Shown piece after piece: positions 1 through 64,000 of a stretch of DNA of 64,000 nt. The stretch is taken from the NCBI RefSeq assembly GCF_004151275.2, contig NZ_CP130821.1:1612001-1676000 (forward strand), written 5' to 3'. The translations under genes were made by a program, and so were the position numbers. Position 1 is the first letter of the stretch, and each line of letters opens with the position of its first letter. The stretch is from Flavobacterium dauae (GTDB lineage Bacteria; Bacteroidota; Bacteroidia; Flavobacteriales; Flavobacteriaceae). The notes under the pieces were generated by a model that made no database searches, was not told the DNA's origin, and saw only the letters and a list, made by a program, of their open reading frames with translations.

Positions 1-509
1 CCGCTTATGTTGATGTTTTACAGATTCCTGCATTTTTAGTACGCCAGACCGATTTAGTTGTAGCTGCGGCGAAAACAGGTAAAACAGTAAACTTAAAAAA
101 AGGACAATTTATGAGTCCCGAAAGTATGAAACACGCCGTGCAAAAGGTTTTAGATTGCAACAATGAAAACATTATGGTAACCGATCGGGGTACAATGTTT
201 GGTTATCAGGATATGATTGTTGATTACCGGAGTATTCCCACAATGCAACAATACGCTACAACGGTTTTAGACATTACCCACTCGTTGCAACAACCCAATC
301 AAACAAGCGGTGTAACCGGTGGCAGACCCGATTTAATTGAAACAATTGCCAAAGCCGGAATTGCTGTAGGAGTAGATGGAATTTTTATTGAAACACATTT
401 TGATCCTAAAAATGCCAAAAGCGATGGAGCCAATATGTTGCATTTAGATTATTTTGAACCATTAATGAAAAAACTGGTTGCTATTCGTCAAACAGTAAAC
501 CAATTTTAA
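1..509 (+). CDS. kdsA: 3-deoxy-8-phosphooctulonate synthase, 3' part
   Basis: The reading frame is open from base 3 and ends at 509, so the gene starts upstream of the window. KdsA condenses phosphoenolpyruvate with arabinose 5-phosphate to give Kdo-8-phosphate for lipopolysaccharide core synthesis in the cytosol. The visible part carries the family segments QIPAFLVRQTDLVVAAA and VNLKKGQFMSP, the DRG loop (VTDRGTMFGY) and a C-terminal segment with GVDGIFIETHFDPKNAKSDG. An internal Met at 111 is not the true start, because conserved KdsA sequence precedes it. The next gene starts one base after the stop. Identification is firm from these motifs. Confidence 0.93.
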   Translation, partial: AYVDVLQIPAFLVRQTDLVVAAAKTGKTVNLKKGQFMSPESMKHAVQKVLDCNNENIMVTDRGTMFGYQDMIVDYRSIPTMQQYATTVLDITHSLQQPNQTSGVTGGRPDLIETIAKAGIAVGVDGIFIETHFDPKNAKSDGANMLHLDYFEPLMKKLVAIRQTVNQF

Positions 510-510
510 T

Positions 511-1314
511 ATGAAAAAAATCAGCATTCTCGGAGCCGGTTGGTTAGGCGGGCCTTTGGCTTTACAGCTTAAAGCCAAAGAACATCAAGTTAAAGTTTCA
601 ACTACAACATCAGAAAAACTTTCGTTTTTTAAAGAAAACAATGTTGATGCTTTTCTGATAACCATTAATAAATCTTCTAACGATGATTTAGACCAATTAC
701 TTATAGATACCGATTTACTGATTATTACAATCCCCCCCGGAAGAACACAAACCGTTGAAGAAAATTATGTCGATAAAATAAAATATATTCTTCCGTTTAT
801 TAAAAAACACAATATTAAAGAAGTTATTTTTACCAGTTCTACCACAGTTTATCTTTCATTGAAAGGGCTGGTAGATGAAAATACACCGATTGTTCCGGTT
901 TCTGAAATGGATAAACAAATTGTAACAATTGAACAATTACTTTTAAACGATCCCAATTTTAATGCTGCCATTTTACGTTTAGGCGGATTGATTGGTGAAG
1001 ACCGCCATCCCGTACAGTTTATTGTAAAAAAAGAGGTGGTTGAAGACGCAAACAATCCTGTAAATATGGTGCATAGAAAAGACATCATTCGATTTATAGA
1101 TCAAATGGTAACAAACGATATTCCCAATGAAATTTTCAATATAGTTGCTCCCGTAAAATTAAACCGCAGAGATTTTTATACACGTGAAGCTAACAAATTA
1201 AAACTTTCTCCTTTACCTAAATTTATTGATAATCCTAATGCAGATATGCGGAAAGTAAGTGGTGAAAAAATTACAGATCGTTATGGTTTAGATTATTTGT
1301 ATTTATTAGATTGA
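511..1314 (+). CDS. NAD(P)-binding epimerase/dehydratase-like protein
   Basis: A 267-aa protein with an N-terminal Rossmann motif (ILGAGWLGGPLA, residues 6-17) and a YeeZ-like extended-SDR layout. It has a VIFTSSTTVY strand near residue 107, then a region resembling substrate binding, but no clear YxxxK dyad. Members are cytosolic oxidoreductases or epimerases of unknown substrate. It starts one base after the kdsA stop, so the two are probably co-transcribed. That is suggestive of, but does not prove, a link to envelope sugar metabolism. Function beyond the fold is unknown. Confidence 0.7.
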   Translation: MKKISILGAGWLGGPLALQLKAKEHQVKVSTTTSEKLSFFKENNVDAFLITINKSSNDDLDQLLIDTDLLIITIPPGRTQTVEENYVDKIKYILPFIKKHNIKEVIFTSSTTVYLSLKGLVDENTPIVPVSEMDKQIVTIEQLLLNDPNFNAAILRLGGLIGEDRHPVQFIVKKEVVEDANNPVNMVHRKDIIRFIDQMVTNDIPNEIFNIVAPVKLNRRDFYTREANKLKLSPLPKFIDNPNADMRKVSGEKITDRYGLDYLYLLD

Positions 1315-1340
1315 TTTATAATTATTAAAACAATCTAAAA

Positions 1341-2045
1341 ATGCAATTTAAGATTAACTTTATGAAAAAAACACTTTTATTACTTACCGCTATTTTAGGT
1401 ACATATAGTGCCAGTGCACAATTAAAAATTAAAGCAGGCACAAACATTTCATCGATTAACGGATCGTTAAAAGCTACTTTAAGTGATGGTGAAACAATAT
1501 ATACTTTATCAGACTATAAAGAACAAACCAAATCTAAAATAGGATTTTACGCTGGTATGGGCTATAAATTAAATTTAACCAATAAATTATATGTAACACC
1601 CGAACTTATTTATAGCCAACTTGGTGCAGATGCTAAAAACACAAATACAATCAATATTAACAGTTATTCACAAAACTATCTTTCAATACCTGTGTTTTTT
1701 GAATATGAATTAATTAATGGGCTACGTGCTGGTTTGGGGCCACAAGTAGATTTTTTACTTAAGGCTATAAGAAAATCAGATCATCATCTCCTACCCGAAT
1801 GGGCACGTCAATACACTGTTTATGAAGCTAATATCACCAAAATACACAACACATTAAGTTTTGGTTTAAGCGCAGGTTTAACTTATAATTTTTATAATAA
1901 CTTTAGTATTGAAACTCGATATTATTTGGGTTTAAGCAATATTTATAACAATGATAAAAAACCTATTTTTGATGCTGCCATAGATACAGATACTGAAATG
2001 AAAAACCAGGCATTCCAAATTGGTTTGGCTTATCAGTTTAATTAG
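1341..2045 (+). CDS. PorT-like outer membrane beta-barrel protein
   Basis: A protein of about 230 aa with a signal peptide ending in SASAQ. The more likely start is the second Met at 1362 (MKKTLLLLTAILG), which begins the signal sequence; 1341 is the longest option. The mature part has alternating aromatic/hydrophobic strands and the phrases IGFYAGMGYKLN, GLRAGLGPQVDFLL and FQIGLAYQF with a C-terminal Phe-Asn, typical of the small PorT/OmpW-type barrels common in Bacteroidota. It sits in the outer membrane; cargo or ligand is unknown. A bidirectional terminator follows about 100 bp downstream. Confidence 0.75.
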   Translation: MQFKINFMKKTLLLLTAILGTYSASAQLKIKAGTNISSINGSLKATLSDGETIYTLSDYKEQTKSKIGFYAGMGYKLNLTNKLYVTPELIYSQLGADAKNTNTININSYSQNYLSIPVFFEYELINGLRAGLGPQVDFLLKAIRKSDHHLLPEWARQYTVYEANITKIHNTLSFGLSAGLTYNFYNNFSIETRYYLGLSNIYNNDKKPIFDAAIDTDTEMKNQAFQIGLAYQFN

Positions 2046-2142
2046 AAATCATACATTTATGAAACAAACAATATTATTTTATTACACAACAATCCGAAAC
2101 TTGCTATAAAAAAAGTTCTTGAGAATTCGCTATTTTAAAAAC

Positions 2143-2172
2143 AAAACTGAACCCGTTTCGGATTCAGTTTTT
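2143..2172. terminator. Bidirectional terminator between convergent genes
   Basis: A hairpin pairs AAAACTGAACCCG with CGGATTCAGTTTT around a TTT loop (one C-A mismatch), followed by a T run on the plus strand and preceded by an A run. It lies between the convergent barrel gene and the BtuF-like gene and can serve both. Confidence 0.75.
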
Positions 2173-2975
2173 TATTCTTCAATTCTATTTTGTAACGCTT
2201 TAAAATATTGGAAAGCCTTAAATAATCTTGTGCCGTACCACGAAAACATTTCGCCATCTACAAAAACGGTTTTGGCATGATGTGTAACTCGACCTATTTC
2301 AAAAGCATGCTCTTCTTTAAACGGATAAGGTTCAGACGATAATAAAACCAAATCGGGATCGCCTTGAATACGCATTTTTCTAATTTCGACTTCCGGGTAA
2401 CGTCCTTCAAATTTTTCGTAAATATTTTCAAACTTGTTAAGCTTCAGCATTTCGTTAATAAACGTATCGCTTCCTGCCACCATATAAGGTTCGCGCCAAA
2501 TTAAATACGCAGCTTTTTGCCATTTTTTGTCTTGCATGAAACCAACAAAATCATCATTTGCAAACTTAATTTTCTCTGTCCACTTTTTGGCATCGGTAGT
2601 ACGTTTAAAAAGCTGTCCAAAATCGGTAATTGTTTTCAACGTGTCTTCAACCGTAACAATATCGGTTACAAAAACGGGGCAAATATCACGCAGACTTTCA
2701 ACAACATCTAATGTATTTTCTTCTTTATTGGCAATAATAACATCAGGATTTAGCGCTTTAATCTTTTCGATATGCACATTTTTAGTACCGCCAACAATAA
2801 TTTTTATCGATTTTAAATAATATGGATGCACACAAAACTTTGTTATACCAATAAGTTCATTTTCTAAACCTAATTCGTACAAAGTTTCGGTTAACGATGG
2901 CACTAAACTAATGATTCGTTTTGGTGTTTCGCCAAAATGGTGTTGCGTTCCTAAATCGTCTGTAATTGTAAGCAT
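2172..2975 (-). CDS. BtuF-like helical-backbone metal receptor, no signal peptide
   Basis: A 267-aa protein of the class III periplasmic-binding fold (PeriplasmicBP_2). The N-terminus reads PKRIISLVPSLTETLYELG, the middle has IKALNPDVIIANKEEN, and the C-terminus has MRIQGDPDLVLLSSEPYPF. The family binds cobalamin, haem or siderophores for ABC importers. Here no signal peptide or lipobox is visible upstream of MLTITDDLG, so the product looks cytosolic, unlike a canonical importer subunit. It is one base downstream of pyrF on the same strand and probably shares its mRNA. No permease or ATPase genes are adjacent and no riboswitch precedes it. Ligand is unknown. Confidence 0.72.
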   Translation of the reverse strand: MLTITDDLGTQHHFGETPKRIISLVPSLTETLYELGLENELIGITKFCVHPYYLKSIKIIVGGTKNVHIEKIKALNPDVIIANKEENTLDVVESLRDICPVFVTDIVTVEDTLKTITDFGQLFKRTTDAKKWTEKIKFANDDFVGFMQDKKWQKAAYLIWREPYMVAGSDTFINEMLKLNKFENIYEKFEGRYPEVEIRKMRIQGDPDLVLLSSEPYPFKEEHAFEIGRVTHHAKTVFVDGEMFSWYGTRLFKAFQYFKALQNRIEE

Positions 2976-2976
2976 T

Positions 2977-3795
2977 TTAGTTTTGTTCTAAAATTATTGC
3001 CATTGCTTTTTGAAGTTTCAAAGCCTCGGTTCTGGCAGCTTCGGCAAAATCGGTTTGGTTTGATGCATAAATAATTCCTCGTGATGAATTGATTAACAAC
3101 CCAACTTGCTTGTTCATACCAAATTTGCAAACATCTTCTAAGCTTCCACCCTGTGCTCCAACTCCTGGAACTAATAAAAACGCATTGGGTACAATTGAAC
3201 GAATTTCTTTAAAATATTCTGCTTTGGTAGCACCAACCACATACATTAAATTTTCGCTGTTTTTCCACGTTTTCGATGTTTCTAATACCTTTTGATACAT
3301 GGGTTTACCGTCAATTTCTTGTGTTTGAAAATCAAAGGCACCTTGATTTGATGTTAATGCCAATAAAATAGTATGTTTGTTTTCAAAAGCTAAAAAAGGT
3401 TCTACCGAATCTTTTCCCATATAAGGTGCAACGGTAACCGAATCGAAGTTTAGATCTTCTAAAAACGCTTTAGCGTACATGGTTGATGTGTTGCCAATGT
3501 CACCACGTTTAGCATCAGCAATGGTGAAAATATCAGGATACTTTTCGTTGATGTAGTTGATTGTTTTTTCTAACGATTGCCATCCTTTTAAACCGTAAGC
3601 TTCGTAAAAAGCGGTGTTTGGTTTGTACGATACACATAAATCATGTGTAGCATCGATAATGGCTTTATTAAACTCGAAAATAGGATCTTCGGTTGCTAAT
3701 AAATGTTGTGGAATTTTGGTTAAATCAACATCTAAACCAATACATAGGAATGATTTTTTTTGCTGAATTTGATTGTATAGTTGTTTTGTTGTCAT
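2977..3795 (-). CDS. pyrF: Orotidine 5'-phosphate decarboxylase (type 2)
   Basis: A 272-aa enzyme that decarboxylates OMP to UMP in the last step of pyrimidine synthesis. The start [10 protein letters not shown] at 3795 is chosen because family similarity begins there; a longer frame from 3822 adds nine residues. Seen: [10 protein letters not shown] near the N-terminus, the catalytic segment [24 protein letters not shown] and the phosphate loop [11 protein letters not shown]. The length fits the bacterial type 2 (long) subfamily. The BtuF-like gene follows with a 1-base gap. A structured repeat lies just upstream of the start. Confidence 0.93.
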
Positions 3796-3834
3796 TTTTT
3801 GTGAAACTTTAAAAACAGGCAAAATGTTAATGTT

Positions 3835-3893
3835 TAGCCCCGATTGAGTGGATTAGCCTTTGCGGAGCAAAGCTATGAACGAAAGCGGGACGA
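3835..3893 (+). repeat. Structured intergenic element (TAGCCC...GCGGGA type)
   Basis: A GC-rich 59-base stretch in the AT-rich prfA-pyrF gap starts TAGCCCCGATTGAGTGG and ends GAAAGCGGGACGATG. Its centre is an imperfect palindrome around GCCTTTGCGGAGCAAAGC. From memory it resembles intergenic elements common in Flavobacterium genomes and possibly the Flavo-1 RNA motif, but I could not run a covariance model. A CAGGCA at 3815 and TGCCTG at 3904 could add an outer stem. Relative to pyrF it lies in the leader, in antisense orientation if the motif is read on the plus strand. Confidence 0.5.
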
Positions 3894-3934
3894 TGATAAA
3901 AAAATGCCTGATGTTTATGCTTTAAAATAGAAAA

Positions 3935-3958
3935 AAAGCCTCTAAAATAAGAGGCTTT
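3935..3958 (-). terminator. prfA terminator
   Basis: On the minus strand AAAGCCTC pairs with GAGGCTTT around an 8-base loop and is followed by a T run. It lies 15 bases after the prfA stop codon. Confidence 0.8.
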
Positions 3959-3972
3959 ACAAATATAATAAA

Positions 3973-5049
3973 TTAAAATACTTCTGATTCTTTTAACTTT
4001 TCGGTATTTGATACAAGCTGTAACTCATCGATAAATTTCTGGATTTTACCACTCATAACTCCGTCCATATCAAAAATATCCATACCAATTCTGTGGTCTG
4101 TTACACGACCTTGCGGATAGTTATAGGTACGAATTTTAGCAGAACGGTCGCCAGACGATACTTGCGAATTACGTTTTTTAGCATCTTCTTCTTGCTTTTT
4201 AGCCAATTCCATTTCGTACAAACGCGAACGTAAAACGGTTAACGCTTTGTCTTTGTTTTTATGCTGCGATTTTTCATCCTGACATTGTGCTACCAAACCT
4301 GTTGGAACGTGCGTCATACGTACCGCCGATTTCGTGGTGTTTACCGACTGACCACCCGGACCAGACGAACAGAAGAAATCGATACGAACATCGTTCATAT
4401 CAATTTGTACATCGAACTCTTCGGCTTCAGGTAAAACCATTACCGTAGCTGCCGATGTATGTACACGACCTTGCGTTTCGGTTTGTGGAACGCGTTGTAC
4501 ACGGTGAACACCAGCTTCAAACTTTAAAGTTCCGTAAACATCTTCGCCGGTAACTTCAAAAATAACCTCTTTGAATCCGCCCGATGTTCCTTCGTTTAAA
4601 TCAACAACCGAAGTTCTCCAGCCTTTAGTTTCACAGAATTTTGTGTACATACGGAATAAATCGCCTGCAAAAATAGAAGCTTCGTCACCACCTGTTCCTG
4701 CACGAATTTCGACCATTACGTTTTTAGCATCTTCCGGATCTTTCGGAATCAACATAAACTTAATTTCGTCTTCTAGTTCAGGTAAACGTGTTTGAGCTTC
4801 GTCTAACTGCATTTTAGCCATTTCAACCATTTCAGCATCACTTCCGTCTGCAATAATTTCTTTGGCTTCGCTTATATTTCCTACAACATTTATATATTCC
4901 TCGCGTTTTTCAACCAAGGCTTTTAAGTCTTTGTATTCTTTATTTAATTGTACATAACGCTTTTGATCGGCAATAATATCGGGCTGAATAATTAAATCCG
5001 AAACCTCGTCAAAGCGTTGTTTTACGTACTGTAAGCGATCTAACATCAT
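3973..5049 (-). CDS. prfA: Peptide chain release factor 1
   Basis: A 358-aa (357 from the second Met) class I release factor recognising UAA and UAG. The catalytic GGQ is in [18 protein letters not shown], which contacts the peptidyl-transferase centre. The codon-recognition region precedes it, and [22 protein letters not shown] is also typical. Length is normal for RF1. The two tandem Met codons at 5049 and 5046 leave the exact start open. A terminator follows, separating it from pyrF. Confidence 0.95.
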
Positions 5050-5088
5050 AATGCTAAAATTTTTTCGAATTGCAAAGTTACGAAAAAG

Positions 5089-5463
5089 TTAGTTCACTTC
5101 AATATCTTTAATTATTTCTTCGAAATAAGGATTTACCATATCGTCTAATTTTTTGCGTCGATCTGAATTTATTTTATGAGCAGAAATATAAAAATTAATA
5201 TGAGTGTGATTTAAAAATATTTCTATAAGCAATTCTTTAATAATATATTTTTTATCTAAGCCACGTGATAAAATATTGTATGTTTCATTATTTTTTATAA
5301 CAGGTCTGTCCCAACCACTGTTAGAAAACATTTGCGATGAAATTTTAAATGTTACAAAAGTATTTACATAATTAATTGGAATTTTGCTCAAAATTAATTG
5401 TAATTCTTTTTTAGACAAACTATGTTTTGGTTCTGAATTTATTTTATCAATTATTATTTTCAT
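5089..5463 (-). CDS. Hypothetical protein, 124 aa
   Basis: I do not recognise this protein. It is Lys/Ile/Asn-rich, has no signal peptide or membrane segment, and ends with an acidic-basic helix (YFEEIIKDIEVN). It lies 40 bp upstream of prfA on the same strand. A hairpin terminator 36 bp upstream of its start separates it from the YceI gene. Codon use matches the AT-rich neighbours, so it is probably a real gene rather than a shadow. Confidence 0.5.
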   Translation of the reverse strand: MKIIIDKINSEPKHSLSKKELQLILSKIPINYVNTFVTFKISSQMFSNSGWDRPVIKNNETYNILSRGLDKKYIIKELLIEIFLNHTHINFYISAHKINSDRRKKLDDMVNPYFEEIIKDIEVN

Positions 5464-5499
5464 CTTACTTTACAAGTCTCCTATTTTAGCTAATCTACA

Positions 5500-5531
5500 A
5501 AAAAGGAACTTTATTACTAAAGTTCCTTTTT
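5500..5531 (-). terminator. Terminator of the YceI gene
   Basis: A perfect 13-bp stem, AAAAAGGAACTTT with AAAGTTCCTTTTT, around a 6-base loop, placed 20 bases after the YceI-family stop codon on the minus strand. Confidence 0.82.
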
Positions 5532-5551
5532 AAAATATTGTAAAAAACGGT

Positions 5552-6151
5552 TTATTGTTTCGTAATTTCTACATTGATATCAACTTCTGTCCAGGTTTTA
5601 CCAGCGTGTAAATCTTTACATAATTCGTGAATGCTGTTAAAAGCTGCTGATCCGTTAAAATCTGCAATAATATCAACAGCTCCTTTTAAAACCATAGTAT
5701 CACCAATAATGGTATATGTAAATTCTTTTTGTTTGGTAACACCATTCATTGTAATTTCAATGGTAGCTTTTCCGTCTTTAAAATCAACAAATTTACCGGT
5801 AATATCACCTGCCATTAACTTAAAAAAACTGTTAAGAAGTTTTTCATCGCGTGCAGAATCTTTAGAATTTACGGTTGACGTAACCACTTTAAACGTTGCA
5901 TCTTTAATATCTTGTTCTATATTTCCTGAATCTTTTGCTCCGCTTAATTCAATGTCGTTAAATGTTCCCGGAACGCCAATTTTATCAGGTGTTTTATAAG
6001 CAATCCATTCTAACTTATGCAGGTAATGTACTTTTTCGCTTATTTTAACTTCTTCTAACTGTGTTTGATCTTCTGTTTTTTTTGCTTCTTCTTTTTTACA
6101 ACCTACAAATACGGTTGTTGCCAACGCTAAAGCTAAAATTGATTTTTTCAT
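5552..6151 (-). CDS. YceI-family lipoprotein
   Basis: A 199-aa protein with a lipoprotein signal (MKKSILALALATTVFVGCKK, lipobox VGC with Cys18), so it is anchored in the envelope. The mature part carries YceI-like features: HKLEWIAYKTPDKIGVPGTF, then alternating beta strands and FNSIHELCKDLH. YceI-fold proteins bind long polyisoprenoid lipids in a lipocalin-like barrel. The ligand here is unknown. It is monocistronic, with its own terminator downstream and a gap to nrdJ. Confidence 0.75.
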   Translation of the reverse strand: MKKSILALALATTVFVGCKKEEAKKTEDQTQLEEVKISEKVHYLHKLEWIAYKTPDKIGVPGTFNDIELSGAKDSGNIEQDIKDATFKVVTSTVNSKDSARDEKLLNSFFKLMAGDITGKFVDFKDGKATIEITMNGVTKQKEFTYTIIGDTMVLKGAVDIIADFNGSAAFNSIHELCKDLHAGKTWTEVDINVEITKQ

Positions 6152-6223
6152 TTTTATTTAATTTTTTATTTTCAAATGTATTATATCTATATTGTTTGGA
6201 TTATAAAAAAATGTTAATATTAA

Positions 6224-8791
6224 TTATCCACATTTAGACGATCCGCAATCTTTACATGTTAAACAGCCTTCTTGATACATTAAATTGGTTGAATTACAAT
6301 TCATACATTTTTGTCCGTTTGCTTCAGTTCCATCTGGAACAAAACGTTTTAAAGCACGTGCCACGCCGTTTTTCCAAGTGTTGATTGATTCGTTATCTAA
6401 TTGTAACGAGTTAATTAAATCAACCACGTTTTCAATTTTCATTCCGTGACGTAACGTTCCCGAAATTAATTTTGCGTAATTCCAGAAAACCGGATCAAAA
6501 CGGTACGATAATCCTTCAATCGTAGTTTTATAGCCGCGTTGGTTTACATACTGAAAATCGTAGCGAGTATTTCCGTTTTCTTCTTTATTTTTGATTATGA
6601 AACCTTCGTTTACCCAACGTGGAATCAAAATTCCGTCTTCATCATCGGCTAAACCAGTGAAGATTTCGTAAGGTTTGTCTTCAATTTTACCAATAAAAGC
6701 AATCCATTTTTCTTTATTATTTTGAAAACGAACCACATCTGCTTCTAAAATATGCGGACGTTTGGTTGGGAACGAAACTTCTGTTTCTGCTGCTGTTTCA
6801 GTCTTTTTTTCTTCTTTTTTATCGTTAGAAATCAAAACTCCAGAACGAGATCCATCGCGATAAACCGTTACACCTTTACAACCAACTTCCCACGCTTTCA
6901 TATATAACTGACCTACCAGTTCTTCGGTAACATCATTAGGAACGTTAATGGTTACTGAGATTGAATGATCGACCCATTTTTGAATAGCACCCTGCATTTC
7001 TACCTTACTTAAATAATCTACATCGTTTGATGTTGCTTTGTAATATGGCGATTTTTCAATCAACACATTAATTTCGTCTTGCGAATAGTTTTTGTTGGTC
7101 TCAATTCCATTAACTTCCATCCATAGTTTAAATTTATGGTGAAAAACCACGTATTCTTCCCAAGAATCGCCAACTTCGTCAATAAAATCTACACGAACAT
7201 CTTTATCGTTTGGGTTTACTTTTCTACGGCGTTTGTAAACCGGCATAAAAACAGGTTCGATTCCCGATGTAGTTTGCGATAAAATTGATGTTGAGCCAGT
7301 TGGTGCAATGGTTAACAAGGCAATATTTCTACGTCCGTATTCCTGCATATCGTTATACAATTCCGGATCGTTTTCTTTAATACGCAAAACAAACGGATTG
7401 TTTATTTCGCGTTTAGCATCGTAAATTGCAAAGGCACCACGTTCTTTCGCTAGTTCTACCGATGAACGATAAGCAGCCAACGCCAATGTTTTATGTATGT
7501 TTTCAGAGAATTTATTTCCTTCTTCAGATCCGTAACGAATATTTAATGCTGCCAACATATCGCCTTCTGCCGTGATACCAACTCCGGTTCTACGACCTTC
7601 ATCGGCTTTTTTACGGATTTCGATCCATAAGTTGCGCTCGATACGTTTTACTTCAGCTTCTTCAGGATCTTGATCGATCTTTTCGATAATCGTATCAATT
7701 TTTTCCAATTCCAAATCAATAATATCATCCATCATACGTTGTGCAACAGCTACGTGTTTTTTGAACAAATCAAAATCGAAATAAGCATCGGCAGTAAACG
7801 GATTTACAACATACGAAAACAAATTGATCGCCAATAAACGACAAGAATCGTATGCACACAAAGGAATTTCGCCGCAAGGGTTTGTAGATAACGTTTTGTA
7901 TCCTAAATCGGCATAACAATCTGGCAACGATTCTTTAATAATGGTATCCCAGAATAAAATTCCCGGTTCGGCAGATTTCCATGCGTTGTGTACAATTTTT
8001 TTCCATAAATCGGCAGCGTTCAATTCTTTTGAAAACTTTGGATTTTGAGAAAAAATCGGGTATTTCTGTGTATAAAGTTCATTATTGCGAACAGCGTTCA
8101 TAAAAGAATCATCGATACGAACCGAAACGTTGGCTCCGGTAACTTTGCCTTGTTCTAATTTTGCATCGATAAAACTCTCCGCATCGGGATGATTGATTGA
8201 AACCGACAACATTAAAGCACCACGACGACCGTCTTGAGCTACTTCACGGGTTGAATTAGAAAAACGTTCCATAAAAGGAACCAAACCTGTTGATGTTAAA
8301 GCCGAATTTTTAACCGGCGAACCTTTCGGACGAATGTGCGACAGGTCATGCCCTACTCCACCGCGGCGTTTCATTAATTGAACTTGTTCCTGATCGATCT
8401 TCATAATACCGCCATAAGAATCGCTGTCGCCATTGTTACCAATTACGAAACAGTTTGATAACGATGCAATTTGAAAAGGATTTCCAATTCCCGTCATTGG
8501 GCTTCCTTGTGGAATAATGTAAGTAAAGTTTTTAATCAGATCAAAAAGCTGTTCTTCGCTCATTGGATTTGCGTATTTTGACTCTACGCGTGCAATTTCT
8601 GATGCAATACGGCGGTGCATATCGTCAGGTGTTTTTTCATAAATAGTTCCTTCCGAATCTTTCAAGGCATACTTATTAACAAAAACCGTTGCTGCCAAAA
8701 CATCGCCTTTAAAATATTCTGTAGATGCTTTTACCGCTTCTTCATTGGTATATGTTTTTTTCATTTCTAAAATCTGTGATTCTATTTCCAT
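6224..8791 (-). CDS. nrdJ: Adenosylcobalamin-dependent (class II) ribonucleoside-diphosphate reductase
   Basis: An 855-aa enzyme that reduces ribonucleotides to deoxyribonucleotides using adenosylcobalamin to generate the thiyl radical, with no oxygen requirement. The start MEIESQILEMKKTY at 8791 is preferred; a longer frame from 8827 adds twelve basic residues. Seen: SNCFVIGN (first redox cysteine), KRRGGVGHDLSHIRPKG, the active-site motif NPCGEI near residues 304-309, and APTGSTSILSQTTSG. There follow a TSCPD-type domain and a C-terminal tail rich in CxxC motifs (CMNC, CKDC) ending CGSSKCG, the usual re-reduction cysteines. It is transcribed away from nrdBA and has its own promoter at 8948-8977. 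No riboswitch is visible in its leader. Confidence 0.95.
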   Translation of the reverse strand: MEIESQILEMKKTYTNEEAVKASTEYFKGDVLAATVFVNKYALKDSEGTIYEKTPDDMHRRIASEIARVESKYANPMSEEQLFDLIKNFTYIIPQGSPMTGIGNPFQIASLSNCFVIGNNGDSDSYGGIMKIDQEQVQLMKRRGGVGHDLSHIRPKGSPVKNSALTSTGLVPFMERFSNSTREVAQDGRRGALMLSVSINHPDAESFIDAKLEQGKVTGANVSVRIDDSFMNAVRNNELYTQKYPIFSQNPKFSKELNAADLWKKIVHNAWKSAEPGILFWDTIIKESLPDCYADLGYKTLSTNPCGEIPLCAYDSCRLLAINLFSYVVNPFTADAYFDFDLFKKHVAVAQRMMDDIIDLELEKIDTIIEKIDQDPEEAEVKRIERNLWIEIRKKADEGRRTGVGITAEGDMLAALNIRYGSEEGNKFSENIHKTLALAAYRSSVELAKERGAFAIYDAKREINNPFVLRIKENDPELYNDMQEYGRRNIALLTIAPTGSTSILSQTTSGIEPVFMPVYKRRRKVNPNDKDVRVDFIDEVGDSWEEYVVFHHKFKLWMEVNGIETNKNYSQDEINVLIEKSPYYKATSNDVDYLSKVEMQGAIQKWVDHSISVTINVPNDVTEELVGQLYMKAWEVGCKGVTVYRDGSRSGVLISNDKKEEKKTETAAETEVSFPTKRPHILEADVVRFQNNKEKWIAFIGKIEDKPYEIFTGLADDEDGILIPRWVNEGFIIKNKEENGNTRYDFQYVNQRGYKTTIEGLSYRFDPVFWNYAKLISGTLRHGMKIENVVDLINSLQLDNESINTWKNGVARALKRFVPDGTEANGQKCMNCNSTNLMYQEGCLTCKDCGSSKCG

Positions 8792-8947
8792 AACTCTATT
8801 TTTTAAATTTTTCTTTATTGTAAACAATTCAAAAACAGTTAAGTGATTTACTTTCTATGCAGATGAATTATCATTGATAAAATTACATATTTTTAATTAA
8901 CAAAACACAACTGTTATTAAAATAAATTAAAAGTTATCAACAATGAT

Positions 8948-8977
8948 CAAAAATAGATAAAACAAAAAAGTTTACAA
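8948..8977 (-). promoter_or_regulatory. Candidate nrdJ promoter
   Basis: Reading the minus strand, TTG (8977-8975), a 19-base spacer and TATTTTTG (8955-8948) match the Bacteroidota sigma-ABfr consensus TTG-N19/20-TAnnTTTG exactly. The predicted transcript would have a leader of about 150 nt before nrdJ. Confidence 0.6.
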
Positions 8978-9161
8978 ATAAATTTATTTAAAAATCTAAA
9001 TATCAATATGATAACATTTTTGTAACTTAAAAAAGTTTACAAAAAATATAAATATTTTTATATATTCAAAATAAAATAGTTTAAATTTAGATGAAATTTC
9101 AAAAAATAATTATCAACAAAAATTGTTCATAACTTATCATTAAAAAAAGACAAAAATGAAG

Positions 9162-9191
9162 TTGAAAATTAAATTAAATACGATAATTTTG
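9162..9191 (+). promoter_or_regulatory. Candidate nrdB promoter
   Basis: TTG at 9162-9164, a 19-base spacer and TAATTTTG at 9184-9191 match the Bacteroidota promoter consensus. The expected start of transcription, near 9197, puts the whole riboswitch into the leader. Confidence 0.65.
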
Positions 9192-9204
9192 ACATAGATT
9201 TTTA

Positions 9205-9375
9205 CAACGATTAAGAGAATCAAGTGTAAGCCTTGAACTGTTGCGCAACTGTAAATAAGTGAAAAACTTATGAGTCAGACCTCTTGTAAAAACAGCGTTG
9301 CTTTCGCACTTAAAAGTAAATTGCCAAGAACTTTCTTTTTATATGGATGCTTTCTTTTGAAATTTACTTCTATTG
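9205..9375 (+). promoter_or_regulatory. Cobalamin (B12) riboswitch controlling nrdBA
   Basis: The leader contains the conserved core of the cobalamin aptamer: GAGAATCAAGTGTAAGCC (equivalent of GGGAA-GGUG-AA-CC), then the B12 box TTGCGCAACTGTAA, then TGAGTCAGACC closing the core. Downstream, AAGTAAATT (9314-9322) can pair with AATTTACTT (9361-9369), a candidate expression-platform helix ending about 30 bases before the nrdB start codon. Known cobalamin riboswitches turn expression off when adenosylcobalamin is bound, so B12 should repress the downstream B12-independent reductase. The aptamer call is strong; whether control is by termination or by start-site blocking is not clear. Confidence 0.88.
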
Positions 9376-9398
9376 TTTACATATAAAAAAATTTAGTT

Positions 9399-10373
9399 AT
9401 GAGCATTTTTACCAAACGTGTTAATTACAAACCATTTGAATATCCGGAGATTTTAGACTTCACTAACGCTATAAACAAATCGTTCTGGGTACATTCTGAA
9501 GTTGATTTTACAGCAGACATTCAAGATTTTCATTCGCATTTATCGCCAATTGAACAAGAAATTGTTAAACGCAGTTTATTGGCTATTGCACAGATTGAAG
9601 TGAACGTAAAAACCTTCTGGGGCAATTTATATACGCATTTGCCAAAACCGGAATTTAATGGTTTGGGAAGTACGTTTGCAGAGTGCGAATTCCGTCATTC
9701 AGAGGCTTATTCACGTTTGTTGGAAGTTTTAGGTTATAACAACGCGTTTGAAAACGTTATACAAATTCCGGTAATTAAAAAACGTATCGATTATTTGTCT
9801 GATGCCTTAAAACACTCGAAAGCCGAAGACAAAAAAGACTATTTAAAATCGCTGATTTTATTTACCATACTTATAGAAAACGTTTCGTTATTCAGTCAGT
9901 TTGCTATTATTTTATCGTTCACTCGCTTTAAAGGTGCTATGAAAAATGTGAGCAATATTATTGCCTGGACATCGGTAGACGAGCAGATTCATGCAAATGC
10001 CGGTATTTACATCATCAACAAAATAAAAGAAGAATTTCCTGATTATTTTGATACAGCAACGGTTGAGGAAATCAATCAAATTGTTAAAGAATCAATCGAT
10101 ATTGAAAGTGAAATTTTAGATTGGATTTTTGAACACGGCGAATTGGAAACCATTTCTAAAAAGAATCTTTTAAACTTTATGAAATTCAGATTAGACGACA
10201 GTATGCGTCAGATCGGATTACAAAAAATATTTAACATTTCAGAAGCAGACTATCAGCCAATGATCTGGTTTGAAGAAGAAATTTTTGCAAACAGTTTAGA
10301 CGATTTCTTTGCAAAACGTCCGGTTGATTACACCAAACACGACAAAAGTATTACTGCCGAAGATTTATTCTAA
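9399..10373 (+). CDS. nrdB: Class I ribonucleotide reductase beta subunit, class Id (dimanganese) type
   Basis: A 324-aa ferritin-like radical-generating subunit. The metal ligands can be read from the helices: Glu67 (QIEVNVKTFW), Glu97 and His100 (ECEFRH), Glu160 (LFTILIENV), Glu195 and His198 (DEQIH). A Tyr is at 104, in the position of the E. coli radical Tyr122. The Glu at the position of E. coli Asp84 and this exact numbering match what I recall of the Flavobacterium johnsoniae class Id protein, which uses a Mn2 centre activated by superoxide. No N-terminal ATP-cone is present. The gene follows the riboswitch and precedes nrdA by 97 bases, probably as one operon. Confidence 0.93.
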   Translation: MSIFTKRVNYKPFEYPEILDFTNAINKSFWVHSEVDFTADIQDFHSHLSPIEQEIVKRSLLAIAQIEVNVKTFWGNLYTHLPKPEFNGLGSTFAECEFRHSEAYSRLLEVLGYNNAFENVIQIPVIKKRIDYLSDALKHSKAEDKKDYLKSLILFTILIENVSLFSQFAIILSFTRFKGAMKNVSNIIAWTSVDEQIHANAGIYIINKIKEEFPDYFDTATVEEINQIVKESIDIESEILDWIFEHGELETISKKNLLNFMKFRLDDSMRQIGLQKIFNISEADYQPMIWFEEEIFANSLDDFFAKRPVDYTKHDKSITAEDLF

Positions 10374-10470
10374 AGCAACATCAGAATTAAGTTTATAACA
10401 TCAATTGTTAGATTCAACTAGGTTTAATTCCCTACTTTATTCGATCTAACAAACAAAAATAAAATCAACT

Positions 10471-12117
10471 ATGGAAAGATTATGGTGGCTTAACGAAGAA
10501 AGCGAACAAATATTAAACCGCGGATACCTTTTAAAAGGCGAAACGCCACAAAAAGCAATTGAGCGTGTGGCAAATGCTGCAGCAAAACAATTATACAAAC
10601 CAGAATTAGCCGAAGCTTTTATTGAAATGATCGAAAAAGGCTGGATGAGTTTATCATCACCTATCTGGGCTAATATGGGAACAGAACGCGGATTGCCAAT
10701 TTCGTGTTTCAACGTTTATGTTCCGGATCATATCGAAGGAATTACGCACAAATTAGGCGAAGTAATTATGCAGACCAAAATTGGTGGCGGAACAAGTGGT
10801 TATTTTGGTGAATTGCGTGAACGTGGAAGTGCGGTAACCGATAACGGAAAAAGTAGTGGTGCGGTAAGTTTCATGAAATTGTTCGATACTGCCATGGATA
10901 CCATTTCGCAAGGTGGTGTTCGCCGTGGTGCTTTTGCTGCTTATTTGGATATTGATCACGACGATATTAAAGAATTTTTAGATATTAAGAACATCGGAAA
11001 TCCAATCCAGAACTTATTTACAGGCGTTTGCGTGCCTGATTATTGGATGCAGGATATGATTGATGGCGATAAAGACAAGCGCGAAGTTTGGGCAAAAGTT
11101 TTAGAAAGTCGTCAGCAAAAAGGATTGCCTTATATTTTCTTTACTGACAACATAAACCGTAATAAACCAGAAGTTTACAAAGACAAAGAAATGCAGATTT
11201 ATGCAAGTAACCTTTGTTCGGAAATTGCGTTACCATCGTCTAAAGACGAATCGTTTGTATGTTGTTTGTCATCAATGAATTTAGAGTTGTATGACGAATG
11301 GAAAGATACCGAAGCGGTTAAACTGGCAACGTACTTTTTAGATGCGGTTATGAGTGAATTTATTTCGAAAACCGAAGGAAATTACTATTTAACATCGGCA
11401 CATAATTTCGCTAAAAACCACCGTGCATTAGGCTTAGGTGTTATGGGATGGCATTCGTATCTTCAGAAAAATATGATTTCGTTTGAAAGCTTGGAAGCTA
11501 AAATGCTTACAAACCAGATTTTCAAAGAAATTGAAGATAAAGCAATGAAAGCTTCTCAAGATTTGGCTCGTATCTATGGCGAACCATCGGTTTTAAAAGG
11601 ATACGGAAGAAGAAACACTACGTTGTTGGCAATTGCACCTACAACATCATCATCGGCAATTTTAGGACAAACATCTCCGGGAATTGAACCTTTCAGCAGC
11701 AACTATTACAAAGCAGGTTTGGCAAAAGGAAACTTCATGCGTAAAAACAAATACCTTAAAACACTTTTAGAAGATAAAGGCATCGATACCGAAGAAACCT
11801 GGAGAAGCATCATGTTAAACCACGGAAGTGTGCAGCATTTACCGGAGTTAAATCAAGAGGAAAAAGATGTATTTAAAACGTTTAAAGAAATAAGTCAGTA
11901 CGAAATTATCTTGCAGGCATCAATCCGTCAGAAATACATCGATCAGGCACAAAGTTTAAACATCAACATTCCATCTAATTTACCAGTAAAAGAAGTAAAC
12001 CGTTTGTTGATTGAAGCTTGGAAATTAGGCGTAAAAACGCTTTACTACCAACGCAGCCAAAGTGTATCAAAAGAATTTGTAAATAATTTAGTGACTTGTA
12101 CAAGCTGCGAAGCTTAA
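10471..12117 (+). CDS. nrdA: Class I ribonucleotide reductase alpha subunit, short, without ATP-cone
   Basis: A 548-aa catalytic subunit partnering the upstream NrdB. Seen: SCFNVYVPDH (first redox Cys), KIGGGTSGYFGELR, the active-site motif NLCSEI near residue 250, a paired tyrosine segment near the C-terminus (LYYQRS), and a terminal CTSC pair for re-reduction. The sequence starts directly in the catalytic domain, so the N-terminal allosteric ATP-cone of E. coli-type NrdA is missing, which fits the short class Id/Ie proteins. The intervening 97 bases contain a GTTAGAT/ATCTAAC hairpin. It should be repressed by B12 together with nrdB. Confidence 0.93.
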   Translation: MERLWWLNEESEQILNRGYLLKGETPQKAIERVANAAAKQLYKPELAEAFIEMIEKGWMSLSSPIWANMGTERGLPISCFNVYVPDHIEGITHKLGEVIMQTKIGGGTSGYFGELRERGSAVTDNGKSSGAVSFMKLFDTAMDTISQGGVRRGAFAAYLDIDHDDIKEFLDIKNIGNPIQNLFTGVCVPDYWMQDMIDGDKDKREVWAKVLESRQQKGLPYIFFTDNINRNKPEVYKDKEMQIYASNLCSEIALPSSKDESFVCCLSSMNLELYDEWKDTEAVKLATYFLDAVMSEFISKTEGNYYLTSAHNFAKNHRALGLGVMGWHSYLQKNMISFESLEAKMLTNQIFKEIEDKAMKASQDLARIYGEPSVLKGYGRRNTTLLAIAPTTSSSAILGQTSPGIEPFSSNYYKAGLAKGNFMRKNKYLKTLLEDKGIDTEETWRSIMLNHGSVQHLPELNQEEKDVFKTFKEISQYEIILQASIRQKYIDQAQSLNINIPSNLPVKEVNRLLIEAWKLGVKTLYYQRSQSVSKEFVNNLVTCTSCEA

Positions 12118-12132
12118 CAAATATTTTTAAAA

Positions 12133-12522
12133 ATGACATTAGAAGAAAGAATCAAGAACAGCGAAACACGAATTTTTAAAGCTGTTTTCCCAAATACAAC
12201 CAATCATTACGACACGCTTTTTGGTGGAACTGCCATGCATATGATGGATGAAGTTGCTTTTATTACGGCAACTCGTTTTTCAAGACAGATGATGGTAACG
12301 GTTTCATCGGACAAAATTGATTTTACTAAACCAATTCCGGCAGGAACAATTGTTGAGTTAATAGGAAAAGTGACTCATGTTGGGAACAAAAGTTTAAAGG
12401 TTTCGGTTGAAATTTATATCGAAGAAATGTACACCGATGTAAGATATTTAGCAATAAACGGCGAATTTACTTTTGTTGCTTTAGATAAAGACAAAAAACC
12501 AACGAAGGTTATTAAGGAGTAA
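12133..12522 (+). CDS. Acyl-CoA thioesterase, hotdog fold
   Basis: A 129-aa single hotdog domain of the YciA/BFIT type that hydrolyses acyl-CoA to free acid and CoA. The signature is PNTTNHYDTLFGGTAMHMMDEVAF, where the Asn and Asp near residues 20-40 are typical of the active site, followed by VSSDKIDFTKPIPAGTIVELIGKV. It starts 15 bases after nrdA, so it may be co-transcribed, although no functional link is obvious. A terminator follows. Confidence 0.83.
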   Translation: MTLEERIKNSETRIFKAVFPNTTNHYDTLFGGTAMHMMDEVAFITATRFSRQMMVTVSSDKIDFTKPIPAGTIVELIGKVTHVGNKSLKVSVEIYIEEMYTDVRYLAINGEFTFVALDKDKKPTKVIKE

Positions 12523-12527
12523 AAAGA

Positions 12528-12549
12528 AAGCTGTTCAATTTGAACAGCT
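12528..12549. terminator. Bidirectional terminator
   Basis: AAGCTGTTC pairs with GAACAGCTT around a short AATT loop, between the thioesterase gene and the convergent interrupted gene. T-rich sequence follows on the plus strand. Confidence 0.65.
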
Positions 12550-12871
12550 TGTTTGTCTTTATAAATCTTTTACTGATTCACAAACATTTTTAAAAAATTC
12601 ATAAAGCATCAATTTTCTATTATAATCATAAAATACACTCTTTTCATTTTCTATATATTCAGCTTCAAAAAAATGTCTTACTATTTTATCATCTTGTAAA
12701 TAAACTAATGAATAAACGCTTTGATGATCTGTTAGTCCGTAAAACGCTTTATCAATTCTATTTTCGAAAATAGTATAACTTTCAATTGGAGCAACAAAAC
12801 TTTGGCTTTCTAATTTGTAGGCTTCCCCTTTTTAGTACAGGTTATAATTATACAATATAATACATAGTTTA

Positions 12872-13711
12872 TCACAGTTGAAGGACTGCGTGAGGCGAAG
12901 GCGTAGCCGTAGCGGAACGCAGTCCTTCAACTGTTTTTTCTTTCTTTATTTTATAGTTCACCGGGCTAATTCCTCCTAAGGCATCGTGTGGTCTGTGGTA
13001 ATTATAATCTTCTATCCATTGGTCGCTTATTTCTCTGACTTGGTCAATGCTATCGAACAAATATGCATCGAGTACGTTTTCACGATAACTTTTATTAAAA
13101 CGTTCTATTAAAGCGTTTTGTGTTGGTTTACCTGGTTGGGTGTATTTAAATTCAATTTCCATAACCTGGCTCCAATCCTGTGCTAATTTAGCAATAAATT
13201 CAGGTCCATTATCCATTCGTATTCGTTTTGGCTTTCCGTGTTTATTTACAAGGTGTTTTAAAACCCAAATAACTCTGCTGCTTTTAAGTGAATAATCGGT
13301 TTCTATAAATAATACTTCTCTATTAAAATCATCAATAACATTAAAGCTTCTGAACTTTCTTCCGTTGGTTAAACTATCGCTCATAAAATCAATACTCCAA
13401 GTATGGGTAAAACTTTCAGGAATTTCAATAGTTTCTTTAACTCGCTGCGGTAAGTGTTTTTTAGTCTTTCTACGATGAGGAAGACCAATCTGTTTATAAA
13501 CCCTATGCAATCGCTTATGATTTACTTTGTCTCCATCATTACGAAGGCGATAATAACATTTCCAAAAACCTTCTCTTGGATGGTCTTGAGCAAATTTCTC
13601 TAATCGCTGGATTAAATCAGAATCATTTTTGATGGATTGATACTCCAAGCTACTTCGACTAGTCTGTAAAATACGGCAAGCCTTGCTTTTGCCTTTTGGA
13701 TATTTGGTCAA
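12872..13711 (-). CDS. IS3-family transposase OrfB (DDE integrase domain), copy 1
   Basis: A 279-aa frame with an HTH_21-like region (KYPKGKSKACRIL) and an rve integrase core: Asp in TWSIDFMSD, Asp in IRMDNGPEF, and Glu in TQNALIERFNKSYR. It is expected to be made as an OrfAB fusion by -1 frameshifting at the A7G run near 13753-13760, since the orfB frame stays open back to that site. The last residues (VEGLRSATATPSPHAVLQL) are encoded inside an 18-bp-arm palindrome at 12874-12934, which also covers the stop codon region. Confidence 0.93.
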   Translation of the reverse strand: MTKYPKGKSKACRILQTSRSSLEYQSIKNDSDLIQRLEKFAQDHPREGFWKCYYRLRNDGDKVNHKRLHRVYKQIGLPHRRKTKKHLPQRVKETIEIPESFTHTWSIDFMSDSLTNGRKFRSFNVIDDFNREVLFIETDYSLKSSRVIWVLKHLVNKHGKPKRIRMDNGPEFIAKLAQDWSQVMEIEFKYTQPGKPTQNALIERFNKSYRENVLDAYLFDSIDQVREISDQWIEDYNYHRPHDALGGISPVNYKIKKEKTVEGLRSATATPSPHAVLQL

Positions 13712-13746
13712 AATATCTTTTATGATAGCTCTTTTATGGCAAGGCT

Positions 13747-14013
13747 TTAAAGCTTTTTTTCAATGATGTACTTAGCCATATCTAATTCTAAAGCCAAATC
13801 AGCATACATCCGTTTGAGTTTGGCGTTTTCTTCTTCAAGAGCTTTTATTTTCTTTAATTCACTTGCTTCCATGCCGCCGTAGCGTTGACGCCACTTATAA
13901 AACGTAGCTTTGCTAACTCCATGTTCTCTAACAATTGTATTAATATCTTTTCCAGATTCAAATTCTTGAAGGATCTTCGAGATTTGAGTGGGACTAAATT
14001 TACTACTCTTCAT
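13747..14013 (-). CDS. IS3-family transposase OrfA, copy 1
   Basis: An 88-aa DNA-binding protein with an HTH_Tnp_1 helix-turn-helix ([15 protein letters not shown] through [15 protein letters not shown]) and a C-terminal leucine-zipper-like helix ([20 protein letters not shown]). The gene ends at a slippery A AAA AAG run, the usual frameshift site linking OrfA to OrfB in IS3 elements. Confidence 0.93.
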
Positions 14014-14640
14014 AATTACAGTTTAGTTTAAAATTAATAATTTTTCTCGTTTTAAACTGTACTTTTTTTGGGGGAGCTTACAAATTCATTAATTGTAATT
14101 GAAAAAGGATTTATTGTTAATTCACAAACTTCAGTAAATTTATTATCATTAAAAGATACTACATTAACTTTTTCATTTTGTTCGAATATTATGTAAAGAT
14201 CGGTTGGGGAATTTTCAACAATAATTATTGGTTTTCCATTCTCTAATCTTCTTGAAGTTTTAGACATTCCTGGATAATCGATAGTAAAGCATATAATATT
14301 ACTTACATTTTGTCTTTTTAAATCTTCAATCTTTTTTTCTATTACATCATTTAACTCTTTCGAGCTATTGGTATATTTATATTGAAAATAAGCATCGCTG
14401 GTATATTTTTTCTCTAAAGCGTAGTTTAAAATTCTGTTGTTAAAATCAGAAAGTTTATTTTGTGCGAATGAAATAAATCCGCATAAAAAGAAAATAAAAA
14501 CATATAATAAATTCATAATTTTTTTTTGATAATAAAGTATTTCTGTAATTCAGAATTACTTTAAGAGTGTCTTAAAATTCTACATAAATTTGCCTGACAA
14601 TCAACTCTGAAAAAGGGTAAAATAATTTCTCGCATTTAAA

Positions 14641-15375
14641 TTAAGGATAATAATAAAACTTATTATAATCATATCCATTCTCATAATCTCGAATAATTTC
14701 ATTTGTAATATATTTATCGTCATTATAACTCAGTTCATAAGACCAGAGCAGTGTTTGATAAGGTGTTTTTAATTCTTTAGATTTTACATTATTTTTATTA
14801 ATGTAATTCAATATTTTATAGGCTTTGGGATAAATATTATAATAAGGGTTTATATAAGAATCAAACGTATAGGTATAATAAGCCCCAGATGAATTATTAT
14901 TAATTAGATTTTCATTTTTCACTATTTTGACAGGATTGTATAAGGTACCATCAGGGTTATAGATATAGTTTTGAATATCAAATAAAATATTATTCTTATT
15001 ATACTTTTTTAACGAGATAATCTGGTTTATTTTATTATACTCATAATAAGTAATATTTTTAACACTGTAATCGTTATCATTAGGATTTTTAAAATTATAT
15101 CGGACTTCTGTTATCTGATTTAAACTATTATATATGAATTTTTCGGCAAGTATATAACTTTTAATCGTATGAATTGAATCTACAAATCCATTTGTATTGT
15201 AAAAAAATTCTATAGAAGACTTTCCTCTTAAGTTTTCAGATTCTATTAACTTAATTTTCATTCCTTCAAATGGAGGAATTTCAGTAACTTGATTATCATC
15301 TGTCAGCTCTGTTGATAAATCATCATCACATGCTGTTATAGCTAAACCTAAACAGAAAAGTATTATTTTTTTCAT
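14641..15375 (-). CDS. YD-repeat-like lipoprotein, paralogue A
   Basis: A 244-aa exported lipoprotein (MKKIILFCLGLAITACDDDL, lipobox ITAC). The body holds short Tyr/Asn-rich repeats of about 25-35 residues, such as KFIYNSLNQITEVRYN and YYEYNKINQIISLKKYNKNN, resembling YD repeats of Rhs-like proteins and probably forming a beta sheet. It is a paralogue of the gene 18 bases upstream (same repeats, same PYYNIYPKAY-I-N segment). Function is unknown; an outer-membrane surface lipoprotein is likely. Confidence 0.65.
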   Translation of the reverse strand: MKKIILFCLGLAITACDDDLSTELTDDNQVTEIPPFEGMKIKLIESENLRGKSSIEFFYNTNGFVDSIHTIKSYILAEKFIYNSLNQITEVRYNFKNPNDNDYSVKNITYYEYNKINQIISLKKYNKNNILFDIQNYIYNPDGTLYNPVKIVKNENLINNNSSGAYYTYTFDSYINPYYNIYPKAYKILNYINKNNVKSKELKTPYQTLLWSYELSYNDDKYITNEIIRDYENGYDYNKFYYYP

Positions 15376-15393
15376 AATTATATTTTTAAAAAA

Positions 15394-16128
15394 TTAATAA
15401 TAATCAAATCCTCTACGGTCATCAGTATCTAAAGGCATATTAGAAATATATTCAGATATAATATAATTATCAGAATTATATTCTAAGGTGTGAATATTTG
15501 TATAAATATCTGTACCAGAATAATATTCAGTGACCAATATGTTATTTTTATTTACAAAATTGAGTATTCGATAAGCCTTAGGGTAAATATTGTAATATGG
15601 ATTTCGAAATGTATCAAATTGATATTTTGTAGAACCTTCTTGAACAACATTACCATTTACTACCTTCTTGCTTGTATCAAACAAAGTACCATCGCTATTA
15701 TAATTATAAGTTTTATAACCTATTGCTACATTATTTTTATCATAGGTTAAAGAAGAAATAATTTGATTAGCGGTATTATATGTATAATATGTAATCTCTT
15801 TTTTATTATATTGTGGGTCATTAGGAATTACCTCAGTGTAACGTCTTTCAATAATTTGGTTTATTTCATTATAAATGTATTTTTTAGTACTATAATCGCC
15901 TAACCAATTATCTGTACTAACCAATGAATCAACAAAGCCATTAGAATTATAAAAATACTCTACACTAATCAAGCCATATTTGTTTTTCAACTTTAAGCCT
16001 TCAGGGGGTGTTTCTACAATTTGTTCCTGCTCCGGAAGAATACCATTTTCTTCTACAGGATAAATATCATCTTCGCACGAAACAAGGATTACTAATAAAA
16101 ATAAAAAAATAATATTTTTCATAATCAC
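15394..16128 (-). CDS. YD-repeat-like lipoprotein, paralogue B
   Basis: A 244-aa lipoprotein of the same length and layout as its downstream neighbour. The signal peptide is MIMKNIIFLFLLVILVSCED with lipobox LVSC. Repeats include KYIYNEINQIIERRYTE, YYTYNTANQIISSLTYDKNN and YNYNSDGTLFD, and the segment NPYYNIYPKAYRILNFVNKNN is shared almost exactly. The pair arose by tandem duplication and sits in a two-gene operon. Function is unknown. Confidence 0.65.
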   Translation of the reverse strand: MIMKNIIFLFLLVILVSCEDDIYPVEENGILPEQEQIVETPPEGLKLKNKYGLISVEYFYNSNGFVDSLVSTDNWLGDYSTKKYIYNEINQIIERRYTEVIPNDPQYNKKEITYYTYNTANQIISSLTYDKNNVAIGYKTYNYNSDGTLFDTSKKVVNGNVVQEGSTKYQFDTFRNPYYNIYPKAYRILNFVNKNNILVTEYYSGTDIYTNIHTLEYNSDNYIISEYISNMPLDTDDRRGFDYY

Positions 16129-16443
16129 AAAAATTTATGCTAAATATACTAAAAAAATCATTCCTTTTTATATTTTTAACAGATGTAATATTTTACAATA
16201 CAATCAGTAACAGATTTAACTACACTTTAATTTAAAAATATTTTTGTAATGAATTGAGAGTTTGAATTTGATTATATTCGTTCAGATATTGTCTATGCAA
16301 ATAGAGTTAAAGCTATTGTAAACAGACAGTCTTTATTTTCTACATAAATTTACCTAACAACCAATACCAACCATGGTTTCAAAGCTGCCAAAACCGGATT
16401 TCTTTGAACACTAACATCACTTTTAATAAATCTTATGAAAATT
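16129..16443. other. AT-rich gap downstream of mazG with a short repeat
   Basis: About 315 bases without a credible gene. At 16338-16360 lies a 23-base stretch matching 14578-14600 at 21 positions (core TCTACATAAATTT). The two copies therefore bracket the paired lipoprotein genes. The segment from 16365 to 16405 (CAAAGCTGCCAAAACCGG) is less AT-rich and may be gene debris. Confidence 0.4.
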
Positions 16444-17226
16444 TTATTGTAATTCAAACTTTTTTACTTCGTTCCAATAAACATCTAATTCTTTTAAAGG
16501 CAAGTCGCCAATTGTTTTAAAATCCTGTTTTATTAATTCTTCCATTCTGGTAAATCGGTTAATGAATTTCTGATTGGTTTTGTTTAATGCTTCTTCGGGA
16601 TTTATGTTACAAAACCGTGCGTAATTAATCAGTGCAAACAACACATCGCCAAATTCCTGTTCCTGCTTTTCAAAATCGTTATTGGCAACTTCAACCTTAA
16701 ACTCATTCAGCTCTTCTTCAACCTTTGCCCAAACATCTTCTTTATTATCCCAATCGAAACCTACACCTTTTACCTTATCCTGAATACGAAATGCCTTAAT
16801 TATTGCCGGAAGCGATTTTGGTACACCACTTAAAACTGATTTGTTGCCTTCTTTTAATTTTAATTTTTCCCAATTCTCCAGGACAGCTTTTTCATCTTCG
16901 GCAACAGTATCGCCATAAATATGCGGATGTCTGCTGATTAGTTTTTCGCTAATTCCTTTACACACATCCTCAATATCAAACGAATTGGTTTCACTGCCTA
17001 TCTTAGAATAAAAAACAATGTGAAGCAAAAGATCGCCTAATTCTTTTTTAATTTCGGTAGTATCGTTATTTGAAATGGCATCGTTTAATTCATAAACCTC
17101 TTCAATAGTCAAATGTTTTAATGATTGAAAGGTTTGCTTTTTATCCCACGGGCATTTTTCGCGCAAATTGTCCATTATATCCAATAAACGTTCAAATGCT
17201 TTTAATTGTTTGGCTCTGTTGTTCAT
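16444..17226 (-). CDS. mazG: Nucleoside triphosphate pyrophosphohydrolase MazG
   Basis: A two-domain house-cleaning enzyme hydrolysing NTPs to NMP and pyrophosphate. The start MNNRAKQLKAFERLL at 17226 is chosen by family similarity; longer frames reach 17235 and 17265. Seen: LREKCPWDKKQTFQSLKHLTIEEVYELNDAI (Trp-Asp and the EExxE/D metal-binding helix), then HIYGD and a second MazG half with VEEELNEFKVEV and FGDVLFALINYARF. About 260 aa is the usual length. Confidence 0.9.
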   Translation of the reverse strand: MNNRAKQLKAFERLLDIMDNLREKCPWDKKQTFQSLKHLTIEEVYELNDAISNNDTTEIKKELGDLLLHIVFYSKIGSETNSFDIEDVCKGISEKLISRHPHIYGDTVAEDEKAVLENWEKLKLKEGNKSVLSGVPKSLPAIIKAFRIQDKVKGVGFDWDNKEDVWAKVEEELNEFKVEVANNDFEKQEQEFGDVLFALINYARFCNINPEEALNKTNQKFINRFTRMEELIKQDFKTIGDLPLKELDVYWNEVKKFELQ

Positions 17227-17381
17227 TCTAATCATAAAATTTAAGCAAGATGTAAAAGATAGCAAAAAAATATTATAAAAAGGACTCTGGTTATCATTCT
17301 CTCAACTTTGTAACCAACCTATGTTTTTTAATAAATATGAAAATATCCTGAAATTTAATATTGTGTAGGAAAATTTATGGT

Positions 17382-18401
17382 TTATCTAAACGTTTTAATC
17401 AACAATTCTTTTAACAAATCATCATGGGTTAACGTACCGTTTACACCTTTTCCTTTTAAATCAATTTCACGAATTACAGCAATATTCTGGCTTACTTTTT
17501 TCATAGGATAAACCTTAGCTGCTATTTGGTAATCTTTTAATCCATAAGGACTTATACCTAATTGTTTGGCAATATCGGCAGGATTTACACCCGTATTTTT
17601 ATAAACAATTCCGTGGTATTGTAAAAGCCGGGCAAAAAAATTATAAAACAAAGCGGTGGTAACTACCAATGGATTGTTTTTTGTATTCAATGCAAAATAT
17701 TTGGCAATAGTAAAAGCCTTGGCTTCGTTTTTATTTGCTACTGCATTAATCAATTCAAAATTGTTGTATTCTTTGCTGATACCAATATTTTCTTCAACCA
17801 AATCGGCAGTGATTAACCGGTCATTTTTTAAAACAATTTTTAATTTAGAAATTTCGTTGGCAATTTTACTTAAATCGTTTCCTAAAAATTCTACCAACAT
17901 AGCCGATGCTTTAGGCTCGATCTCTAAATTTTCATCGGCAACAAAACTTTTCAACCAACCTTCTATTTGATAATCTTTTAATTTGTTGCTTTCAAAAACT
18001 TCTGCAAATTCTGATTTTGAAAGCGTTTTGTACAATTCTTTTCGTTTGTCTAATGTTTTGTATTTATAACAAAATACCAGAATTGTTGATGGTTGAACAG
18101 ATTTAAAGTACGTTGAAAACTGTTCAATGGTTTTAACCAAATCTTGTGCTTCTTTTACCACAACCAGCATTTTATCGCCCATAAACGGATATTGGCGTCC
18201 CTGCGATATAATGTCGTTAATAGAACTATCTTTACCGTAAATAACCATTTGGTTAAACGATTTTTCTTCTTCGGGAATTGCGTTTTCAGTAATATAATCG
18301 CATAAAACATCAATAAAATAAGGCTCATCGCCCATTAAAAAATATACCGGTTTGTAGCCTTCTTTTTTTATTGAAGTGAGTATTTTTTTGAGTTCATTCA
18401 T
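17382..18401 (-). CDS. holA: DNA polymerase III delta subunit
   Basis: A 339-aa clamp-loader subunit that opens the beta clamp. The N-terminal AAA+-like domain has YKPVYFLMGDEPYFIDVLCDYI. The middle has NDLSKIANEISKLKIVLK and the C-terminal collar has NNPLVVTTALFYNFFARLLQYHG. Length fits Bacteroidota HolA. It is divergent from the HsdR_N-type gene, an arrangement I recall as common in Flavobacteriia. Confidence 0.9.
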   Translation of the reverse strand: MNELKKILTSIKKEGYKPVYFLMGDEPYFIDVLCDYITENAIPEEEKSFNQMVIYGKDSSINDIISQGRQYPFMGDKMLVVVKEAQDLVKTIEQFSTYFKSVQPSTILVFCYKYKTLDKRKELYKTLSKSEFAEVFESNKLKDYQIEGWLKSFVADENLEIEPKASAMLVEFLGNDLSKIANEISKLKIVLKNDRLITADLVEENIGISKEYNNFELINAVANKNEAKAFTIAKYFALNTKNNPLVVTTALFYNFFARLLQYHGIVYKNTGVNPADIAKQLGISPYGLKDYQIAAKVYPMKKVSQNIAVIREIDLKGKGVNGTLTHDDLLKELLIKTFR

Positions 18402-18442
18402 AAACTTTCGCAGATTTATAAAGATTTTTTAAAGAGAATGAA

Positions 18443-18450
18443 TAAATTTG
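18443..18450 (+). promoter_or_regulatory. Candidate -7 element close to the start codon
   Basis: TAAATTTG matches the TAnnTTTG consensus and ends only four bases before the ATG at 18455. If used, the mRNA would be leaderless or nearly so. No good TTG is seen at the -33 position, so support is partial. Confidence 0.35.
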
Positions 18451-18454
18451 CAAT

Positions 18455-18889
18455 ATGCACGATTTAAATTTTCCCAAGTTTCAATTCCGTTTCAAAAATA
18501 GTGAAAATAAACGGTTCATTTTTGATGAAATTAGGAAAAAATACGTTTTGCTTACGCCCGAAGAATGGGTTCGCCAACACGTAGTGCAGTTTTTAATTAA
18601 CGTAAAACAATACCCCAAATCATATATAAATGTTGAGAAAGTAGTAAAAATCAACAATATGAATAAACGTTACGACGTTGTTGTTTTTACACCAACAGGA
18701 GGTATTTTTTTATTGGTTGAATGTAAAGAACCTTTGGTTAAAATAACACAAACGGTTTTTGACCAGATTGCAAGATACAATAGCAGTTTAAATGCACAAT
18801 ATTTAATGGTAACTAACGGCATAAATCATTATTATTGCAAATTAGATTACACAAATCAAAAATATCGGTTTTTAGCCGATTTACCTTAA
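18455..18889 (+). CDS. Stand-alone type I restriction HsdR N-terminal (PD-(D/E)XK-like) domain protein
   Basis: A 144-aa protein consisting only of the HSDR_N_2-type nuclease-like domain. The core reads NKRYDVVVFTPTGGIFLLVECKEP, supplying the Asp and the E-x-K-like ECK of the PD-(D/E)XK fold, followed by a helix with TVFDQIARYNSSLNAQYLMVTNG. No helicase or methylase genes are nearby, so this is not a restriction system. It sits next to holA and may act in DNA repair or replication. That is inference from position. Confidence 0.75.
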   Translation: MHDLNFPKFQFRFKNSENKRFIFDEIRKKYVLLTPEEWVRQHVVQFLINVKQYPKSYINVEKVVKINNMNKRYDVVVFTPTGGIFLLVECKEPLVKITQTVFDQIARYNSSLNAQYLMVTNGINHYYCKLDYTNQKYRFLADLP

Positions 18890-18898
18890 AAAGATAAA

Positions 18899-19807
18899 AT
18901 GACTAAAAATTATATATACATAGGGCTTTTTATATCATCGGTTTTTATCTCGTGCAGAAAAGAAAACAGTGTGCTACCAAACAATGAAACAAACGATACC
19001 ATTACCGAAATTCAATATACAAACGATCCTGATTATGTACTGTCAAACAAAAATGCACAAGAATTAATTGTTCATTTAGAAAATGAGCAAAACGATTTAA
19101 AACGTAAATTAAAAAAGGCATCTCAAAAAAAGGCCGAAGCATTATATATTGATTATTACAAACGACTTACCACAATTGTTGACTCGTTAAATTTAGCCGA
19201 AATAAATACGTTAAATACTTATCACGAAATGGGTGCTTCAAAACACGATACCATTTTACGCAAAGAAAACACGTACAATAAATTAGGTTTATACTTTAGA
19301 AAAGTTGATTCTACAACTTACGATTTTAGAATTAAACCCGGATTTTTTTATAATTTATTCCACAATAAAACCTCTAAAGAATTTGAAGAATACCTGCGGT
19401 TAAGATACGTAGAACACAAACTTTTGTATGATTTACAAACAAAAAACGAGAAAATCACCTTAGAAAATCACCGGAATTTAATTATTAGCTGGGAAAAATT
19501 TATTACCACACATAAAAATTTTAAGTTTATAGATTACGCCAAAAAATCGTATTCAGACAATATGATGCTGTACTTATTTGGTACACCTGCCAAACCTACA
19601 TTTGAAATTTCGTCTAAAAAACTGTATGTTGAAAACGAACAAGAATATATTTCTTTTGTAAAGAAAAACCCCAAACTGATTTCGGTAGAAATCACCAAAG
19701 CGTTCTTAAAGCATTTTTATGTAAACGATAAAAATTTTACATCAGAAAAATTTTATATTGATTTAAAAGAGTTTACTAAAAAAGAAATTTCTGAACATAT
19801 TAAGTAA
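18899..19807 (+). CDS. Hypothetical lipoprotein, 302 aa
   Basis: Not recognised. It has a lipoprotein signal (IYIGLFISSVFISCRKENS, Cys near residue 19). A charged helical region follows (LENEQNDLKRKLKKASQKKAEALY), probably a coiled coil at residues 55-90. The C-terminal half is rich in Lys and Phe. It starts 9 bases after the preceding gene and its TAA stop overlaps the start codon of the glycosyltransferase, so the three are probably one operon. Confidence 0.6.
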   Translation: MTKNYIYIGLFISSVFISCRKENSVLPNNETNDTITEIQYTNDPDYVLSNKNAQELIVHLENEQNDLKRKLKKASQKKAEALYIDYYKRLTTIVDSLNLAEINTLNTYHEMGASKHDTILRKENTYNKLGLYFRKVDSTTYDFRIKPGFFYNLFHNKTSKEFEEYLRLRYVEHKLLYDLQTKNEKITLENHRNLIISWEKFITTHKNFKFIDYAKKSYSDNMMLYLFGTPAKPTFEISSKKLYVENEQEYISFVKKNPKLISVEITKAFLKHFYVNDKNFTSEKFYIDLKEFTKKEISEHIK

Positions 19808-20799
19808 TGAAAAAAATAGCCGTTGTTTTATTAAATTGGAACGGATTAGAACTTTTAAAACAATTTTTGCCTTTGGTAGAAAAATATTCTGCTGAAGCTG
19901 CAATTTATGTTGCCGATAACAATTCTACCGACCTTTCTAAACAATTTGTAGAAACACATTTTAAAAGTGTTCAATGGATACAGCTTCAAGAAAATTTTGG
20001 CTATGCAAAAGGCTATAACGAAGCATTAAAACAAGTAAACGAAGAAATTGTCTGTTTATTGAATACAGACGTTGAGGTAACCGAAAACTGGTTGCAATCT
20101 GTTTTAAATTTGTTTAATACAGATGATTCTATTGGAATTATACAACCTAAAATTCTTGATTACAAAAACAAAGATTATTATGAATACGCTGGTGCTGCTG
20201 GTGGTTTTATTGATAAATATGGATTTCCTTTTTGTCGGGGAAGAGTTTTTAACACCATAGAAAAAGATGAAAATCAATACGTTTCACAAGAAATTTTTTG
20301 GGCATCAGGAGCTTGTTTTTTTATCAGAAATAATGTTTTTAAACAATTAAATGGTTTTGATGAGCAGTTTTTTGCACACCAAGAAGAAATTGATCTTTGC
20401 TGGCGGGCATTTAATAAAAACATTACGGTTTATTACTGCAACGAAAGTACCGTTTATCACATTGGCGGTGCCACATTAAAACAATCGAACCCTAAAAAAA
20501 CATATTTAAATTTTAGGAATTCGCTGTTTATGCTTTATAAAAATCTACCTCAACAACATCGCTTCTCTATTATTTTTAAGCGATTGTGTTTAGATGGTTT
20601 AGCCGGAATGAAGTTTTTTTTTAATTTGCAACCTTTACATACTTTTGCCATTATAAAAGCACATTTTGCTTATTATAAAAATCTTTCTAAATTAAAACAT
20701 AAGCAAACAAATAATCCCAAAACAAATTATTTTTATACAGAAAATATTGTGTTTGATTATTTTTTAAAAGGAAAAAAATTTTTAGAGGTCATAAGATAA
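19807..20799 (+). CDS. Family 2 glycosyltransferase
   Basis: A 330-aa GT-A-fold transferase. Seen: IAVVLLNWNGLELL at the N-terminus, YVADNNSTD for nucleotide binding, VCLLNTDVEV carrying the DxD-like motif, and ASGACFFIRNNVF followed by FFAHQEEIDLCWRA, typical of the rhamnosyl/dTDP-sugar-like GT2 branch. It probably adds sugars to a surface polysaccharide. An IS1595-type element begins at 20784 inside the last codons, so the present C-terminus (LEVIR) is IS-encoded. Without the IS the frame would end KGKKFFNQL, so the catalytic part is intact. Confidence 0.88.
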   Translation: MKKIAVVLLNWNGLELLKQFLPLVEKYSAEAAIYVADNNSTDLSKQFVETHFKSVQWIQLQENFGYAKGYNEALKQVNEEIVCLLNTDVEVTENWLQSVLNLFNTDDSIGIIQPKILDYKNKDYYEYAGAAGGFIDKYGFPFCRGRVFNTIEKDENQYVSQEIFWASGACFFIRNNVFKQLNGFDEQFFAHQEEIDLCWRAFNKNITVYYCNESTVYHIGGATLKQSNPKKTYLNFRNSLFMLYKNLPQQHRFSIIFKRLCLDGLAGMKFFFNLQPLHTFAIIKAHFAYYKNLSKLKHKQTNNPKTNYFYTENIVFDYFLKGKKFLEVIR

Positions 20800-21738
20800 T
20801 TTCATATCTTTAAAGTGCTTAAAAAAGTGAGAAATATGGAAATTTTTAAAGGTCAAAATCTTCTGGAGTTTGCTGAACACTTCAAAACCGACCTAGATTG
20901 TGAAAAATATCTTGCACATTGGAAGTGGGAAAAAGGCTATTGTTGTCGCAAATGTGGTCATACAAAATATCAGATTAGAAAAGACTTTTCAAGAACCTGC
21001 AATATTTGTAGTGATACAGAAAGTCCAAGCTCGGGCACACTTTTTCACAGAGTTAAGTTCGGTTTAAGAAAGGCTTTTTTCATTTGTTTTGAGATGAGTA
21101 CCACAACAAAAGATTTATCTGCTTTGCAAATGTCTGTTCGTTATGGAGTTGCAGAAAATACAGCTCGTTTATTTATGCATAAGGTTCGTGAAGCTATGAA
21201 ATCTGATGAAAAAGACGGGATGAAAGGTCTGGTTCAGATTGATGAGTTTACCGTTGGAGGAAAGGAAAATGGAAAACAAGGAAGAAGTTATGCTACCAAA
21301 AAGAAGAAGGTTGTATGTGCTGTGGAGCTTACAGATGAAGGGAAAGTCAAACGTTTTTATGCGTTGAAAATCAAAGATTTTTCAGCCAAATCTCTACAAA
21401 CAATTTTCTATAAACACATAGATAGATCAGCCCAAATCGTTACAGATGATTGGAAAGGATATAGACCAATAAAAGATTTTAAGATTACGCAAATTCCAAG
21501 TAATAAGGGTAAAAATTTTCCGGTACTACACACCATGATTCATCAAGTGAAATCGTGGTTGAGAACAACCTATTCTTGGGTTTCGGATTCTAATATCAAT
21601 AGATATTTAAGTGAATTTTGTTTCAGAATAAATCGTTCTCAATCTAAGCAAACAATATTCAACAATCTTATTAAGAGAATGGTTAGTAGAAATCCAATTT
21701 CACAAGCCGATTTAGTATGTAATTAAGTTATGACCTCT
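20784..21738 (+). mobile_element. IS1595-family insertion sequence (955 bp)
   Basis: Terminal inverted repeats AGAGGTCATAA (20784-20794) and TTATGACCTCT (21728-21738) enclose one transposase gene. The 10-bp sequence AAAAATTTTT is present directly outside both ends (20774-20783 and 21739-21748). It is either the target duplication or an 8-bp duplication with extra matching bases. It inserted into the last codons of the glycosyltransferase gene. Confidence 0.9.
20836..21726 (+). CDS. IS1595-family (ISXO2-like) transposase
   Basis: A 296-aa transposase from the Met at 20836 (a longer frame begins at 20815). The N-terminal zinc ribbon has CRKCGHTKY and CNIC. The DDE-type ISXO2 domain begins with GLVQIDEFTVGGKENGKQGR, continues with VTDDWKGYRPI, and ends with LRTTYSWVSDSNINRYLSEFCFRINR. 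The gene looks intact and the element may be active. Confidence 0.9.
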   Translation: MEIFKGQNLLEFAEHFKTDLDCEKYLAHWKWEKGYCCRKCGHTKYQIRKDFSRTCNICSDTESPSSGTLFHRVKFGLRKAFFICFEMSTTTKDLSALQMSVRYGVAENTARLFMHKVREAMKSDEKDGMKGLVQIDEFTVGGKENGKQGRSYATKKKKVVCAVELTDEGKVKRFYALKIKDFSAKSLQTIFYKHIDRSAQIVTDDWKGYRPIKDFKITQIPSNKGKNFPVLHTMIHQVKSWLRTTYSWVSDSNINRYLSEFCFRINRSQSKQTIFNNLIKRMVSRNPISQADLVCN

Positions 21739-21755
21739 AAAAATTTTTTAATCAA

Positions 21756-22211
21756 TTATAAATTACCCTCTTTATTTAATCCATTATTATATAGTTCTAT
21801 AATTTTAAAAGATTTATAATCATCAAAAATTTCATAAAAATAAATTGGTTTACTTAATGTGTCAAAAAATTGCAGATGATATTGATTTCTGTAATCAGTA
21901 TATTCTTTTGAATCATTTAATTTAATATGAACTTTCGCTAAAAGTAACTCTTTGTTATATTTTTTCTCCTGTTTAATAAGAATTTTAGCTTCCTCTTCTG
22001 GTATGCTCAAAAAAAAGCTTCTTAAAGTGTCTTGTTTCTCAATATTTTCTAATAAAGTTTTCTTTTTATCATAGTTTTTGATCATGTAAATATTTGCATT
22101 GTATCTTTTATGTCCAATATAATAACCTTTTAATAAGACCATTTCATTAATCTCATTTTTATTTGAACATCCAAAAAATAAAAAAACAAATAATACAATT
22201 AATATCCTCAT
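21756..22211 (-). CDS. Hypothetical lipoprotein, 151 aa
   Basis: Not recognised. It has a lipoprotein signal (MRILIVLFVFLFFGCSNKN, lipobox FFGC). The mature part is Lys/Tyr/Asn-rich and ends LYNNGLNKEGNL. The IS1595 element ends 18 bases beyond its stop codon. Its start faces the left copy of the duplicated dnaK 3' end, so before the presumed integration it would have been the gene directly downstream of dnaK. Confidence 0.55.
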   Translation of the reverse strand: MRILIVLFVFLFFGCSNKNEINEMVLLKGYYIGHKRYNANIYMIKNYDKKKTLLENIEKQDTLRSFFLSIPEEEAKILIKQEKKYNKELLLAKVHIKLNDSKEYTDYRNQYHLQFFDTLSKPIYFYEIFDDYKSFKIIELYNNGLNKEGNL

Positions 22212-22239
22212 AAAACAGTTTTTAAATTCTAAATATAAT

Positions 22240-22304
22240 AAAAAACCTCAAACAATGTTTGAGGTTTTTGACACTTATGAAAAAATTAATTACTTCACTT
22301 CTTC
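22240..22304 (-). repeat. Left copy of a 65-bp direct repeat (duplicated dnaK 3' end); candidate att site
   Basis: Bases 22240-22304 are identical to 31691-31755. On the minus strand the sequence encodes the last four dnaK codons (EEVK) with the TAA stop, then the spacer and the dnaK terminator hairpin. Upstream of these codons nothing resembles dnaK, so this copy is a remnant. The pattern is the usual outcome of site-specific integration at a gene's 3' end. Confidence 0.8.
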
Positions 22305-22396
22305 AAAAATAACCATAATTGATTATCAAATATTTATATTATTATGGTACAAATACGATACAAAATAAAGATTATAACTTGATAATAAATATGCCG

Positions 22397-22452
22397 TTAT
22401 CGGCAAAAATATGATAGATTTTAAGTTTTAAATAATTGTTTTTTGCCGATAA
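22397..22452. repeat. Inverted repeat TTATCGGCAAAAA / TTTTTGCCGATAA
   Basis: Perfect 13-bp arms at 22397-22409 and 22440-22452 are separated by 30 bases, just downstream of the hipA fragment. Size and spacing suit a pair of operator half-sites for a dimeric HTH protein such as a HipB-type antitoxin, but no such gene remains here. Confidence 0.55.
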
Positions 22453-22467
22453 TAGTATGAAATACGA

Positions 22468-23064
22468 TCAATTTAATTCTTTTAATAATAATTGGTCGAT
22501 TGCATGTGTTTTTTTCTCATCAACTTGATACATTTCAGCATACATTTTCCAGTTTGCGACAACTTCTATACAGGAGTTAATAATTCCCTCAGGATTCCGA
22601 ATTGAATTTTGCTCTGCAATAGTCAACAAATCTTTTCTTGTAAAATCCTTTCGTTTGCCATTAATACTTAAATTATGCTGACTTACCCATTTACTATCAG
22701 ATCTGTAAGCAAAACAAACATCGTAAGCAGGTGCTAATTTCCAAATTCCCTCAGAGTTCATCAGAAATGAAAAATTCTTGGTATGATCGTCACAGTTTCT
22801 TGCAATCACATTAAATACCATACGTTTGAACATTTGTTCTGCTTCTGCATAAGTTAACCGAAGTTGACGCATAGTTTGAAAAATCTGCTCATAACTGTAG
22901 GATGTGATATTCGCAAAATCATAGTGTTGCAAGGCACATAATGTTTGACTGTGTAATTTTTGATTTCTTTTTATGCGATCAAAGCGTTTGGTCATAAAAT
23001 GAACCCGATTATTTTCTTCAATCAATCGTGATTCCATCATATCAATTCCAAAATCTGTTGCCAT
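22468..23064 (-). pseudogene. hipA: 5'-truncated hipA (HipA-like kinase, C-terminal domain only)
   Basis: A 198-aa frame matching only the C-terminal half of HipA serine/threonine kinases: MESRLIEENNRVHFMTKRFDR, HSQTLCALQHYDFAN, and the catalytic segment VFNVIARNCDDHTKNFSFLM followed by KLAPAYDVCFAY with the metal-binding DVC. Normal HipA is about 400-440 aa, so the N-terminal region with the nucleotide P-loop is missing. Its frame meets a stop four codons upstream of the Met at 23064 and overlaps the reductase gene by 23 bases, placing a rearrangement junction there. It is probably inactive as a kinase. Confidence 0.75.
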
Positions 23065-24127
23065 TAAATTCGATTACCACATCATGAGATTTTGGATATC
23101 CTACACAAGTAAGGACATATCCGTCTTTTATTTGTTTCTCTGTAAGCCCTTCGGTTGTTAGCATTTCTAAATTTCCAGATATGCACTTCCCTGCACAGCT
23201 TATACAATTTCCACTTTGACAGGAATAGGGCAAATCAATTCCCGATTCAAGCCCGGCAAATAAAATAGACTTACCCGGGGATACGTTTACTTTGTGTTCT
23301 TTTCCTTTAAAAAGTATTTTTATCTGATGTTCTTCTGATGCAGGATTTCCTTTTGTGACGGTATAGAAACTTTCTTTAAGAATCATCTCTTTAGAAAATC
23401 CTATTTCTATTATCGTTTTGGTTGCCATGTCCATCAGTCCTTGTGGACCACATAGGTAAAACAAAGAGCTTGTCTCTTTCGTAATTTGCAACTCGTTAAA
23501 AATAGTTTTTAGGTGTGTAGTGTTAATTCTGTGGGTATTTTTCTTTTTAAATAGTCTTGCAAAAAATCCTGTTTTTGGTTGATTGCTCTTCATTTCATCT
23601 CCCCAATAATGAACGATACGAAAGCGTGATGAATATTCGGAAGACCATTGTTCTAATTGGTCATAAAATATCGTAGCAGCCTGGTTAGCGTTCACGTAGA
23701 CTAAGGATACCCTAGAGGTTGAGTTCGCTATAAGCACTGACTTAACCATAGAAAATAAAGGTGTAATCCCGCTTCCACAGGCAATTAGCACGATATGGTT
23801 TGGAATGTTTCCGGGTTTCAAATTGAAATTTCCCATAGGTGGCAATACAATCATCGTATCTCCAGCTTTGAGATTATCATTAAGGTGGTTAGACATTTTT
23901 CCCCCTTTTACCCTTTTTACTGTTACAGATAAGTCTTTGTCGATATAAGATGAAGAGCAAAGCGAATAAGCTCGTCGTTCTTCCTTTCCGTCAATTTCGG
24001 CCATCAGAGTTAGGAATTGACCTGACAGATAATCAAATTGTTGCTCGGGCTGGGAGAAGTGTATTGTTATAGAATCCGCAGTTTCCTGTACAATCTCGTT
24101 AACATATAATATGGTTTTATCGCTCAT
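23042..24127 (-). CDS. PaaE-like ferredoxin-NAD(P)H oxidoreductase with C-terminal 2Fe-2S domain
   Basis: A 361-aa three-domain electron-transfer protein: an FAD-binding barrel with RAYSLCSS near residue 54, an NAD(P)-binding domain with IACGSGITP and FYLCGPQGLMD, and a plant-type ferredoxin domain near residues 275-350 with YSCQSGNCISCAGKC and a distal Cys (VLTC). It moves electrons from NAD(P)H to a partner oxygenase or membrane acceptor. The last residues (NGNRFWN) read into the hipA fragment, so the native end (near DVVIEF) was probably replaced at the junction. It lies in an accessory cluster with a quinone reductase and a DUF4405 protein. Confidence 0.87.
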   Translation of the reverse strand: MSDKTILYVNEIVQETADSITIHFSQPEQQFDYLSGQFLTLMAEIDGKEERRAYSLCSSSYIDKDLSVTVKRVKGGKMSNHLNDNLKAGDTMIVLPPMGNFNLKPGNIPNHIVLIACGSGITPLFSMVKSVLIANSTSRVSLVYVNANQAATIFYDQLEQWSSEYSSRFRIVHYWGDEMKSNQPKTGFFARLFKKKNTHRINTTHLKTIFNELQITKETSSLFYLCGPQGLMDMATKTIIEIGFSKEMILKESFYTVTKGNPASEEHQIKILFKGKEHKVNVSPGKSILFAGLESGIDLPYSCQSGNCISCAGKCISGNLEMLTTEGLTEKQIKDGYVLTCVGYPKSHDVVIEFNGNRFWN

Positions 24128-24170
24128 AGTTATTTTACTATTAAATCAATTATTTTTTAGAGATCAGTAC

Positions 24171-24575
24171 CTATCTTTGTTTATCAAACAGATTTAATCG
24201 CCTGCACCAGCTAAAGAAGCGTTTTAATTCATTTTGGTCTAACTTCTCAAAATGAAAAATTTTATGAGGAAATGGAATAGTATTAGAATAAACACCATTT
24301 ATTGAAAAAACAAGCATTAATTTGTTGCTTTTCTCTACCTTAAAATCTTTCTGAAACTTCTCTTGTTCACTTTCGAAAAATGATGCTGGCGAACAATCTC
24401 CATATATCAATAAAACTATCCAATCACAGCATTTCACAAATTCTTGATAATCAATTTTATTATTATAATTGTTGCTGATATATACTTCGTTTCCATTATT
24501 CCAGAAGAAGTCTGCAATGTCGTAAAGACATTCATCTACTTCTCGTTCTTTATTTTCTATTACTAAATATTTCAT
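24171..24575 (-). CDS. Hypothetical protein, 134 aa
   Basis: Not recognised. It is a soluble, acidic-aromatic protein with FFWNNGNEVYISNNYNNK and CCDWIVLLIYGDCSPASFF. The last segment looks like a strand-loop of a TIR/DUF4062-like Rossmannoid fold, but that is a weak impression. It has no signal peptide. It lies inside the accessory region between the reductase and the DUF4405 gene, on the same strand. Confidence 0.5.
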   Translation of the reverse strand: MKYLVIENKEREVDECLYDIADFFWNNGNEVYISNNYNNKIDYQEFVKCCDWIVLLIYGDCSPASFFESEQEKFQKDFKVEKSNKLMLVFSINGVYSNTIPFPHKIFHFEKLDQNELKRFFSWCRRLNLFDKQR

Positions 24576-24679
24576 TATTAAAATGCTCAGTTATGGTACC
24601 GGGTCTTAGTCGTTTAATAAATATTATCTGTTTTTTTTGTTGTGTGGGTATTTGGAAAGTAAAACGACAACAAATCCAT

Positions 24680-25156
24680 TCACTCCATAATCAAATCAAT
24701 TACTTTTTCTGGGTTAGAATTGTTGTTAATCCAAATGTCTTCTATTGTGGTAGCTTCTTCAATTGTTAATCCATTTTCTTTCAGTTTTTCAGATGCTTTT
24801 TCATAGTTGATATCTAACGCCCTAAAAGCATCATTGATAGGTGCTTTTACCATTTTATTGAAAATGATTAAGTCCACGGGAGGGGACATTCTTTCTGAGA
24901 TAATTAGTATAACAGATAGGACTAATACACCTAATAAAGCAGGAATAAAGACACCTTTTTTGAAATGTATTCTTAATGCTTTCCAATTGAGTATAATATG
25001 GAAAATGGCACATATAATGAAAAACATACCTAAAATTTCGTGTACAACTTCTGTATAGCCGTCAAACAAATGAAAAAGCATCAATAAGCCCGATAGTCCC
25101 ACGACAATAAAAACCAAGGAAATAAAGGGTGTAATATAGTTTCTGTTCAATTTCAT
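24680..25156 (-). CDS. DUF4405-type membrane protein
   Basis: A 158-aa protein with three predicted membrane helices: ITPFISLVFIVVGLSGLLML, EILGMFFIICAIFHIILNW and GVFIPALLGVLVLSVILII. Conserved His residues in the first two helices (LFHLFDG, VVHEILG, AIFHIILNW) fit a haem-b-binding cytochrome-like bundle, as expected for DUF4405. A soluble C-terminal domain follows (residues 95-158). It is 15 bases downstream of the quinone reductase gene, so the two are co-transcribed. A redox role at the inner membrane is inferred. Confidence 0.7.
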   Translation of the reverse strand: MKLNRNYITPFISLVFIVVGLSGLLMLFHLFDGYTEVVHEILGMFFIICAIFHIILNWKALRIHFKKGVFIPALLGVLVLSVILIISERMSPPVDLIIFNKMVKAPINDAFRALDINYEKASEKLKENGLTIEEATTIEDIWINNNSNPEKVIDLIME

Positions 25157-25171
25157 AATACCAAGTTTTGT

Positions 25172-25762
25172 TTAGTTAAATTTTGAAAACCTCTTTTCAA
25201 TATCAGTTAACCATTTTACCCTTTTTTCCTGACTGACTGACTTTACCATATTATAGCTAATCCACTTAAGATTTTTGTAACCCATAGTTTTGAAAACACT
25301 TTTTATCATTGCTCTCTTGATTAAGTTGCCAATAAGCAGGGAATACATTATCTTGGGTTTATTCATGGTTGTTATTACTGTCACACCTTTTAAGTTTTTT
25401 AAAAGTGGTACTAAACCAAAACCCCTTGGATGGTGGTCGTACACAACTCCTGGACTAAGAACTCTATCAACAAATCCTTTGGTCATTGCAGGCATTAAAT
25501 CCCACCAAATCGGGAAAATAAAAATCAGGTGGTCTGCTTTTTCCAGACGTTCATTATAGTCTATTACTTGTGAATCTACAGGTTTGTGATCCACAAATGC
25601 TTTCAAATCTGCCTTTGACATTACGGGATTAAATCCATCATTATCAAGATGCATAAGGTCTATCTCGTGATTTGCATCTTTAAGCCCTTTGGTCACGGAA
25701 TTTAAAATTGCGTTTCCAAAGCTTCCTTCATAGGGATGATTAAATACTATTATTACTTTCAT
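25172..25762 (-). CDS. NAD(P)H dehydrogenase (quinone), flavodoxin-like fold
   Basis: A 196-aa flavoprotein of the MdaB/KefF/NQO1 group that reduces quinones by two electrons. Seen: VIIVFNHPYEGSFGNAILNSV at the N-terminus, HLIFIFPIWWDLMPAMTKGFVDRVLSPG near residues 92-119, and a glycine-rich FMN-binding region. It pairs with the DUF4405 gene, and a decayed Crp/Fnr gene lies upstream in the same direction. That arrangement fits redox-stress control, but the regulator is broken. Confidence 0.85.
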   Translation of the reverse strand: MKVIIVFNHPYEGSFGNAILNSVTKGLKDANHEIDLMHLDNDGFNPVMSKADLKAFVDHKPVDSQVIDYNERLEKADHLIFIFPIWWDLMPAMTKGFVDRVLSPGVVYDHHPRGFGLVPLLKNLKGVTVITTMNKPKIMYSLLIGNLIKRAMIKSVFKTMGYKNLKWISYNMVKSVSQEKRVKWLTDIEKRFSKFN

Positions 25763-25843
25763 TTTTACTTTGCTTAATTTTATACTGCAAAGTTGAGAAG
25801 TAGCAAATAGTTGGGCGATAACAATTGTTAAGAAATGAACTTA

Positions 25844-26100
25844 TCACTTGTTTCGTATTCTGCTTAATGAAACAGATGTAATGCCTAAATAGGAAGCGAT
25901 ATAATGTTGCTGTACACGCAATAATATCTCATGATTTTCCTGAAGAATTTTTTGTATCGGACTTCTGGTTTGTCCTGAATTCGTGGAATCAATAAATGTT
26001 GGTATGAGGCTACACAGCTAATGAGATACTTATTGAACAGGTTTTGAAAGGCTTTATCATTTTGTAATAAATCCATTTCCTTTTTACCAATAATCAAAAG
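25844..26100 (-). pseudogene. Crp/Fnr-family regulator fragment with frameshift
   Basis: The minus strand reads FNKYLISCVASYQHLLIPRIQDKPEVRYKKF (from 26097), then needs a frame change to continue LLRVQQHYIASYLGITSVSLSRIRN and stop at 25844. These match the C-terminal third of the intact Crp/Fnr protein at 29032-29571. The cyclic-nucleotide-binding domain is missing and only an alternative TTG could start the fragment. It lies just upstream of the quinone reductase gene that it may once have controlled. Confidence 0.72.
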
Positions 26101-26158
26101 AACCGAATGTATTGATTTTGTCTCTGTTCAGTCATTTACTGTTTATGGTTCTATTAGC

Positions 26159-26677
26159 TTAAAAAGCTATTTTAGATAACTTAATTTCAAAGTAGCACAC
26201 ATCTGCATTGTGGTAATGTGAAGGAAGATTCACAAAATTTTTCAACTTTTTGATTCCCAAAAAACTAAATCCACAATTTTTGTAGTGTTGAATCAGCTTT
26301 ACATTTTCACCACAAGTATCCATGCGGATATATTTTTTATCTTTCGCAAAATCCTTTGCCCAATCTACAATTATTTTTACAAAATTGTGGCCCCGGAAAC
26401 TCGGGTTTGTTGCTATTCTATGAATATAAAGAGCAGATACCCCATCGTCATCTTTCCAAATTTCTGGGTCGCTGTATGTAATTGCCCAAACGCAGGCAAT
26501 CTCATTATCAATCAGTAATTTGAATTGTCTGTTTTCAGCAATTTCTTCTTCTATCAATGTTTTATCAAATTCCGGCCATTGGTTTTCGGGAAACTTTTCT
26601 CTCTGAAATGCGGTGGCTAATTTATAAAGTCTAAATATTTCAGATATATCTATTTCGGTACTATTTACTATTTTCAT
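26159..26677 (-). CDS. GNAT-family N-acetyltransferase
   Basis: A 172-aa Gcn5-related acetyltransferase using acetyl-CoA. The core motif A is readable as ALYIHRIATNPSFRGHNFVKIIVDWAKDFA near residues 82-111, then MDTCGENVKLIQHYKNCGFSFLG. The substrate is unknown. It is monocistronic in the accessory region, with a decayed stretch upstream. Confidence 0.82.
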   Translation of the reverse strand: MKIVNSTEIDISEIFRLYKLATAFQREKFPENQWPEFDKTLIEEEIAENRQFKLLIDNEIACVWAITYSDPEIWKDDDGVSALYIHRIATNPSFRGHNFVKIIVDWAKDFAKDKKYIRMDTCGENVKLIQHYKNCGFSFLGIKKLKNFVNLPSHYHNADVCYFEIKLSKIAF

Positions 26678-27155
26678 TATCTATTGATATTATTATTGAT
26701 TCTAAATTGTTTTCGTCTTTGTTAACTCCTATTAGTAAGGTCAACTCATCACATTGAGGCACTATAGTGTTATCAATCTGAATTCTGCAAATACTTTATG
26801 CTTTACTATTTCTCCATTTTTTAGAATGCTTTTAATATGTTCTTTTTTACAAAGTTACAATGAGCTGAATAAACAAAACGATTACAATTGTAAAAAAACA
26901 TACTCAGATTCATCAACGATGGATAAACGAATACTGAAAGCTTCTAGTGATATCTTGTAACCTACTTTGGGAATGAGGGCTGTGAATCTATTGATAATAT
27001 ACTCAGTTTAAAAATCATCTAATTAGTAGTAAAAATGCCTTCACTTTGAAATTTCTCGTATAAACAAGGGATTTAACCACAAGTATAACGGATTGGGATA
27101 CTTCGGCTGCCATTGTTTTAAAGACCTTTGTAGGGTAATTAAAATAAAGATCGTA
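26678..27155. other. 478-base gap with no intact gene
   Basis: No frame here looks like a whole gene. On the minus strand, 26890-26975 reads like protein (ISLEAFSIRLSIVDESEYVF) but is broken on both sides, so it may be gene debris. Frames extending the SDR gene upstream (27093-27155) lack family similarity. Confidence 0.35.
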
Positions 27156-27920
27156 ATGAACAAACAGAAAATTGCTTTAGTAACCGGCGGAAGCCGTGGA
27201 ATAGGTCGGGATATAGCGCTTAACCTGGCAAAAAAGGGCTTAGATGTAATTATCACCTACCTATCCAATGAAAGCGCAGCCAATGAGGTTGTCGAACAAA
27301 TAAAATCCTATGGGAATAAAGCAGCGGCTTTACAATTGGACGTTGCTGCCTATGAAGCTTATGCCCCTTTTTTTTCGGAGAAATTATCACCACTGTTAAA
27401 AAACAATTTCAACAACTCACAATTAGACTATCTGATAAACAACGCAGGAGCTATTGCTTTTTCACCTTTTGAAAATGCTACAATCGATCAATTTAAGGAG
27501 ATGATACATATCCATCTGATGGCACCCTTCTTTATTACCCAACATGCTTTACAAATGATGAACGACGGAGGAGGAATTGTGAATATTTCAACTGGGTTAA
27601 CGCGTTTTTCCACACCAGGGTTTGCGGCATATGCCTCTATGAAGGGTGGACTTGAAGTGCTTACCAGATATCAGGCTAAAGAATTGGGGACACGAAAAAT
27701 CCGTGCAAATTCAGTAGCTCCAGGCGCTATCGAGACCGATATTTTAGGAGGTGCCGTGAGGGACAATAAAGACATGAATGCAGCACTGGCTGCTGAAACA
27801 ACCCTGGGGCGAGTTGGTTTGCCTAAAGATATCGGCGCTGTAGTTGCTTTTCTCTGTACTGAAGAAGCCTATTGGATCAATGCTCAACGAATTGAGGTGT
27901 CAGGTGGTAGTAACTTGTGA
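27156..27920 (+). CDS. Short-chain dehydrogenase/reductase
   Basis: A 254-aa classical SDR starting MNKQKIALVTGGSRGIGRDI; the start at 27156 is chosen because the TGxxxGIG cofactor motif begins eight residues in, and an upstream frame adds 21 unrelated residues. Also seen: NNAGAIAFSP, the catalytic STGLT...YASMKGG (Ser, Tyr, Lys) and APGAIETDI. It oxidises or reduces an unknown alcohol or ketone with NAD(P)H. The base composition is visibly less AT-rich than the neighbours, and it forms a pair with the AraC gene 20 bases downstream, suggesting joint acquisition. Confidence 0.9.
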   Translation: MNKQKIALVTGGSRGIGRDIALNLAKKGLDVIITYLSNESAANEVVEQIKSYGNKAAALQLDVAAYEAYAPFFSEKLSPLLKNNFNNSQLDYLINNAGAIAFSPFENATIDQFKEMIHIHLMAPFFITQHALQMMNDGGGIVNISTGLTRFSTPGFAAYASMKGGLEVLTRYQAKELGTRKIRANSVAPGAIETDILGGAVRDNKDMNAALAAETTLGRVGLPKDIGAVVAFLCTEEAYWINAQRIEVSGGSNL

Positions 27921-27940
27921 TTTTTTGGTAAATTTGACCC

Positions 27941-28861
27941 ATGGAGGAAATCATTCAAGTCAAAACCATTAGCGAATTTCACCGTCTGTATAATTTACCT
28001 AAGCCTTTACATCCGTTAATCAGCTTGGTAGATTACGTCGAAATGTATAATGGGGTAACGGTTAAGTGTTGGTCACAGTCATTCTATTCCATTGCATTAA
28101 AGAAGAATGTACTGGGAAAGTTTAATTATGGACAGTTGCCCTATGACTTCGATGAGGGTCTGATGTCATTTTTTTCACCAGGACAGATCCTAAATATTAA
28201 ATTCAACGATGACTTACCCAGACAGGAGCCATCGGGATGGATACTGCTTATCCATCCCGATTTTTTATGGAATACCACGCTGGCCAAAACGATAAAGGGA
28301 TATGAATATTTCGGGTATGCCATTAATGAGGCGCTTTTCCTGTCTGAGAGAGAGGAGGATAGTATGGGTATTCTTTTGGATAGCATCCGCGAAGAATACA
28401 GCAGGAATATGGATGATTTCAGTAAAAGGATTATCATCTCCCAGATCGAACTCTTGCTGAATTATGCAGATCGCTACTACAAAAGACAATTCATTACGCG
28501 AGAACGTAGTAATCACGAATTACTCACAAGATTTGAAGAATTACTGGAGCTATATTTCAACGAAACAAACGATAGGGAACGGGTGCTTCCGACAGTACAG
28601 TATTTCAGCGAAAAATTGAACAAAACCCCCGATTATCTGAGTAGCGTGTTGAAAAATACAACAGGTAGTAATGCCAGTCAACATATACAGTTCAAAATTA
28701 TAGAGGTGGCCAAACTCAAGCTCTCTACTACGACACTTACCGTAAGCGAGATCGCCTATAACTTAGGATTTGAACAACCACAATCATTGAGCAAGCTATT
28801 CAAAAAGGTTACACGCCAGACCCCTCTTGAATTCAGGAGTTTATATCAGCGACATATGTAA
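27941..28861 (+). CDS. AraC-family transcriptional regulator
   Basis: A 306-aa regulator with an N-terminal cupin-like sensing domain (residues 1-170, including FFSPGQILNI and LLIHPDFLW) and a C-terminal double HTH: VQYFSEKLNKTPDYLSSVLKNTTG and LTVSEIAYNLGFEQPQSLSKLFKKVTRQTP. It follows the SDR gene closely and shares its richer base composition, so it probably controls that gene. The effector is unknown. Confidence 0.9.
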   Translation: MEEIIQVKTISEFHRLYNLPKPLHPLISLVDYVEMYNGVTVKCWSQSFYSIALKKNVLGKFNYGQLPYDFDEGLMSFFSPGQILNIKFNDDLPRQEPSGWILLIHPDFLWNTTLAKTIKGYEYFGYAINEALFLSEREEDSMGILLDSIREEYSRNMDDFSKRIIISQIELLLNYADRYYKRQFITRERSNHELLTRFEELLELYFNETNDRERVLPTVQYFSEKLNKTPDYLSSVLKNTTGSNASQHIQFKIIEVAKLKLSTTTLTVSEIAYNLGFEQPQSLSKLFKKVTRQTPLEFRSLYQRHM

Positions 28862-29031
28862 ATGGTTTTTCAAAATTGCCGCTAACCATTTAAAGTTGCA
28901 CGTTAGCTTATTTGAATGGTCTCATATCATACCCACCTTTTTTTGAGGTTACACACAATTTAAGACCAGGTTAACGTAGTGCATTAGTATCACATTAAAT
29001 TGGGACGCTATTAAATTTATTTACACCACCA

Positions 29032-29571
29032 TTATCGTCTGTTTCGTATCCTGCTTAATGAAACAGAAGTTATACCTAAATAGGACGCGATATAATGTTG
29101 CGGAATACGCTGAATAATGTATGGATGTTGCTTAATAAGCTCTTCATACCTTTTTTGAGGTGAGTTTTTCAGATAGGAAAAAAAAAGATTTTGACTTTGT
29201 AGAAGCCGTTGAAATAGATGTTCAAGTATATTATCTTTAATATCCGGCAAACTCATTAATGCTTCTTGAAATTCCTTCAGAGTAATAGTTTGTAGCACAC
29301 AAGGTTCAATCGTTTCTATACTATATAGACTAGGTTTGTTTGTCATAAAACTTTCAATAGACGACACACCACTACCTTCAAAGAAAAATTGAGTTGTTAT
29401 ATCTTTTCCGTTATTATTAATCCAAGTTCGTAAACAACCTTTTTCCACGAAAAACATTTTTTTGGAAATTTCACCTTCTTCAAGAAGAGTAGTTTTAGCA
29501 GGAATCTCTATTTTTTTAAAAAGATGACTAAGAATACTCCACTTTTCGGTATTTTTTTTTGCTTCGTTCAT
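29032..29571 (-). CDS. Crp/Fnr-family transcriptional regulator
   Basis: A 179-aa protein with a cyclic-nucleotide-binding-like beta roll (residues 15-105: TTLLEEGEISKKMFFVEKGCLRTW) and a short HTH C-terminus (QRIPQHYIASYLGITSVSLSRIRNRR). No Cys cluster for an FeS centre is seen, so it is not an FNR oxygen sensor. It is the intact paralogue of the broken gene at 25844-26100 and the two share long stretches at the DNA level. Its target genes are unknown. Confidence 0.85.
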   Translation of the reverse strand: MNEAKKNTEKWSILSHLFKKIEIPAKTTLLEEGEISKKMFFVEKGCLRTWINNNGKDITTQFFFEGSGVSSIESFMTNKPSLYSIETIEPCVLQTITLKEFQEALMSLPDIKDNILEHLFQRLLQSQNLFFSYLKNSPQKRYEELIKQHPYIIQRIPQHYIASYLGITSVSLSRIRNRR

Positions 29572-29839
29572 TATATTTAGTTTAATAATATTTTAATAGT
29601 TCAAAATTCTTATAAATATCTTAACTCATTTAATTATTCATCTATTTTTATGGGTTTAATGCATAGAATAATAGAAAATTGATATATAATAAGCCCACAG
29701 TAGAGTTTAAGTGAATTATTTTTAAGATATTTTATTTTGAAAATCTATTTGAAAAATAGTTTATAAACATACGACTCTGAACTTTCGATGCCGAATAAAC
29801 TCGACTTTCTATGCTGTCATTTTTTACCAAGTCCGCAAA

Positions 29840-30059
29840 TCATGTTTCCATGAGAATAGTTTCAGAGTTTATATTCTCTTGTCTCTTATAAAAATCATTC
29901 ATAAAATCACTTCCCCAGTTTTCCATCATTTCAACAAGGGGTAAAAGCGATTCGCCTACTTCAGTTAAAAAATATTCAACCTTAGGAGGGAGTACCGGAT
30001 AAATAACTTTTCTAACAACACCATATGCCTCCAACTCTTTAAGTTGTAAGTTCAAAACT
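29840..30059 (-). pseudogene. HxlR-family regulator, 5' half lost at an IS junction
   Basis: The frame reads VLNLQLKELEAYGVVRKVIYPVLPPKVEYFLTEVG..., the second half of the HxlR winged helix (recognition helix end, wing and PPKVEY motif), and stops at 29840. Full HxlR proteins are about 100-120 aa; here about 75 residues remain. The frame is cut at 30059 by IS3 copy 2, and the missing N-terminal half is not on the other side of the IS, so sequence was deleted rather than just interrupted. Confidence 0.82.
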
Positions 30060-30128
30060 TGTAAGCTCCCCCAAAAAAAGTACAGTTTAAAACGAGAAAA
30101 ATTATTAATTTTAAACTAAACTGTAATT

Positions 30129-30395
30129 ATGAAGAGTAGTAAATTTAGTCCCACTCAAATCTCGAAGATCCTTCAAGAATTTGAATCTGGAAAAGATATT
30201 AATACAATTGTTAGAGAACATGGAGTTAGCAAAGCTACGTTTTATAAGTGGCGTCAACGCTACGGCGGCATGGAAGCAAGTGAATTAAAGAAAATAAAAG
30301 CTCTTGAAGAAGAAAACGCCAAACTCAAACGGATGTATGCTGATTTGGCTTTAGAATTAGATATGGCTAAGTACATCATTGAAAAAAAGCTTTAA
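30129..30395 (+). CDS. IS3-family transposase OrfA, copy 2
   Basis: An 88-aa helix-turn-helix plus leucine-zipper protein, identical to the copy 1 product. The A7G frameshift run is at 30382-30389. Confidence 0.93.
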
Positions 30396-30430
30396 AGCCT
30401 TGCCATAAAAGAGCTATCATAAAAGATATT

Positions 30431-31270
30431 TTGACCAAATATCCAAAAGGCAAAAGCAAGGCTTGCCGTATTTTACAGACTAGTCGAAGTAGCTTGGAGT
30501 ATCAATCCATCAAAAATGATTCTGATTTAATCCAGCGATTAGAGAAATTTGCTCAAGACCATCCAAGAGAAGGTTTTTGGAAATGTTATTATCGCCTTCG
30601 TAATGATGGAGACAAAGTAAATCATAAGCGATTGCATAGGGTTTATAAACAGATTGGTCTTCCTCATCGTAGAAAGACTAAAAAACACTTACCGCAGCGA
30701 GTTAAAGAAACTATTGAAATTCCTGAAAGTTTTACCCATACTTGGAGTATTGATTTTATGAGCGATAGTTTAACCAACGGAAGAAAGTTCAGAAGCTTTA
30801 ATGTTATTGATGATTTTAATAGAGAAGTATTATTTATAGAAACCGATTATTCACTTAAAAGCAGCAGAGTTATTTGGGTTTTAAAACACCTTGTAAATAA
30901 ACACGGAAAGCCAAAACGAATACGAATGGATAATGGACCTGAATTTATTGCTAAATTAGCACAGGATTGGAGCCAGGTTATGGAAATTGAATTTAAATAC
31001 ACCCAACCAGGTAAACCAACACAAAACGCTTTAATAGAACGTTTTAATAAAAGTTATCGTGAAAACGTACTCGATGCATATTTGTTCGATAGCATTGACC
31101 AAGTCAGAGAAATAAGCGACCAATGGATAGAAGATTATAATTACCACAGACCACACGATGCCTTAGGAGGAATTAGCCCGGTGAACTATAAAATAAAGAA
31201 AGAAAAAACAGTTGAAGGACTGCGTTCCGCTACGGCTACGCCTTCGCCTCACGCAGTCCTTCAACTGTGA
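30431..31270 (+). CDS. IS3-family transposase OrfB, copy 2
   Basis: A 279-aa integrase-core protein identical to that of copy 1, with the DDE residues in TWSIDFMSD, IRMDNGPEF and ALIERFNKSYR. The 3' end lies in the same 18-bp-arm palindrome. It looks functional. Confidence 0.93.
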   Translation: MTKYPKGKSKACRILQTSRSSLEYQSIKNDSDLIQRLEKFAQDHPREGFWKCYYRLRNDGDKVNHKRLHRVYKQIGLPHRRKTKKHLPQRVKETIEIPESFTHTWSIDFMSDSLTNGRKFRSFNVIDDFNREVLFIETDYSLKSSRVIWVLKHLVNKHGKPKRIRMDNGPEFIAKLAQDWSQVMEIEFKYTQPGKPTQNALIERFNKSYRENVLDAYLFDSIDQVREISDQWIEDYNYHRPHDALGGISPVNYKIKKEKTVEGLRSATATPSPHAVLQL

Positions 31271-31464
31271 TAAACTATGTATTATATTGTATAATTATAA
31301 CCTGTACTAAAAAGGGGAAGCCTACAATTAGCTCCTAAAAGAAACAAACCTCCCAAAATAAAGTATTTGAGAGGTTTATTTTGTGGGACAAACTTAACTC
31401 AAACCAATAGGTTGTAAATCAAATTTTCAGATAAAGTTGTGGCTATTACATCTGAAAAATTTAT

Positions 31465-31608
31465 TTAAAATTTTCTTTTTTTAATCCCTTGTGGTTTTTC
31501 TATAATTTCCTTCTTTTTTTCAATAAATTTTGACTGAGAATTCTTTGTTTCTATTCCTACTAACGTTGTCAGTTTTTCTTTATATTCTTGAATTGAACTG
31601 TTTTTAAC
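31465..31608 (-). pseudogene. Short coding remnant of unknown origin
   Basis: A minus-strand frame of 47 residues (with SSIQEYKEKLTTLVGIE and ending KPQGIKKRKF) has protein-like character but no start codon and a stop directly upstream. The Lys-rich tail would fit the C-terminus of a DNA-binding or mobilisation protein, but this is a guess. A hairpin-like sequence (AAACCTC/GAGGTTT, about 31342-31373) lies between it and the IS. Confidence 0.35.
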
Positions 31609-31690
31609 TTAGAAACATTGCTAAAAATAAATAATTGAAGTTTTTTTTAAAAAAAGAAGCATATATTTTTATAAAAATATGGATATAAAC

Positions 31691-31755
31691 AAAAAACCTC
31701 AAACAATGTTTGAGGTTTTTGACACTTATGAAAAAATTAATTACTTCACTTCTTC
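31691..31755 (-). repeat. Right copy of the 65-bp direct repeat (native dnaK 3' end); candidate att site
   Basis: This copy covers the last 15 bases of dnaK including the stop codon (31741-31755) and the downstream terminator. It is identical to 22240-22304. Being joined to the complete dnaK gene, it is the functional copy. Confidence 0.8.
31692..31720 (-). terminator. dnaK terminator
   Basis: On the minus strand AAAAACCTCAAA pairs with TTTGAGGTTTTT around a 5-base loop, followed by a T run. It lies 20 bases after the dnaK stop and is duplicated at 22241-22269, downstream of the hipA fragment. Confidence 0.85.
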
Positions 31756-33633
31756 GTAATCTACATCTTGTGTAGCATCGCTACCGTCTTGGTTTGGTTG
31801 TGCTTGTTGTGCACCACCTTGTTGACCGTCTGCTTGTGCTTTGTACATTTCTTCTGAAGCTGCTTTCCACGCTTCGTTGATTTTATCTAAAGCTGGTTGA
31901 ATGGTAGCTACATCACGAGTTTCGTATGCTTTTTTCAAATCTTCTAAAGCAGCTTGAATGTTTGCTTTATTTCCTTCTGATAATTTATCGCCAAACTCTG
32001 TCAATTGTTTTTCTGTTTGGAAAATCATTCCATCAGCTTCATTTAATTTATCAGCCGTTTCTTTAGCTTTTTTATCCGCTTCGGCATTTGCTTCGGCTTC
32101 TTTCTTCATTTTTTCGATTTCTTCTGGAGTTAAACCTGAAGAAGCTTCGATACGGATATCGTGTGATTTTCCTGTTCCTTTATCGGTTGCTGATACTTTA
32201 ATGATACCGTTGGCATCAATATCAAAAGTAACTTCAATTTGAGGTACTCCGCGTTGTGCTGGCGGGATTCCGTCTAAATGAAAACGACCAATTGTTTTAT
32301 TATCATTCGCCATTGGGCGTTCACCTTGCAACACGTGAATTTCTACCGATGGTTGGTTATCTACCGCTGTAGAAAACACTTGTGATTTTTTAGTTGGAAT
32401 GGTTGTGTTTGATTCGATTAATTTCGTAAAAACACCTCCCATAGTTTCAATTCCTAATGATAAAGGTGTAACGTCTAACAACAATACATCTTTTACATCA
32501 CCTGTTAAAACACCACCTTGAATTGCAGCTCCTAAAGCAACAACTTCGTCTGGATTTACTCCTTTTGATGGTTTTTTACCGAAGAATTTTTCTACTTGTT
32601 CCTGAATTACCGGAATACGCGTTGATCCACCTACTAAGATTACCTCATCGATATCAGAGATTGATAAACCTGCATCGTTTAACGCTTTTTTACAAGGCTC
32701 CATAGAACGGCGTACTAAATTATCAGCTAATTGCTCGAATTTTGCACGAGTTAACGTTTGTACCAAGTGTTTAGGACCTGTAGCGGTAGCAGTTACGTAT
32801 GGTAAGTTAATTTCTGTTTGTGCAGAAGACGACAACTCGATTTTTGCTTTCTCTGCAGCTTCTTTTAAACGTTGTAACGCCATTGGATCTTTACGTAAAT
32901 CAACACCTTCTGTAGTATTGAATTCGTTTGCTAACCAATCGATAATTACTTGGTCAAAATCGTCACCTCCTAAATGAGTGTCTCCGTTAGTTGACAATAC
33001 TTCAAATACACCGTCACCTAATTCTAAGATCGAGATATCAAATGTACCTCCACCTAAATCGTAAACAGCAATTTTCTTGTCTTGCCCACCTTTATCTAAA
33101 CCGTAAGCTAACGCAGCAGCAGTAGGTTCGTTAATAATACGCATTACTTCTAAACCTGCAATTTGTCCGGCTTCTTTAGTAGCTTGGCGTTGTGCATCGT
33201 TAAAATATGCAGGAACTGTAATAACCGCTTGTGTAACTGTTTGACCTAAATAGTCTTCAGCCGTTTTTTTCATTTTTTGTAACGTCATTGCCGATAATTC
33301 TTGTGGCGTGTATAAACGTCCATCAATATCAACACGTGGTGTATCATTATCGCCTTTAACAACTTTATAAGCTGTGTGGTTTACTTCGTCTTGAACTTCA
33401 GAGAACTTCTCTCCCATATAACGTTTAATAGAAGCAATTGTTTTTGTAGGGTTGGTTACCGCCTGACGTTTTGCAGGATCACCCACTTTAATTTCTCCGC
33501 CTTCAACAAAGGCAATTACAGATGGCGTTGTTCTTTTACCCTCTGCATTTGGAATAACAACCGCTTCGTTACCTTCCATTACAGCAACACAAGAGTTGGT
33601 AGTTCCTAAGTCAATTCCAATTATTTTACTCAT
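31741..33633 (-). CDS. dnaK: Molecular chaperone DnaK (Hsp70)
   Basis: A 630-aa cytosolic ATP-driven chaperone. The nucleotide-binding domain starts [21 protein letters not shown] and contains [16 protein letters not shown] and [13 protein letters not shown]. The substrate-binding domain has [18 protein letters not shown] and the helical lid follows, with a Gln/Ala-rich tail ending QDVDYEEVK. It is complete. Its 3' end acts as the apparent integration site of the neighbouring island. No grpE or dnaJ is adjacent. Confidence 0.98.
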
Positions 33634-33730
33634 AATCTTTTATATCTTTTATTTTGTATTTATTGTTTTTTGTGATTTGTTCACGCTTTCTAATAGTCAA
33701 TTGTTATGCCAAGTAAAAAAAGTATAAAAA

Positions 33731-33760
33731 AATGTCAGAAAAAGTAGGTTTTCTGACATT
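33731..33760 (-). terminator. Terminator of the T9SS cargo gene
   Basis: A 12-bp perfect stem, AATGTCAGAAAA with TTTTCTGACATT, around a 6-base loop, in the gap between the cargo gene stop and dnaK. It insulates dnaK from upstream transcription. Confidence 0.8.
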
Positions 33761-33802
33761 TTAAACTCATTTATCATTTTTATTTATGACAAACTGACAC
33801 AG

Positions 33803-35596
33803 TTACTGTTTAATGATTATTTTATGAGACTTCATAATTTCATCATCTCGATAAAATGAAATAGCGTAAACACCAGTTGCAACGTTTATTGAAATTTCAT
33901 TTTTTTGTTGTGCAATTTTACCTTCATAGATTTTTCTACCCGATTCATCGAATATTTTGTAAGTGGTTCCAAACAAATAGCCATCAACTTCAATTACAAA
34001 TTGACCATTAGAAGGATTTGGATAAATGACGAAACGTAAGTTAGGTGCGGTACCACTACCTGGCTGCTCTATTTCGTCTTCATTAATTTCAGCGTTTGAA
34101 ACTAAAACAACAAAACCCTGTGATTTTCTATTTTCATCTTTTTCAAAAAGTGCATCATATTCAGGTATCTTCATTTCATTAATATATTCTCTTTCTCCAT
34201 TGTAACCAGTATCATCACGGTAAACACCGCTGGTTACAATATAACCTCCTTTTTGATCTATACCAAAGATATAATTCCATGCTTCACTCTGAAATATGTA
34301 TAGTTTTTTTAGTTCTTTGTCATTAAACATAATAACACCTTCTTGCCTCCCCTTTTGTGTAAAATCAAGTTCGTCACCATTTTCTAATACTACTTTACCA
34401 TTATTTCCGCCTATTATAGCATATTTTATCCCCTCTTTATAGTAAAACTTTAGTGTTCCACCATTTTGTATTGTTTTTATCCATTTTAAATTTCCATTTA
34501 AGTCGTATTTGCCTATAAAAGAAAGAAATGAGTGCCCATTTTGATATTTTGGCGATTCGTAAAGCATTTCTTTTCCGTTGATATTTAAATTTTTTTCACC
34601 TAAAAACGCAGCACCAATATACAAGTTATCCTTAGTATCAATTAACATACCCCTTGTTAGAGTAAAATCAGGTTTTTTACCCCAAACATACTTTCCTTCT
34701 TTATCTATTTTCACAATAAAATTTGAAGTATCAACAATATTATGAGAAATATAACCCGAATGAATTATATGGTTACCTTTACTCGGGTCTAAATCAAGCG
34801 TTCCTTTAAACATTCCTATAAGATACACGTTGTTATCTTTGTCTAAATCACATTCAAACATGTAAGCAAATGTATCAGAATCTAACACAAAATGCTGAAG
34901 AACGTTAAAATTTTTGGAATACTTTACATAAAATACGGTTTCTTGATAATCTACATGATAATTATTTGATCTGTTTTTACCATCAAAATTAATACTACCT
35001 TGAAAATCACCACTAATATGGTAATTACCTTCTTTGTCAATGATGAATTTTTTAACAACAATGTTCTCTGCAAAAAACCATTTTTCAAGAAATAGAATAT
35101 TATCGACTCTCTTAAACCTACCATTTAAATCATATTGGGCAACAACCATACTTACATCATCATCAGAATAAATTTTATAATCAGGTTTATCAAAGTTAAG
35201 AGCTGCGGCGCGATCTTTAGACAACGAATATATAGCGTAAATAGTATTTCCTTGTATTTTTACATATTGAGGAACAGATAAGTAATCATAATCAGGCGGT
35301 AAGACTTTTACCCATAACAATTCACCATTTATGTTATATTTTGCAATACCAGATGAATGGTCTTTTTGATTGGTAGCAGGATTGATGTAATAATACTCAT
35401 TTGATGAATTTATATCGAAATCAAATCCTTTTTCAAAAGTTCCAATAAAATACAGATTATTGTTATTGTCAAACTGCCATGAGTTTCCTCTAAGAATTGG
35501 TCTTGAATAATTACCATACCACTCCAAATTAGGTTGTGCAATTAAGCCATTAATAAAAAAGCAGTAAATAAAAAATAAAAGTAGTTTTTTAGCCAT
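33803..35596 (-). CDS. Secreted T9SS-targeted beta-propeller-like protein
   Basis: A 597-aa exported protein with a signal peptide (MAKKLLLFFIYCFFINGLIAQ). The body has repeated strands of the form ...YDLNGNLKWIKTIQNGG, KIDKEGKYVWGKK and KYNINGELLWVKVL, like a WD/SBBP-type beta propeller. The last 80 residues are a type A T9SS sorting domain: FVIYPNPSNGQFVIEVDGYL, YKIFDESGRKIYEGKI, NVATGVYAISFYRDDE and KIIIKQ. It should be exported by the type IX system and released or surface-attached. Substrate is unknown. Confidence 0.82.
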   Translation of the reverse strand: MAKKLLLFFIYCFFINGLIAQPNLEWYGNYSRPILRGNSWQFDNNNNLYFIGTFEKGFDFDINSSNEYYYINPATNQKDHSSGIAKYNINGELLWVKVLPPDYDYLSVPQYVKIQGNTIYAIYSLSKDRAAALNFDKPDYKIYSDDDVSMVVAQYDLNGRFKRVDNILFLEKWFFAENIVVKKFIIDKEGNYHISGDFQGSINFDGKNRSNNYHVDYQETVFYVKYSKNFNVLQHFVLDSDTFAYMFECDLDKDNNVYLIGMFKGTLDLDPSKGNHIIHSGYISHNIVDTSNFIVKIDKEGKYVWGKKPDFTLTRGMLIDTKDNLYIGAAFLGEKNLNINGKEMLYESPKYQNGHSFLSFIGKYDLNGNLKWIKTIQNGGTLKFYYKEGIKYAIIGGNNGKVVLENGDELDFTQKGRQEGVIMFNDKELKKLYIFQSEAWNYIFGIDQKGGYIVTSGVYRDDTGYNGEREYINEMKIPEYDALFEKDENRKSQGFVVLVSNAEINEDEIEQPGSGTAPNLRFVIYPNPSNGQFVIEVDGYLFGTTYKIFDESGRKIYEGKIAQQKNEISINVATGVYAISFYRDDEIMKSHKIIIKQ

Positions 35597-35726
35597 AATT
35601 TATAATTTTGGTCCATTAAAAATCAAATATTTTCTTGAAATTTAAGAAAATTATTTTAAAATATCAAGAAAAAAAATAATTCACATAGAATTCCGTATCT
35701 TCGCTTTATTAATTGTTTGATAGATT

Positions 35727-37148
35727 ATGGAATGTATTTCGGTTTTTGATATGTTAAAAATTGGCGTTGGTCCATCGAGTTCCCACACTTTAGGTCCGTG
35801 GCGTGCTGCCGAACGCTTTATTGCCGAATTAAAAGAGTTGAATATTTTTGATAAAACAGAACGCGTTACCGTTGATTTATACGGATCACTTTCGTTAACC
35901 GGAATTGGGCACGCTACCGATTTGGCTGTTATGCTGGGATTAAGCGGTGCCGATCCGGAATATGTTCCTGTTGATGCTATTTCTGGAATCATCGATCAAA
36001 TCAAGCAAACAAATACCTTAAACTTAGGAAACGCTGTTCAAATACAGTTTAACCCAAGTGAAAATATTGTTTTCAACAAAAACTTTTTACCATTTCATGC
36101 CAACGGTTTAACGTTTACAGCATTTTATCAGGGTGAAGAATATGTATCAACCTTCTACTCTATTGGTGGTGGATTTGTTGTAAAAGAAGAATCGGCAGAA
36201 AATACAGAAAACAACGAAATTAAGGCTACTTTTCCTTTTCCTGTTGATAAAGCCGATGAACTTTTGGCATTTTGCAAACAAGAAAACAAATCGATATCAG
36301 AACTGGTTTACGAAAACGAATTATCCTTACGATCTCCCGAAGAAATCGATCATGAATTAATGCGTATCTGGAACACTATGCTAGAGTGCATCTATATTGG
36401 CTGCCATACCGAAGGAACACTTCCGGGCGGATTGAATGTTCGCAGACGTGCTTATGATACCTACCAAAAATTAAAAGGAGATTTACCTTATAACAATCCG
36501 CAAGAATGGCTGCAAACCATTCGTAAAACAAAAGTTTATTTCCGTCAGATTTTAAAATGGGTAAGTTGTTTTGCATTGGCTGTTAACGAAGTAAACGCAT
36601 CGTTAGGACGTGTAGTTACTGCACCAACCAACGGAAGTGCAGGTGTAATACCAGCCGTTTTAATGTATTATATGGTGATAGAAAACCACAAAGCGGGTGA
36701 AAAAGAAATAAAGCAGTTTTTAATGGTTGCCGGCGAAATTGGAAGTATTTTCAAAAAAGGTGCTACTATTTCTGCTGCAATGGGCGGTTGTCAGGCCGAA
36801 ATTGGCGTATCTTCTGCAATGGCTGCTGCGGCATTGTGTGAATTAATGGGCGGAACTCCAGAACAAGTTACCGTTGCCGCTGAGATTGCTATGGAACATC
36901 ATTTAGGTTTAACGTGCGACCCAATTGGCGGTTTAGTACAAATTCCGTGTATTGAACGCAACACTATGGGTGCTATTAAAGCGATTAACGCTGCCGAACT
37001 GGCATTAGACACCGATCCTAAAAACGCAAAAGTTCCGTTAGATAAAGTGGTAAATACTATGTGGCAAACCGCACAAGATATGAACAATAAATACAAAGAA
37101 ACAAGTGAAGGCGGTTTGGCAATTGCTGTTAATATGGCCGATTGTTAG
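35727..37148 (+). CDS. sdaA: L-serine ammonia-lyase, iron-sulphur type
   Basis: A 473-aa single-chain L-serine dehydratase converting serine to pyruvate and ammonia. It starts [22 protein letters not shown] (beta domain). The alpha domain carries [24 protein letters not shown] and the cluster cysteines in [20 protein letters not shown] and QIPCIERN, which bind a 4Fe-4S cluster. Length and order match the fused type II form. A -7-like TATCTTCG lies about 30 bases upstream. Confidence 0.94.
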
Positions 37149-37156
37149 TTTATTTT

Positions 37157-38329
37157 ATGAAAAAGCTTATTGTATTATTTGTATTCGCAACTTTGTCGGT
37201 TAATGCACAACGAAAATACATTTCTACCCCAACCGTTGCATACAATAACGAAAAAGGATCGAAAGCTGTGGGTATTTTTTTACGTGGCGCGTCAATTGAT
37301 TCGTATGAATTTCTTCAGAATGAATACGTTTACAAAGTTTACACACCGCATACCGAAACCATTTACATTACCGATACTTACAATGTAAAAGATCATTTAA
37401 ACGCAAAAGATGATTACCAACCATCTCCAGCTATTATTATAGAAAACGATGGTTATTATGGATCACCTCATTTGTTTACAACGGTTGCAAGTCTTAAAAT
37501 TCGTGAATTGCCTAACAGTTCTTCCGCTGTCGTAGGAAATCTATTGAATGGAACTCCTGTCCCTATTTACTACTATCCTTATAATGCAGAATCTTGGATT
37601 CCGGTGCAGATCGATGATAAAAAAGGGTATATTCCTGTGAAATATGTTGGTAAACGCCCAGATTTATCCGATTTAAAAAAGCAGTACAAAAAAGCAGAAA
37701 CGTTAGAAGATCAAAAGAAATTTGCCGAACGTATTTTAGAATTGGGTTGGAACAGCAATGCACAAGAAAACGAAGCGGCTTTGCGTTTGTATGCCGAATT
37801 TGCATCAAAAAATAATCAACCAGAAGTTGCCGAAATTTGTTTATTACAAGCCGATGTACTAAAAAACATTCCGAAAGACGATTTTAATCTTCCGATAAAA
37901 TTAATGAAGGAAAAACAATTTGGGTTTACAATAAACAATGAAGTAGAACCTGAGAAAGGGTTTAAAAAAGCTTTTTTGGAAACAAATTTAGGAAAGATTA
38001 AAGATCAATATACCAATTTAGACGATTGTGCTTTGGGTGATTATGAATCTAACATATTTTTTAATTCGGTAGAATGCATTGGACACGATGTAAACAAAAC
38101 CTACCACATACGATCTATGGAAATGATAAACAACAACGGTTTCAAGCTTAAAAACACTTATTTAAGCGATACAACAACTACCAACGAATTTTTAAAAACC
38201 GGTGTAGGATTGATTTCATCTATAAATCCGCTTACCAATTCGTATTATATCAGTAATGATTATATGTCGTACGAATTTCAATTTAAAAACAATATGCTTT
38301 TTAAAGTAACGGCTCATTATTACTGTTAA
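37157..38329 (+). CDS. Secreted SH3-domain protein
   Basis: A protein of about 390 aa. The start MKKLIVLFVFATLSVNAQ at 37157 gives a signal peptide; a longer frame from 37142 overlaps sdaA. A bacterial SH3 domain spans about residues 110-180 (SLKIRELPNSSSAVVGNLLNGTPVPIYYY then WIPVQIDDKKGYIPVKYV). The C-terminal half is not recognised. It is probably periplasmic, and the SH3 domain suggests peptidoglycan binding. It lies 8 bases after sdaA, but a functional link is not apparent. Confidence 0.7.
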   Translation: MKKLIVLFVFATLSVNAQRKYISTPTVAYNNEKGSKAVGIFLRGASIDSYEFLQNEYVYKVYTPHTETIYITDTYNVKDHLNAKDDYQPSPAIIIENDGYYGSPHLFTTVASLKIRELPNSSSAVVGNLLNGTPVPIYYYPYNAESWIPVQIDDKKGYIPVKYVGKRPDLSDLKKQYKKAETLEDQKKFAERILELGWNSNAQENEAALRLYAEFASKNNQPEVAEICLLQADVLKNIPKDDFNLPIKLMKEKQFGFTINNEVEPEKGFKKAFLETNLGKIKDQYTNLDDCALGDYESNIFFNSVECIGHDVNKTYHIRSMEMINNNGFKLKNTYLSDTTTTNEFLKTGVGLISSINPLTNSYYISNDYMSYEFQFKNNMLFKVTAHYYC

Positions 38330-38437
38330 GTAAAAACCACGCGTGCTATTTACAAAAAAACGTTGAAATGATTACAAAACATTTATTTCCATCTGTTTAT
38401 CTTTTTAACTAATTATCCATTCAACTTAAATAATACA

Positions 38438-38445
38438 TAATTTTG
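38438..38445 (+). promoter_or_regulatory. Candidate -7 element of aroK
   Basis: TAATTTTG matches TAnnTTTG and lies 25 bases upstream of the aroK start. No clear TTG is at the -33 position. Confidence 0.4.
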
Positions 38446-38470
38446 TTATATTTAAAATTACCTTTTACCA

Positions 38471-38989
38471 ATGCAAAAAATTATTTTAGTAGGATATATG
38501 GGAAGCGGCAAAACAACAATTGGTAAAGAGTTGAGTCTTTTAACAGGATTACCATTTGTAGATTTAGACACTTATATCACTGAAAAAGAAAATTTATCGA
38601 TTCAAGAAATTTTTAAAATAAAAGGTGAAATTTACTTCAGAAAACAGGAGCATTTTTGGTTAAATGAACTATTATCTTTAAACATCTCTATAATAATAAG
38701 TTTAGGAGGCGGTACACCTTGCTATGCTAATAATCATATACATTTGCAAAATAAAGCATTTTTATCATTTTATTTAAAAGCAAATATCTCAACTTTAGTA
38801 AATCGGTTAAAGGATACTAAAAACAGACCTTTATTAAATAATATAGACGATTTGCCGTCATATATTGCTCAACATTTGTTTGAACGGTCTTATTTTTATA
38901 ACTTTTCACAATATAAAATCGATGTAAACAACAAAGAAATTAATAACATTTGTAATGAAATTTTAGAAATAATTAATCTAAAGAACTAA
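38471..38989 (+). CDS. aroK: Shikimate kinase
   Basis: A 172-aa P-loop kinase phosphorylating shikimate in aromatic amino acid synthesis. The Walker A motif is GYMGSGKTTIGKE at residues 8-20. DLDTYITEKE holds the shikimate-binding Asp, IYFRKQEHFWL the Arg, SLGGGTPCYA the Gly-rich loop, and DTKNRPLL the lid Arg. Length is normal. It is monocistronic. Confidence 0.94.
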   Translation: MQKIILVGYMGSGKTTIGKELSLLTGLPFVDLDTYITEKENLSIQEIFKIKGEIYFRKQEHFWLNELLSLNISIIISLGGGTPCYANNHIHLQNKAFLSFYLKANISTLVNRLKDTKNRPLLNNIDDLPSYIAQHLFERSYFYNFSQYKIDVNNKEINNICNEILEIINLKN

Positions 38990-39032
38990 TCCATTATTAT
39001 TTTTTTTATATTTATGGATAAAATTTCATACT

Positions 39033-40958
39033 ATGAAAAAAGTCTTTACTCATTTATTCTTAATTTTAAGTTTTAATTTACTATATAGTCAAAGTATAGA
39101 TCCTTCTCACGTAATCAACCTTTGTTCTAATCAAACTGTTCAGGGTACTACGCCTACTACAAATATTTATAATAACTTATATACATCTTGTAGTTTTCAA
39201 GCTTTATCAAGCGATATTACTTTATACTATGTAGAAATTGAATCGGGATCCACATTTACCTTTACGATAACCCCAAGTGCTTCGGTAGATTTTGATTTTG
39301 CTTCGTGGTTAAATCCTAATCTGTTTAATTTAGGGCCCAGCGATCGTGGATCTCAAAACACAATTCTAGGTACTGCTATACCGTTAGATATAGGTTTGTC
39401 TATGTTAGAACCTTTAGAACTTTGTGAAGGCGCAGGTGTAGCACCACCTAATACAGCAAACATTCCTGGAATGGTAAGATGGTATGACGTAGTGCCGGGA
39501 GATGGCATTTTAATTGCAATTGATCATTGGGAAAGTTCTGTTGTTAGTTATGATTTATCTTTTGGAGGTGATGCCGTATTGAATTGCAGTGTGATTGGCA
39601 AAACCTACGAAGTTTGTGATTGGGACAAAGATGGTAAAGAATCTTTTGATTTAAATCAGATCAAAGACGAAATAAACAACATCAATAAAACCTTCACAAT
39701 TGACTTTTTTGAACTTGAAAGCGATGCCAAAACATTAACTTCAAATAATATTTTATCTTCACCTTATGAAGTTTCAACTGGCGATAGTCCTGTAACAATT
39801 TACGCCCGGTTTAGACGGGCAAACGGGTTATTGGCCAGAGTTACCGAAATAAATCTAATTGTAAATACCGTTGCCGAAGTACCTAATTATGATTTAGAAT
39901 TAGAAGTTTGTGATTTTGATCAAACAAAAGACGAATATTTTGACCTTACTGAAATTGAATCTGAAATTGATGTTGTTAACAAAACAAAACCCGACTATAA
40001 ATATTACGAGAACCAAGAAGATGCTTTAGAAGGTAATGAAAATAATATATCAAATCCAAAAAACTATCTTTCACGAACTAAAACCATTTATATCCAGATT
40101 GCAATAAACGAAAAATGCCCTATTGTGGTTCCTCTTAAATTAAAGGTAGATACTTTAGGGTTTCCGCCATCTGTAATTGATTACTCAGAATTTTGTGCCG
40201 TTGAAACAGCAGATGGTTTGGTATATGATTTAGAAAAATCAATTGAATATTTTATTGGCGAAGAAGACGTAAACAATTATGAATTCACTTTTTTTAATGA
40301 TCGAAATAATGCTATCAGTAAAACAAATCCAATAACAGAACCAAATGCTTATAAAGTGCCTTTTAATACTACTGAAATTGTTTACTTACGAATTGAAAAC
40401 GAACGACAATGTTTTATCTTGTCTGAACTGAATCTTGATTCAAAAAGACGGATTACTTTAGAAGACAGTTACAACATTGGTTGCGAACCCTATATTCTAC
40501 AACCTTTACCAGTGGGTTACAACTATTTTACCGAACCTAACGGAAACGGAATTCGTTTAAAACCCTATGGGCCTGATGCAATTATTTACGGAAAACGCAC
40601 CATTTACATTTACGGAAACAGTTTGTTTGTTAATGCTGAATATCCCGATTTTAACCAATGTACTTACGAAACCCAGTTTACGGTTTACAATAATGAGTGT
40701 CCGATACCTAAAGGAATATCTCCAAATAATGACGGAATGAATGACAGTTGGGATTTAACCCCGTTTGGTATCATCAAATTAAGTATCTATAACCGCTCGG
40801 GTTCATTAGTATTTAGTTATGGCGAAGGATATACCAATCAATGGCACGGACAAACAAATAATGGCTCTATATTGTCATCAGGTACTTATTTTTACAGCTT
40901 TGAATCTATTAACGGACCAAAAACCGGTTGGGTAGAAGTTGTATTTGAAGTAAAATAA
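39033..40958 (+). CDS. Secreted protein with gliding-motility-type (type B) T9SS C-terminal domain
   Basis: A 641-aa exported protein (signal MKKVFTHLFLILSFNLLYSQ). The N-terminal domain (residues 22-190) is beta-rich with SITPSASVDFDFASWLNPN and VVPGDGILIAIDHWE. Two or three repeats follow, marked by YEVCDWDKDGKESFDLNQI and LEVCDFDQTKDEYFDLTEI. The last 90 residues are the TIGR04131 domain: PKGISPNNDGMNDSW, IKLSIYNRSGSLVF, WHGQTNNGSILSSGTYFYSF. It is exported by T9SS to the cell surface. Function is unknown; adhesin-like. Confidence 0.83.
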   Translation: MKKVFTHLFLILSFNLLYSQSIDPSHVINLCSNQTVQGTTPTTNIYNNLYTSCSFQALSSDITLYYVEIESGSTFTFTITPSASVDFDFASWLNPNLFNLGPSDRGSQNTILGTAIPLDIGLSMLEPLELCEGAGVAPPNTANIPGMVRWYDVVPGDGILIAIDHWESSVVSYDLSFGGDAVLNCSVIGKTYEVCDWDKDGKESFDLNQIKDEINNINKTFTIDFFELESDAKTLTSNNILSSPYEVSTGDSPVTIYARFRRANGLLARVTEINLIVNTVAEVPNYDLELEVCDFDQTKDEYFDLTEIESEIDVVNKTKPDYKYYENQEDALEGNENNISNPKNYLSRTKTIYIQIAINEKCPIVVPLKLKVDTLGFPPSVIDYSEFCAVETADGLVYDLEKSIEYFIGEEDVNNYEFTFFNDRNNAISKTNPITEPNAYKVPFNTTEIVYLRIENERQCFILSELNLDSKRRITLEDSYNIGCEPYILQPLPVGYNYFTEPNGNGIRLKPYGPDAIIYGKRTIYIYGNSLFVNAEYPDFNQCTYETQFTVYNNECPIPKGISPNNDGMNDSWDLTPFGIIKLSIYNRSGSLVFSYGEGYTNQWHGQTNNGSILSSGTYFYSFESINGPKTGWVEVVFEVK

Positions 40959-40977
40959 GCCTAAAAAATAGTACATT

Positions 40978-41008
40978 AAAAAACTCAATCGGTATGATTG
41001 AGTTTTTT
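40978..41008. terminator. Bidirectional terminator between convergent genes
   Basis: AAAAAACTCAATC pairs perfectly with GATTGAGTTTTTT around GGTAT, with a T run after it on each strand. It lies between the gliding-type gene and the phosphoribosyltransferase gene. Confidence 0.88.
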
Positions 41009-41011
41009 TAT

Positions 41012-41509
41012 TTAACTTAAATAAGCATATTCTTCGGTATCATTAAACACAACCTGGATATGTTCTAAACTGGATGTTGATAAAGAAATTCCTTTAAAAT
41101 CTGCCTTTACCGGATATTTTTTGTGACTACGATCTATTAAAACGGCGGTTTTAAATTTCTTTAAAGGCACCTCTAAAAAGTATTTTACTCCATAAATCAA
41201 AGTGGCACCAGAATTCATAACATCATCGATTAAAATAACCGATTTATTTTCATAATCTGCTTTTTGTAAATCGGTTTTAATTTCTTGTAACGGATCTTGT
41301 TTATTTACTTCTACCTTTCCCAATACCACTTTTAAATTAGATATTTTTGAAACTTCATCACTAATTTTTTTTGCAAAAACGTAACCACTATTTGCTATGC
41401 CGGCAATAACAATTTCGTTTTCGTTTACAAATGTTTCGTAGATTTGATAAGCAATACGTTTTACAATTTGTTGAATTTGTTGCTGGGTTAATATAATATT
41501 CTGTGTCAT
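41012..41509 (-). CDS. Phosphoribosyltransferase-family protein
   Basis: A 165-aa PRTase with the PRPP-binding motif VILIDDVMNSGATLIYGV (residues 87-104), an N-terminal helix with QQIQQIVKRIAYQIYE and IVIAGIANSGYVFAKKI. The layout is that of PyrR/hypoxanthine-type enzymes. Which base is the substrate cannot be told from the sequence. The start codon overlaps the methyltransferase stop by 4 bases, so it is the last gene of a three-gene operon (S4 protein, methyltransferase, PRTase). Confidence 0.82.
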   Translation of the reverse strand: MTQNIILTQQQIQQIVKRIAYQIYETFVNENEIVIAGIANSGYVFAKKISDEVSKISNLKVVLGKVEVNKQDPLQEIKTDLQKADYENKSVILIDDVMNSGATLIYGVKYFLEVPLKKFKTAVLIDRSHKKYPVKADFKGISLSTSSLEHIQVVFNDTEEYAYLS

Positions 41510-42084
41510 TTCTTTAATATAATAAACAGTTCTTTATTTTTTCTTGGTTTTATTGAGTTATAGCATAATGCCAGCGTTTCAATGGTAAAATATTTAGAAA
41601 ACAAGCTTTCATATTCATCTAAACTTCCTCCAAAAGGCGGACCTTGATTGGTTAACGGAAATGAAAATAACACGCCTGCCAATTTACCGTTTTTATTTAA
41701 AAGCTTGTTAATCTTATTTGCATACAAAGGTCTTAATTCTGGTTGTAACGCACAAAAAAAAGTTTGTTCAATGATAAGATCGTATTTAGAGGTATGATTA
41801 AAAAAATCATCAACAATTAGCCGATTAGATGGAAAATGTGGATTTAAACTTTTAAAACGATCAATCGGTTCTTCTGAAATATCTAATCCATAAACATTTT
41901 TAAATCCTTTTTGGTATAAATAAGCTAATTCATAACCTGTACCAACACCCGGAATCAATATTTTTAGTTCTTTATTTGTTAACTGATCAATATATTCTTT
42001 AACAGGTGTGGTAATTGCTCCGGCATCCCAAGGTACATTATTTTCTATGTATCTGTTTGTCCAGTATTCTTTAGTTAGTTTCAT
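41506..42084 (-). CDS. SAM-dependent methyltransferase, thiopurine methyltransferase type
   Basis: A 192-aa class I methyltransferase of the TPMT family. It starts TKEYWTNRYIENNVPWDAGAITTP, has the SAM motif ILIPGVGTGYELAYLYQKGF and then VYGLDISEEPI. In the substrate region, LIIEQTFFCALQPELRPLYA and GVLFSFPLTNQGPPFGGS are typical of the family. The physiological substrate is unknown; relatives methylate thiols, chalcogens or halides. It overlaps both operon neighbours (14 bases upstream, 4 bases downstream). Confidence 0.85.
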   Translation of the reverse strand: MKLTKEYWTNRYIENNVPWDAGAITTPVKEYIDQLTNKELKILIPGVGTGYELAYLYQKGFKNVYGLDISEEPIDRFKSLNPHFPSNRLIVDDFFNHTSKYDLIIEQTFFCALQPELRPLYANKINKLLNKNGKLAGVLFSFPLTNQGPPFGGSLDEYESLFSKYFTIETLALCYNSIKPRKNKELFIILKK

Positions 42085-42472
42085 TGTTTAACTGTTCAAA
42101 ATACGTATCATCATCTAAATAATCATCAATATCCCGACGATCTTTTTTGGTAGGTCTGCCTTCACCCTTTTCTCTGTAATGTTCTTTTGCTAATTTTAAT
42201 AATTGTAAATGTTCAAAAGCTTCGGCTGGCGTTTCATCTTTTCTGTACATATCTACTAATTTGGCTCCTACCCTATTTGGCGGAATATCTAAAACCGTGT
42301 ATTGATAATTTACCTGATCTTTGCGAACCGTAATTTTATCACCCGAAAACACATCGCGCGATGCTTTTGCCTGCTGATTATTTACCTGTATGTGACCTTT
42401 TTTAACAGCATCGGTAGCAATACTTCTTGTTTTGTAAACCCTAATGCACCACAAATACTTATCTATTCGCAT
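42071..42472 (-). CDS. S4-domain RNA-binding protein (Hsp15-like)
   Basis: A 133-aa protein whose first 60 residues are an S4 domain (MRIDKYLWCIRVYKTRSIATDAVKKGHIQVNNQQAK). The C-terminal tail is basic and then acidic (EGRPTKKDRRDIDDYLDDD). Hsp15 proteins bind stalled 50S subunits carrying peptidyl-tRNA and help recycle them. First gene of the operon; its stop overlaps the next start by 14 bases. Confidence 0.87.
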   Translation of the reverse strand: MRIDKYLWCIRVYKTRSIATDAVKKGHIQVNNQQAKASRDVFSGDKITVRKDQVNYQYTVLDIPPNRVGAKLVDMYRKDETPAEAFEHLQLLKLAKEHYREKGEGRPTKKDRRDIDDYLDDDTYFEQLNNETN

Positions 42473-42552
42473 ATTTATATTATAATTTTGGGTTAATTTC
42501 TAACACAAAAATAAAGGAAAATTGTATCTTGCACCCGATTAATTTTAGTTAA

Positions 42553-43512
42553 ATGAAAAGATTTTTTATATCGGCTGTAATTTGTGGTTCATCGTTGCTT
42601 CTTTGGAATTGCAAACCAGATGACGATACCACTACAGTTGCCGACCGTGACCGTCAAGAAGTTTATAACGAAGATTTAAACGATATTGAAACTTTTTTAA
42701 AAGGAAACAGCATTAAAATCAATGAAAAAAATATTGAATTTACGGCTGTGGAATCAGGATCAGCATCTATTTGGGATCAATCGGAATATCCGTTACAATC
42801 GATAAATTTAAAAAACGATACTTATAATTATTCCAGTTCAACAGGCAAGTATGAAAAACTTACAGATAACGTAGATTATAAAGTATATTACTTAATTGTT
42901 AATGAAGGTGGCGGTGAAACACCAATGATTCACGACAATGTATTTACTTCTTACACTGGTTATTCATTAGATAAAACTTCTTTTGACACCTATCCATTTG
43001 GTTTTTGGAGTGCCTACCCAAGTTATTCATCTTATACCGAGATTATATCGGGCTACCGACAAATTTTACAACAAATTAAAACGGCATCGGCAATTGTAGA
43101 TAACGGCGACGGAACATATACGCACGAAAACCCCGGGCGTGTAATTGTTTTCATTCCATCTGGTTTAGGCTATTTTAGTAGTGCCCAAAGTTCTATTGGT
43201 GCATATACACCGCTTATTTTTGACATTACGTTGATTACATCAAAAGAAGCTGATCACGATAACGACGGTATTTTGGATAAATATGAAGACGTTAATAACA
43301 ATGGTAATTTATGGGATGATGACACTGACGGAGATGGTAAACCTAACTTTTTAGACCTTGATGATGATGGTGACGGATACACCACTCGTGAAGAAATTAC
43401 ATACACAACAGAAGAGAATGGCGAAACGGTGAAGAAATTATATTCTTTTGACCAAATACCAACTTGCGATGGAGGAACAGTAAAAAAGCATATTGATAAG
43501 AATTGTCACTAA
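42553..43512 (+). CDS. FKBP-like lipoprotein with calcium-binding TSP3-type repeats
   Basis: A 319-aa lipoprotein (MKRFFISAVICGSSLLLWNC, Cys20). The middle (residues 110-230) fits a divergent FKBP-type prolyl isomerase domain, with VFTSYTGYSLDKTSFD and PGRVIVFIPSGLGYFSS. The C-terminal part has Asp-rich repeats (DHDNDGILDKYEDVNNNGN, DDTDGDGKPNFLDLDDDGDGY) resembling thrombospondin type 3 calcium-binding repeats. It is probably an envelope folding factor needing calcium. It is divergent from the S4 operon and has its own terminator. Confidence 0.75.
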   Translation: MKRFFISAVICGSSLLLWNCKPDDDTTTVADRDRQEVYNEDLNDIETFLKGNSIKINEKNIEFTAVESGSASIWDQSEYPLQSINLKNDTYNYSSSTGKYEKLTDNVDYKVYYLIVNEGGGETPMIHDNVFTSYTGYSLDKTSFDTYPFGFWSAYPSYSSYTEIISGYRQILQQIKTASAIVDNGDGTYTHENPGRVIVFIPSGLGYFSSAQSSIGAYTPLIFDITLITSKEADHDNDGILDKYEDVNNNGNLWDDDTDGDGKPNFLDLDDDGDGYTTREEITYTTEENGETVKKLYSFDQIPTCDGGTVKKHIDKNCH

Positions 43513-43538
43513 AAACCTGTTTTTAAAACAGGTTTTTT
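43511..43538 (+). terminator. Terminator of the FKBP-like gene
   Basis: AAAAACCTGTTTT with AAAACAGGTTTTTT forms a tight hairpin that begins at the stop codon. Confidence 0.75.
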
Positions 43539-43556
43539 CATCTTAAAAAATTTAAA

Positions 43557-43886
43557 ATGAGTTCGTCAAATATAGAGCAATTAATACGTACAGATTTAGA
43601 AACATTACTTTACCACAAGAGTTTAAAAAACGAAATTTCAGTAACAAGTGCCATAGAGATTGCGGCGTATGTTGCGGCAAAGTTTTTAAGAATTATTTAC
43701 ACAAAAAATAAAGAAATTAAAACCGAAGAACTAAATGGTATTTTTGGAATAATAAGTAATATCTACAATGAGTTATTCAGCAATCAGTTAAAAATTGATG
43801 ATTTTAAAAAAATAAGTTCTTTGGCGCTTGATCTCTTAAAAGACACCAATTTTGATGTAAACTGCAAAGCGTTTTTTAAATTATAA
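43557..43886 (+). CDS. Hypothetical protein, 109 aa
   Basis: Not recognised. A soluble, mostly helical protein (IEQLIRTDLETLLYHKSLKNE, TSAIEIAAYVAAKFLRIIY) without signal or membrane segment. The frame has codon use like the neighbours and follows the FKBP-like gene after a terminator. Confidence 0.5.
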   Translation: MSSSNIEQLIRTDLETLLYHKSLKNEISVTSAIEIAAYVAAKFLRIIYTKNKEIKTEELNGIFGIISNIYNELFSNQLKIDDFKKISSLALDLLKDTNFDVNCKAFFKL

Positions 43887-44167
43887 TTGTTTTAAAGAAC
43901 AACAAATAAACTGATTTATACTTTTTAAACATTGTATAGAAACAAGTGTTTATGTTTTCTATGAAACTAATTTGATCTTGATCCCTTTTAATGCTAAAAT
44001 TAAAGCTTTTAGATCACAATTTAGAGGTGTTATAAAAATTGATTTTTTCCTGTTTAGATTATCTAAGCTTTTTGCTTAATCCCCAGGTTTTGAGCTTGAT
44101 CCCTAAATATCCGTTAAAAATCAAAGATATAGAAATAAAGAAATCGTACTTTTTTAAGTACGATCTG
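43887..44167. other. 281-base gap before the tRNA cluster
   Basis: No gene seen. Two short stretches resemble each other (TTGATCTTGATCCCTTTTAATG at 43973 and TGAGCTTGATCCCTAAATAT at 44092), perhaps an old local duplication downstream of the tRNA transcript. Confidence 0.3.
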
Positions 44168-44240
44168 TGACCCGACTGGGGCTCGAACCCAGGACCCCAA
44201 CATTAAAAGTGTTGTGCTCTACCAACTGAGCTATCGAGTC
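44168..44240 (-). tRNA. tRNA-Lys (UUU), copy 1
   Basis: The minus strand folds as a 73-nt tRNA: acceptor GACTCGA/TCGGGTC, D-arm with AGCTCAGTTGGTAGAGC, anticodon loop CTTTTAA (anticodon TTT), T-arm GGGTTCGAGCCCC. CCA is not encoded. Identical to the two other Lys copies. Confidence 0.95.
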
Positions 44241-44278
44241 GTATATAACTAAAGTTATATCTATTTTAATATAATCTG

Positions 44279-44351
44279 TGACCCGACTGGGGCTCGAACC
44301 CAGGACCCCAACATTAAAAGTGTTGTGCTCTACCAACTGAGCTATCGAGTC
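44279..44351 (-). tRNA. tRNA-Lys (UUU), copy 2
   Basis: 73 nt, identical in sequence to copy 1, with anticodon TTT in loop CTTTTAA. It lies 38 bases from copy 1. Confidence 0.95.
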
Positions 44352-44375
44352 AATAAATTATTTTCGACTTTTTCG

Positions 44376-44457
44376 TGACCACGATGGGAGTCGAACCCAT
44401 ACGCTTTTCAGCACCACCCCCTCAAGATGGCGAGTCTACCAATTCCTCCACGCGGCC
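44376..44457 (-). tRNA. tRNA-Leu (GAG)
   Basis: 82 nt with a long variable arm. Acceptor GGCCGCG pairs with CGTGGTC, anticodon stem CCATC/GGTGG, loop TTGAGGG, anticodon GAG. T-arm GGGTTCGACTCCC. It sits between Lys copies 2 and 3. Confidence 0.92.
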
Positions 44458-44473
44458 TGTAAACTTCTTTTTG

Positions 44474-44546
44474 TGACCCGACTGGGGCTCGAACCCAGGA
44501 CCCCAACATTAAAAGTGTTGTGCTCTACCAACTGAGCTATCGAGTC
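44474..44546 (-). tRNA. tRNA-Lys (UUU), copy 3
   Basis: 73 nt, identical in sequence to the other two Lys genes, anticodon TTT. Confidence 0.95.
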
Positions 44547-44575
44547 AAAATGATTTATAAAATCATATTTTTTTG

Positions 44576-44649
44576 TGATCCAGTCAGGATTCGAACCTGA
44601 GACCTACTGCTTAGAAGGCAGTTGCTCTATCCAGCTGAGCTACTGGACC
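44576..44649 (-). tRNA. tRNA-Arg (UCU)
   Basis: 74 nt. Acceptor GGTCCAG/CTGGATC, anticodon stem ACTGC/GCAGT with loop CTTCTAA (anticodon TCT), T-arm AGGTTCGAATCCT. Confidence 0.95.
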
Positions 44650-44671
44650 AATTAAACGTAATGTTTAATAG

Positions 44672-44746
44672 TCGGGGTGGCAGGATTCGAACCTGCGACC
44701 TCCTGGTCCCAAACCAGGCGCGATAACCGGGCTACGCTACACCCCG
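44672..44746 (-). tRNA. tRNA-Pro (UGG)
   Basis: 75 nt. Acceptor CGGGGTG/CACCCCG, anticodon stem CCTGG/CCAGG with loop TTTGGGA (anticodon TGG), T-arm AGGTTCGAATCCT. Confidence 0.95.
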
Positions 44747-44764
44747 AATCGGTTATTATTATTG

Positions 44765-44848
44765 CGGAGAGACAGGGATTCGAACCCTGGCATCGGTTAC
44801 CCGATGACAGATTAGCAATCTGCTCCGTTACCACTCCGGCACCTCTCC
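44765..44848 (-). tRNA. tRNA-Ser (GCU)
   Basis: 84 nt with a long variable arm (CATCGGGTAACCGATG). Acceptor GGAGAGG/TCTCTCC, discriminator G, anticodon GCT in loop TTGCTAA. First gene of the cluster in transcription order (Ser-Pro-Arg-Lys-Leu-Lys-Lys). Confidence 0.94.
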
Positions 44849-45102
44849 TAATTAAACTAACAACCTGTATCAGTTAATCGGTTGCAAATGTATAACGAGA
44901 TTTAAGACTTTGCAAGTATTTGTTTGTTTTTTTTGAAAAAACTATCCTTAAAAAACACCATAATATTAATAATCAATTAAATAAACAGCTATTTTTTTTT
45001 AAATAATTGTTATCTATTTGTTCTTGCAGAATTGATTTTTAAATATTCTTGTAAAAAACGATATAATTTTAGTAAATTCGCACTAAACTAAACTTTAGTA
45101 AA

Positions 45103-46284
45103 ATGATGAATAAAAAAGTGGTAATTGTATCAGCTGTAAGAACTCCGATAGGTAGTTTTATGGGCTCATTATCTACAGTTGCTGCTCCAAAATTAGGTGC
45201 AGCAGCAATTAAAGGTGCTTTAGATAAAATTAATTTAGATCCAAATAAGGTTGAAGAAGTTATAATGGGTAACGTGGTTCAGGCTGGTAACGGTCAGGCT
45301 CCGGCTCGTCAGGCTGCGTTATTTGCAGGTTTATCTACCGAAGTTCCGTGTACAACTGTAAATAAGGTGTGTGCTTCTGGTATGAAAGCAATTATGCAAG
45401 GTGCACAGGCAATTGCTAACGGTGATGCAGATATTATTGTTGCCGGTGGTATGGAAAACATGAGTATGATTCCTCATTATGCAAATTTAAGAACCGGAGT
45501 AAAATTTGGAAACACCGCTTTTGTTGACGGAATGCAAAGAGATGGTTTATCTGACGCATACGAAAACCTGGCAATGGGTGTTTATGCAGATCAAACTGCA
45601 ACCGAATTTAATATCTCAAGAGAGCAGCAAGATGAATTTGCTATCAATTCTTATAAAAAATCGGCTGCTGCCTGGGATGCCGGTAATTTTGACGCAGAAG
45701 TTGTTCCGGTTGCTGTTCCTCAACGCAAAGGCGATCCAATTATGGTTACCAAAGATGAAGAATACACAAACGTTAAATTAGAAAAAATTCCGGCATTAAA
45801 CCCGGCATTTACAAAAGAAGGAACGGTTACTGCCGCAAACGCATCTACAATTAACGATGGTGCTGCTGCCGTTATTTTAATGAGCGAAGAAAAAGCAAAC
45901 GAATTAGGTTTAAAGCCTTTAGCATATATCAAAGGTTTTGCCGATGCTGCTCAAGAGCCTAAATGGTTTACAACAGCACCTGCAAAAGCATTACCTAAAG
46001 CATTAGACAAAGCAGGAGTTTCTTTAAACGATGTTGATTTCTTTGAATTCAACGAAGCTTTTTCTGTTGTAGGAATCGCAAATACAAACATCTTAAAATT
46101 AGATGCTGCCAAAGTTAACGTAAACGGTGGTGCGGTATCTTTAGGGCACCCTCTTGGTTGTTCAGGTGCTCGTATCGTAGTTACTTTATTAAATGTATTA
46201 GATCAAAACAACGGTAAAATTGGTGCGGCTGCTATTTGTAATGGTGGTGGTGGTGCTTCTGCCATTGTAATCGAAAAAATCTAA
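45103..46284 (+). CDS. Acetyl-CoA C-acetyltransferase (thiolase)
   Basis: A 393-aa thiolase II that condenses two acetyl-CoA to acetoacetyl-CoA or runs in reverse for degradation. The nucleophile Cys is in NKVCASGMKA near residue 90. The C-terminal motifs are NEAFSVVG, GGAVSLGHPLGCSGAR (catalytic His) and CNGGGGASAIVIE (second Cys). Two tandem Met codons at 45103 and 45106 make the start uncertain by one residue. It is monocistronic with a terminator. Confidence 0.94.
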   Translation: MMNKKVVIVSAVRTPIGSFMGSLSTVAAPKLGAAAIKGALDKINLDPNKVEEVIMGNVVQAGNGQAPARQAALFAGLSTEVPCTTVNKVCASGMKAIMQGAQAIANGDADIIVAGGMENMSMIPHYANLRTGVKFGNTAFVDGMQRDGLSDAYENLAMGVYADQTATEFNISREQQDEFAINSYKKSAAAWDAGNFDAEVVPVAVPQRKGDPIMVTKDEEYTNVKLEKIPALNPAFTKEGTVTAANASTINDGAAAVILMSEEKANELGLKPLAYIKGFADAAQEPKWFTTAPAKALPKALDKAGVSLNDVDFFEFNEAFSVVGIANTNILKLDAAKVNVNGGAVSLGHPLGCSGARIVVTLLNVLDQNNGKIGAAAICNGGGGASAIVIEKI

Positions 46285-46301
46285 CACAGTATATTATAGT
46301 A

Positions 46302-46332
46302 AAATGAGAAGGTGTTTCTTGCCTTCTCATTT
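46302..46332 (+). terminator. Thiolase terminator
   Basis: AAATGAGAAGG pairs with CCTTCTCATTT around a 9-base loop, followed by TCTTTTTTT. Confidence 0.85.
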
Positions 46333-46351
46333 CTTTTTTTAAATTCTAAAT

Positions 46352-47110
46352 ATGTTTGCAATCTGTAATTTGGCAATTGTTCCTTTGCGTTTTGAACCTT
46401 CAGACCGAAGTGAATTGGTTACGCAGGTTCTTTTCGGGGAAACTTTTATCATTTTAGAACAAAAGGAAAAATGGTCTAAAATCTGTTTGACTACCGATGG
46501 GTACGAAGGCTGGATTGACAACAAACAATTTACCCTGATTACTGAAAATCAATACCAAAAAATACAGCAAAAGACAAAATGTTACTGTGCCGATTTAATT
46601 GATTATGTAACGGGAAACAATACTTTGCTACCCGTTTCTTTAGGTAGCGATTTAACTTTTTTAGAATTTACAGACGTAAATACCCAACAATTGGTTTTTG
46701 ACGGTAACGTTATTACAAGTGTCCAACCAAAATCAAATCTGTTACAAACTGCTTTCCTTTATCTTAATGCTCCTTATTTATGGGGCGGAAAAACACCTTT
46801 TGGTATCGATTGTTCTGGTTTCACCCAAATGGTTTATCGTTTAAATGGTTATTTTATTCCGCGCGATGCCTCACAACAAGCAAAAATTGGCGAACCTTTA
46901 AGTTTTATTGAAGAAAGCGAAGCAGGCGATTTAGCTTTTTTTGATAACGAAGAAGGTCAGATCATTCACGTGGGCATCATTATGGAAAACAATTACATCA
47001 TCCACGCACACGGCAAAGTCCGTATAGATCGTTTGGATCATTTGGGAATTTTAAATATTGATACCGGTCGTCATACGCATAAACTCCGCGTTATCAAGAA
47101 AATTATTTAA
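46352..47110 (+). CDS. NlpC/P60-family cell-wall hydrolase
   Basis: A 252-aa C40 peptidase that cleaves gamma-D-Glu to diaminopimelate-type bonds in peptidoglycan stem peptides. SH3-like regions occupy residues 1-110 (VPLRFEPSDRSELVTQVLFGE and WSKICLTTDGYEGWIDNKQF). The catalytic domain has YLWGGKTPFGIDCSGFTQMVY (Cys near 155), GQIIHVGIIM (His) and YIIHAHGKV. No signal peptide is visible, so export is unexplained or it acts on cytosolic muropeptides. Confidence 0.87.
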   Translation: MFAICNLAIVPLRFEPSDRSELVTQVLFGETFIILEQKEKWSKICLTTDGYEGWIDNKQFTLITENQYQKIQQKTKCYCADLIDYVTGNNTLLPVSLGSDLTFLEFTDVNTQQLVFDGNVITSVQPKSNLLQTAFLYLNAPYLWGGKTPFGIDCSGFTQMVYRLNGYFIPRDASQQAKIGEPLSFIEESEAGDLAFFDNEEGQIIHVGIIMENNYIIHAHGKVRIDRLDHLGILNIDTGRHTHKLRVIKKII

Positions 47111-47135
47111 TACCGTATTTCTTTTTAAGAATGCG

Positions 47136-47143
47136 TATCTTTG
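47136..47143 (+). promoter_or_regulatory. Candidate -7 element of the helicase gene
   Basis: TATCTTTG matches TAnnTTTG and lies 15 bases before the ATG at 47159, implying a very short leader. No TTG at the -33 position. Confidence 0.4.
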
Positions 47144-47158
47144 CCGAAAATATTTTTT

Positions 47159-48505
47159 ATGGCAACATTTGAGCAATTCAATTTACCCAAATCTTTACAA
47201 AAAGCATTAGACGAATTAGGTTTCATTCATCCTACTCCTATTCAGGAGAAATCTTTTAACATTATCTTATCAGGTAAAGACGTTATGGGAATTGCTCAAA
47301 CAGGAACCGGAAAAACTTTTGCCTATTTACTTCCTATTTTAAAACAATGGAAATTTCAACCAACCGATGCACCACGTGTCGTTATCTTAGTGCCAACACG
47401 CGAATTAGTTGTTCAAGTGGTTGAAGAGGTAGAAAAATTAACCAAATATATGTCAATCCGCGTATTGGGAATTTACGGTGGCGTGAACATCAACACCCAA
47501 AAAACATCGGTTTATGACGGCATTGATATTTTGGTGGGAACACCCGGAAGGACTATGGATTTGGCGTTAGACAACGTACTGCGATTTGATGCTTTGCAAA
47601 AATTGGTCATTGACGAATTTGATGAGATTCTGAATTTAGGTTTCCGTACCCAGCTAACATCTATTCTTTCTATGATGAAAGATAAAAAACAAAACATTTT
47701 GTTTTCGGCAACAATGACCGAAGAAGTAGATGAAATTTTAGATGATTATTTTAATTTTCCCGAAGAGGTTTCATTAGCACCATCGGGAACTCCATTAGAA
47801 AAAATCAAACAAAGTGCGTATGCTGTACCTAATTTTTTGACTAAATTAAATATTTTAAAAGATATTTTAACAAATGATGAAACCAGCACACGGGTTTTAT
47901 TATTTGTAAACAATAAACGATTGGCAGATTATGTTTTGGAACAATTAGAAGAAGATTTTCCGGAACAATTTGGCGTTATCCATTCCAATAAAACGCAAAA
48001 TTACCGTTTAAACACCATGGAATTATTCCAAAATGGTGAATTGCGTGGCTTGGTAACTACCGACGTAATGGCTCGCGGATTGGACATTACCGATATTACT
48101 CACGTTTTTAATTTGCAGTTACCCGAAATTCCTGAACAATACATTCACCGCATTGGTAGAACCGGACGTGCCGACAAAGAAGGTTTTGCTGTGAGTTTTG
48201 TTAGCCCAAAAGAAGAAGAAGCCCAGTTGGAAATTGAAGAACTAATGGATTATGAAATTCCAATGGTCGAAATTCCTTCACATATTAAAATTGCCGAACA
48301 AAAACTGGAATTTGAAAAAGACCGTGTGAAAATGAAAACCAACAAACGCAAAATTGACGCGGAACGAGGTGAAGCCTTTCACGAGAAAAAAGACAAAAAT
48401 AAAAAGGTAAATTTAGGTGGTCCGGGAAAACGAACTCCGCGAAAATCGGCTCCAAGAAACCGTGCGGTGGAACGTAAACGAAACGAAAAACGCAAAAAAA
48501 AATAA
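47159..48505 (+). CDS. DEAD-box ATP-dependent RNA helicase
   Basis: A 448-aa helicase starting MATFEQFNLP at 47159; the longer frame needs a TTG at 47141 and runs into the promoter. Motifs: Q-motif HPTPIQEKSF, motif I GIAQTGTGKT, Ia PTRELV, Ib GTPGR, motif II as DEFD (rather than DEAD), motif III SAT, motif V TTDVMARGLD and motif VI HRIGRTGR. A Lys/Arg-rich tail (about residues 380-448) probably binds RNA. It is likely to act in ribosome assembly or RNA decay. Confidence 0.92.
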   Translation: MATFEQFNLPKSLQKALDELGFIHPTPIQEKSFNIILSGKDVMGIAQTGTGKTFAYLLPILKQWKFQPTDAPRVVILVPTRELVVQVVEEVEKLTKYMSIRVLGIYGGVNINTQKTSVYDGIDILVGTPGRTMDLALDNVLRFDALQKLVIDEFDEILNLGFRTQLTSILSMMKDKKQNILFSATMTEEVDEILDDYFNFPEEVSLAPSGTPLEKIKQSAYAVPNFLTKLNILKDILTNDETSTRVLLFVNNKRLADYVLEQLEEDFPEQFGVIHSNKTQNYRLNTMELFQNGELRGLVTTDVMARGLDITDITHVFNLQLPEIPEQYIHRIGRTGRADKEGFAVSFVSPKEEEAQLEIEELMDYEIPMVEIPSHIKIAEQKLEFEKDRVKMKTNKRKIDAERGEAFHEKKDKNKKVNLGGPGKRTPRKSAPRNRAVERKRNEKRKKK

Positions 48506-48517
48506 TTATAAATTAAA

Positions 48518-48650
48518 AGAGGTTGTCCAAAAAGTGTCATTTTGAGCGAAACGGAGTGAAGTCGAAAAATCTAAAGTACTGATTATATGAGATTCCTCCT
48601 TCGTCGGAATGACAACTATACTTAATTGTTTTACTTTTTAGACAGCCTCT
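48518..48650. repeat. Nested palindromic intergenic element, likely bidirectional terminator
   Basis: Outer arms AGAGGTTGTCCAAAAAGT (48518-48535) and ACTTTTTAGACAGCCTCT (48633-48650) are complementary at 16 of 18 positions. Inside lies a second inverted pair, GTCATTTTGAGCGAA... and ...CTTCGTCGGAATGAC, a form I recall as a widespread flavobacterial intergenic repeat. It fills the gap between the convergent helicase and PPK2 genes, ending in a T run. No ORF. Confidence 0.72.
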
Positions 48651-48654
48651 TTTT

Positions 48655-49551
48655 TTAGTTGTTTTTAAGTAATTCCTCTTTATAGTGCGAAATGCGTTCT
48701 AAAATTTCAGGTTCTGGTTGCGGATAAACAATATCTTTATACTCTTTAAGGGTTTCGTAAATTATTTTTGCAACAATTAATCTACTTACATCTTTATCAT
48801 CGCTTGGAATAATGAACCACTCCCCTTTTTTATGGTTACTGTTTTTTAAAACTTCCTGATAACAAAACTGGTATTTATCCCAAAGTTCTCGTTCTGCTAA
48901 ATCGCCCGGAGAAAATTTCCATTGGTGTTTTGGCTTTTCAATACGTTTTAACAAACGTTTTTTTTGTTCATCTTTGCTGATATGCAGATAGAATTTTAGA
49001 ATAATTGTACCATTTTCAGTCCAGAATTTTTCAAACTGAACCATACGTTTCATTCGATCAGTCCAAAAATCATCCGTCAAAGAATTAATATCTGTATGCG
49101 GATTGCGTTCATTTTCTAAATATTCAGGATGTACCCTTGTTACTAAAACATTTTCGTAATGCGTACGGTTAAAAACGGTAAATTTTCCTTTTTCGGGTAA
49201 TTTGGTATAATGCCTCCACATAAAATCGTGTTGTAATTCTTTGTATGACGGTGTTTTAAAACTTTCGACCACCACTCCGCGTGCATTAAATCCTTTAAAA
49301 ACTTCGCGAATCATACTGTCTTTTCCGGCAGTATCCATTCCCTGAAAGCAAATTAAAACCGAATAACGGTCATCTGCATACATCATATCCTGAAATTCGG
49401 CTATTTTTTTCCGGTACTTTTTTAATTCTTTTTTTATCGATAACAAATCCAAACCGGTTTCATAAGTTGTTGGCCGTTCCTTTAAATTCAAATCTTCCGG
49501 AACTTTAAAATATTTTCGTTTCATATAAATCTTTTTCTCTAAATTAGTCAA
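48655..49551 (-). CDS. ppk2: Polyphosphate kinase 2 family protein
   Basis: A 289-298-aa PPK2-type kinase transferring phosphate between polyphosphate and nucleotides. Walker A: ICFQGMDTAGKDSM near residue 70; then GVVVESFKTPS, WRHYTKLPEKGKFTVFNRTHYENVLVTRVHPE (Walker B/Asn-Arg region) and KPKHQWKFSPGDLAERELWDKY. MKRKYFKVPED at 49524 is an equally good start. Single-domain class; whether it prefers mono- or diphosphates cannot be told here. The start region is divergent from the gene at 49564. Confidence 0.9.
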   Translation of the reverse strand: MTNLEKKIYMKRKYFKVPEDLNLKERPTTYETGLDLLSIKKELKKYRKKIAEFQDMMYADDRYSVLICFQGMDTAGKDSMIREVFKGFNARGVVVESFKTPSYKELQHDFMWRHYTKLPEKGKFTVFNRTHYENVLVTRVHPEYLENERNPHTDINSLTDDFWTDRMKRMVQFEKFWTENGTIILKFYLHISKDEQKKRLLKRIEKPKHQWKFSPGDLAERELWDKYQFCYQEVLKNSNHKKGEWFIIPSDDKDVSRLIVAKIIYETLKEYKDIVYPQPEPEILERISHYKEELLKNN

Positions 49552-49563
49552 TAAATTTTAGCA

Positions 49564-50415
49564 ATGAAAAAATATTTGCTTACATCGTGGTTAAAAATTA
49601 CCGGAATTGTAGCGGCATCTGGCATTGGTTATGAAAACAATCAGTTACAATTGGTGTCAGACAACAGCAACGCACTTTATCATTATTTTATAACTAATGA
49701 TTCTTTGGCAAAATACAGTTTTGACGACAACCCAGTTAACGATCAAATGAAGAAAAAAACAAAATATGATTTAGAATCGTTTACAAAAATTGACAATACC
49801 TGGTATGCTTTTGGTTCGGGATCGACCGAAAACCGAAACATTGGGTTTATGTTTAACAAATTTTCTAAATACTCTACAAAGATTGATTTAACCGATCTTT
49901 ACAGCGAAATGAAAAGTTTTTCTGATTTGGGAGATGACGATTTTAACATTGAAACCGTTACGACATATAAAGAAGACTGGCTGTTTATAAACAGAGGAAA
50001 CGGGGCAAAAAATGCAAATTATATTTTTGTGGTACAAGGAAAGAATCTAACCGATGAATACAATATGTATTATTTTGAATTTGATTTGCCTAAGATAAAC
50101 GATGTTGCTTCCGGATTTTCTGATGGCACCGTTATAAACAACACGCTGTATTTTATTGCAACCGCAGAAGACGAACAATCTACTTATAATGACGGAGCGA
50201 TAAAAGGAAGTTTGTTTGGGGCGATTGATCTAAAGAAAATGAAAATCCTTTTCACAGAAAAAATCAGCGACACCAATAAATTTGAAGGAATTACCATTTT
50301 GGAGCAAAACAAAAAAAATATTGTATTTGTCTTGTGCGAAGATAATGATGATGCTTTAAACAAAGAAACTGTTATTTATAAGTTAGCGGTTGATTTAAAA
50401 GGGAAAATAAAATAG
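49564..50415 (+). CDS. Conserved hypothetical beta-rich protein, 283 aa
   Basis: Not firmly recognised (possibly the DUF6929 group). The pattern of strands (LDLKKMKILFTEKI, TWYAFGSGSTENRN, EGITILEQNKKNIVFVLCEDND) suggests a beta-propeller such as phytase/SdiA-regulated-like proteins. There is no obvious signal peptide; the first residues (KKYLLTSWLKITGIVAASGIGYE) are only weakly hydrophobic. It is divergent from PPK2, 12 bases apart if the long PPK2 start is used, so the two may share a regulatory region. Confidence 0.55.
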   Translation: MKKYLLTSWLKITGIVAASGIGYENNQLQLVSDNSNALYHYFITNDSLAKYSFDDNPVNDQMKKKTKYDLESFTKIDNTWYAFGSGSTENRNIGFMFNKFSKYSTKIDLTDLYSEMKSFSDLGDDDFNIETVTTYKEDWLFINRGNGAKNANYIFVVQGKNLTDEYNMYYFEFDLPKINDVASGFSDGTVINNTLYFIATAEDEQSTYNDGAIKGSLFGAIDLKKMKILFTEKISDTNKFEGITILEQNKKNIVFVLCEDNDDALNKETVIYKLAVDLKGKIK

Positions 50416-50424
50416 TTTTCAATA

Positions 50425-50458
50425 AAAAAATCCTTTTCATTACTGAAAAGGATTTTTT
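50425..50458. terminator. Bidirectional terminator
   Basis: AAAAAATCCTTTTCA with TGAAAAGGATTTTTT around a 4-base loop, between the convergent genes at 49564 and 50475. Confidence 0.88.
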
Positions 50459-50474
50459 ACTTTACATAAATTTC

Positions 50475-50636
50475 TTATGCTTCTTCTCTTTTAGCTTTTC
50501 TTTCTTTGATTAAATCAATTGCTCCACCCGTAGCCCAGTAAAACACAAAGCTAACAAGGAAAAACATTAACCAGAATCCCATCGTTAAAACGCCAAGACC
50601 GATTAAAAAAGCGATAAATTGTTGAAATTCGAACAT
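50475..50636 (-). CDS. Small membrane protein, 53 aa
   Basis: A minus-strand frame from ATG at 50636 to TAA at 50475, MFEFQQFIAFLIGLGVLTMG..., ending ERKAKREEA. One long or two short hydrophobic helices (residues 6-38) are followed by a basic/acidic tail (DLIKERKAKREEA), giving an N-out or hairpin topology with a cytosolic tail. Coding character is good (no rare codons, helix pattern conserved through the frame) and a shared terminator lies directly downstream. Function unknown. Confidence 0.6.
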   Translation of the reverse strand: MFEFQQFIAFLIGLGVLTMGFWLMFFLVSFVFYWATGGAIDLIKERKAKREEA

Positions 50637-50792
50637 AATTTCCGGAATTTTTGTATATACGTTTACAAAGATAGAACGAAACTTTGACTACCCAAACAAA
50701 ATTCATAATTTATTCTAAAAATTATCTTTTTTACTGGTAAAATACTTTTTTTAAAGTATCTTTATTTAAATTAATTATAAATAACAAATGTA

Positions 50793-52190
50793 ATGGAATA
50801 TAGAATTGAAACCGACACCATGGGTGAAGTAAAAGTTCCTGCCGATAAATATTGGGGAGCACAAACAGAACGTTCACGAAACAATTTTAAAATTGGTCCT
50901 TCTGCCTCGATGCCACACGAAATAATTGAAGGTTTTGCGTATTTAAAAAAAGCTGCTGCTTACGCCAATTGCGAATTAGGGGTTTTACCTGTTGAGAAAA
51001 GAGATGCCATTGCTGTAGTTTGTGATGAGATTTTGGCTGGAAAATTAAACGATCAGTTTCCTTTGGTTATTTGGCAAACCGGTTCGGGCACTCAATCAAA
51101 TATGAACGTAAATGAAGTTATCGCTAACCGGGCACAGGTACTAGCCGGAAAAAAAATTGGTGAAGGTGAAGCTGTTTTAAAAGCCAATGACGATGTAAAC
51201 AAATCGCAATCATCAAACGATACTTTTCCAACAGGCATGCACATTGCAGCCTACAAAGCTGTGGTAGAAGTAACTATTCCGGGTGTTGAAAAACTACGAG
51301 ATACATTGGCAAAAAAGGCCGAAGATTTTAAAAATGTAGTAAAAATTGGCCGTACACATTTAATGGATGCAACCCCCCTTACTTTAGGACAGGAAATTTC
51401 TGGTTATGTTGCACAATTAACACACGGCTTAAAAGCATTAAAAAACACCTTAGCCCACTTATCTGAAGTTGCTTTAGGCGGAACTGCTGTCGGTACTGGT
51501 TTAAATACACCCGCAGGATACGATGTTTTGGTAGCCAAATATATTGCCGATTTTACTGGGCATCCGTTTGTTACCGCAGAAAATAAATTTGAAGCCTTAG
51601 CTGCACACGACGCCATTGTTGAAACCCACGGTGCTTTAAAGCAATTAGCTGTATCGTTAAACAAAATTGCAAACGATATCCGTATGTTGGCTTCAGGTCC
51701 CCGTTCGGGAATCGGAGAAATTCTAATTCCGGAAAACGAACCGGGATCATCAATTATGCCGGGTAAAGTCAACCCTACCCAATGCGAAGCTTTAACAATG
51801 GTTGCTGCCCAGGTAATGGGAAATGATGTTGCTATTACTATTGGCGGCACACAAGGTCATTACGAGCTAAATGTTTTTAAACCGTTAATGGCGGCTAATT
51901 TCTTACAATCGGCACGTTTACTGGGCGATGCCTGCATTTCTTTTGACGAACATTGTGCACAAGGAATTGAACCAAATTATAATCGTATTAAAGAATTAGT
52001 GGACAATTCATTGATGTTGGTGACTGCTTTAAACACTAAAATTGGTTATTACAAAGCAGCCGAAATTGCTCAGACTGCACATAAGAATAATTCAACCTTA
52101 AAAGAAACAGCCATTGCATTAGGTTATGTAACCGCTGAAGAATTTGACCAATGGGTAAAGCCTGAAGAAATGGTTGGCAGTTTAAAATAA
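50793..52190 (+). CDS. fumC: Fumarate hydratase class II
   Basis: A 465-aa iron-independent fumarase of the TCA cycle. It starts [26 protein letters not shown]. Other features: [36 protein letters not shown], the [14 protein letters not shown] substrate site, and the signature [15 protein letters not shown] near residue 320. Length is standard and the gene is monocistronic with a terminator. Confidence 0.96.
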
Positions 52191-52211
52191 AGTTTAATTG
52201 TTTTTTTTCTG

Positions 52212-52243
52212 AATAGTCCTTGAATTTATTTTTAAGGACTATT
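52212..52243 (+). terminator. fumC terminator
   Basis: AATAGTCCTT pairs with AAGGACTATT around a 12-base loop, followed by TTGTTTT. Confidence 0.8.
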
Positions 52244-52337
52244 TTGTTTTAATGAACAGTGTAAAATATCCTGACAAATAAAAAATAGTCTTACATTTGT
52301 TCTGCAAAAAAAGTATAAAATACCTTCTATTCCATTT

Positions 52338-53627
52338 ATGCAAACATTTGAACTTTATTCCATATACAATCAATGTAACGGCGTTAGTACCGACACACGA
52401 AATATAGCAGAAAACAGTATCTTTTTTGCTTTAAAAGGCGATCATTTCGATGCCAACGACTTTGCCCTGCAAGCGTTAGAAAAAGGAGCTGCTTTTGCAG
52501 TTGTTGACAACAAAGAATTACTGAAATTAAGCAACAATAAGCTCATTGTTGTTGATGATGTACTTAAAACACTACAAGATTTAGCTGCTTTTCACAGATT
52601 TCACATAGGTTTGCCCGTTATTGCACTTACAGGAAGCAACGGTAAAACAACAACCAAAGAATTATTACATACGGTTTTAAGTAAAAAATACAACACCATT
52701 GCAACCATTGGAAATTTAAACAATCACATCGGCGTACCCTTAACTTTGTTGAGATTAAATGAAGATACCGATCTGGCAATTATTGAGATGGGAGCCAATC
52801 ATCAAAAAGAAATCGAACATTTATGCGAAATCGCCCAGCCTGATTTTGGATTGATTACCAATTTTGGACGTGCCCATTTAGAAGGTTTTGGTGGCATAGA
52901 CGGTGTTATTAAAGGAAAAAGTGAAATGTATGATTACTTGCAAGCGAACCATAAAACAGCGTTTGTGAATTTTGATGATGCCATTCAAAATCAAAAAAGT
53001 CTGGATATTTCACGTTTTGGATTTTCATTAAAAAATAATTCATCGGCAAATATTCAAATTTCTAAAGCATATGCCCAACCAATGGCAACTATTGAAATTG
53101 GCAACACAAAAATCACTTCTCAGCTTACAGGACTTTACAATTTGCCAAATATTTCTTTTGCGATTGCCATAGGACACTATTTTAATATTTCTTTAGATGA
53201 TATAAAAGAAGCTATTGAATCATACACTCCTCAAAACAATCGGTCGCAGTGGGTAAATACCAACGGTAAAAAAGTCTTACTCGATGCTTACAATGCCAAC
53301 CCAAGCAGTATGCAAGTTGCAATTCAAAACTTTAAACAGTTAGAAGGAGATTCAAAACTAATGATTTTGGGCGATATGTTTGAATTAGGAACCGAAGCCA
53401 GTAAAGAGCATCAAACAATAATCAATGAAGCAATTAATTCAAACATTCCAGCAATCTTTATCGGAAATCATTTTTTTGAAAATCAACTAGCTAATAATCA
53501 AATCAGCTATTTTAAAAACTTTGAAGAAGTTTTTTCTCATTTAGAAACACATCCATTAAATCAAAATTTAATATTGATAAAAGGCTCAAGAGCAATGGCA
53601 TTAGAAAGAATCCTTGAGAAAATTTAA
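52338..53627 (+). CDS. murF: UDP-N-acetylmuramoyl-tripeptide--D-alanyl-D-alanine ligase
   Basis: A 429-aa Mur ligase adding D-Ala-D-Ala to UDP-MurNAc-tripeptide. The N-terminal domain binds UDP (GVSTDTRNIAENSIFFALKG). The ATP P-loop is ALTGSNGKTTTKELL near residue 100, then GNLNNHIGVPLTLLRL, IIEMGANHQKEIEHLC, and the C-terminal domain with LLDAYNANPSSMQVAI and ILGDMFELG. Complete; alone rather than in a dcw cluster, as is common in Bacteroidota. Confidence 0.95.
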   Translation: MQTFELYSIYNQCNGVSTDTRNIAENSIFFALKGDHFDANDFALQALEKGAAFAVVDNKELLKLSNNKLIVVDDVLKTLQDLAAFHRFHIGLPVIALTGSNGKTTTKELLHTVLSKKYNTIATIGNLNNHIGVPLTLLRLNEDTDLAIIEMGANHQKEIEHLCEIAQPDFGLITNFGRAHLEGFGGIDGVIKGKSEMYDYLQANHKTAFVNFDDAIQNQKSLDISRFGFSLKNNSSANIQISKAYAQPMATIEIGNTKITSQLTGLYNLPNISFAIAIGHYFNISLDDIKEAIESYTPQNNRSQWVNTNGKKVLLDAYNANPSSMQVAIQNFKQLEGDSKLMILGDMFELGTEASKEHQTIINEAINSNIPAIFIGNHFFENQLANNQISYFKNFEEVFSHLETHPLNQNLILIKGSRAMALERILEKI

Positions 53628-53888
53628 ATTGGTGAAACTGGAAACCAAAGTTTCTGAATTAAAATTAAAAGTAAGCCAACAAGAATTAGAATTAAAAAAA
53701 GCAGAAATAAAATAATTTTATTCTTATCTGATTAATAAAATAAAATGTCCTTTTCAAAATTTGAAAAGGACATTTTTTATGATTTAATCTATCTTATAAC
53801 GTTTTCTATCATTTTCATTTAAGTAGATTTTACGTAAACGAATTTCTTAACCCAAGTTCACTGTTACACTCTGCAAATATGCTGACCT
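53628..53888. other. Gap downstream of murF with gene debris
   Basis: It holds a 30-codon frame with coiled-coil pattern (ending VSQQELELKKAEIK), a terminator hairpin, and on the minus strand a short frame LRKIYLNENDRKRYKID without start. All look like remnants. IS3 copy 3 follows. Confidence 0.4.
53742..53778. terminator. Terminator hairpin
   Basis: AAAATGTCCTTTTCAAA pairs with TTTGAAAAGGACATTTT, followed by a T run. Confidence 0.75.
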
Positions 53889-53944
53889 TGTAGGCTTCCC
53901 CTTTTTAGTACAGGTTATAATTATACAATATAATACATAGTTTA

Positions 53945-54784
53945 TCACAGTTGAAGGACTGCGTGAGGCGAAGGCGTAGCCGTAGCGGAACGCAGTCCTT
54001 CAACTGTTTTTTCTTTCTTTATTTTATAGTTCACCGGGCTAATTCCTCCTAAGGCATCGTGTGGTCTGTGGTAATTATAATCTTCTATCCATTGGTCGCT
54101 TATTTCTCTGACTTGGTCAATGCTATCGAACAAATATGCATCGAGTACGTTTTCACGATAACTTTTATTAAAACGTTCTATTAAAGCGTTTTGTGTTGGT
54201 TTACCTGGTTGGGTGTATTTAAATTCAATTTCCATAACCTGGCTCCAATCCTGTGCTAATTTAGCAATAAATTCAGGTCCATTATCCATTCGTATTCGTT
54301 TTGGCTTTCCGTGTTTATTTACAAGGTGTTTTAAAACCCAAATAACTCTGCTGCTTTTAAGTGAATAATCGGTTTCTATAAATAATACTTCTCTATTAAA
54401 ATCATCAATAACATTAAAGCTTCTGAACTTTCTTCCGTTGGTTAAACTATCGCTCATAAAATCAATACTCCAAGTATGGGTAAAACTTTCAGGAATTTCA
54501 ATAGTTTCTTTAACTCGCTGCGGTAAGTGTTTTTTAGTCTTTCTACGATGAGGAAGACCAATCTGTTTATAAACCCTATGCAATCGCTTATGATTTACTT
54601 TGTCTCCATCATTACGAAGGCGATAATAACATTTCCAAAAACCTTCTCTTGGATGGTCTTGAGCAAATTTCTCTAATCGCTGGATTAAATCAGAATCATT
54701 TTTGATGGATTGATACTCCAAGCTACTTCGACTAGTCTGTAAAATACGGCAAGCCTTGCTTTTGCCTTTTGGATATTTGGTCAA
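53945..54784 (-). CDS. IS3-family transposase OrfB, copy 3
   Basis: A 279-aa integrase-core protein identical to copies 1 and 2 with intact DDE residues; it overlaps the same terminal palindrome. Confidence 0.93.
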   Translation of the reverse strand: MTKYPKGKSKACRILQTSRSSLEYQSIKNDSDLIQRLEKFAQDHPREGFWKCYYRLRNDGDKVNHKRLHRVYKQIGLPHRRKTKKHLPQRVKETIEIPESFTHTWSIDFMSDSLTNGRKFRSFNVIDDFNREVLFIETDYSLKSSRVIWVLKHLVNKHGKPKRIRMDNGPEFIAKLAQDWSQVMEIEFKYTQPGKPTQNALIERFNKSYRENVLDAYLFDSIDQVREISDQWIEDYNYHRPHDALGGISPVNYKIKKEKTVEGLRSATATPSPHAVLQL

Positions 54785-54819
54785 AATATCTTTTATGATA
54801 GCTCTTTTATGGCAAGGCT

Positions 54820-55086
54820 TTAAAGCTTTTTTTCAATGATGTACTTAGCCATATCTAATTCTAAAGCCAAATCAGCATACATCCGTTTGAGTTTGGCGTT
54901 TTCTTCTTCAAGAGCTTTTATTTTCTTTAATTCACTTGCTTCCATGCCGCCGTAGCGTTGACGCCACTTATAAAACGTAGCTTTGCTAACTCCATGTTCT
55001 CTAACAATTGTATTAATATCTTTTCCAGATTCAAATTCTTGAAGGATCTTCGAGATTTGAGTGGGACTAAATTTACTACTCTTCAT
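54820..55086 (-). CDS. IS3-family transposase OrfA, copy 3
   Basis: An 88-aa helix-turn-helix protein identical to copies 1 and 2, ending at the slippery A7G run that links it to OrfB. Confidence 0.93.
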
Positions 55087-55249
55087 AATTACAGTTTAGT
55101 TTAAAATTAATAATTTTTCTCGTTTTAAACTGTACTTTTTTTGGGGGAGCTTACAACCTTTGTATCAAAAAACAAACGAAACCTTTAATAGTTTCACTTA
55201 ACAGTATTTGTAATTTCGCTTTTGACGACAAAATTTGTTCACAAACATT

Positions 55250-55466
55250 TTGAGTTAGTATTGTCGGGTAGAGTTGTAATGTCAGCAATGCTTTTGTTTA
55301 CAGCTATTGCTCACTCTACATTTACCAAAGGAATGACAATGATGTTACCCGACTTTATTCCATTCAAAACAGAACAGTTTACCTAACAGCAATTATTGAA
55401 ATTACCGCAGCTATCGGGCTTCTATACAAAAAACATAAATTTTTCATCAAAAATTTGCATAGTTAA
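55250..55466 (+). pseudogene. Decayed DoxX-like membrane protein gene
   Basis: The frame reads LSGRVVMSAMLLFTAIAHSTF, then TKGMTMMLPDFIPFKTEQFT before a stop at 55384. A +1 shift continues YLTAIIEITAAIGLL and then KKHKFFIKNLHS. These are the first two to three helices of a small DoxX/DUF4345-like membrane protein with a frameshift and a missing C-terminus. Related to the intact DoxX-like gene at 56305 only in type. Confidence 0.6.
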
Positions 55467-55485
55467 ATAACTACATTTATATTTG
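55455..55485 (+). promoter_or_regulatory. Promoter of the ArsR operon
   Basis: TTG at 55455-55457, a 20-base spacer and TATATTTG at 55478-55485 match the Bacteroidota promoter consensus. The predicted transcription start (about 55491) leaves only 10-13 bases before the ArsR coding region. Confidence 0.65.
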
Positions 55486-55503
55486 TAGTCAAATAACTTC
55501 ATT

Positions 55504-55827
55504 ATAAATTTAAGACGAGACGTTTTTCAGGCTATTGCCGACCCTACAAGAAGAGCAATTCTACTTCTTCTGTCAACACAATCTTTAACTGCTGGTGCAA
55601 TTGCTTCAAACTTTAACACGGCAAGACCAACCGTTTCAAAACACTTACAAATTCTTACCGAGTGCGAACTTGTAAATCAGGAACAACAAGGAAGGGAAAT
55701 GCATTATCACCTTAATCCTAAAAAAATGAAAGAAATAGCCGATTTTATTGAACCATTCAGACAAATGTGGGACGACAGATTTAACAGACTTGAAGATATA
55801 ATGAAAAAGTATCAATCAAAAAAATAG
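55504..55827 (+). CDS. ArsR-family transcriptional regulator without an ATG start
   Basis: A 107-codon frame encoding a winged-helix repressor: [21 protein letters not shown], then [31 protein letters not shown] (recognition helix), [21 protein letters not shown] and [16 protein letters not shown]. This is the ArsR branch that regularly precedes an AHSA1/SRPBCC gene. Relatives begin ATG-Asn-Leu-Arg; here the codon before Asn is ATA (55504), preceded by ATT (55501). It either starts at a rare codon or is inactivated by an ATG to ATA change. The SRPBCC gene starts 6 bases after the stop. Confidence 0.78.
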
Positions 55828-55833
55828 AAAACA

Positions 55834-56298
55834 ATGGAACAAAAAACAAAAATCAATGCCGAAGACGGCAAGCAGGATTTAGTAATTACAAGAACGTTTG
55901 ACCTGCCTTTGGAGTTACTTTTCAAAGCCTATGTTGAGCCTGAATTGGTAGAGCAATGGATGGGGACAAAAGTGCTGAAACTGGAAAACAAAAATCACGG
56001 CAGTTATCAATTTGAGACCTCTCACAACGGAAGTGTAATGTTTAAAGCCAACGGAACAATACATTCGTTTTTACCCAATGAACGGATTGTAAGAACTTTT
56101 GAGATGGAAAATATGCCTATTGGTGTGCAGTTGGAGTTTTTGGAATTCGAAAAACTTTCTGATGAAAAAAGTAAACTTTCCATTCATATCATATATAAAT
56201 CTGAACAGCACCGGGCCGAACAACTAAAAATGCCATTTGCAAGTGGTTTAAATATGGCTCACAATAAACTACAAGAAATCGTAAACAAATTAAAATAA
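55834..56298 (+). CDS. SRPBCC (AHSA1-like) domain protein
   Basis: A 154-aa START-like helix-grip protein. The AHSA1 pattern is clear: LVITRTFDLPLELLFKAYVEPELVEQWMG, GSYQFETSHNGSVMFKANGTI and ERIVRTFEMENMPIG. Such proteins bind hydrophobic ligands; the function is not known. Second gene of the ArsR operon and probably repressed by it. Confidence 0.83.
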   Translation: MEQKTKINAEDGKQDLVITRTFDLPLELLFKAYVEPELVEQWMGTKVLKLENKNHGSYQFETSHNGSVMFKANGTIHSFLPNERIVRTFEMENMPIGVQLEFLEFEKLSDEKSKLSIHIIYKSEQHRAEQLKMPFASGLNMAHNKLQEIVNKLK

Positions 56299-56304
56299 AA
56301 AACT

Positions 56305-56688
56305 ATGAAAAAGACAAATAAAATTATCTATTGGACAACTACCCTATTCCTTTCGGTAGGAATGTTGGCAGGTGGCATACAGCAAATGTTACAAATTGGC
56401 GGTTACAACGAAATTGTTACCAAACTTGGTTATCCGCTTTATCTTTTAAGCATTATTGGCACCTGGAAAATATTGGGAGTTATTGCTATCCTGATTCCTA
56501 AATATCCGTTGTTGAAAGAATGGGCCTATGCAGGTTTTTTCTTTGTGATGACAGGTGCTGCTATTTCACATTTAGCTGTTGGTCAACCATTTGCCGAAAC
56601 AATGCCGGCATTAATATTATTGGTTGCCATTGTTTTATCATGGTATTTTAGACCAACAGACAGAAAAATTATTATTAACAACAAATAA
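56305..56688 (+). CDS. DoxX-like membrane protein
   Basis: A 127-aa protein with four membrane helices: IIYWTTTLFLSVGMLAGGIQ, LYLLSIIGTWKILGVIAIL, WAYAGFFFVMTGAAISHLAV and MPALILLVAIVLSWYF. DoxX-like family. It lies 6 bases after the SRPBCC gene, as is common for the ArsR-SRPBCC-DoxX arrangement. Function unknown. Confidence 0.8.
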   Translation: MKKTNKIIYWTTTLFLSVGMLAGGIQQMLQIGGYNEIVTKLGYPLYLLSIIGTWKILGVIAILIPKYPLLKEWAYAGFFFVMTGAAISHLAVGQPFAETMPALILLVAIVLSWYFRPTDRKIIINNK

Positions 56689-56695
56689 TTTAACA

Positions 56696-57160
56696 ATGAA
56701 ACAAAAAGTAGATTTTAAAACCGTTTCGGTAGCAGGTTTCGAGAGTTCACCATTTGCCGAAAAACTAGCTGGTTTAAGAGCACACGAAGCAAGGTACTTT
56801 ATGAATAAATACAAACAGGATTTCTTTGTAGAGCCAGCTGATGAAAACCAGGAGACATTGGATTGGGTAAACAAAATTTTGAAAGAACGAAATATCGAGA
56901 TTTTGTCCAAACCGTTAGAAATAGCAAATATGCAGGTTGAGAATATAAAATGGGATTTTGTATTTTACGAAAGCGGACTTGCCATAAATGTGCTTTACAC
57001 CATTGACGACAAAAAGAAAAGAGCCGTTGGTTTTAAACTTTGTGAAGGAATGGAGATTCCGGCAGAATTAGAAAGCAAATTTAAGTTTATCAGACAAAAA
57101 TCAAAATTGGCAGGAACAATCAGAGGCTCCTATTTTGTAATCAAAGGTGACTATTTATAA
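56696..57160 (+). CDS. Conserved hypothetical protein, 154 aa
   Basis: The start MKQKVDFKTVSVAG at 56696 is chosen because upstream sequence is the DoxX gene in another frame. I do not recognise a named domain. The protein is soluble and basic-acidic alternating, with LRAHEARYFMNKYKQDFFVEPADENQ and VGFKLCEGMEIPAELESKF. It is 7 bases after DoxX and abuts the VOC gene, so it belongs to the operon. Confidence 0.55.
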   Translation: MKQKVDFKTVSVAGFESSPFAEKLAGLRAHEARYFMNKYKQDFFVEPADENQETLDWVNKILKERNIEILSKPLEIANMQVENIKWDFVFYESGLAINVLYTIDDKKKRAVGFKLCEGMEIPAELESKFKFIRQKSKLAGTIRGSYFVIKGDYL

Positions 57161-57550
57161 ATGATCAATAAAAAAAACATTATGGTAAGAACCGAAACAA
57201 TAATAGCTGTAAAAAATGTTTCTGAAAGTTCTAAATTTTATCAAAAATTATTAGGCTGTAAAAGCGAACACGGCGGCAATACTTTTGAAATATTGACAAG
57301 TGAAAAACAAGTTGTACTTTGCTTGCACAAATGGGGCGAACACGAACACCCTACAATGTTGAATTTTGACAAGGAAGTTGGTAACGGACTAATTCTTTTC
57401 TTTCGGGTTGACGAACTGAAAAAAGTGTTTGAAAACGCAAAGGGGCTAAAAGCAATTATTGAGAAAGAAATTCATTACAACGAAAATTCGCTTAAAAATC
57501 AGTTCATATTAAGAGATTTAGACAATTATTATCTAATCATTTCTGAATAG
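57161..57550 (+). CDS. Glyoxalase/VOC-fold protein
   Basis: A 122-129-aa vicinal-oxygen-chelate protein; MVRTETIIAVKNVSESSKFY at 57182 is the more family-like start. Seen: the beta-alpha-beta half FYQKLLGCKSEHGGNTFEIL, then VVLCLHKWGEHEHP and LILFFRVDELKKVFENAKG, ending FILRDLDNYYLIISE. Such folds bind metals or small ligands (antibiotic resistance, dioxygenases, glyoxalase). Substrate unknown. Confidence 0.75.
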   Translation: MINKKNIMVRTETIIAVKNVSESSKFYQKLLGCKSEHGGNTFEILTSEKQVVLCLHKWGEHEHPTMLNFDKEVGNGLILFFRVDELKKVFENAKGLKAIIEKEIHYNENSLKNQFILRDLDNYYLIISE

Positions 57551-57576
57551 ACAACAAAATAAAAAATCAAAAAACA

Positions 57577-58482
57577 ATGTATAAACTAACTTCTTTTCTG
57601 ATTTTGTTCATTACGATTAGTTTAAGCGTAAAAGCACAGAAATCTTTAACAGTAGCCAATTATGTACTGGCAAATGACAGCATTAAATTATATACAAAAA
57701 AAGCAGGAAATGGACCAATTGCCATTTTTATTCACGGAGGACCGGGAGCTTGGAGCAAATCGTTTGAAGATTTAGGCGGAAGTAATTTAGAAAGCAGGCT
57801 TACAATGATCTACTATGATCAAAGAGGTTGCGGGCGTTCGGAAGGTTCTAAAAATGATGATTACTCTTTAGAAAAAATGCTTGAAGACATTGAAATGATC
57901 AGACAAAGATACAATGCAAACAAGGTGTATTTAATAGCCCATTCTTTCGGCGGAATTTTAGCGGTAAACTATGCCCAAAAATACCCTGACCACATTAAAG
58001 GGCTTATCTTTGTCAATTCAACACTCAATCTTTTTTACTCCATTCAGCATCAAATTAATTATATGAACAGCCTTTTAAAAACCGATTATAAAGCAGTTGA
58101 TACATCGCAAATAATTCCTACTTTTAAGAACGTGCAATCCAAATTTGTAGAAGAAGGTTTTATCTATAAACTGCTTTCAGATAATAAAAACAACGCTGAT
58201 TTACTCAACAAAATAGATAGCGAAAACCCCAGTGAATTTGCGTTTGCTCAAAAGGCTTTGTATATAGCTGATTATCAAAAAGATTACACAAAAATCACCA
58301 ATCAAATCAAAGTTCCCGTTTTAGTAATTTCCGGAACAAAAGATCACGCAATTGGCGAAGATCATTTTAAATCTTTTAATTTCCCTAATCAAACAATAAA
58401 AGAAATTAACGGCGGGCACCTACTGTATTACGAAAAAAATAAAGAATTCATTAATACTGTTTTTGAATTTGTAAGAAAATAA
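57577..58482 (+). CDS. Alpha/beta hydrolase, proline-iminopeptidase-like, exported
   Basis: A 301-aa protein with a signal peptide (MYKLTSFLILFITISLSVKAQ). The alpha/beta fold shows the oxyanion segment FIHGGPGAWSKSFEDL, YYDQRGCGRSEG, the nucleophile elbow AHSFGG (Ser near 127), SGTKDHAIG (Asp) and NGGHLLYYEK (His). This is the S33 peptidase/hydrolase type, in the periplasm. It is the last gene of the operon. Confidence 0.85.
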   Translation: MYKLTSFLILFITISLSVKAQKSLTVANYVLANDSIKLYTKKAGNGPIAIFIHGGPGAWSKSFEDLGGSNLESRLTMIYYDQRGCGRSEGSKNDDYSLEKMLEDIEMIRQRYNANKVYLIAHSFGGILAVNYAQKYPDHIKGLIFVNSTLNLFYSIQHQINYMNSLLKTDYKAVDTSQIIPTFKNVQSKFVEEGFIYKLLSDNKNNADLLNKIDSENPSEFAFAQKALYIADYQKDYTKITNQIKVPVLVISGTKDHAIGEDHFKSFNFPNQTIKEINGGHLLYYEKNKEFINTVFEFVRK

Positions 58483-58817
58483 AAAAATCTGTCAATAAGC
58501 GAGGCTCTGAGCCAACAAGGGAAAAACTATCGAAAAGAAAATACTGGTTGCAAAAGCAATGAAACATCTTCAAGTAAAAAATAACTGATACTAAAAGTAC
58601 ATTATGGGATTATCGCATTACAACAAAATGCTTACTTCTAGTACATAATTGCATAATTTAAAGCTTTGCAAAAGTAGTTTTTTTGAAATCAAATTAAAAG
58701 ATTTAATAATTGAAAGATGTAAAAAGGCTGTGTGTTTATATGTTTATATAAAAACCTACAAGATTATTGAAATCTTGCAGGTTTAAACTTTAAACCTTAA
58801 ACTTTGAACTCAAAACA
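58483..58817. other. 335-base gap with debris and a terminator
   Basis: Around 58500-58585 one frame ends KILVAKAMKHLQVKNN and a shifted frame reads KRGSEPTREKLS; this could be gene debris, but I cannot assign it. A hairpin follows at 58752-58784. No intact gene. Confidence 0.35.
58752..58784. terminator. Terminator hairpin
   Basis: AAACCTACAAGATT with AATCTTGCAGGTTT, one mismatch, 5-base loop. It lies 34 bases beyond the stop codon of the FrnE-type gene on the minus strand. Confidence 0.65.
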
Positions 58818-59507
58818 TTATTCACAACCATCAATTGTACAAGATTCTCCTTCTGCAGAATTATTCGCGTTGGTTTCATTGTACGTTTGCGTTAAAGCTT
58901 CTACAAACAAATCTACAGGTTGTGCACCCGAAAGTGTGTATTTATCGTTCAACAGAAAAAACGGAACGCCGGTAACGCCAATATTTCTTGCTTCTAAAAT
59001 ATCTTGCTTTACTTCGTAGTCAAACGAATCGGAATTTAAAACATACTCTGCCTGATCGGTATCTAAACCTAATTCTTCGGCAATATTTACCAATACTTCG
59101 TGATCGGCAACATTTTTTCCATCTATAAAATAAGCATGAAACAACAATTCTTCTGCTTCATTTGCTTTATTGCTTTTTGCTGCAAAATGGATCAGTTTAT
59201 GTGCCGGAAAGGTGTTTGCCACAATGGCATTTTCCATATTAAAACCAATCCCCACCTGTTTGCCCATATCTTTTATGCGCTGCTGCATTTGTTCAATCTG
59301 TGCAATGGGCATTCTTTTGCGTTCGGCAAGGTATTCGTTAATTGTTTTTGATCCCGATGTTTCATTCAAATCCGGATCTAACTGATAACTTTTCCACTCT
59401 ACTTCCACTTGATTTTTAAAAGGAAGTTTCTCTAAAGCTGCTTCAAAATTTTTCTTTCCTATATAACAAAACGGACACATAATATCCGACCAGATCTGTA
59501 CTTTCAT
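58818..59507 (-). CDS. DsbA-family oxidoreductase (FrnE-like)
   Basis: A 229-aa thioredoxin-fold protein with CPFC at residues 11-14 (WSDIMCPFCYIGKKNFE), a helical insert and the cis-Pro loop GVTGVPFFLLN. No signal peptide, so it is cytosolic, as for FrnE-type 2-hydroxychromene isomerase-like DsbAs. It ends with an unusual CTIDGCE tail holding two more Cys. The substrate is unknown; oxidative stress is likely. Confidence 0.87.
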   Translation of the reverse strand: MKVQIWSDIMCPFCYIGKKNFEAALEKLPFKNQVEVEWKSYQLDPDLNETSGSKTINEYLAERKRMPIAQIEQMQQRIKDMGKQVGIGFNMENAIVANTFPAHKLIHFAAKSNKANEAEELLFHAYFIDGKNVADHEVLVNIAEELGLDTDQAEYVLNSDSFDYEVKQDILEARNIGVTGVPFFLLNDKYTLSGAQPVDLFVEALTQTYNETNANNSAEGESCTIDGCE

Positions 59508-59686
59508 TTTAATTAGTTTTACTCAAATTTACGGCTTCAATATTAATTTTCTATGAAATTTCTGCCAAATATTTCTGCTGATAAATAAAAGCGTAATTTT
59601 GACCATTGAACGAAATAAACCCTAAATAATTTGAAAAGCCGAGGCGTTTATGATATATTTGAAAAAATCACAAAAAAAAAGATTCT

Positions 59687-60262
59687 ATGAAAATCCTACG
59701 CATTAAAAACATGGTTTGCCCGAGATGTATTATGGTTATTGAAAAAACGATGGAAGATTTAGGTTACGATCTAAATGACGTAGATTTAGGTGTAATTGAA
59801 TTTCACGAGCCAATTACACTTGCGGACCGCGATAAAATTCAGAATGCTATTACTCCTTTAGGATTTGAAATATTAGGCGATAGAAAAAGTATGCTGGTTG
59901 AACGCATTAAAACACAAATTATTGAATTGGTTTCTAAAGACGTAAACGATTTAACCATTACACTTTCTGAATATTTATCAAGTAAATTACAGGTAGAATA
60001 CCACACATTAAGTCAGTTATTTTCTAATCAGGAATCGCAAACAATTGAACAGTTCTACATTCTTCAAAAAATAGAAAAAGTAAAGGAATTATTGGTTTAT
60101 GACGAATTAACGTTGAGCGAAATTGCCTACAAAATGAATTACAGCTCGGTTGGCTATTTAAGCAATCAATTTAAAAAAGTAACCGGTTTGGCACCCACAC
60201 ATTTTAAAGAAATTAAAACGTTTAAAGAAGAAGTTATTAAAGTTAATGAAAAACCTCTGTAA
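59687..60262 (+). CDS. HMA-AraC fusion transcriptional regulator
   Basis: A 191-aa protein. Residues 1-70 form a ferredoxin-like heavy-metal-associated domain with MVCPRCIMVIEKTMEDLGY, where MxCxxC is the usual metal-binding loop, followed by a beta strand and ITPLGFEILG. Residues 75-190 are an AraC-type double HTH without its usual sensor: SEYLSSKLQVEYHTLSQLFSN and LTLSEIAYKMNYSSVGYLSNQFKKVTGLAPTHFKE. Metal sensing (Cu or another soft metal) is inferred. The downstream terminator begins in the last codons. Confidence 0.83.
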   Translation: MKILRIKNMVCPRCIMVIEKTMEDLGYDLNDVDLGVIEFHEPITLADRDKIQNAITPLGFEILGDRKSMLVERIKTQIIELVSKDVNDLTITLSEYLSSKLQVEYHTLSQLFSNQESQTIEQFYILQKIEKVKELLVYDELTLSEIAYKMNYSSVGYLSNQFKKVTGLAPTHFKEIKTFKEEVIKVNEKPL

Positions 60263-60270
60263 CAGAGGTT
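60252..60270 (+). terminator. Terminator overlapping a stop codon
   Basis: AACCTCTG with CAGAGGTT around a 3-base loop that includes the TAA (60260-60262) of the HMA-AraC gene, followed by TTATTTTT. Confidence 0.8.
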
Positions 60271-60293
60271 TTATTTTTAGAATTATTTCTCGT

Positions 60294-60554
60294 ATGAAAA
60301 CAAAATGGACTATAATAATTTCGCTTACACTTTTTATAATTTGCAATTTATTCGCAACTAGAAATAATTTATCTTCTGATGGATCTTTAATCATCGGCTT
60401 TCCATTTACTTTTTATTCAATAACAAATGCAAAAATTGACAGTAATGTAAAAGCAGACTTTAGCTTTTTATTTATGATATTAAATATTGTTTCCTTTTTA
60501 GCTTTAGTTTTCATAGGAAATATAATATTTAAGAATGCTGCGATCAAACCGTAA
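60294..60554 (+). CDS. Small membrane protein, 86 aa
   Basis: A protein starting MKTKWTIIISLTLFIICNLF at 60294 with two membrane helices (residues 4-20 and 62-80, FLFMILNIVSFLALVFIGNII). It has no Cys-lipobox. Not recognised; the frame is compact and follows the terminator of the preceding gene, so it may have its own promoter. Confidence 0.5.
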   Translation: MKTKWTIIISLTLFIICNLFATRNNLSSDGSLIIGFPFTFYSITNAKIDSNVKADFSFLFMILNIVSFLALVFIGNIIFKNAAIKP

Positions 60555-60706
60555 ATTTCTATGACCCTTATTTTAGAATTATGTAAGTTGATTTTCGGGT
60601 ATTCGGCATAAATTAAAAAAGAAGTAAAATTATAAAATCAATAAAATTGTTAATCGTTTAAAATTGATGTATTTTCGCCTGGTAAAAATAATATCAATCA
60701 AAAAAT

Positions 60707-61789
60707 ATGAAACAAGTACCTTTAAACGATGTACATATCGCCTTGGGAGCAAAAATGGTTCCTTTCGCAGGATTTAATATGCCGGTTCAGTACGAAGGCG
60801 TAAATATAGAACACGAAACCGTGCGTAACGGCGTTGGTGTTTTTGATGTATCGCACATGGGATTATTTAAAATTTCGGGAGATAAAGCTTTAGATTTAAT
60901 TCAAAAAGTAACTTCAAACGATGCATCGGTTCTGGTAAACGGAAAAGCACAATACAGCTATTTACCTAATGATAAAGGTGGAATTGTTGACGATATTATT
61001 ACTTATAAAATTAGCGATAACGAATATTTAATGGTTGTAAATGCATCGAACATCGATAAAGATTTCGAATGGATTTCTTCTCAAAACTCAATGAATGCTG
61101 CGTTTGAAAATTTATCAGACCAATATTCATTATTGGCAATTCAAGGTCCAAAAGCAAACGAAGCAATGCAATCATTAACAAATGTTGATTTGGCTAACTT
61201 AAAGTTTTATACTTTTGAAGTAGGAACTTTTGCTGGCAAAGAAAACGTAATTGTTTCGGCTACTGGTTATACAGGTTCGGGCGGAATTGAAATTTATGCT
61301 AAAAACGAAGATATTGTTCATATTTGGAACGAAGTGTTGAAAGCAGGAGAACAATTCGGCATTAAACCAATTGGTTTGGCAGCACGCGATACCTTGCGTT
61401 TAGAAATGGGTTATTGCTTATACGGAAACGAAATTAACGATACTACTTCGCCAATTGCAGCAGGTTTAGGTTGGGTTACAAAATTCACTAAAGATTTTGT
61501 GAACAGCGAAAACATTAAAGCCGACAAAGAAAACGGTGTTGCTACAAAATTAATTGGCTTTGAATTGATTGACCGCGGAATTCCACGCCACGATTACGAA
61601 ATTGTTGATGCAGAAGGCAATGTGATTGGTCACGTAACATCTGGCACCCAATCTCCGTCATTAGGAAAAGGAATCGGAATGGGATATGTAAACAAAGAAT
61701 TTGCAAAAGAAGGTTCTGAAATTTTCATTCGCATCCGTAAAAACGATGTAAAAGCACAGGTTGTTAAAACCCCTTTTTATAAAAAATAA
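60707..61789 (+). CDS. gcvT: Glycine cleavage system T protein (aminomethyltransferase)
   Basis: A 360-aa enzyme that transfers the aminomethyl group from H-protein lipoamide to tetrahydrofolate. Seen: [61 protein letters not shown], and [18 protein letters not shown] with the Asp and Arg that bind folate. The C-terminal beta barrel follows ([22 protein letters not shown]). The other gcv genes are elsewhere. Upstream -7-like TATTTTCG. Confidence 0.96.
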
Positions 61790-61803
61790 TCAACACAGAG
61801 AAC

Positions 61804-61834
61804 AAAAAACCGAAACTTTTAGCTTCGGTTTTTT
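61804..61834 (+). terminator. gcvT terminator
   Basis: AAAACCGAA pairs with TTCGGTTTT around a 9-base loop, followed by a T run. Confidence 0.85.
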
Positions 61835-62192
61835 AGTTTATTATAATTTACACTTCCAAATTTAAGTTCAGGTAAAAATTGTTTTTTACCCGTAGCATAA
61901 AATCAACTTTTAAAGCTCAATTTTTTTAGATTAATTCTTAATTAGCTAAGAAGATAAAAGAACTTCCAACAACAATACTATGCGTGCATATAAATTATTA
62001 ATTTCTGTTGTAAATTAAATATTAGCCTCATCTTCACACCAATCACATTTTTTTTCGAATGACTCATATATTTACATTCACTAAAAAATATAAAGTAATA
62101 CATAAGCATTTTTAGTATGATTACAGGTCTTCAATATATTAAAAAAGTAACACCAACGAATAACAACAAGCTAAATAATTTCTTTCTTTTAT
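61835..62192. other. 358-base AT-rich gap
   Basis: I see no gene, RNA or clear repeat here. Several stop codons occur in each frame. It separates gcvT from the convergent TIGR02117-like gene. Confidence 0.5.
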
Positions 62193-62882
62193 CTATTCTC
62201 TTGTTTTATAATGATAAAAAATACCTTTATCCCAAAGAGTGAATAAACAGGCTTTTAAATTAGCAGATTTCAACACATTATTTGCCCAGGTATTGCAGGT
62301 GTAAAACAAATTATACTTGCCTTTTGCTTCGTAAAAAACATCGTTTAAACCATAATTCTGATCGGTTTCTATAAGTACTAACTTATTATTTTCCATATCA
62401 AACCTGTTCAAGATATATTTACAAAGTCGCTGGTATTGCTCCTTGTTCAGTTTAATTTCGATACAATCATCGGTGGCAATCATTTCATCGTGATAGGTTA
62501 CATGCATGGCAGATTCGCTTAAACCAAAAGCAGCATTGAATGCAACTGACGCTTTTAAATCTTTCCATTCGGGTGTTTGTAAATAAAAACCTTTATCGCC
62601 CCAACCAAAAGAAACCCATTGAGCCGAAGTTTGCTTTCCGGGAGTTAAACTAGGATCTAAATACATACGCCAGTCATAAGCTTCGTTAAAATAAGGCACA
62701 ACAATATCGGTATGCACACCGTTGGTTAAAATGTAGATGGATAAGTTCTGATCCTTATATTCAGATTGGTCTTTATTAACGGGAATGTACGCTGCACCGG
62801 TGGCTAAAAGTAAATAAATAACCAAAAAACCGACAGCTAATAACAAATATCCCACAATTTTCTTTAGTGTTTTCAAATACAA
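62193..62882 (-). CDS. TIGR02117 (DUF2459) family protein
   Basis: A 229-aa protein with an N-terminal membrane helix (VGYLLLAVGFLVIYLLLATG, residues 10-29), probably anchored with its domain in the periplasm. The domain shows IYILTNGVHTDIVVPYFNE, WVSFGWGDKGFYLQTPEWKD and YTCNTWANNVLKSANL, the family's conserved His/Asp and CNTW. The Cys/His arrangement resembles the NlpC-like papain fold. Function unknown. Confidence 0.8.
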   Translation of the reverse strand: MYLKTLKKIVGYLLLAVGFLVIYLLLATGAAYIPVNKDQSEYKDQNLSIYILTNGVHTDIVVPYFNEAYDWRMYLDPSLTPGKQTSAQWVSFGWGDKGFYLQTPEWKDLKASVAFNAAFGLSESAMHVTYHDEMIATDDCIEIKLNKEQYQRLCKYILNRFDMENNKLVLIETDQNYGLNDVFYEAKGKYNLFYTCNTWANNVLKSANLKACLFTLWDKGIFYHYKTRE

Positions 62883-62930
62883 TTACGTTTTATGCCACAA
62901 TTTACAAATAATTTATTTACAACAATATAA

Positions 62931-63461
62931 TTATTTTAGAGCGATATATTCCTGCTTAATTTTGATAAAAGTTTTATTGGTAGATACTAATTGATCGATG
63001 AAATACCCTTGAACTTCATTGTAATCATCATAATTTAGGTGTTTAGCCCAAGAATTGTTCTCTTGTATTTCGTGGATTTTTTTTAGGATTTTAGCCGTAT
63101 CAGCAGCAGATCGATACACCACATTTTGTTGCTCACCATTTTTTTTATGATTGTAGGAATAATTGTTTTCGCCCACTTTTTCTATGAAATATAAAGGTAA
63201 TCCTTCTTCGTTATTGTAAAAATGCTGCCAACTGCAAAAGCCCCAATAATTGGTTTGTTGTTTATGATCGATATTTTCTAACCGCCAACGGCAATTTCCT
63301 ACTCTGCCCCAATGGTTAGAATATCTGTAAACTCCTTCTTTCGTAAAAAGGTAGCTACTACCGTGTTTACTTACATAGTTTGGTTTTACAAAATCATTAG
63401 GCTGATTTGCTTTGGTAAATACAGCAAACGTATTTTTAAAAAAGTTGAACCGATTGTACAT
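62931..63461 (-). CDS. Conserved hypothetical protein, 176 aa
   Basis: Not recognised by domain. A soluble protein rich in aromatic residues, with KEGVYRYSNHWGRVGNCRWRLEN and TNYWGFCSWQHFYNNEEGLPLYF, which look like a WGR/ligand-binding beta sheet. No signal peptide. Its start lies 4 bases after the next gene's stop on the same strand, so the two form an operon. Confidence 0.6.
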   Translation of the reverse strand: MYNRFNFFKNTFAVFTKANQPNDFVKPNYVSKHGSSYLFTKEGVYRYSNHWGRVGNCRWRLENIDHKQQTNYWGFCSWQHFYNNEEGLPLYFIEKVGENNYSYNHKKNGEQQNVVYRSAADTAKILKKIHEIQENNSWAKHLNYDDYNEVQGYFIDQLVSTNKTFIKIKQEYIALK

Positions 63462-63465
63462 TGTA

Positions 63466-64000
63466 TTAAAACTTTAAGCGGTAATCAATACCTATAATAT
63501 GTCCGTAGTCAAACCCATTATCAATACTTTTAAAATTGTAAACAGAAGGGTTGTAACGAATACCAATATACATAACCGATGTTAATTGATAATTAAATAA
63601 GGTTGAAAAGCCAATGGTTTTATAATCATCTTGAAATGACCTGTTATTTTTTGAATATTCACTACTAAAAAAGCTAAACGATAAACCGTAACTGTATTCA
63701 ATTCGATTTAAGCGATGTCCTTTTCTAATTGATAAATTTAAATTATTTGCTAAAAAATCATAGGATGTGTCAACATAAGGTGGATGAAACTGATTTATTC
63801 TATGTGATAATTCCATAGAAAAAAAACGCTTATTGCTGTAATAGTAATCACCCCCAAAACCAAAGCCCATTCCTCCAACAGAATTACTAAAATAATCTAC
63901 ATTGGTATTTTTACTAGAAAATCCCATTAAAAACAACGTTGGCGGCTGTATATTAAACCTAAATGTACCCGCAGTTGGGTTAAATCGTTTAAATTCAATA
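63466..64000 (-). CDS. Outer membrane beta-barrel protein, 3' part
   Basis: The frame is open from the right edge to the stop at 63466, so the gene starts beyond 64000. An internal Met at 63936 is not the start, because the frame continues upstream (EFKRFNPTAGTFRFNIQPPT). The pattern of alternating aromatic strands (YYYSNKRFFSMELSHRIN, IEYSYGLSFSFFSSEY, SVMYIGIRYNPSVYNF, HIIGIDYRLKF) with a terminal Phe marks an outer-membrane barrel of the Bacteroidota type. Confidence 0.7.
   Translation of the reverse strand, partial: IEFKRFNPTAGTFRFNIQPPTLFLMGFSSKNTNVDYFSNSVGGMGFGFGGDYYYSNKRFFSMELSHRINQFHPPYVDTSYDFLANNLNLSIRKGHRLNRIEYSYGLSFSFFSSEYSKNNRSFQDDYKTIGFSTLFNYQLTSVMYIGIRYNPSVYNFKSIDNGFDYGHIIGIDYRLKF

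Follow-up and report, generated by a model that had tools for sequence, protein, structure and literature searches.

The 9386 bp (22305-31690) that lie behind dnaK in Flavobacterium dauae are very probably what is left of a site-specific integrative element inserted in the 3' end of this gene, in a form that fits a cis-mobilizable element (CIME). Within the window, that is, the whole 64-kb stretch of DNA that was analysed, this island is bounded by two identical 65-bp sequences (22240-22304 and 31691-31755), whose identity extends by no further base at either side. On the minus strand, each copy comprises GAAGAAGTGAAGTAA, i.e. the last DnaK codons (EEVK) and the stop, followed by a terminator. 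Since an open dnaK is found at 31741-33633 alone, the right copy is attached to the gene and the left one is not, which bears out the initial annotation. The features on which the argument draws are the following.

20815..21726, plus strand: IS1595-type transposase (PF12762), in the flank
21756..22211, minus strand: lipoprotein-like gene in the flank, adjoining attR (59% homologue by the distal copy of relative G027)
22240..22304, minus strand: attR, the distal repeat copy, identical to 31691-31755 (two full copies in the genome)
22297..22304, minus strand: 8-bp core GAAGAAGT of attR, putative crossover region (comparison of sites)
22305..22379, minus strand: conserved element end (arm) TTTGTATCGTATTTGTACCAT...TATTTGATAATCA...GTTATTTTT adjoining attR, with the same layout at relatives' far sites
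22468..23064, minus strand: C-terminal remnant of hipA, 5' part missing (HipA_C PF07804, E 2e-40)
23042..24127, minus strand: PaaE-like ferredoxin/FAD reductase, cargo (PaaE is the best NCBIfam model, below its cut-off)
24171..24575, minus strand: cargo ORF with no family assigned (no Pfam or NCBIfam match at E 0.001)
24680..25156, minus strand: DUF4405 membrane protein, cargo (domain match)
25172..25762, minus strand: flavodoxin-like NAD(P)H oxidoreductase, cargo (domain/family match)
26159..26677, minus strand: GNAT acetyltransferase, cargo (domain match)
27141..27920, plus strand: short-chain dehydrogenase, cargo (domain match)
27941..28861, plus strand: AraC-family regulator, cargo (domain match)
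29032..29571, minus strand: Crp/Fnr-like regulator with a cyclic-nucleotide-binding domain, cargo (domain match)
29839..30070, minus strand: regulator fragment ending at IS3, which by eye we take to be HxlR-like (translation)
30129..31270, plus strand: insertion sequence with two ORFs (30129-30395 and 30431-31270), presumably of the IS3 type given its HTH_Tnp_1 and rve domains
31691..31755, minus strand: attL, the dnaK-attached repeat copy (EEVK codons, stop, terminator), identical to 22240-22304
31748..31755, minus strand: 8-bp core GAAGAAGT of attL, putative crossover region (same basis as for attR)
31741..33633, minus strand: dnaK, the host gene, whose 3' end would be the integration target (ORF of 630 aa; DnaK of the nearest relatives is 94-96% identical)

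When the 65-bp sequence is used as a query against its own 2.94-Mb genome, only these two full copies are found, two further rows of the same search corresponding to the palindromic terminator on the opposite strand. We rejected the idea that the repeat is merely a dispersed terminator: query positions 1-32, which form the hairpin, do match elsewhere over 28-32 bp at 88-97% identity in many same-genus genomes, but these hairpin-only matches stop short of the dnaK-tail part (positions 51-65), which does not accompany the hairpin. At gathering thresholds, Rfam recognises nothing in 20000-36000.

The layout of the arm beside attR is common to the far sites of relatives G027, G206, G398, G400 and G412, and to most Flavobacterium matches, identity being 94% over 22287-23065 in G206 and 76% over 22235-22364 in G398. 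The element-end pattern TTTGTnCCATATTTGTACCAT...GTTATTTTT followed directly by GAAGAAGT occurs at 24 places, spread over 23 of the 398 genomes of the genus that were searched (that of F. dauae among them), nearly all with a GTACCAT-type arm at a near-fixed distance, while the same pattern read backwards, used as a control, occurs at eight places in these 398 genomes (counted from the match table). Among the 21 genomes in which dnaK was sought, it shares a contig with the arm site in 11; nine of these have the site 39-147 kb downstream, on the strand of dnaK, which is not so in the other two (G136 and G365). In G365, G395 and G041, the arm-plus-core site is away from an occupied dnaK, or the tail differs. 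A pair formed by dnaK and a downstream site, 8-64 kb apart, is seen in 5/18 further records. The objection that such large islands (39-147 kb) contain core genes such as hemA was examined and set aside as far as hemA is concerned, this gene being a second copy in G083 and G235 (two matches in each, one each in four others). The island in G083 measures ~39 kb.

A conceivable alternative needs no site-specific recombinase: a second dnaK 3' end might have been placed at a distance of 9.4 kb by homologous recombination or by a segmental duplication. This would fit with the two copies being identical through the terminator, past the putative 8-bp crossover, and with there being no recombinase in the window. 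We nevertheless consider this very unlikely, because the distal copy shares its starting codon with the far sites of G027 and other relatives and stands behind the same arm, and a random duplication would neither pick that end nor bring that arm.

Integration at dnaK is further illustrated by G027, a second small case, in which dnaK is followed by 2.25 kb that include a hip module, then by the same arm and a dnaK tail. Its far terminator matches that of the empty-site genome G107 at 92/96 aligned bases, its dnaK-side one at 79/96. A homologue of the lipoprotein-like gene lies just beyond this distal tail too, and a search of the 398 same-genus genomes at E 1e-4 finds the gene at 21756-22211 in two of them only, F. 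dauae itself and G027, with dnaK occupied in both. Two empty-site genomes, from species other than that of the window, have dnaK with a single tail and its terminator, and then genes that come after the far site in occupied genomes. The tail-repeat search covered 10-20 kb behind dnaK and larger islands escape it.

As for the recombinase, which the initial annotation considered to be the missing piece, none is present in the island: recombinase, second recombinase, excisionase-like, primase/VapE, Toprim and MobA proteins find no match in the window (tblastn, 64 kb, E 1e-3), the ORFs of the G398 element find none at the same threshold, and no annotated cargo ORF is a conjugation gene. Recombinase-bearing elements do exist at dnaK in relatives. 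In 64 of 72 loci, dnaK is immediately followed by a 419-aa tyrosine recombinase with Arm-DNA-bind_5, Phage_int_SAM_5 and Phage_integrase domains. This proportion holds for that recombinase clade only, because five dnaK-linked Flavobacterium copies served as seeds for the scan, whose patterns extend to relatives of those five; the other eight loci have no dnaK directly upstream. These loci span Flavobacteriales and Bacteroidales and have excisionase-like neighbours, both HTH proteins scoring above the cut-off of the excisionase model TIGR01764. Twenty stretches downstream of dnaK comprise 17 with the recombinase module (truncated recombinase in one, incomplete gene set in some), two empty ones and one at a contig end. 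VapE-like, Toprim and MobA relaxase domains were recognised among 10 proteins of three relatives' loci, with the relaxase in L211 and none among the scanned proteins of L224 and L192. Owing to these recombinase, excisionase-like, primase/VapE and relaxase-type genes (where scanned), the relatives look like integrative-mobilizable elements. Seven relatives of the recombinase, 29-35% identical, are encoded elsewhere in the F. dauae genome.

Recombinase DNA can show 96.8% identity where dnaK shows 81.2%, which suggests horizontal movement, and recombinase identity exceeds dnaK identity by >3 points in 248/1485 pairs. Overall, the two identities correlate (r 0.885), which makes the linkage of recombinase and dnaK partly vertical.

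How would the island have arisen? A tyrosine recombinase of the kind found in relatives would catalyse the joining of an element site and a chromosomal site within GAAGAAGT, which encodes Glu-Glu-Val near the DnaK C-terminus, the position of the crossover being deduced from the point at which the two sites diverge. The last codons, stop and terminator brought by the element would from then on terminate dnaK, and the original end would be displaced to the far side, behind the conserved arm, which is probably bound by the arm-binding domain of the recombinase. The window would then have lost the left end, together with the mobility genes, and the 5' part of hipA, IS3 would have inserted and other accessory genes would fill the space, presumably in some such order, while both core copies and the attR arm were kept. 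The window island may descend from the clade of the 419-aa recombinase. Integration at the dnaK 3' end with regeneration of the gene end, as initially proposed, is supported by G027, the site pairs, the empty sites and the dnaK-linked recombinase, the site itself being probably shorter than 65 bp. The two sites have unlike sequences 5' of GAAGAAGT, and in occupied Flavobacteriales the codons of the element are not those of the host 3' of it, so that the recombination site proper is probably at most these 8 bp; the codon difference used to map the crossover cannot be seen clearly in Bacteroidales-like loci (GTC in 7/21).

With so short a site, identity through the terminator needs further explanation. 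Under the plain model, attL should carry the terminator of the element and attR that of the host, a pattern seen in the other occupied genomes under comparison; instead, the window copies are identical for 57 bp past the putative crossover, through the terminator. One compatible variant is that a different, unseen recombinase clade uses the same dnaK site and brings a terminator of the CCTCAAACA type, the islands of the window and G027 belonging there. Among five terminators compared, CCTCAAACA is indeed common to the G027 dnaK-side terminator and both window copies, as opposed to CCTCAAGC in G107, G022 and the G027 far copy. Furthermore, the left end typical of these elements is lacking at dnaK both in G027 and in the window, whose attL side shows nothing of it. 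We find this variant rather unlikely, since the attR arm of the window is that of elements with the 419-aa recombinase, and since G206, with a 96% identical DnaK, does have the usual left end at dnaK.

At the place of the hipA remnant, G206 has a 428-aa hipA and a hipB-like gene, and although the attR arm is shared with recombinase-bearing elements, this G206 hip region is the only gene content shared. Island DNA (22305-30080) matches at 1e-20 in 53/150 same-genus genomes, none of the matches being longer than ~0.8 kb (best two stretches per genome; G206 is not among these genomes), so that longer synteny may exist. GC content is 0.39-0.40 at 27-29 kb and 0.27-0.37 in the remaining island, which is not decisive. 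Could insertion sequences have moved the segment as a composite of IS3 (30.1-31.3 kb) and IS1595 (20.8-21.7 kb)? Both lie near the two ends and, past the lipoprotein gene, gene order departs from G027 at IS1595, and F. dauae has rho at the opposite side of dnaK. We give this next to no credence: the two belong to different families, as a composite transposon would not, neither abuts a dnaK-tail copy, and the ORFs at 22240 and 31755 give no sign of matching IS ends. In addition, usual target-site duplications are shorter than 65 bp, the length of the dnaK repeat.

The remnant of a dnaK-integrated element that we favour has counterparts among known systems. A CIME is defined as an element without integration and transfer genes that has retained attL and attR (as described in PMC5704250). 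The window island keeps both, attL with core and repeat and attR with core and arm, no integrase or transfer gene was found in the window, and relatives G066 and G206 hint at tandem accretion; it differs in having dnaK as its target and in lacking the usual left end. Bacteroidota IMEs described in the same source offer further likenesses, namely a tyrosine recombinase (NBU1, NBU2 and Tn4555), as in the dnaK-linked relatives, and a position at a gene's 3' end (NBU1 and NBU2), to which the relaxase in locus L211 can be added, although the tabulated Bacteroidota elements examined target tRNA genes or other sites, and dnaK does not occur in that paper (PMC5704250). The 10K genomic island of Riemerella anatipestifer, also in Flavobacteriales, is similar in size (~10 kb), and combines a tyrosine integrase with a direct repeat of 53 bp, but it targets an Arg-tRNA gene and dnaK does not occur in the main text of that report (PMC6764341). 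In F. spartansii, predicted island GI-6 includes a DnaK gene together with HxlR and AraC regulators, the passages on GI-6 not naming dnaK as a target (PMC5714932). Among the matches listed for the open-licence literature, we found no paper naming dnaK as an integration target. A catalogue of integration targets by Mageeney and others (2020) may list it.

More broadly, two Bacteroidota orders appear to use a highly conserved chaperone gene as a landing site for elements, probably because its last codons are conserved as DNA. We venture, as a doubtful extension, that all across the Bacteroidota the dnaK 3' end might be a docking site at which units with and without a recombinase accumulate in tandem, toxin-antitoxin (hip) modules by attR keeping the latter in place, and that the window island might be one such recombinase-less unit, movable by a recombinase acting in trans. 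Because each integration would swap the stop and terminator of dnaK, the ends of such islands should be easy to find in other Bacteroidota genomes. The case also illustrates how an island without any recombinase can be followed back to its likely source. Genetic tools for Bacteroidota might use the dnaK end as a natural insertion point, and the question arises of whether the terminator swap affects dnaK expression.

Pairwise comparison of the two 65-bp stretches flanking the island showed that they are identical and that neither the left nor the right boundary of this identity differs between them by a base, and a search of all 2,944,828 bases of the genome found only these two full copies. 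On the minus strand, each copy reads as the last four sense codons of dnaK, its stop and its terminator, an open dnaK is attached to the right copy only, and the 9386 bp in between hold accessory genes, all as proposed in the initial annotation.

Features of the island (window coordinates)
22240-22304, minus strand, far copy of the dnaK tail (attR)
22468-23064, C-terminal part of hipA
Between the copies: PaaE-like reductase; DUF4405 protein; NAD(P)H oxidoreductase; acetyltransferase; short-chain dehydrogenase; AraC-like regulator; Crp-like regulator; IS3
31691-31755, minus strand, near copy (attL)
31741-33633, open dnaK

A gene that by eye is HxlR-like adjoins, and is seemingly interrupted by, the IS3 (the two together at 29839-31270).

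Which of the two tails is original can be read from empty sites in a first set of 20 dnaK downstream stretches. In genome G395, dnaK and its terminator are followed by corA and, in G365, by two ORFs and then corA; many occupied genomes, too, have corA or the first of the two ORFs next to their far site. Over the 100 bases from the core (8 bp within the last dnaK codons) onwards, in gapped alignments with gap columns left out, the far sites of G077, G083, G210 and G250 agree with the G365 dnaK end at 90-91 of 97-98 bases, versus 63-71 of 85-90 for their dnaK-attached ends. The same holds for G136 against G365 (far 85/94, dnaK-attached 72/84), for G283, which best fits G395 (81/87 versus 64/81), and for G027 against G107 (92/96 versus 79/96). 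Far copies thus match empty-site dnaK ends better than near copies do, which shows the far copy to be the original end of dnaK and the near one to have arrived with the element. In G022 (L037:16741-18523), a tandem array of 5.1 copies of a 350-bp unit, 99% identical, lies downstream of dnaK, each unit with a stretch resembling a tRNA 3' end and an 82-aa GIY-YIG-like ORF (names by eye).

When the dnaK end was searched in 150 genomes of the genus, 110 matched, and a second small case emerged in G027, where two dnaK-tail copies lie 2.25 kb apart in the order dnaK, hip module (HTH_3, Couple_hipA and HipA_C proteins by domain search), second tail, a homologue (59%) of the lipoprotein gene found beyond attR in the window (21756-22211), a further gene and rho (rho and hipB named by eye). 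In the window and a second set of 20 dnaK stretches, the best matches of this search at 10-20 kb each, the tail itself is repeated in the window and G027 only, in a comparison that larger islands escape; seven others of this set have weaker repeats, involving the terminator or sequence beyond it. Past the lipoprotein gene, gene order differs between the window and G027, with an IS1595 at the break (window 20815-21726); in the window's own genome, unlike in G027, rho is on the opposite side of dnaK (G000:C1:1694930-1696570).

In 17 of the 20 stretches of the first set, an element-borne terminator behind dnaK is followed by up to four genes, the set being incomplete in some.

Proteins of the dnaK-adjacent module
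HTH protein, 184 aa
Recombinase, 416-424 aa (truncated in G352), with Arm-DNA-bind_5, SAM-like and Phage_integrase domains
Protein of 249 aa
HTH protein, 113 aa

The excisionase model TIGR01764 matches both HTH proteins above its cut-off. An alignment of five Flavobacterium recombinases, scanned against 84,980 species genomes, matched at 72 loci, and a dnaK end lies upstream on the same strand in 64, at 757-815 bp from the recombinase match in 57 and at 555-1295 bp in the other seven. Together with the far tails matching empty-site dnaK ends, this upholds the earlier proposal of integration at the dnaK 3' end. The eight exceptions are (i) a chance match with 25% identity (L225), (ii) three loci cut by contig ends, one beginning exactly at GAAGAAGTAAAATAA, (iii) recombinases after a different ORF that shares the tail (L218) and after a short dnaK-like tail (L222) and (iv) two loci at sequences that nearly match the core (L155, L182). 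In Flavobacteriales loci, GAAGA(A/G)GTC is found at 36 of 43 occupied dnaK ends, whereas GTC is found in two of 29 far-site rows (some genomes counted twice), which places the likely crossover within GAAGAAGT; because GTC is present in only 7 of 21 Bacteroidales-like loci, this argument rests on Flavobacteriales.

The other end of the element is recognisable as well. Non-dnaK sequence just inside the distal copy is common to the window and G027, and the resulting element-end pattern (up to three mismatches) matches 24 places in 23 of 398 genomes evenly drawn from a larger same-genus group, own genome included, versus 8 places for the pattern read backwards. Aligned on the core, nearly all matches have a TTTGTnCCATATTTGTACCAT-type arm, whose distance from the core hardly varies, and read GTTATTTTT, or something very similar, immediately 5' of GAAGAAGT; the arm at the window's attR is complete. 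G400 (Prolixibacteraceae) and G412 (Capnocytophaga) have the same layout downstream of dnaK; that of G411 (Gaoshiqia) is alike on the core side, with the arm placed differently. Window positions 22287-23065 are 94% identical to G206, in which hipA (428 aa) precedes a hipB-like gene; the window's hipA ends at the PaaE-like gene. Hip toxin-antitoxin genes adjoin the site in four genomes, as a remnant in the window (22468-23064), hipBA in G206 (L095) and split genes in G027 and G041 (L036, L096), the G041 tail not being a dnaK end.

In 21 genomes with the pattern, dnaK was sought and found. It shares a contig with the site in 11, nine of which have the site 39-147 kb downstream of dnaK and on its strand. 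Of the remaining two, in G365, dnaK is empty and the site, with a differing tail, is elsewhere; in G136, the site is on the other strand, 1.08 Mb from dnaK, which would fit an inversion. In the other 10, dnaK and site are on different contigs and their distance is not readable; these include G395, with its empty dnaK, and G041, whose site tail lacks the dnaK stop. Of 18 further records, 13 match the pattern; in five of the 18 (G398, G400, G411, G412, G415), the site is 8-64 kb downstream on dnaK's contig and strand, with 1-2 mismatches. An element-type left end follows the far site in G066 (L057) and G206 (L095), which suggests a tandem of two elements there. In the dnaK islands of two Flavobacterium genomes, G083 (L135:4246-5550) and G235 (L278), there is a second hemA, in G083 together with a ferrochelatase-like gene (by eye), an accessory haem set. 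Inside the islands of four genomes (L064, L065, L067, L074), a second tyrosine-recombinase-like gene (type by eye) sits beside the far site; that of G083 encodes 435 aa starting MLESSFGL.

As for mobility, ten proteins of three loci were scanned for families, five being without one.

Families in three recombinase loci
L224, VapE-like protein and Toprim protein
L211, Toprim protein and MobA relaxase
L192, DUF5712 protein

For 55 of the 64 loci (the other nine, in which dnaK was short or a full recombinase ORF was lacking, were left out), the DNA identity of the recombinases exceeds that of dnaK by more than 3 points in 248 of 1485 pairs (for example 96.8 versus 81.2% and 99.9 versus 92.6%), with an overall correlation of 0.885.

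In the 64-kb window, neither the recombinase of these relatives nor their excisionase-like, primase and relaxase proteins find a match at E 1e-3, in line with the initial view that no integrase remains, and seven genes related to the recombinase at other places in the genome reach no more than 29-35% identity. Two features do not fit: the window copies are identical past the crossover, and the usual element left end is absent at its dnaK. Possible explanations are gene conversion between the copies, an attP already carrying a terminator of the same lineage, or a distinct recombinase clade that brings a terminator of its own. Since CCTCAAACA is common to the terminators of the window and that of G027's near copy, the same-lineage attP and the separate clade are slightly favoured.

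The word dnaK does not occur in the review PMC5704250, and the open-licence literature searched yielded no report of dnaK as an integration target, which is apparently unreported. The predicted island GI-6 of Flavobacterium spartansii, described in PMC5714932 as including a DnaK gene and HxlR and AraC regulators, may be a dnaK island of the same kind. As far as tested, the window island fits a cis-mobilizable element (CIME) as defined in PMC5704250, that is, one that has kept attL and attR and lost its integration and transfer genes.
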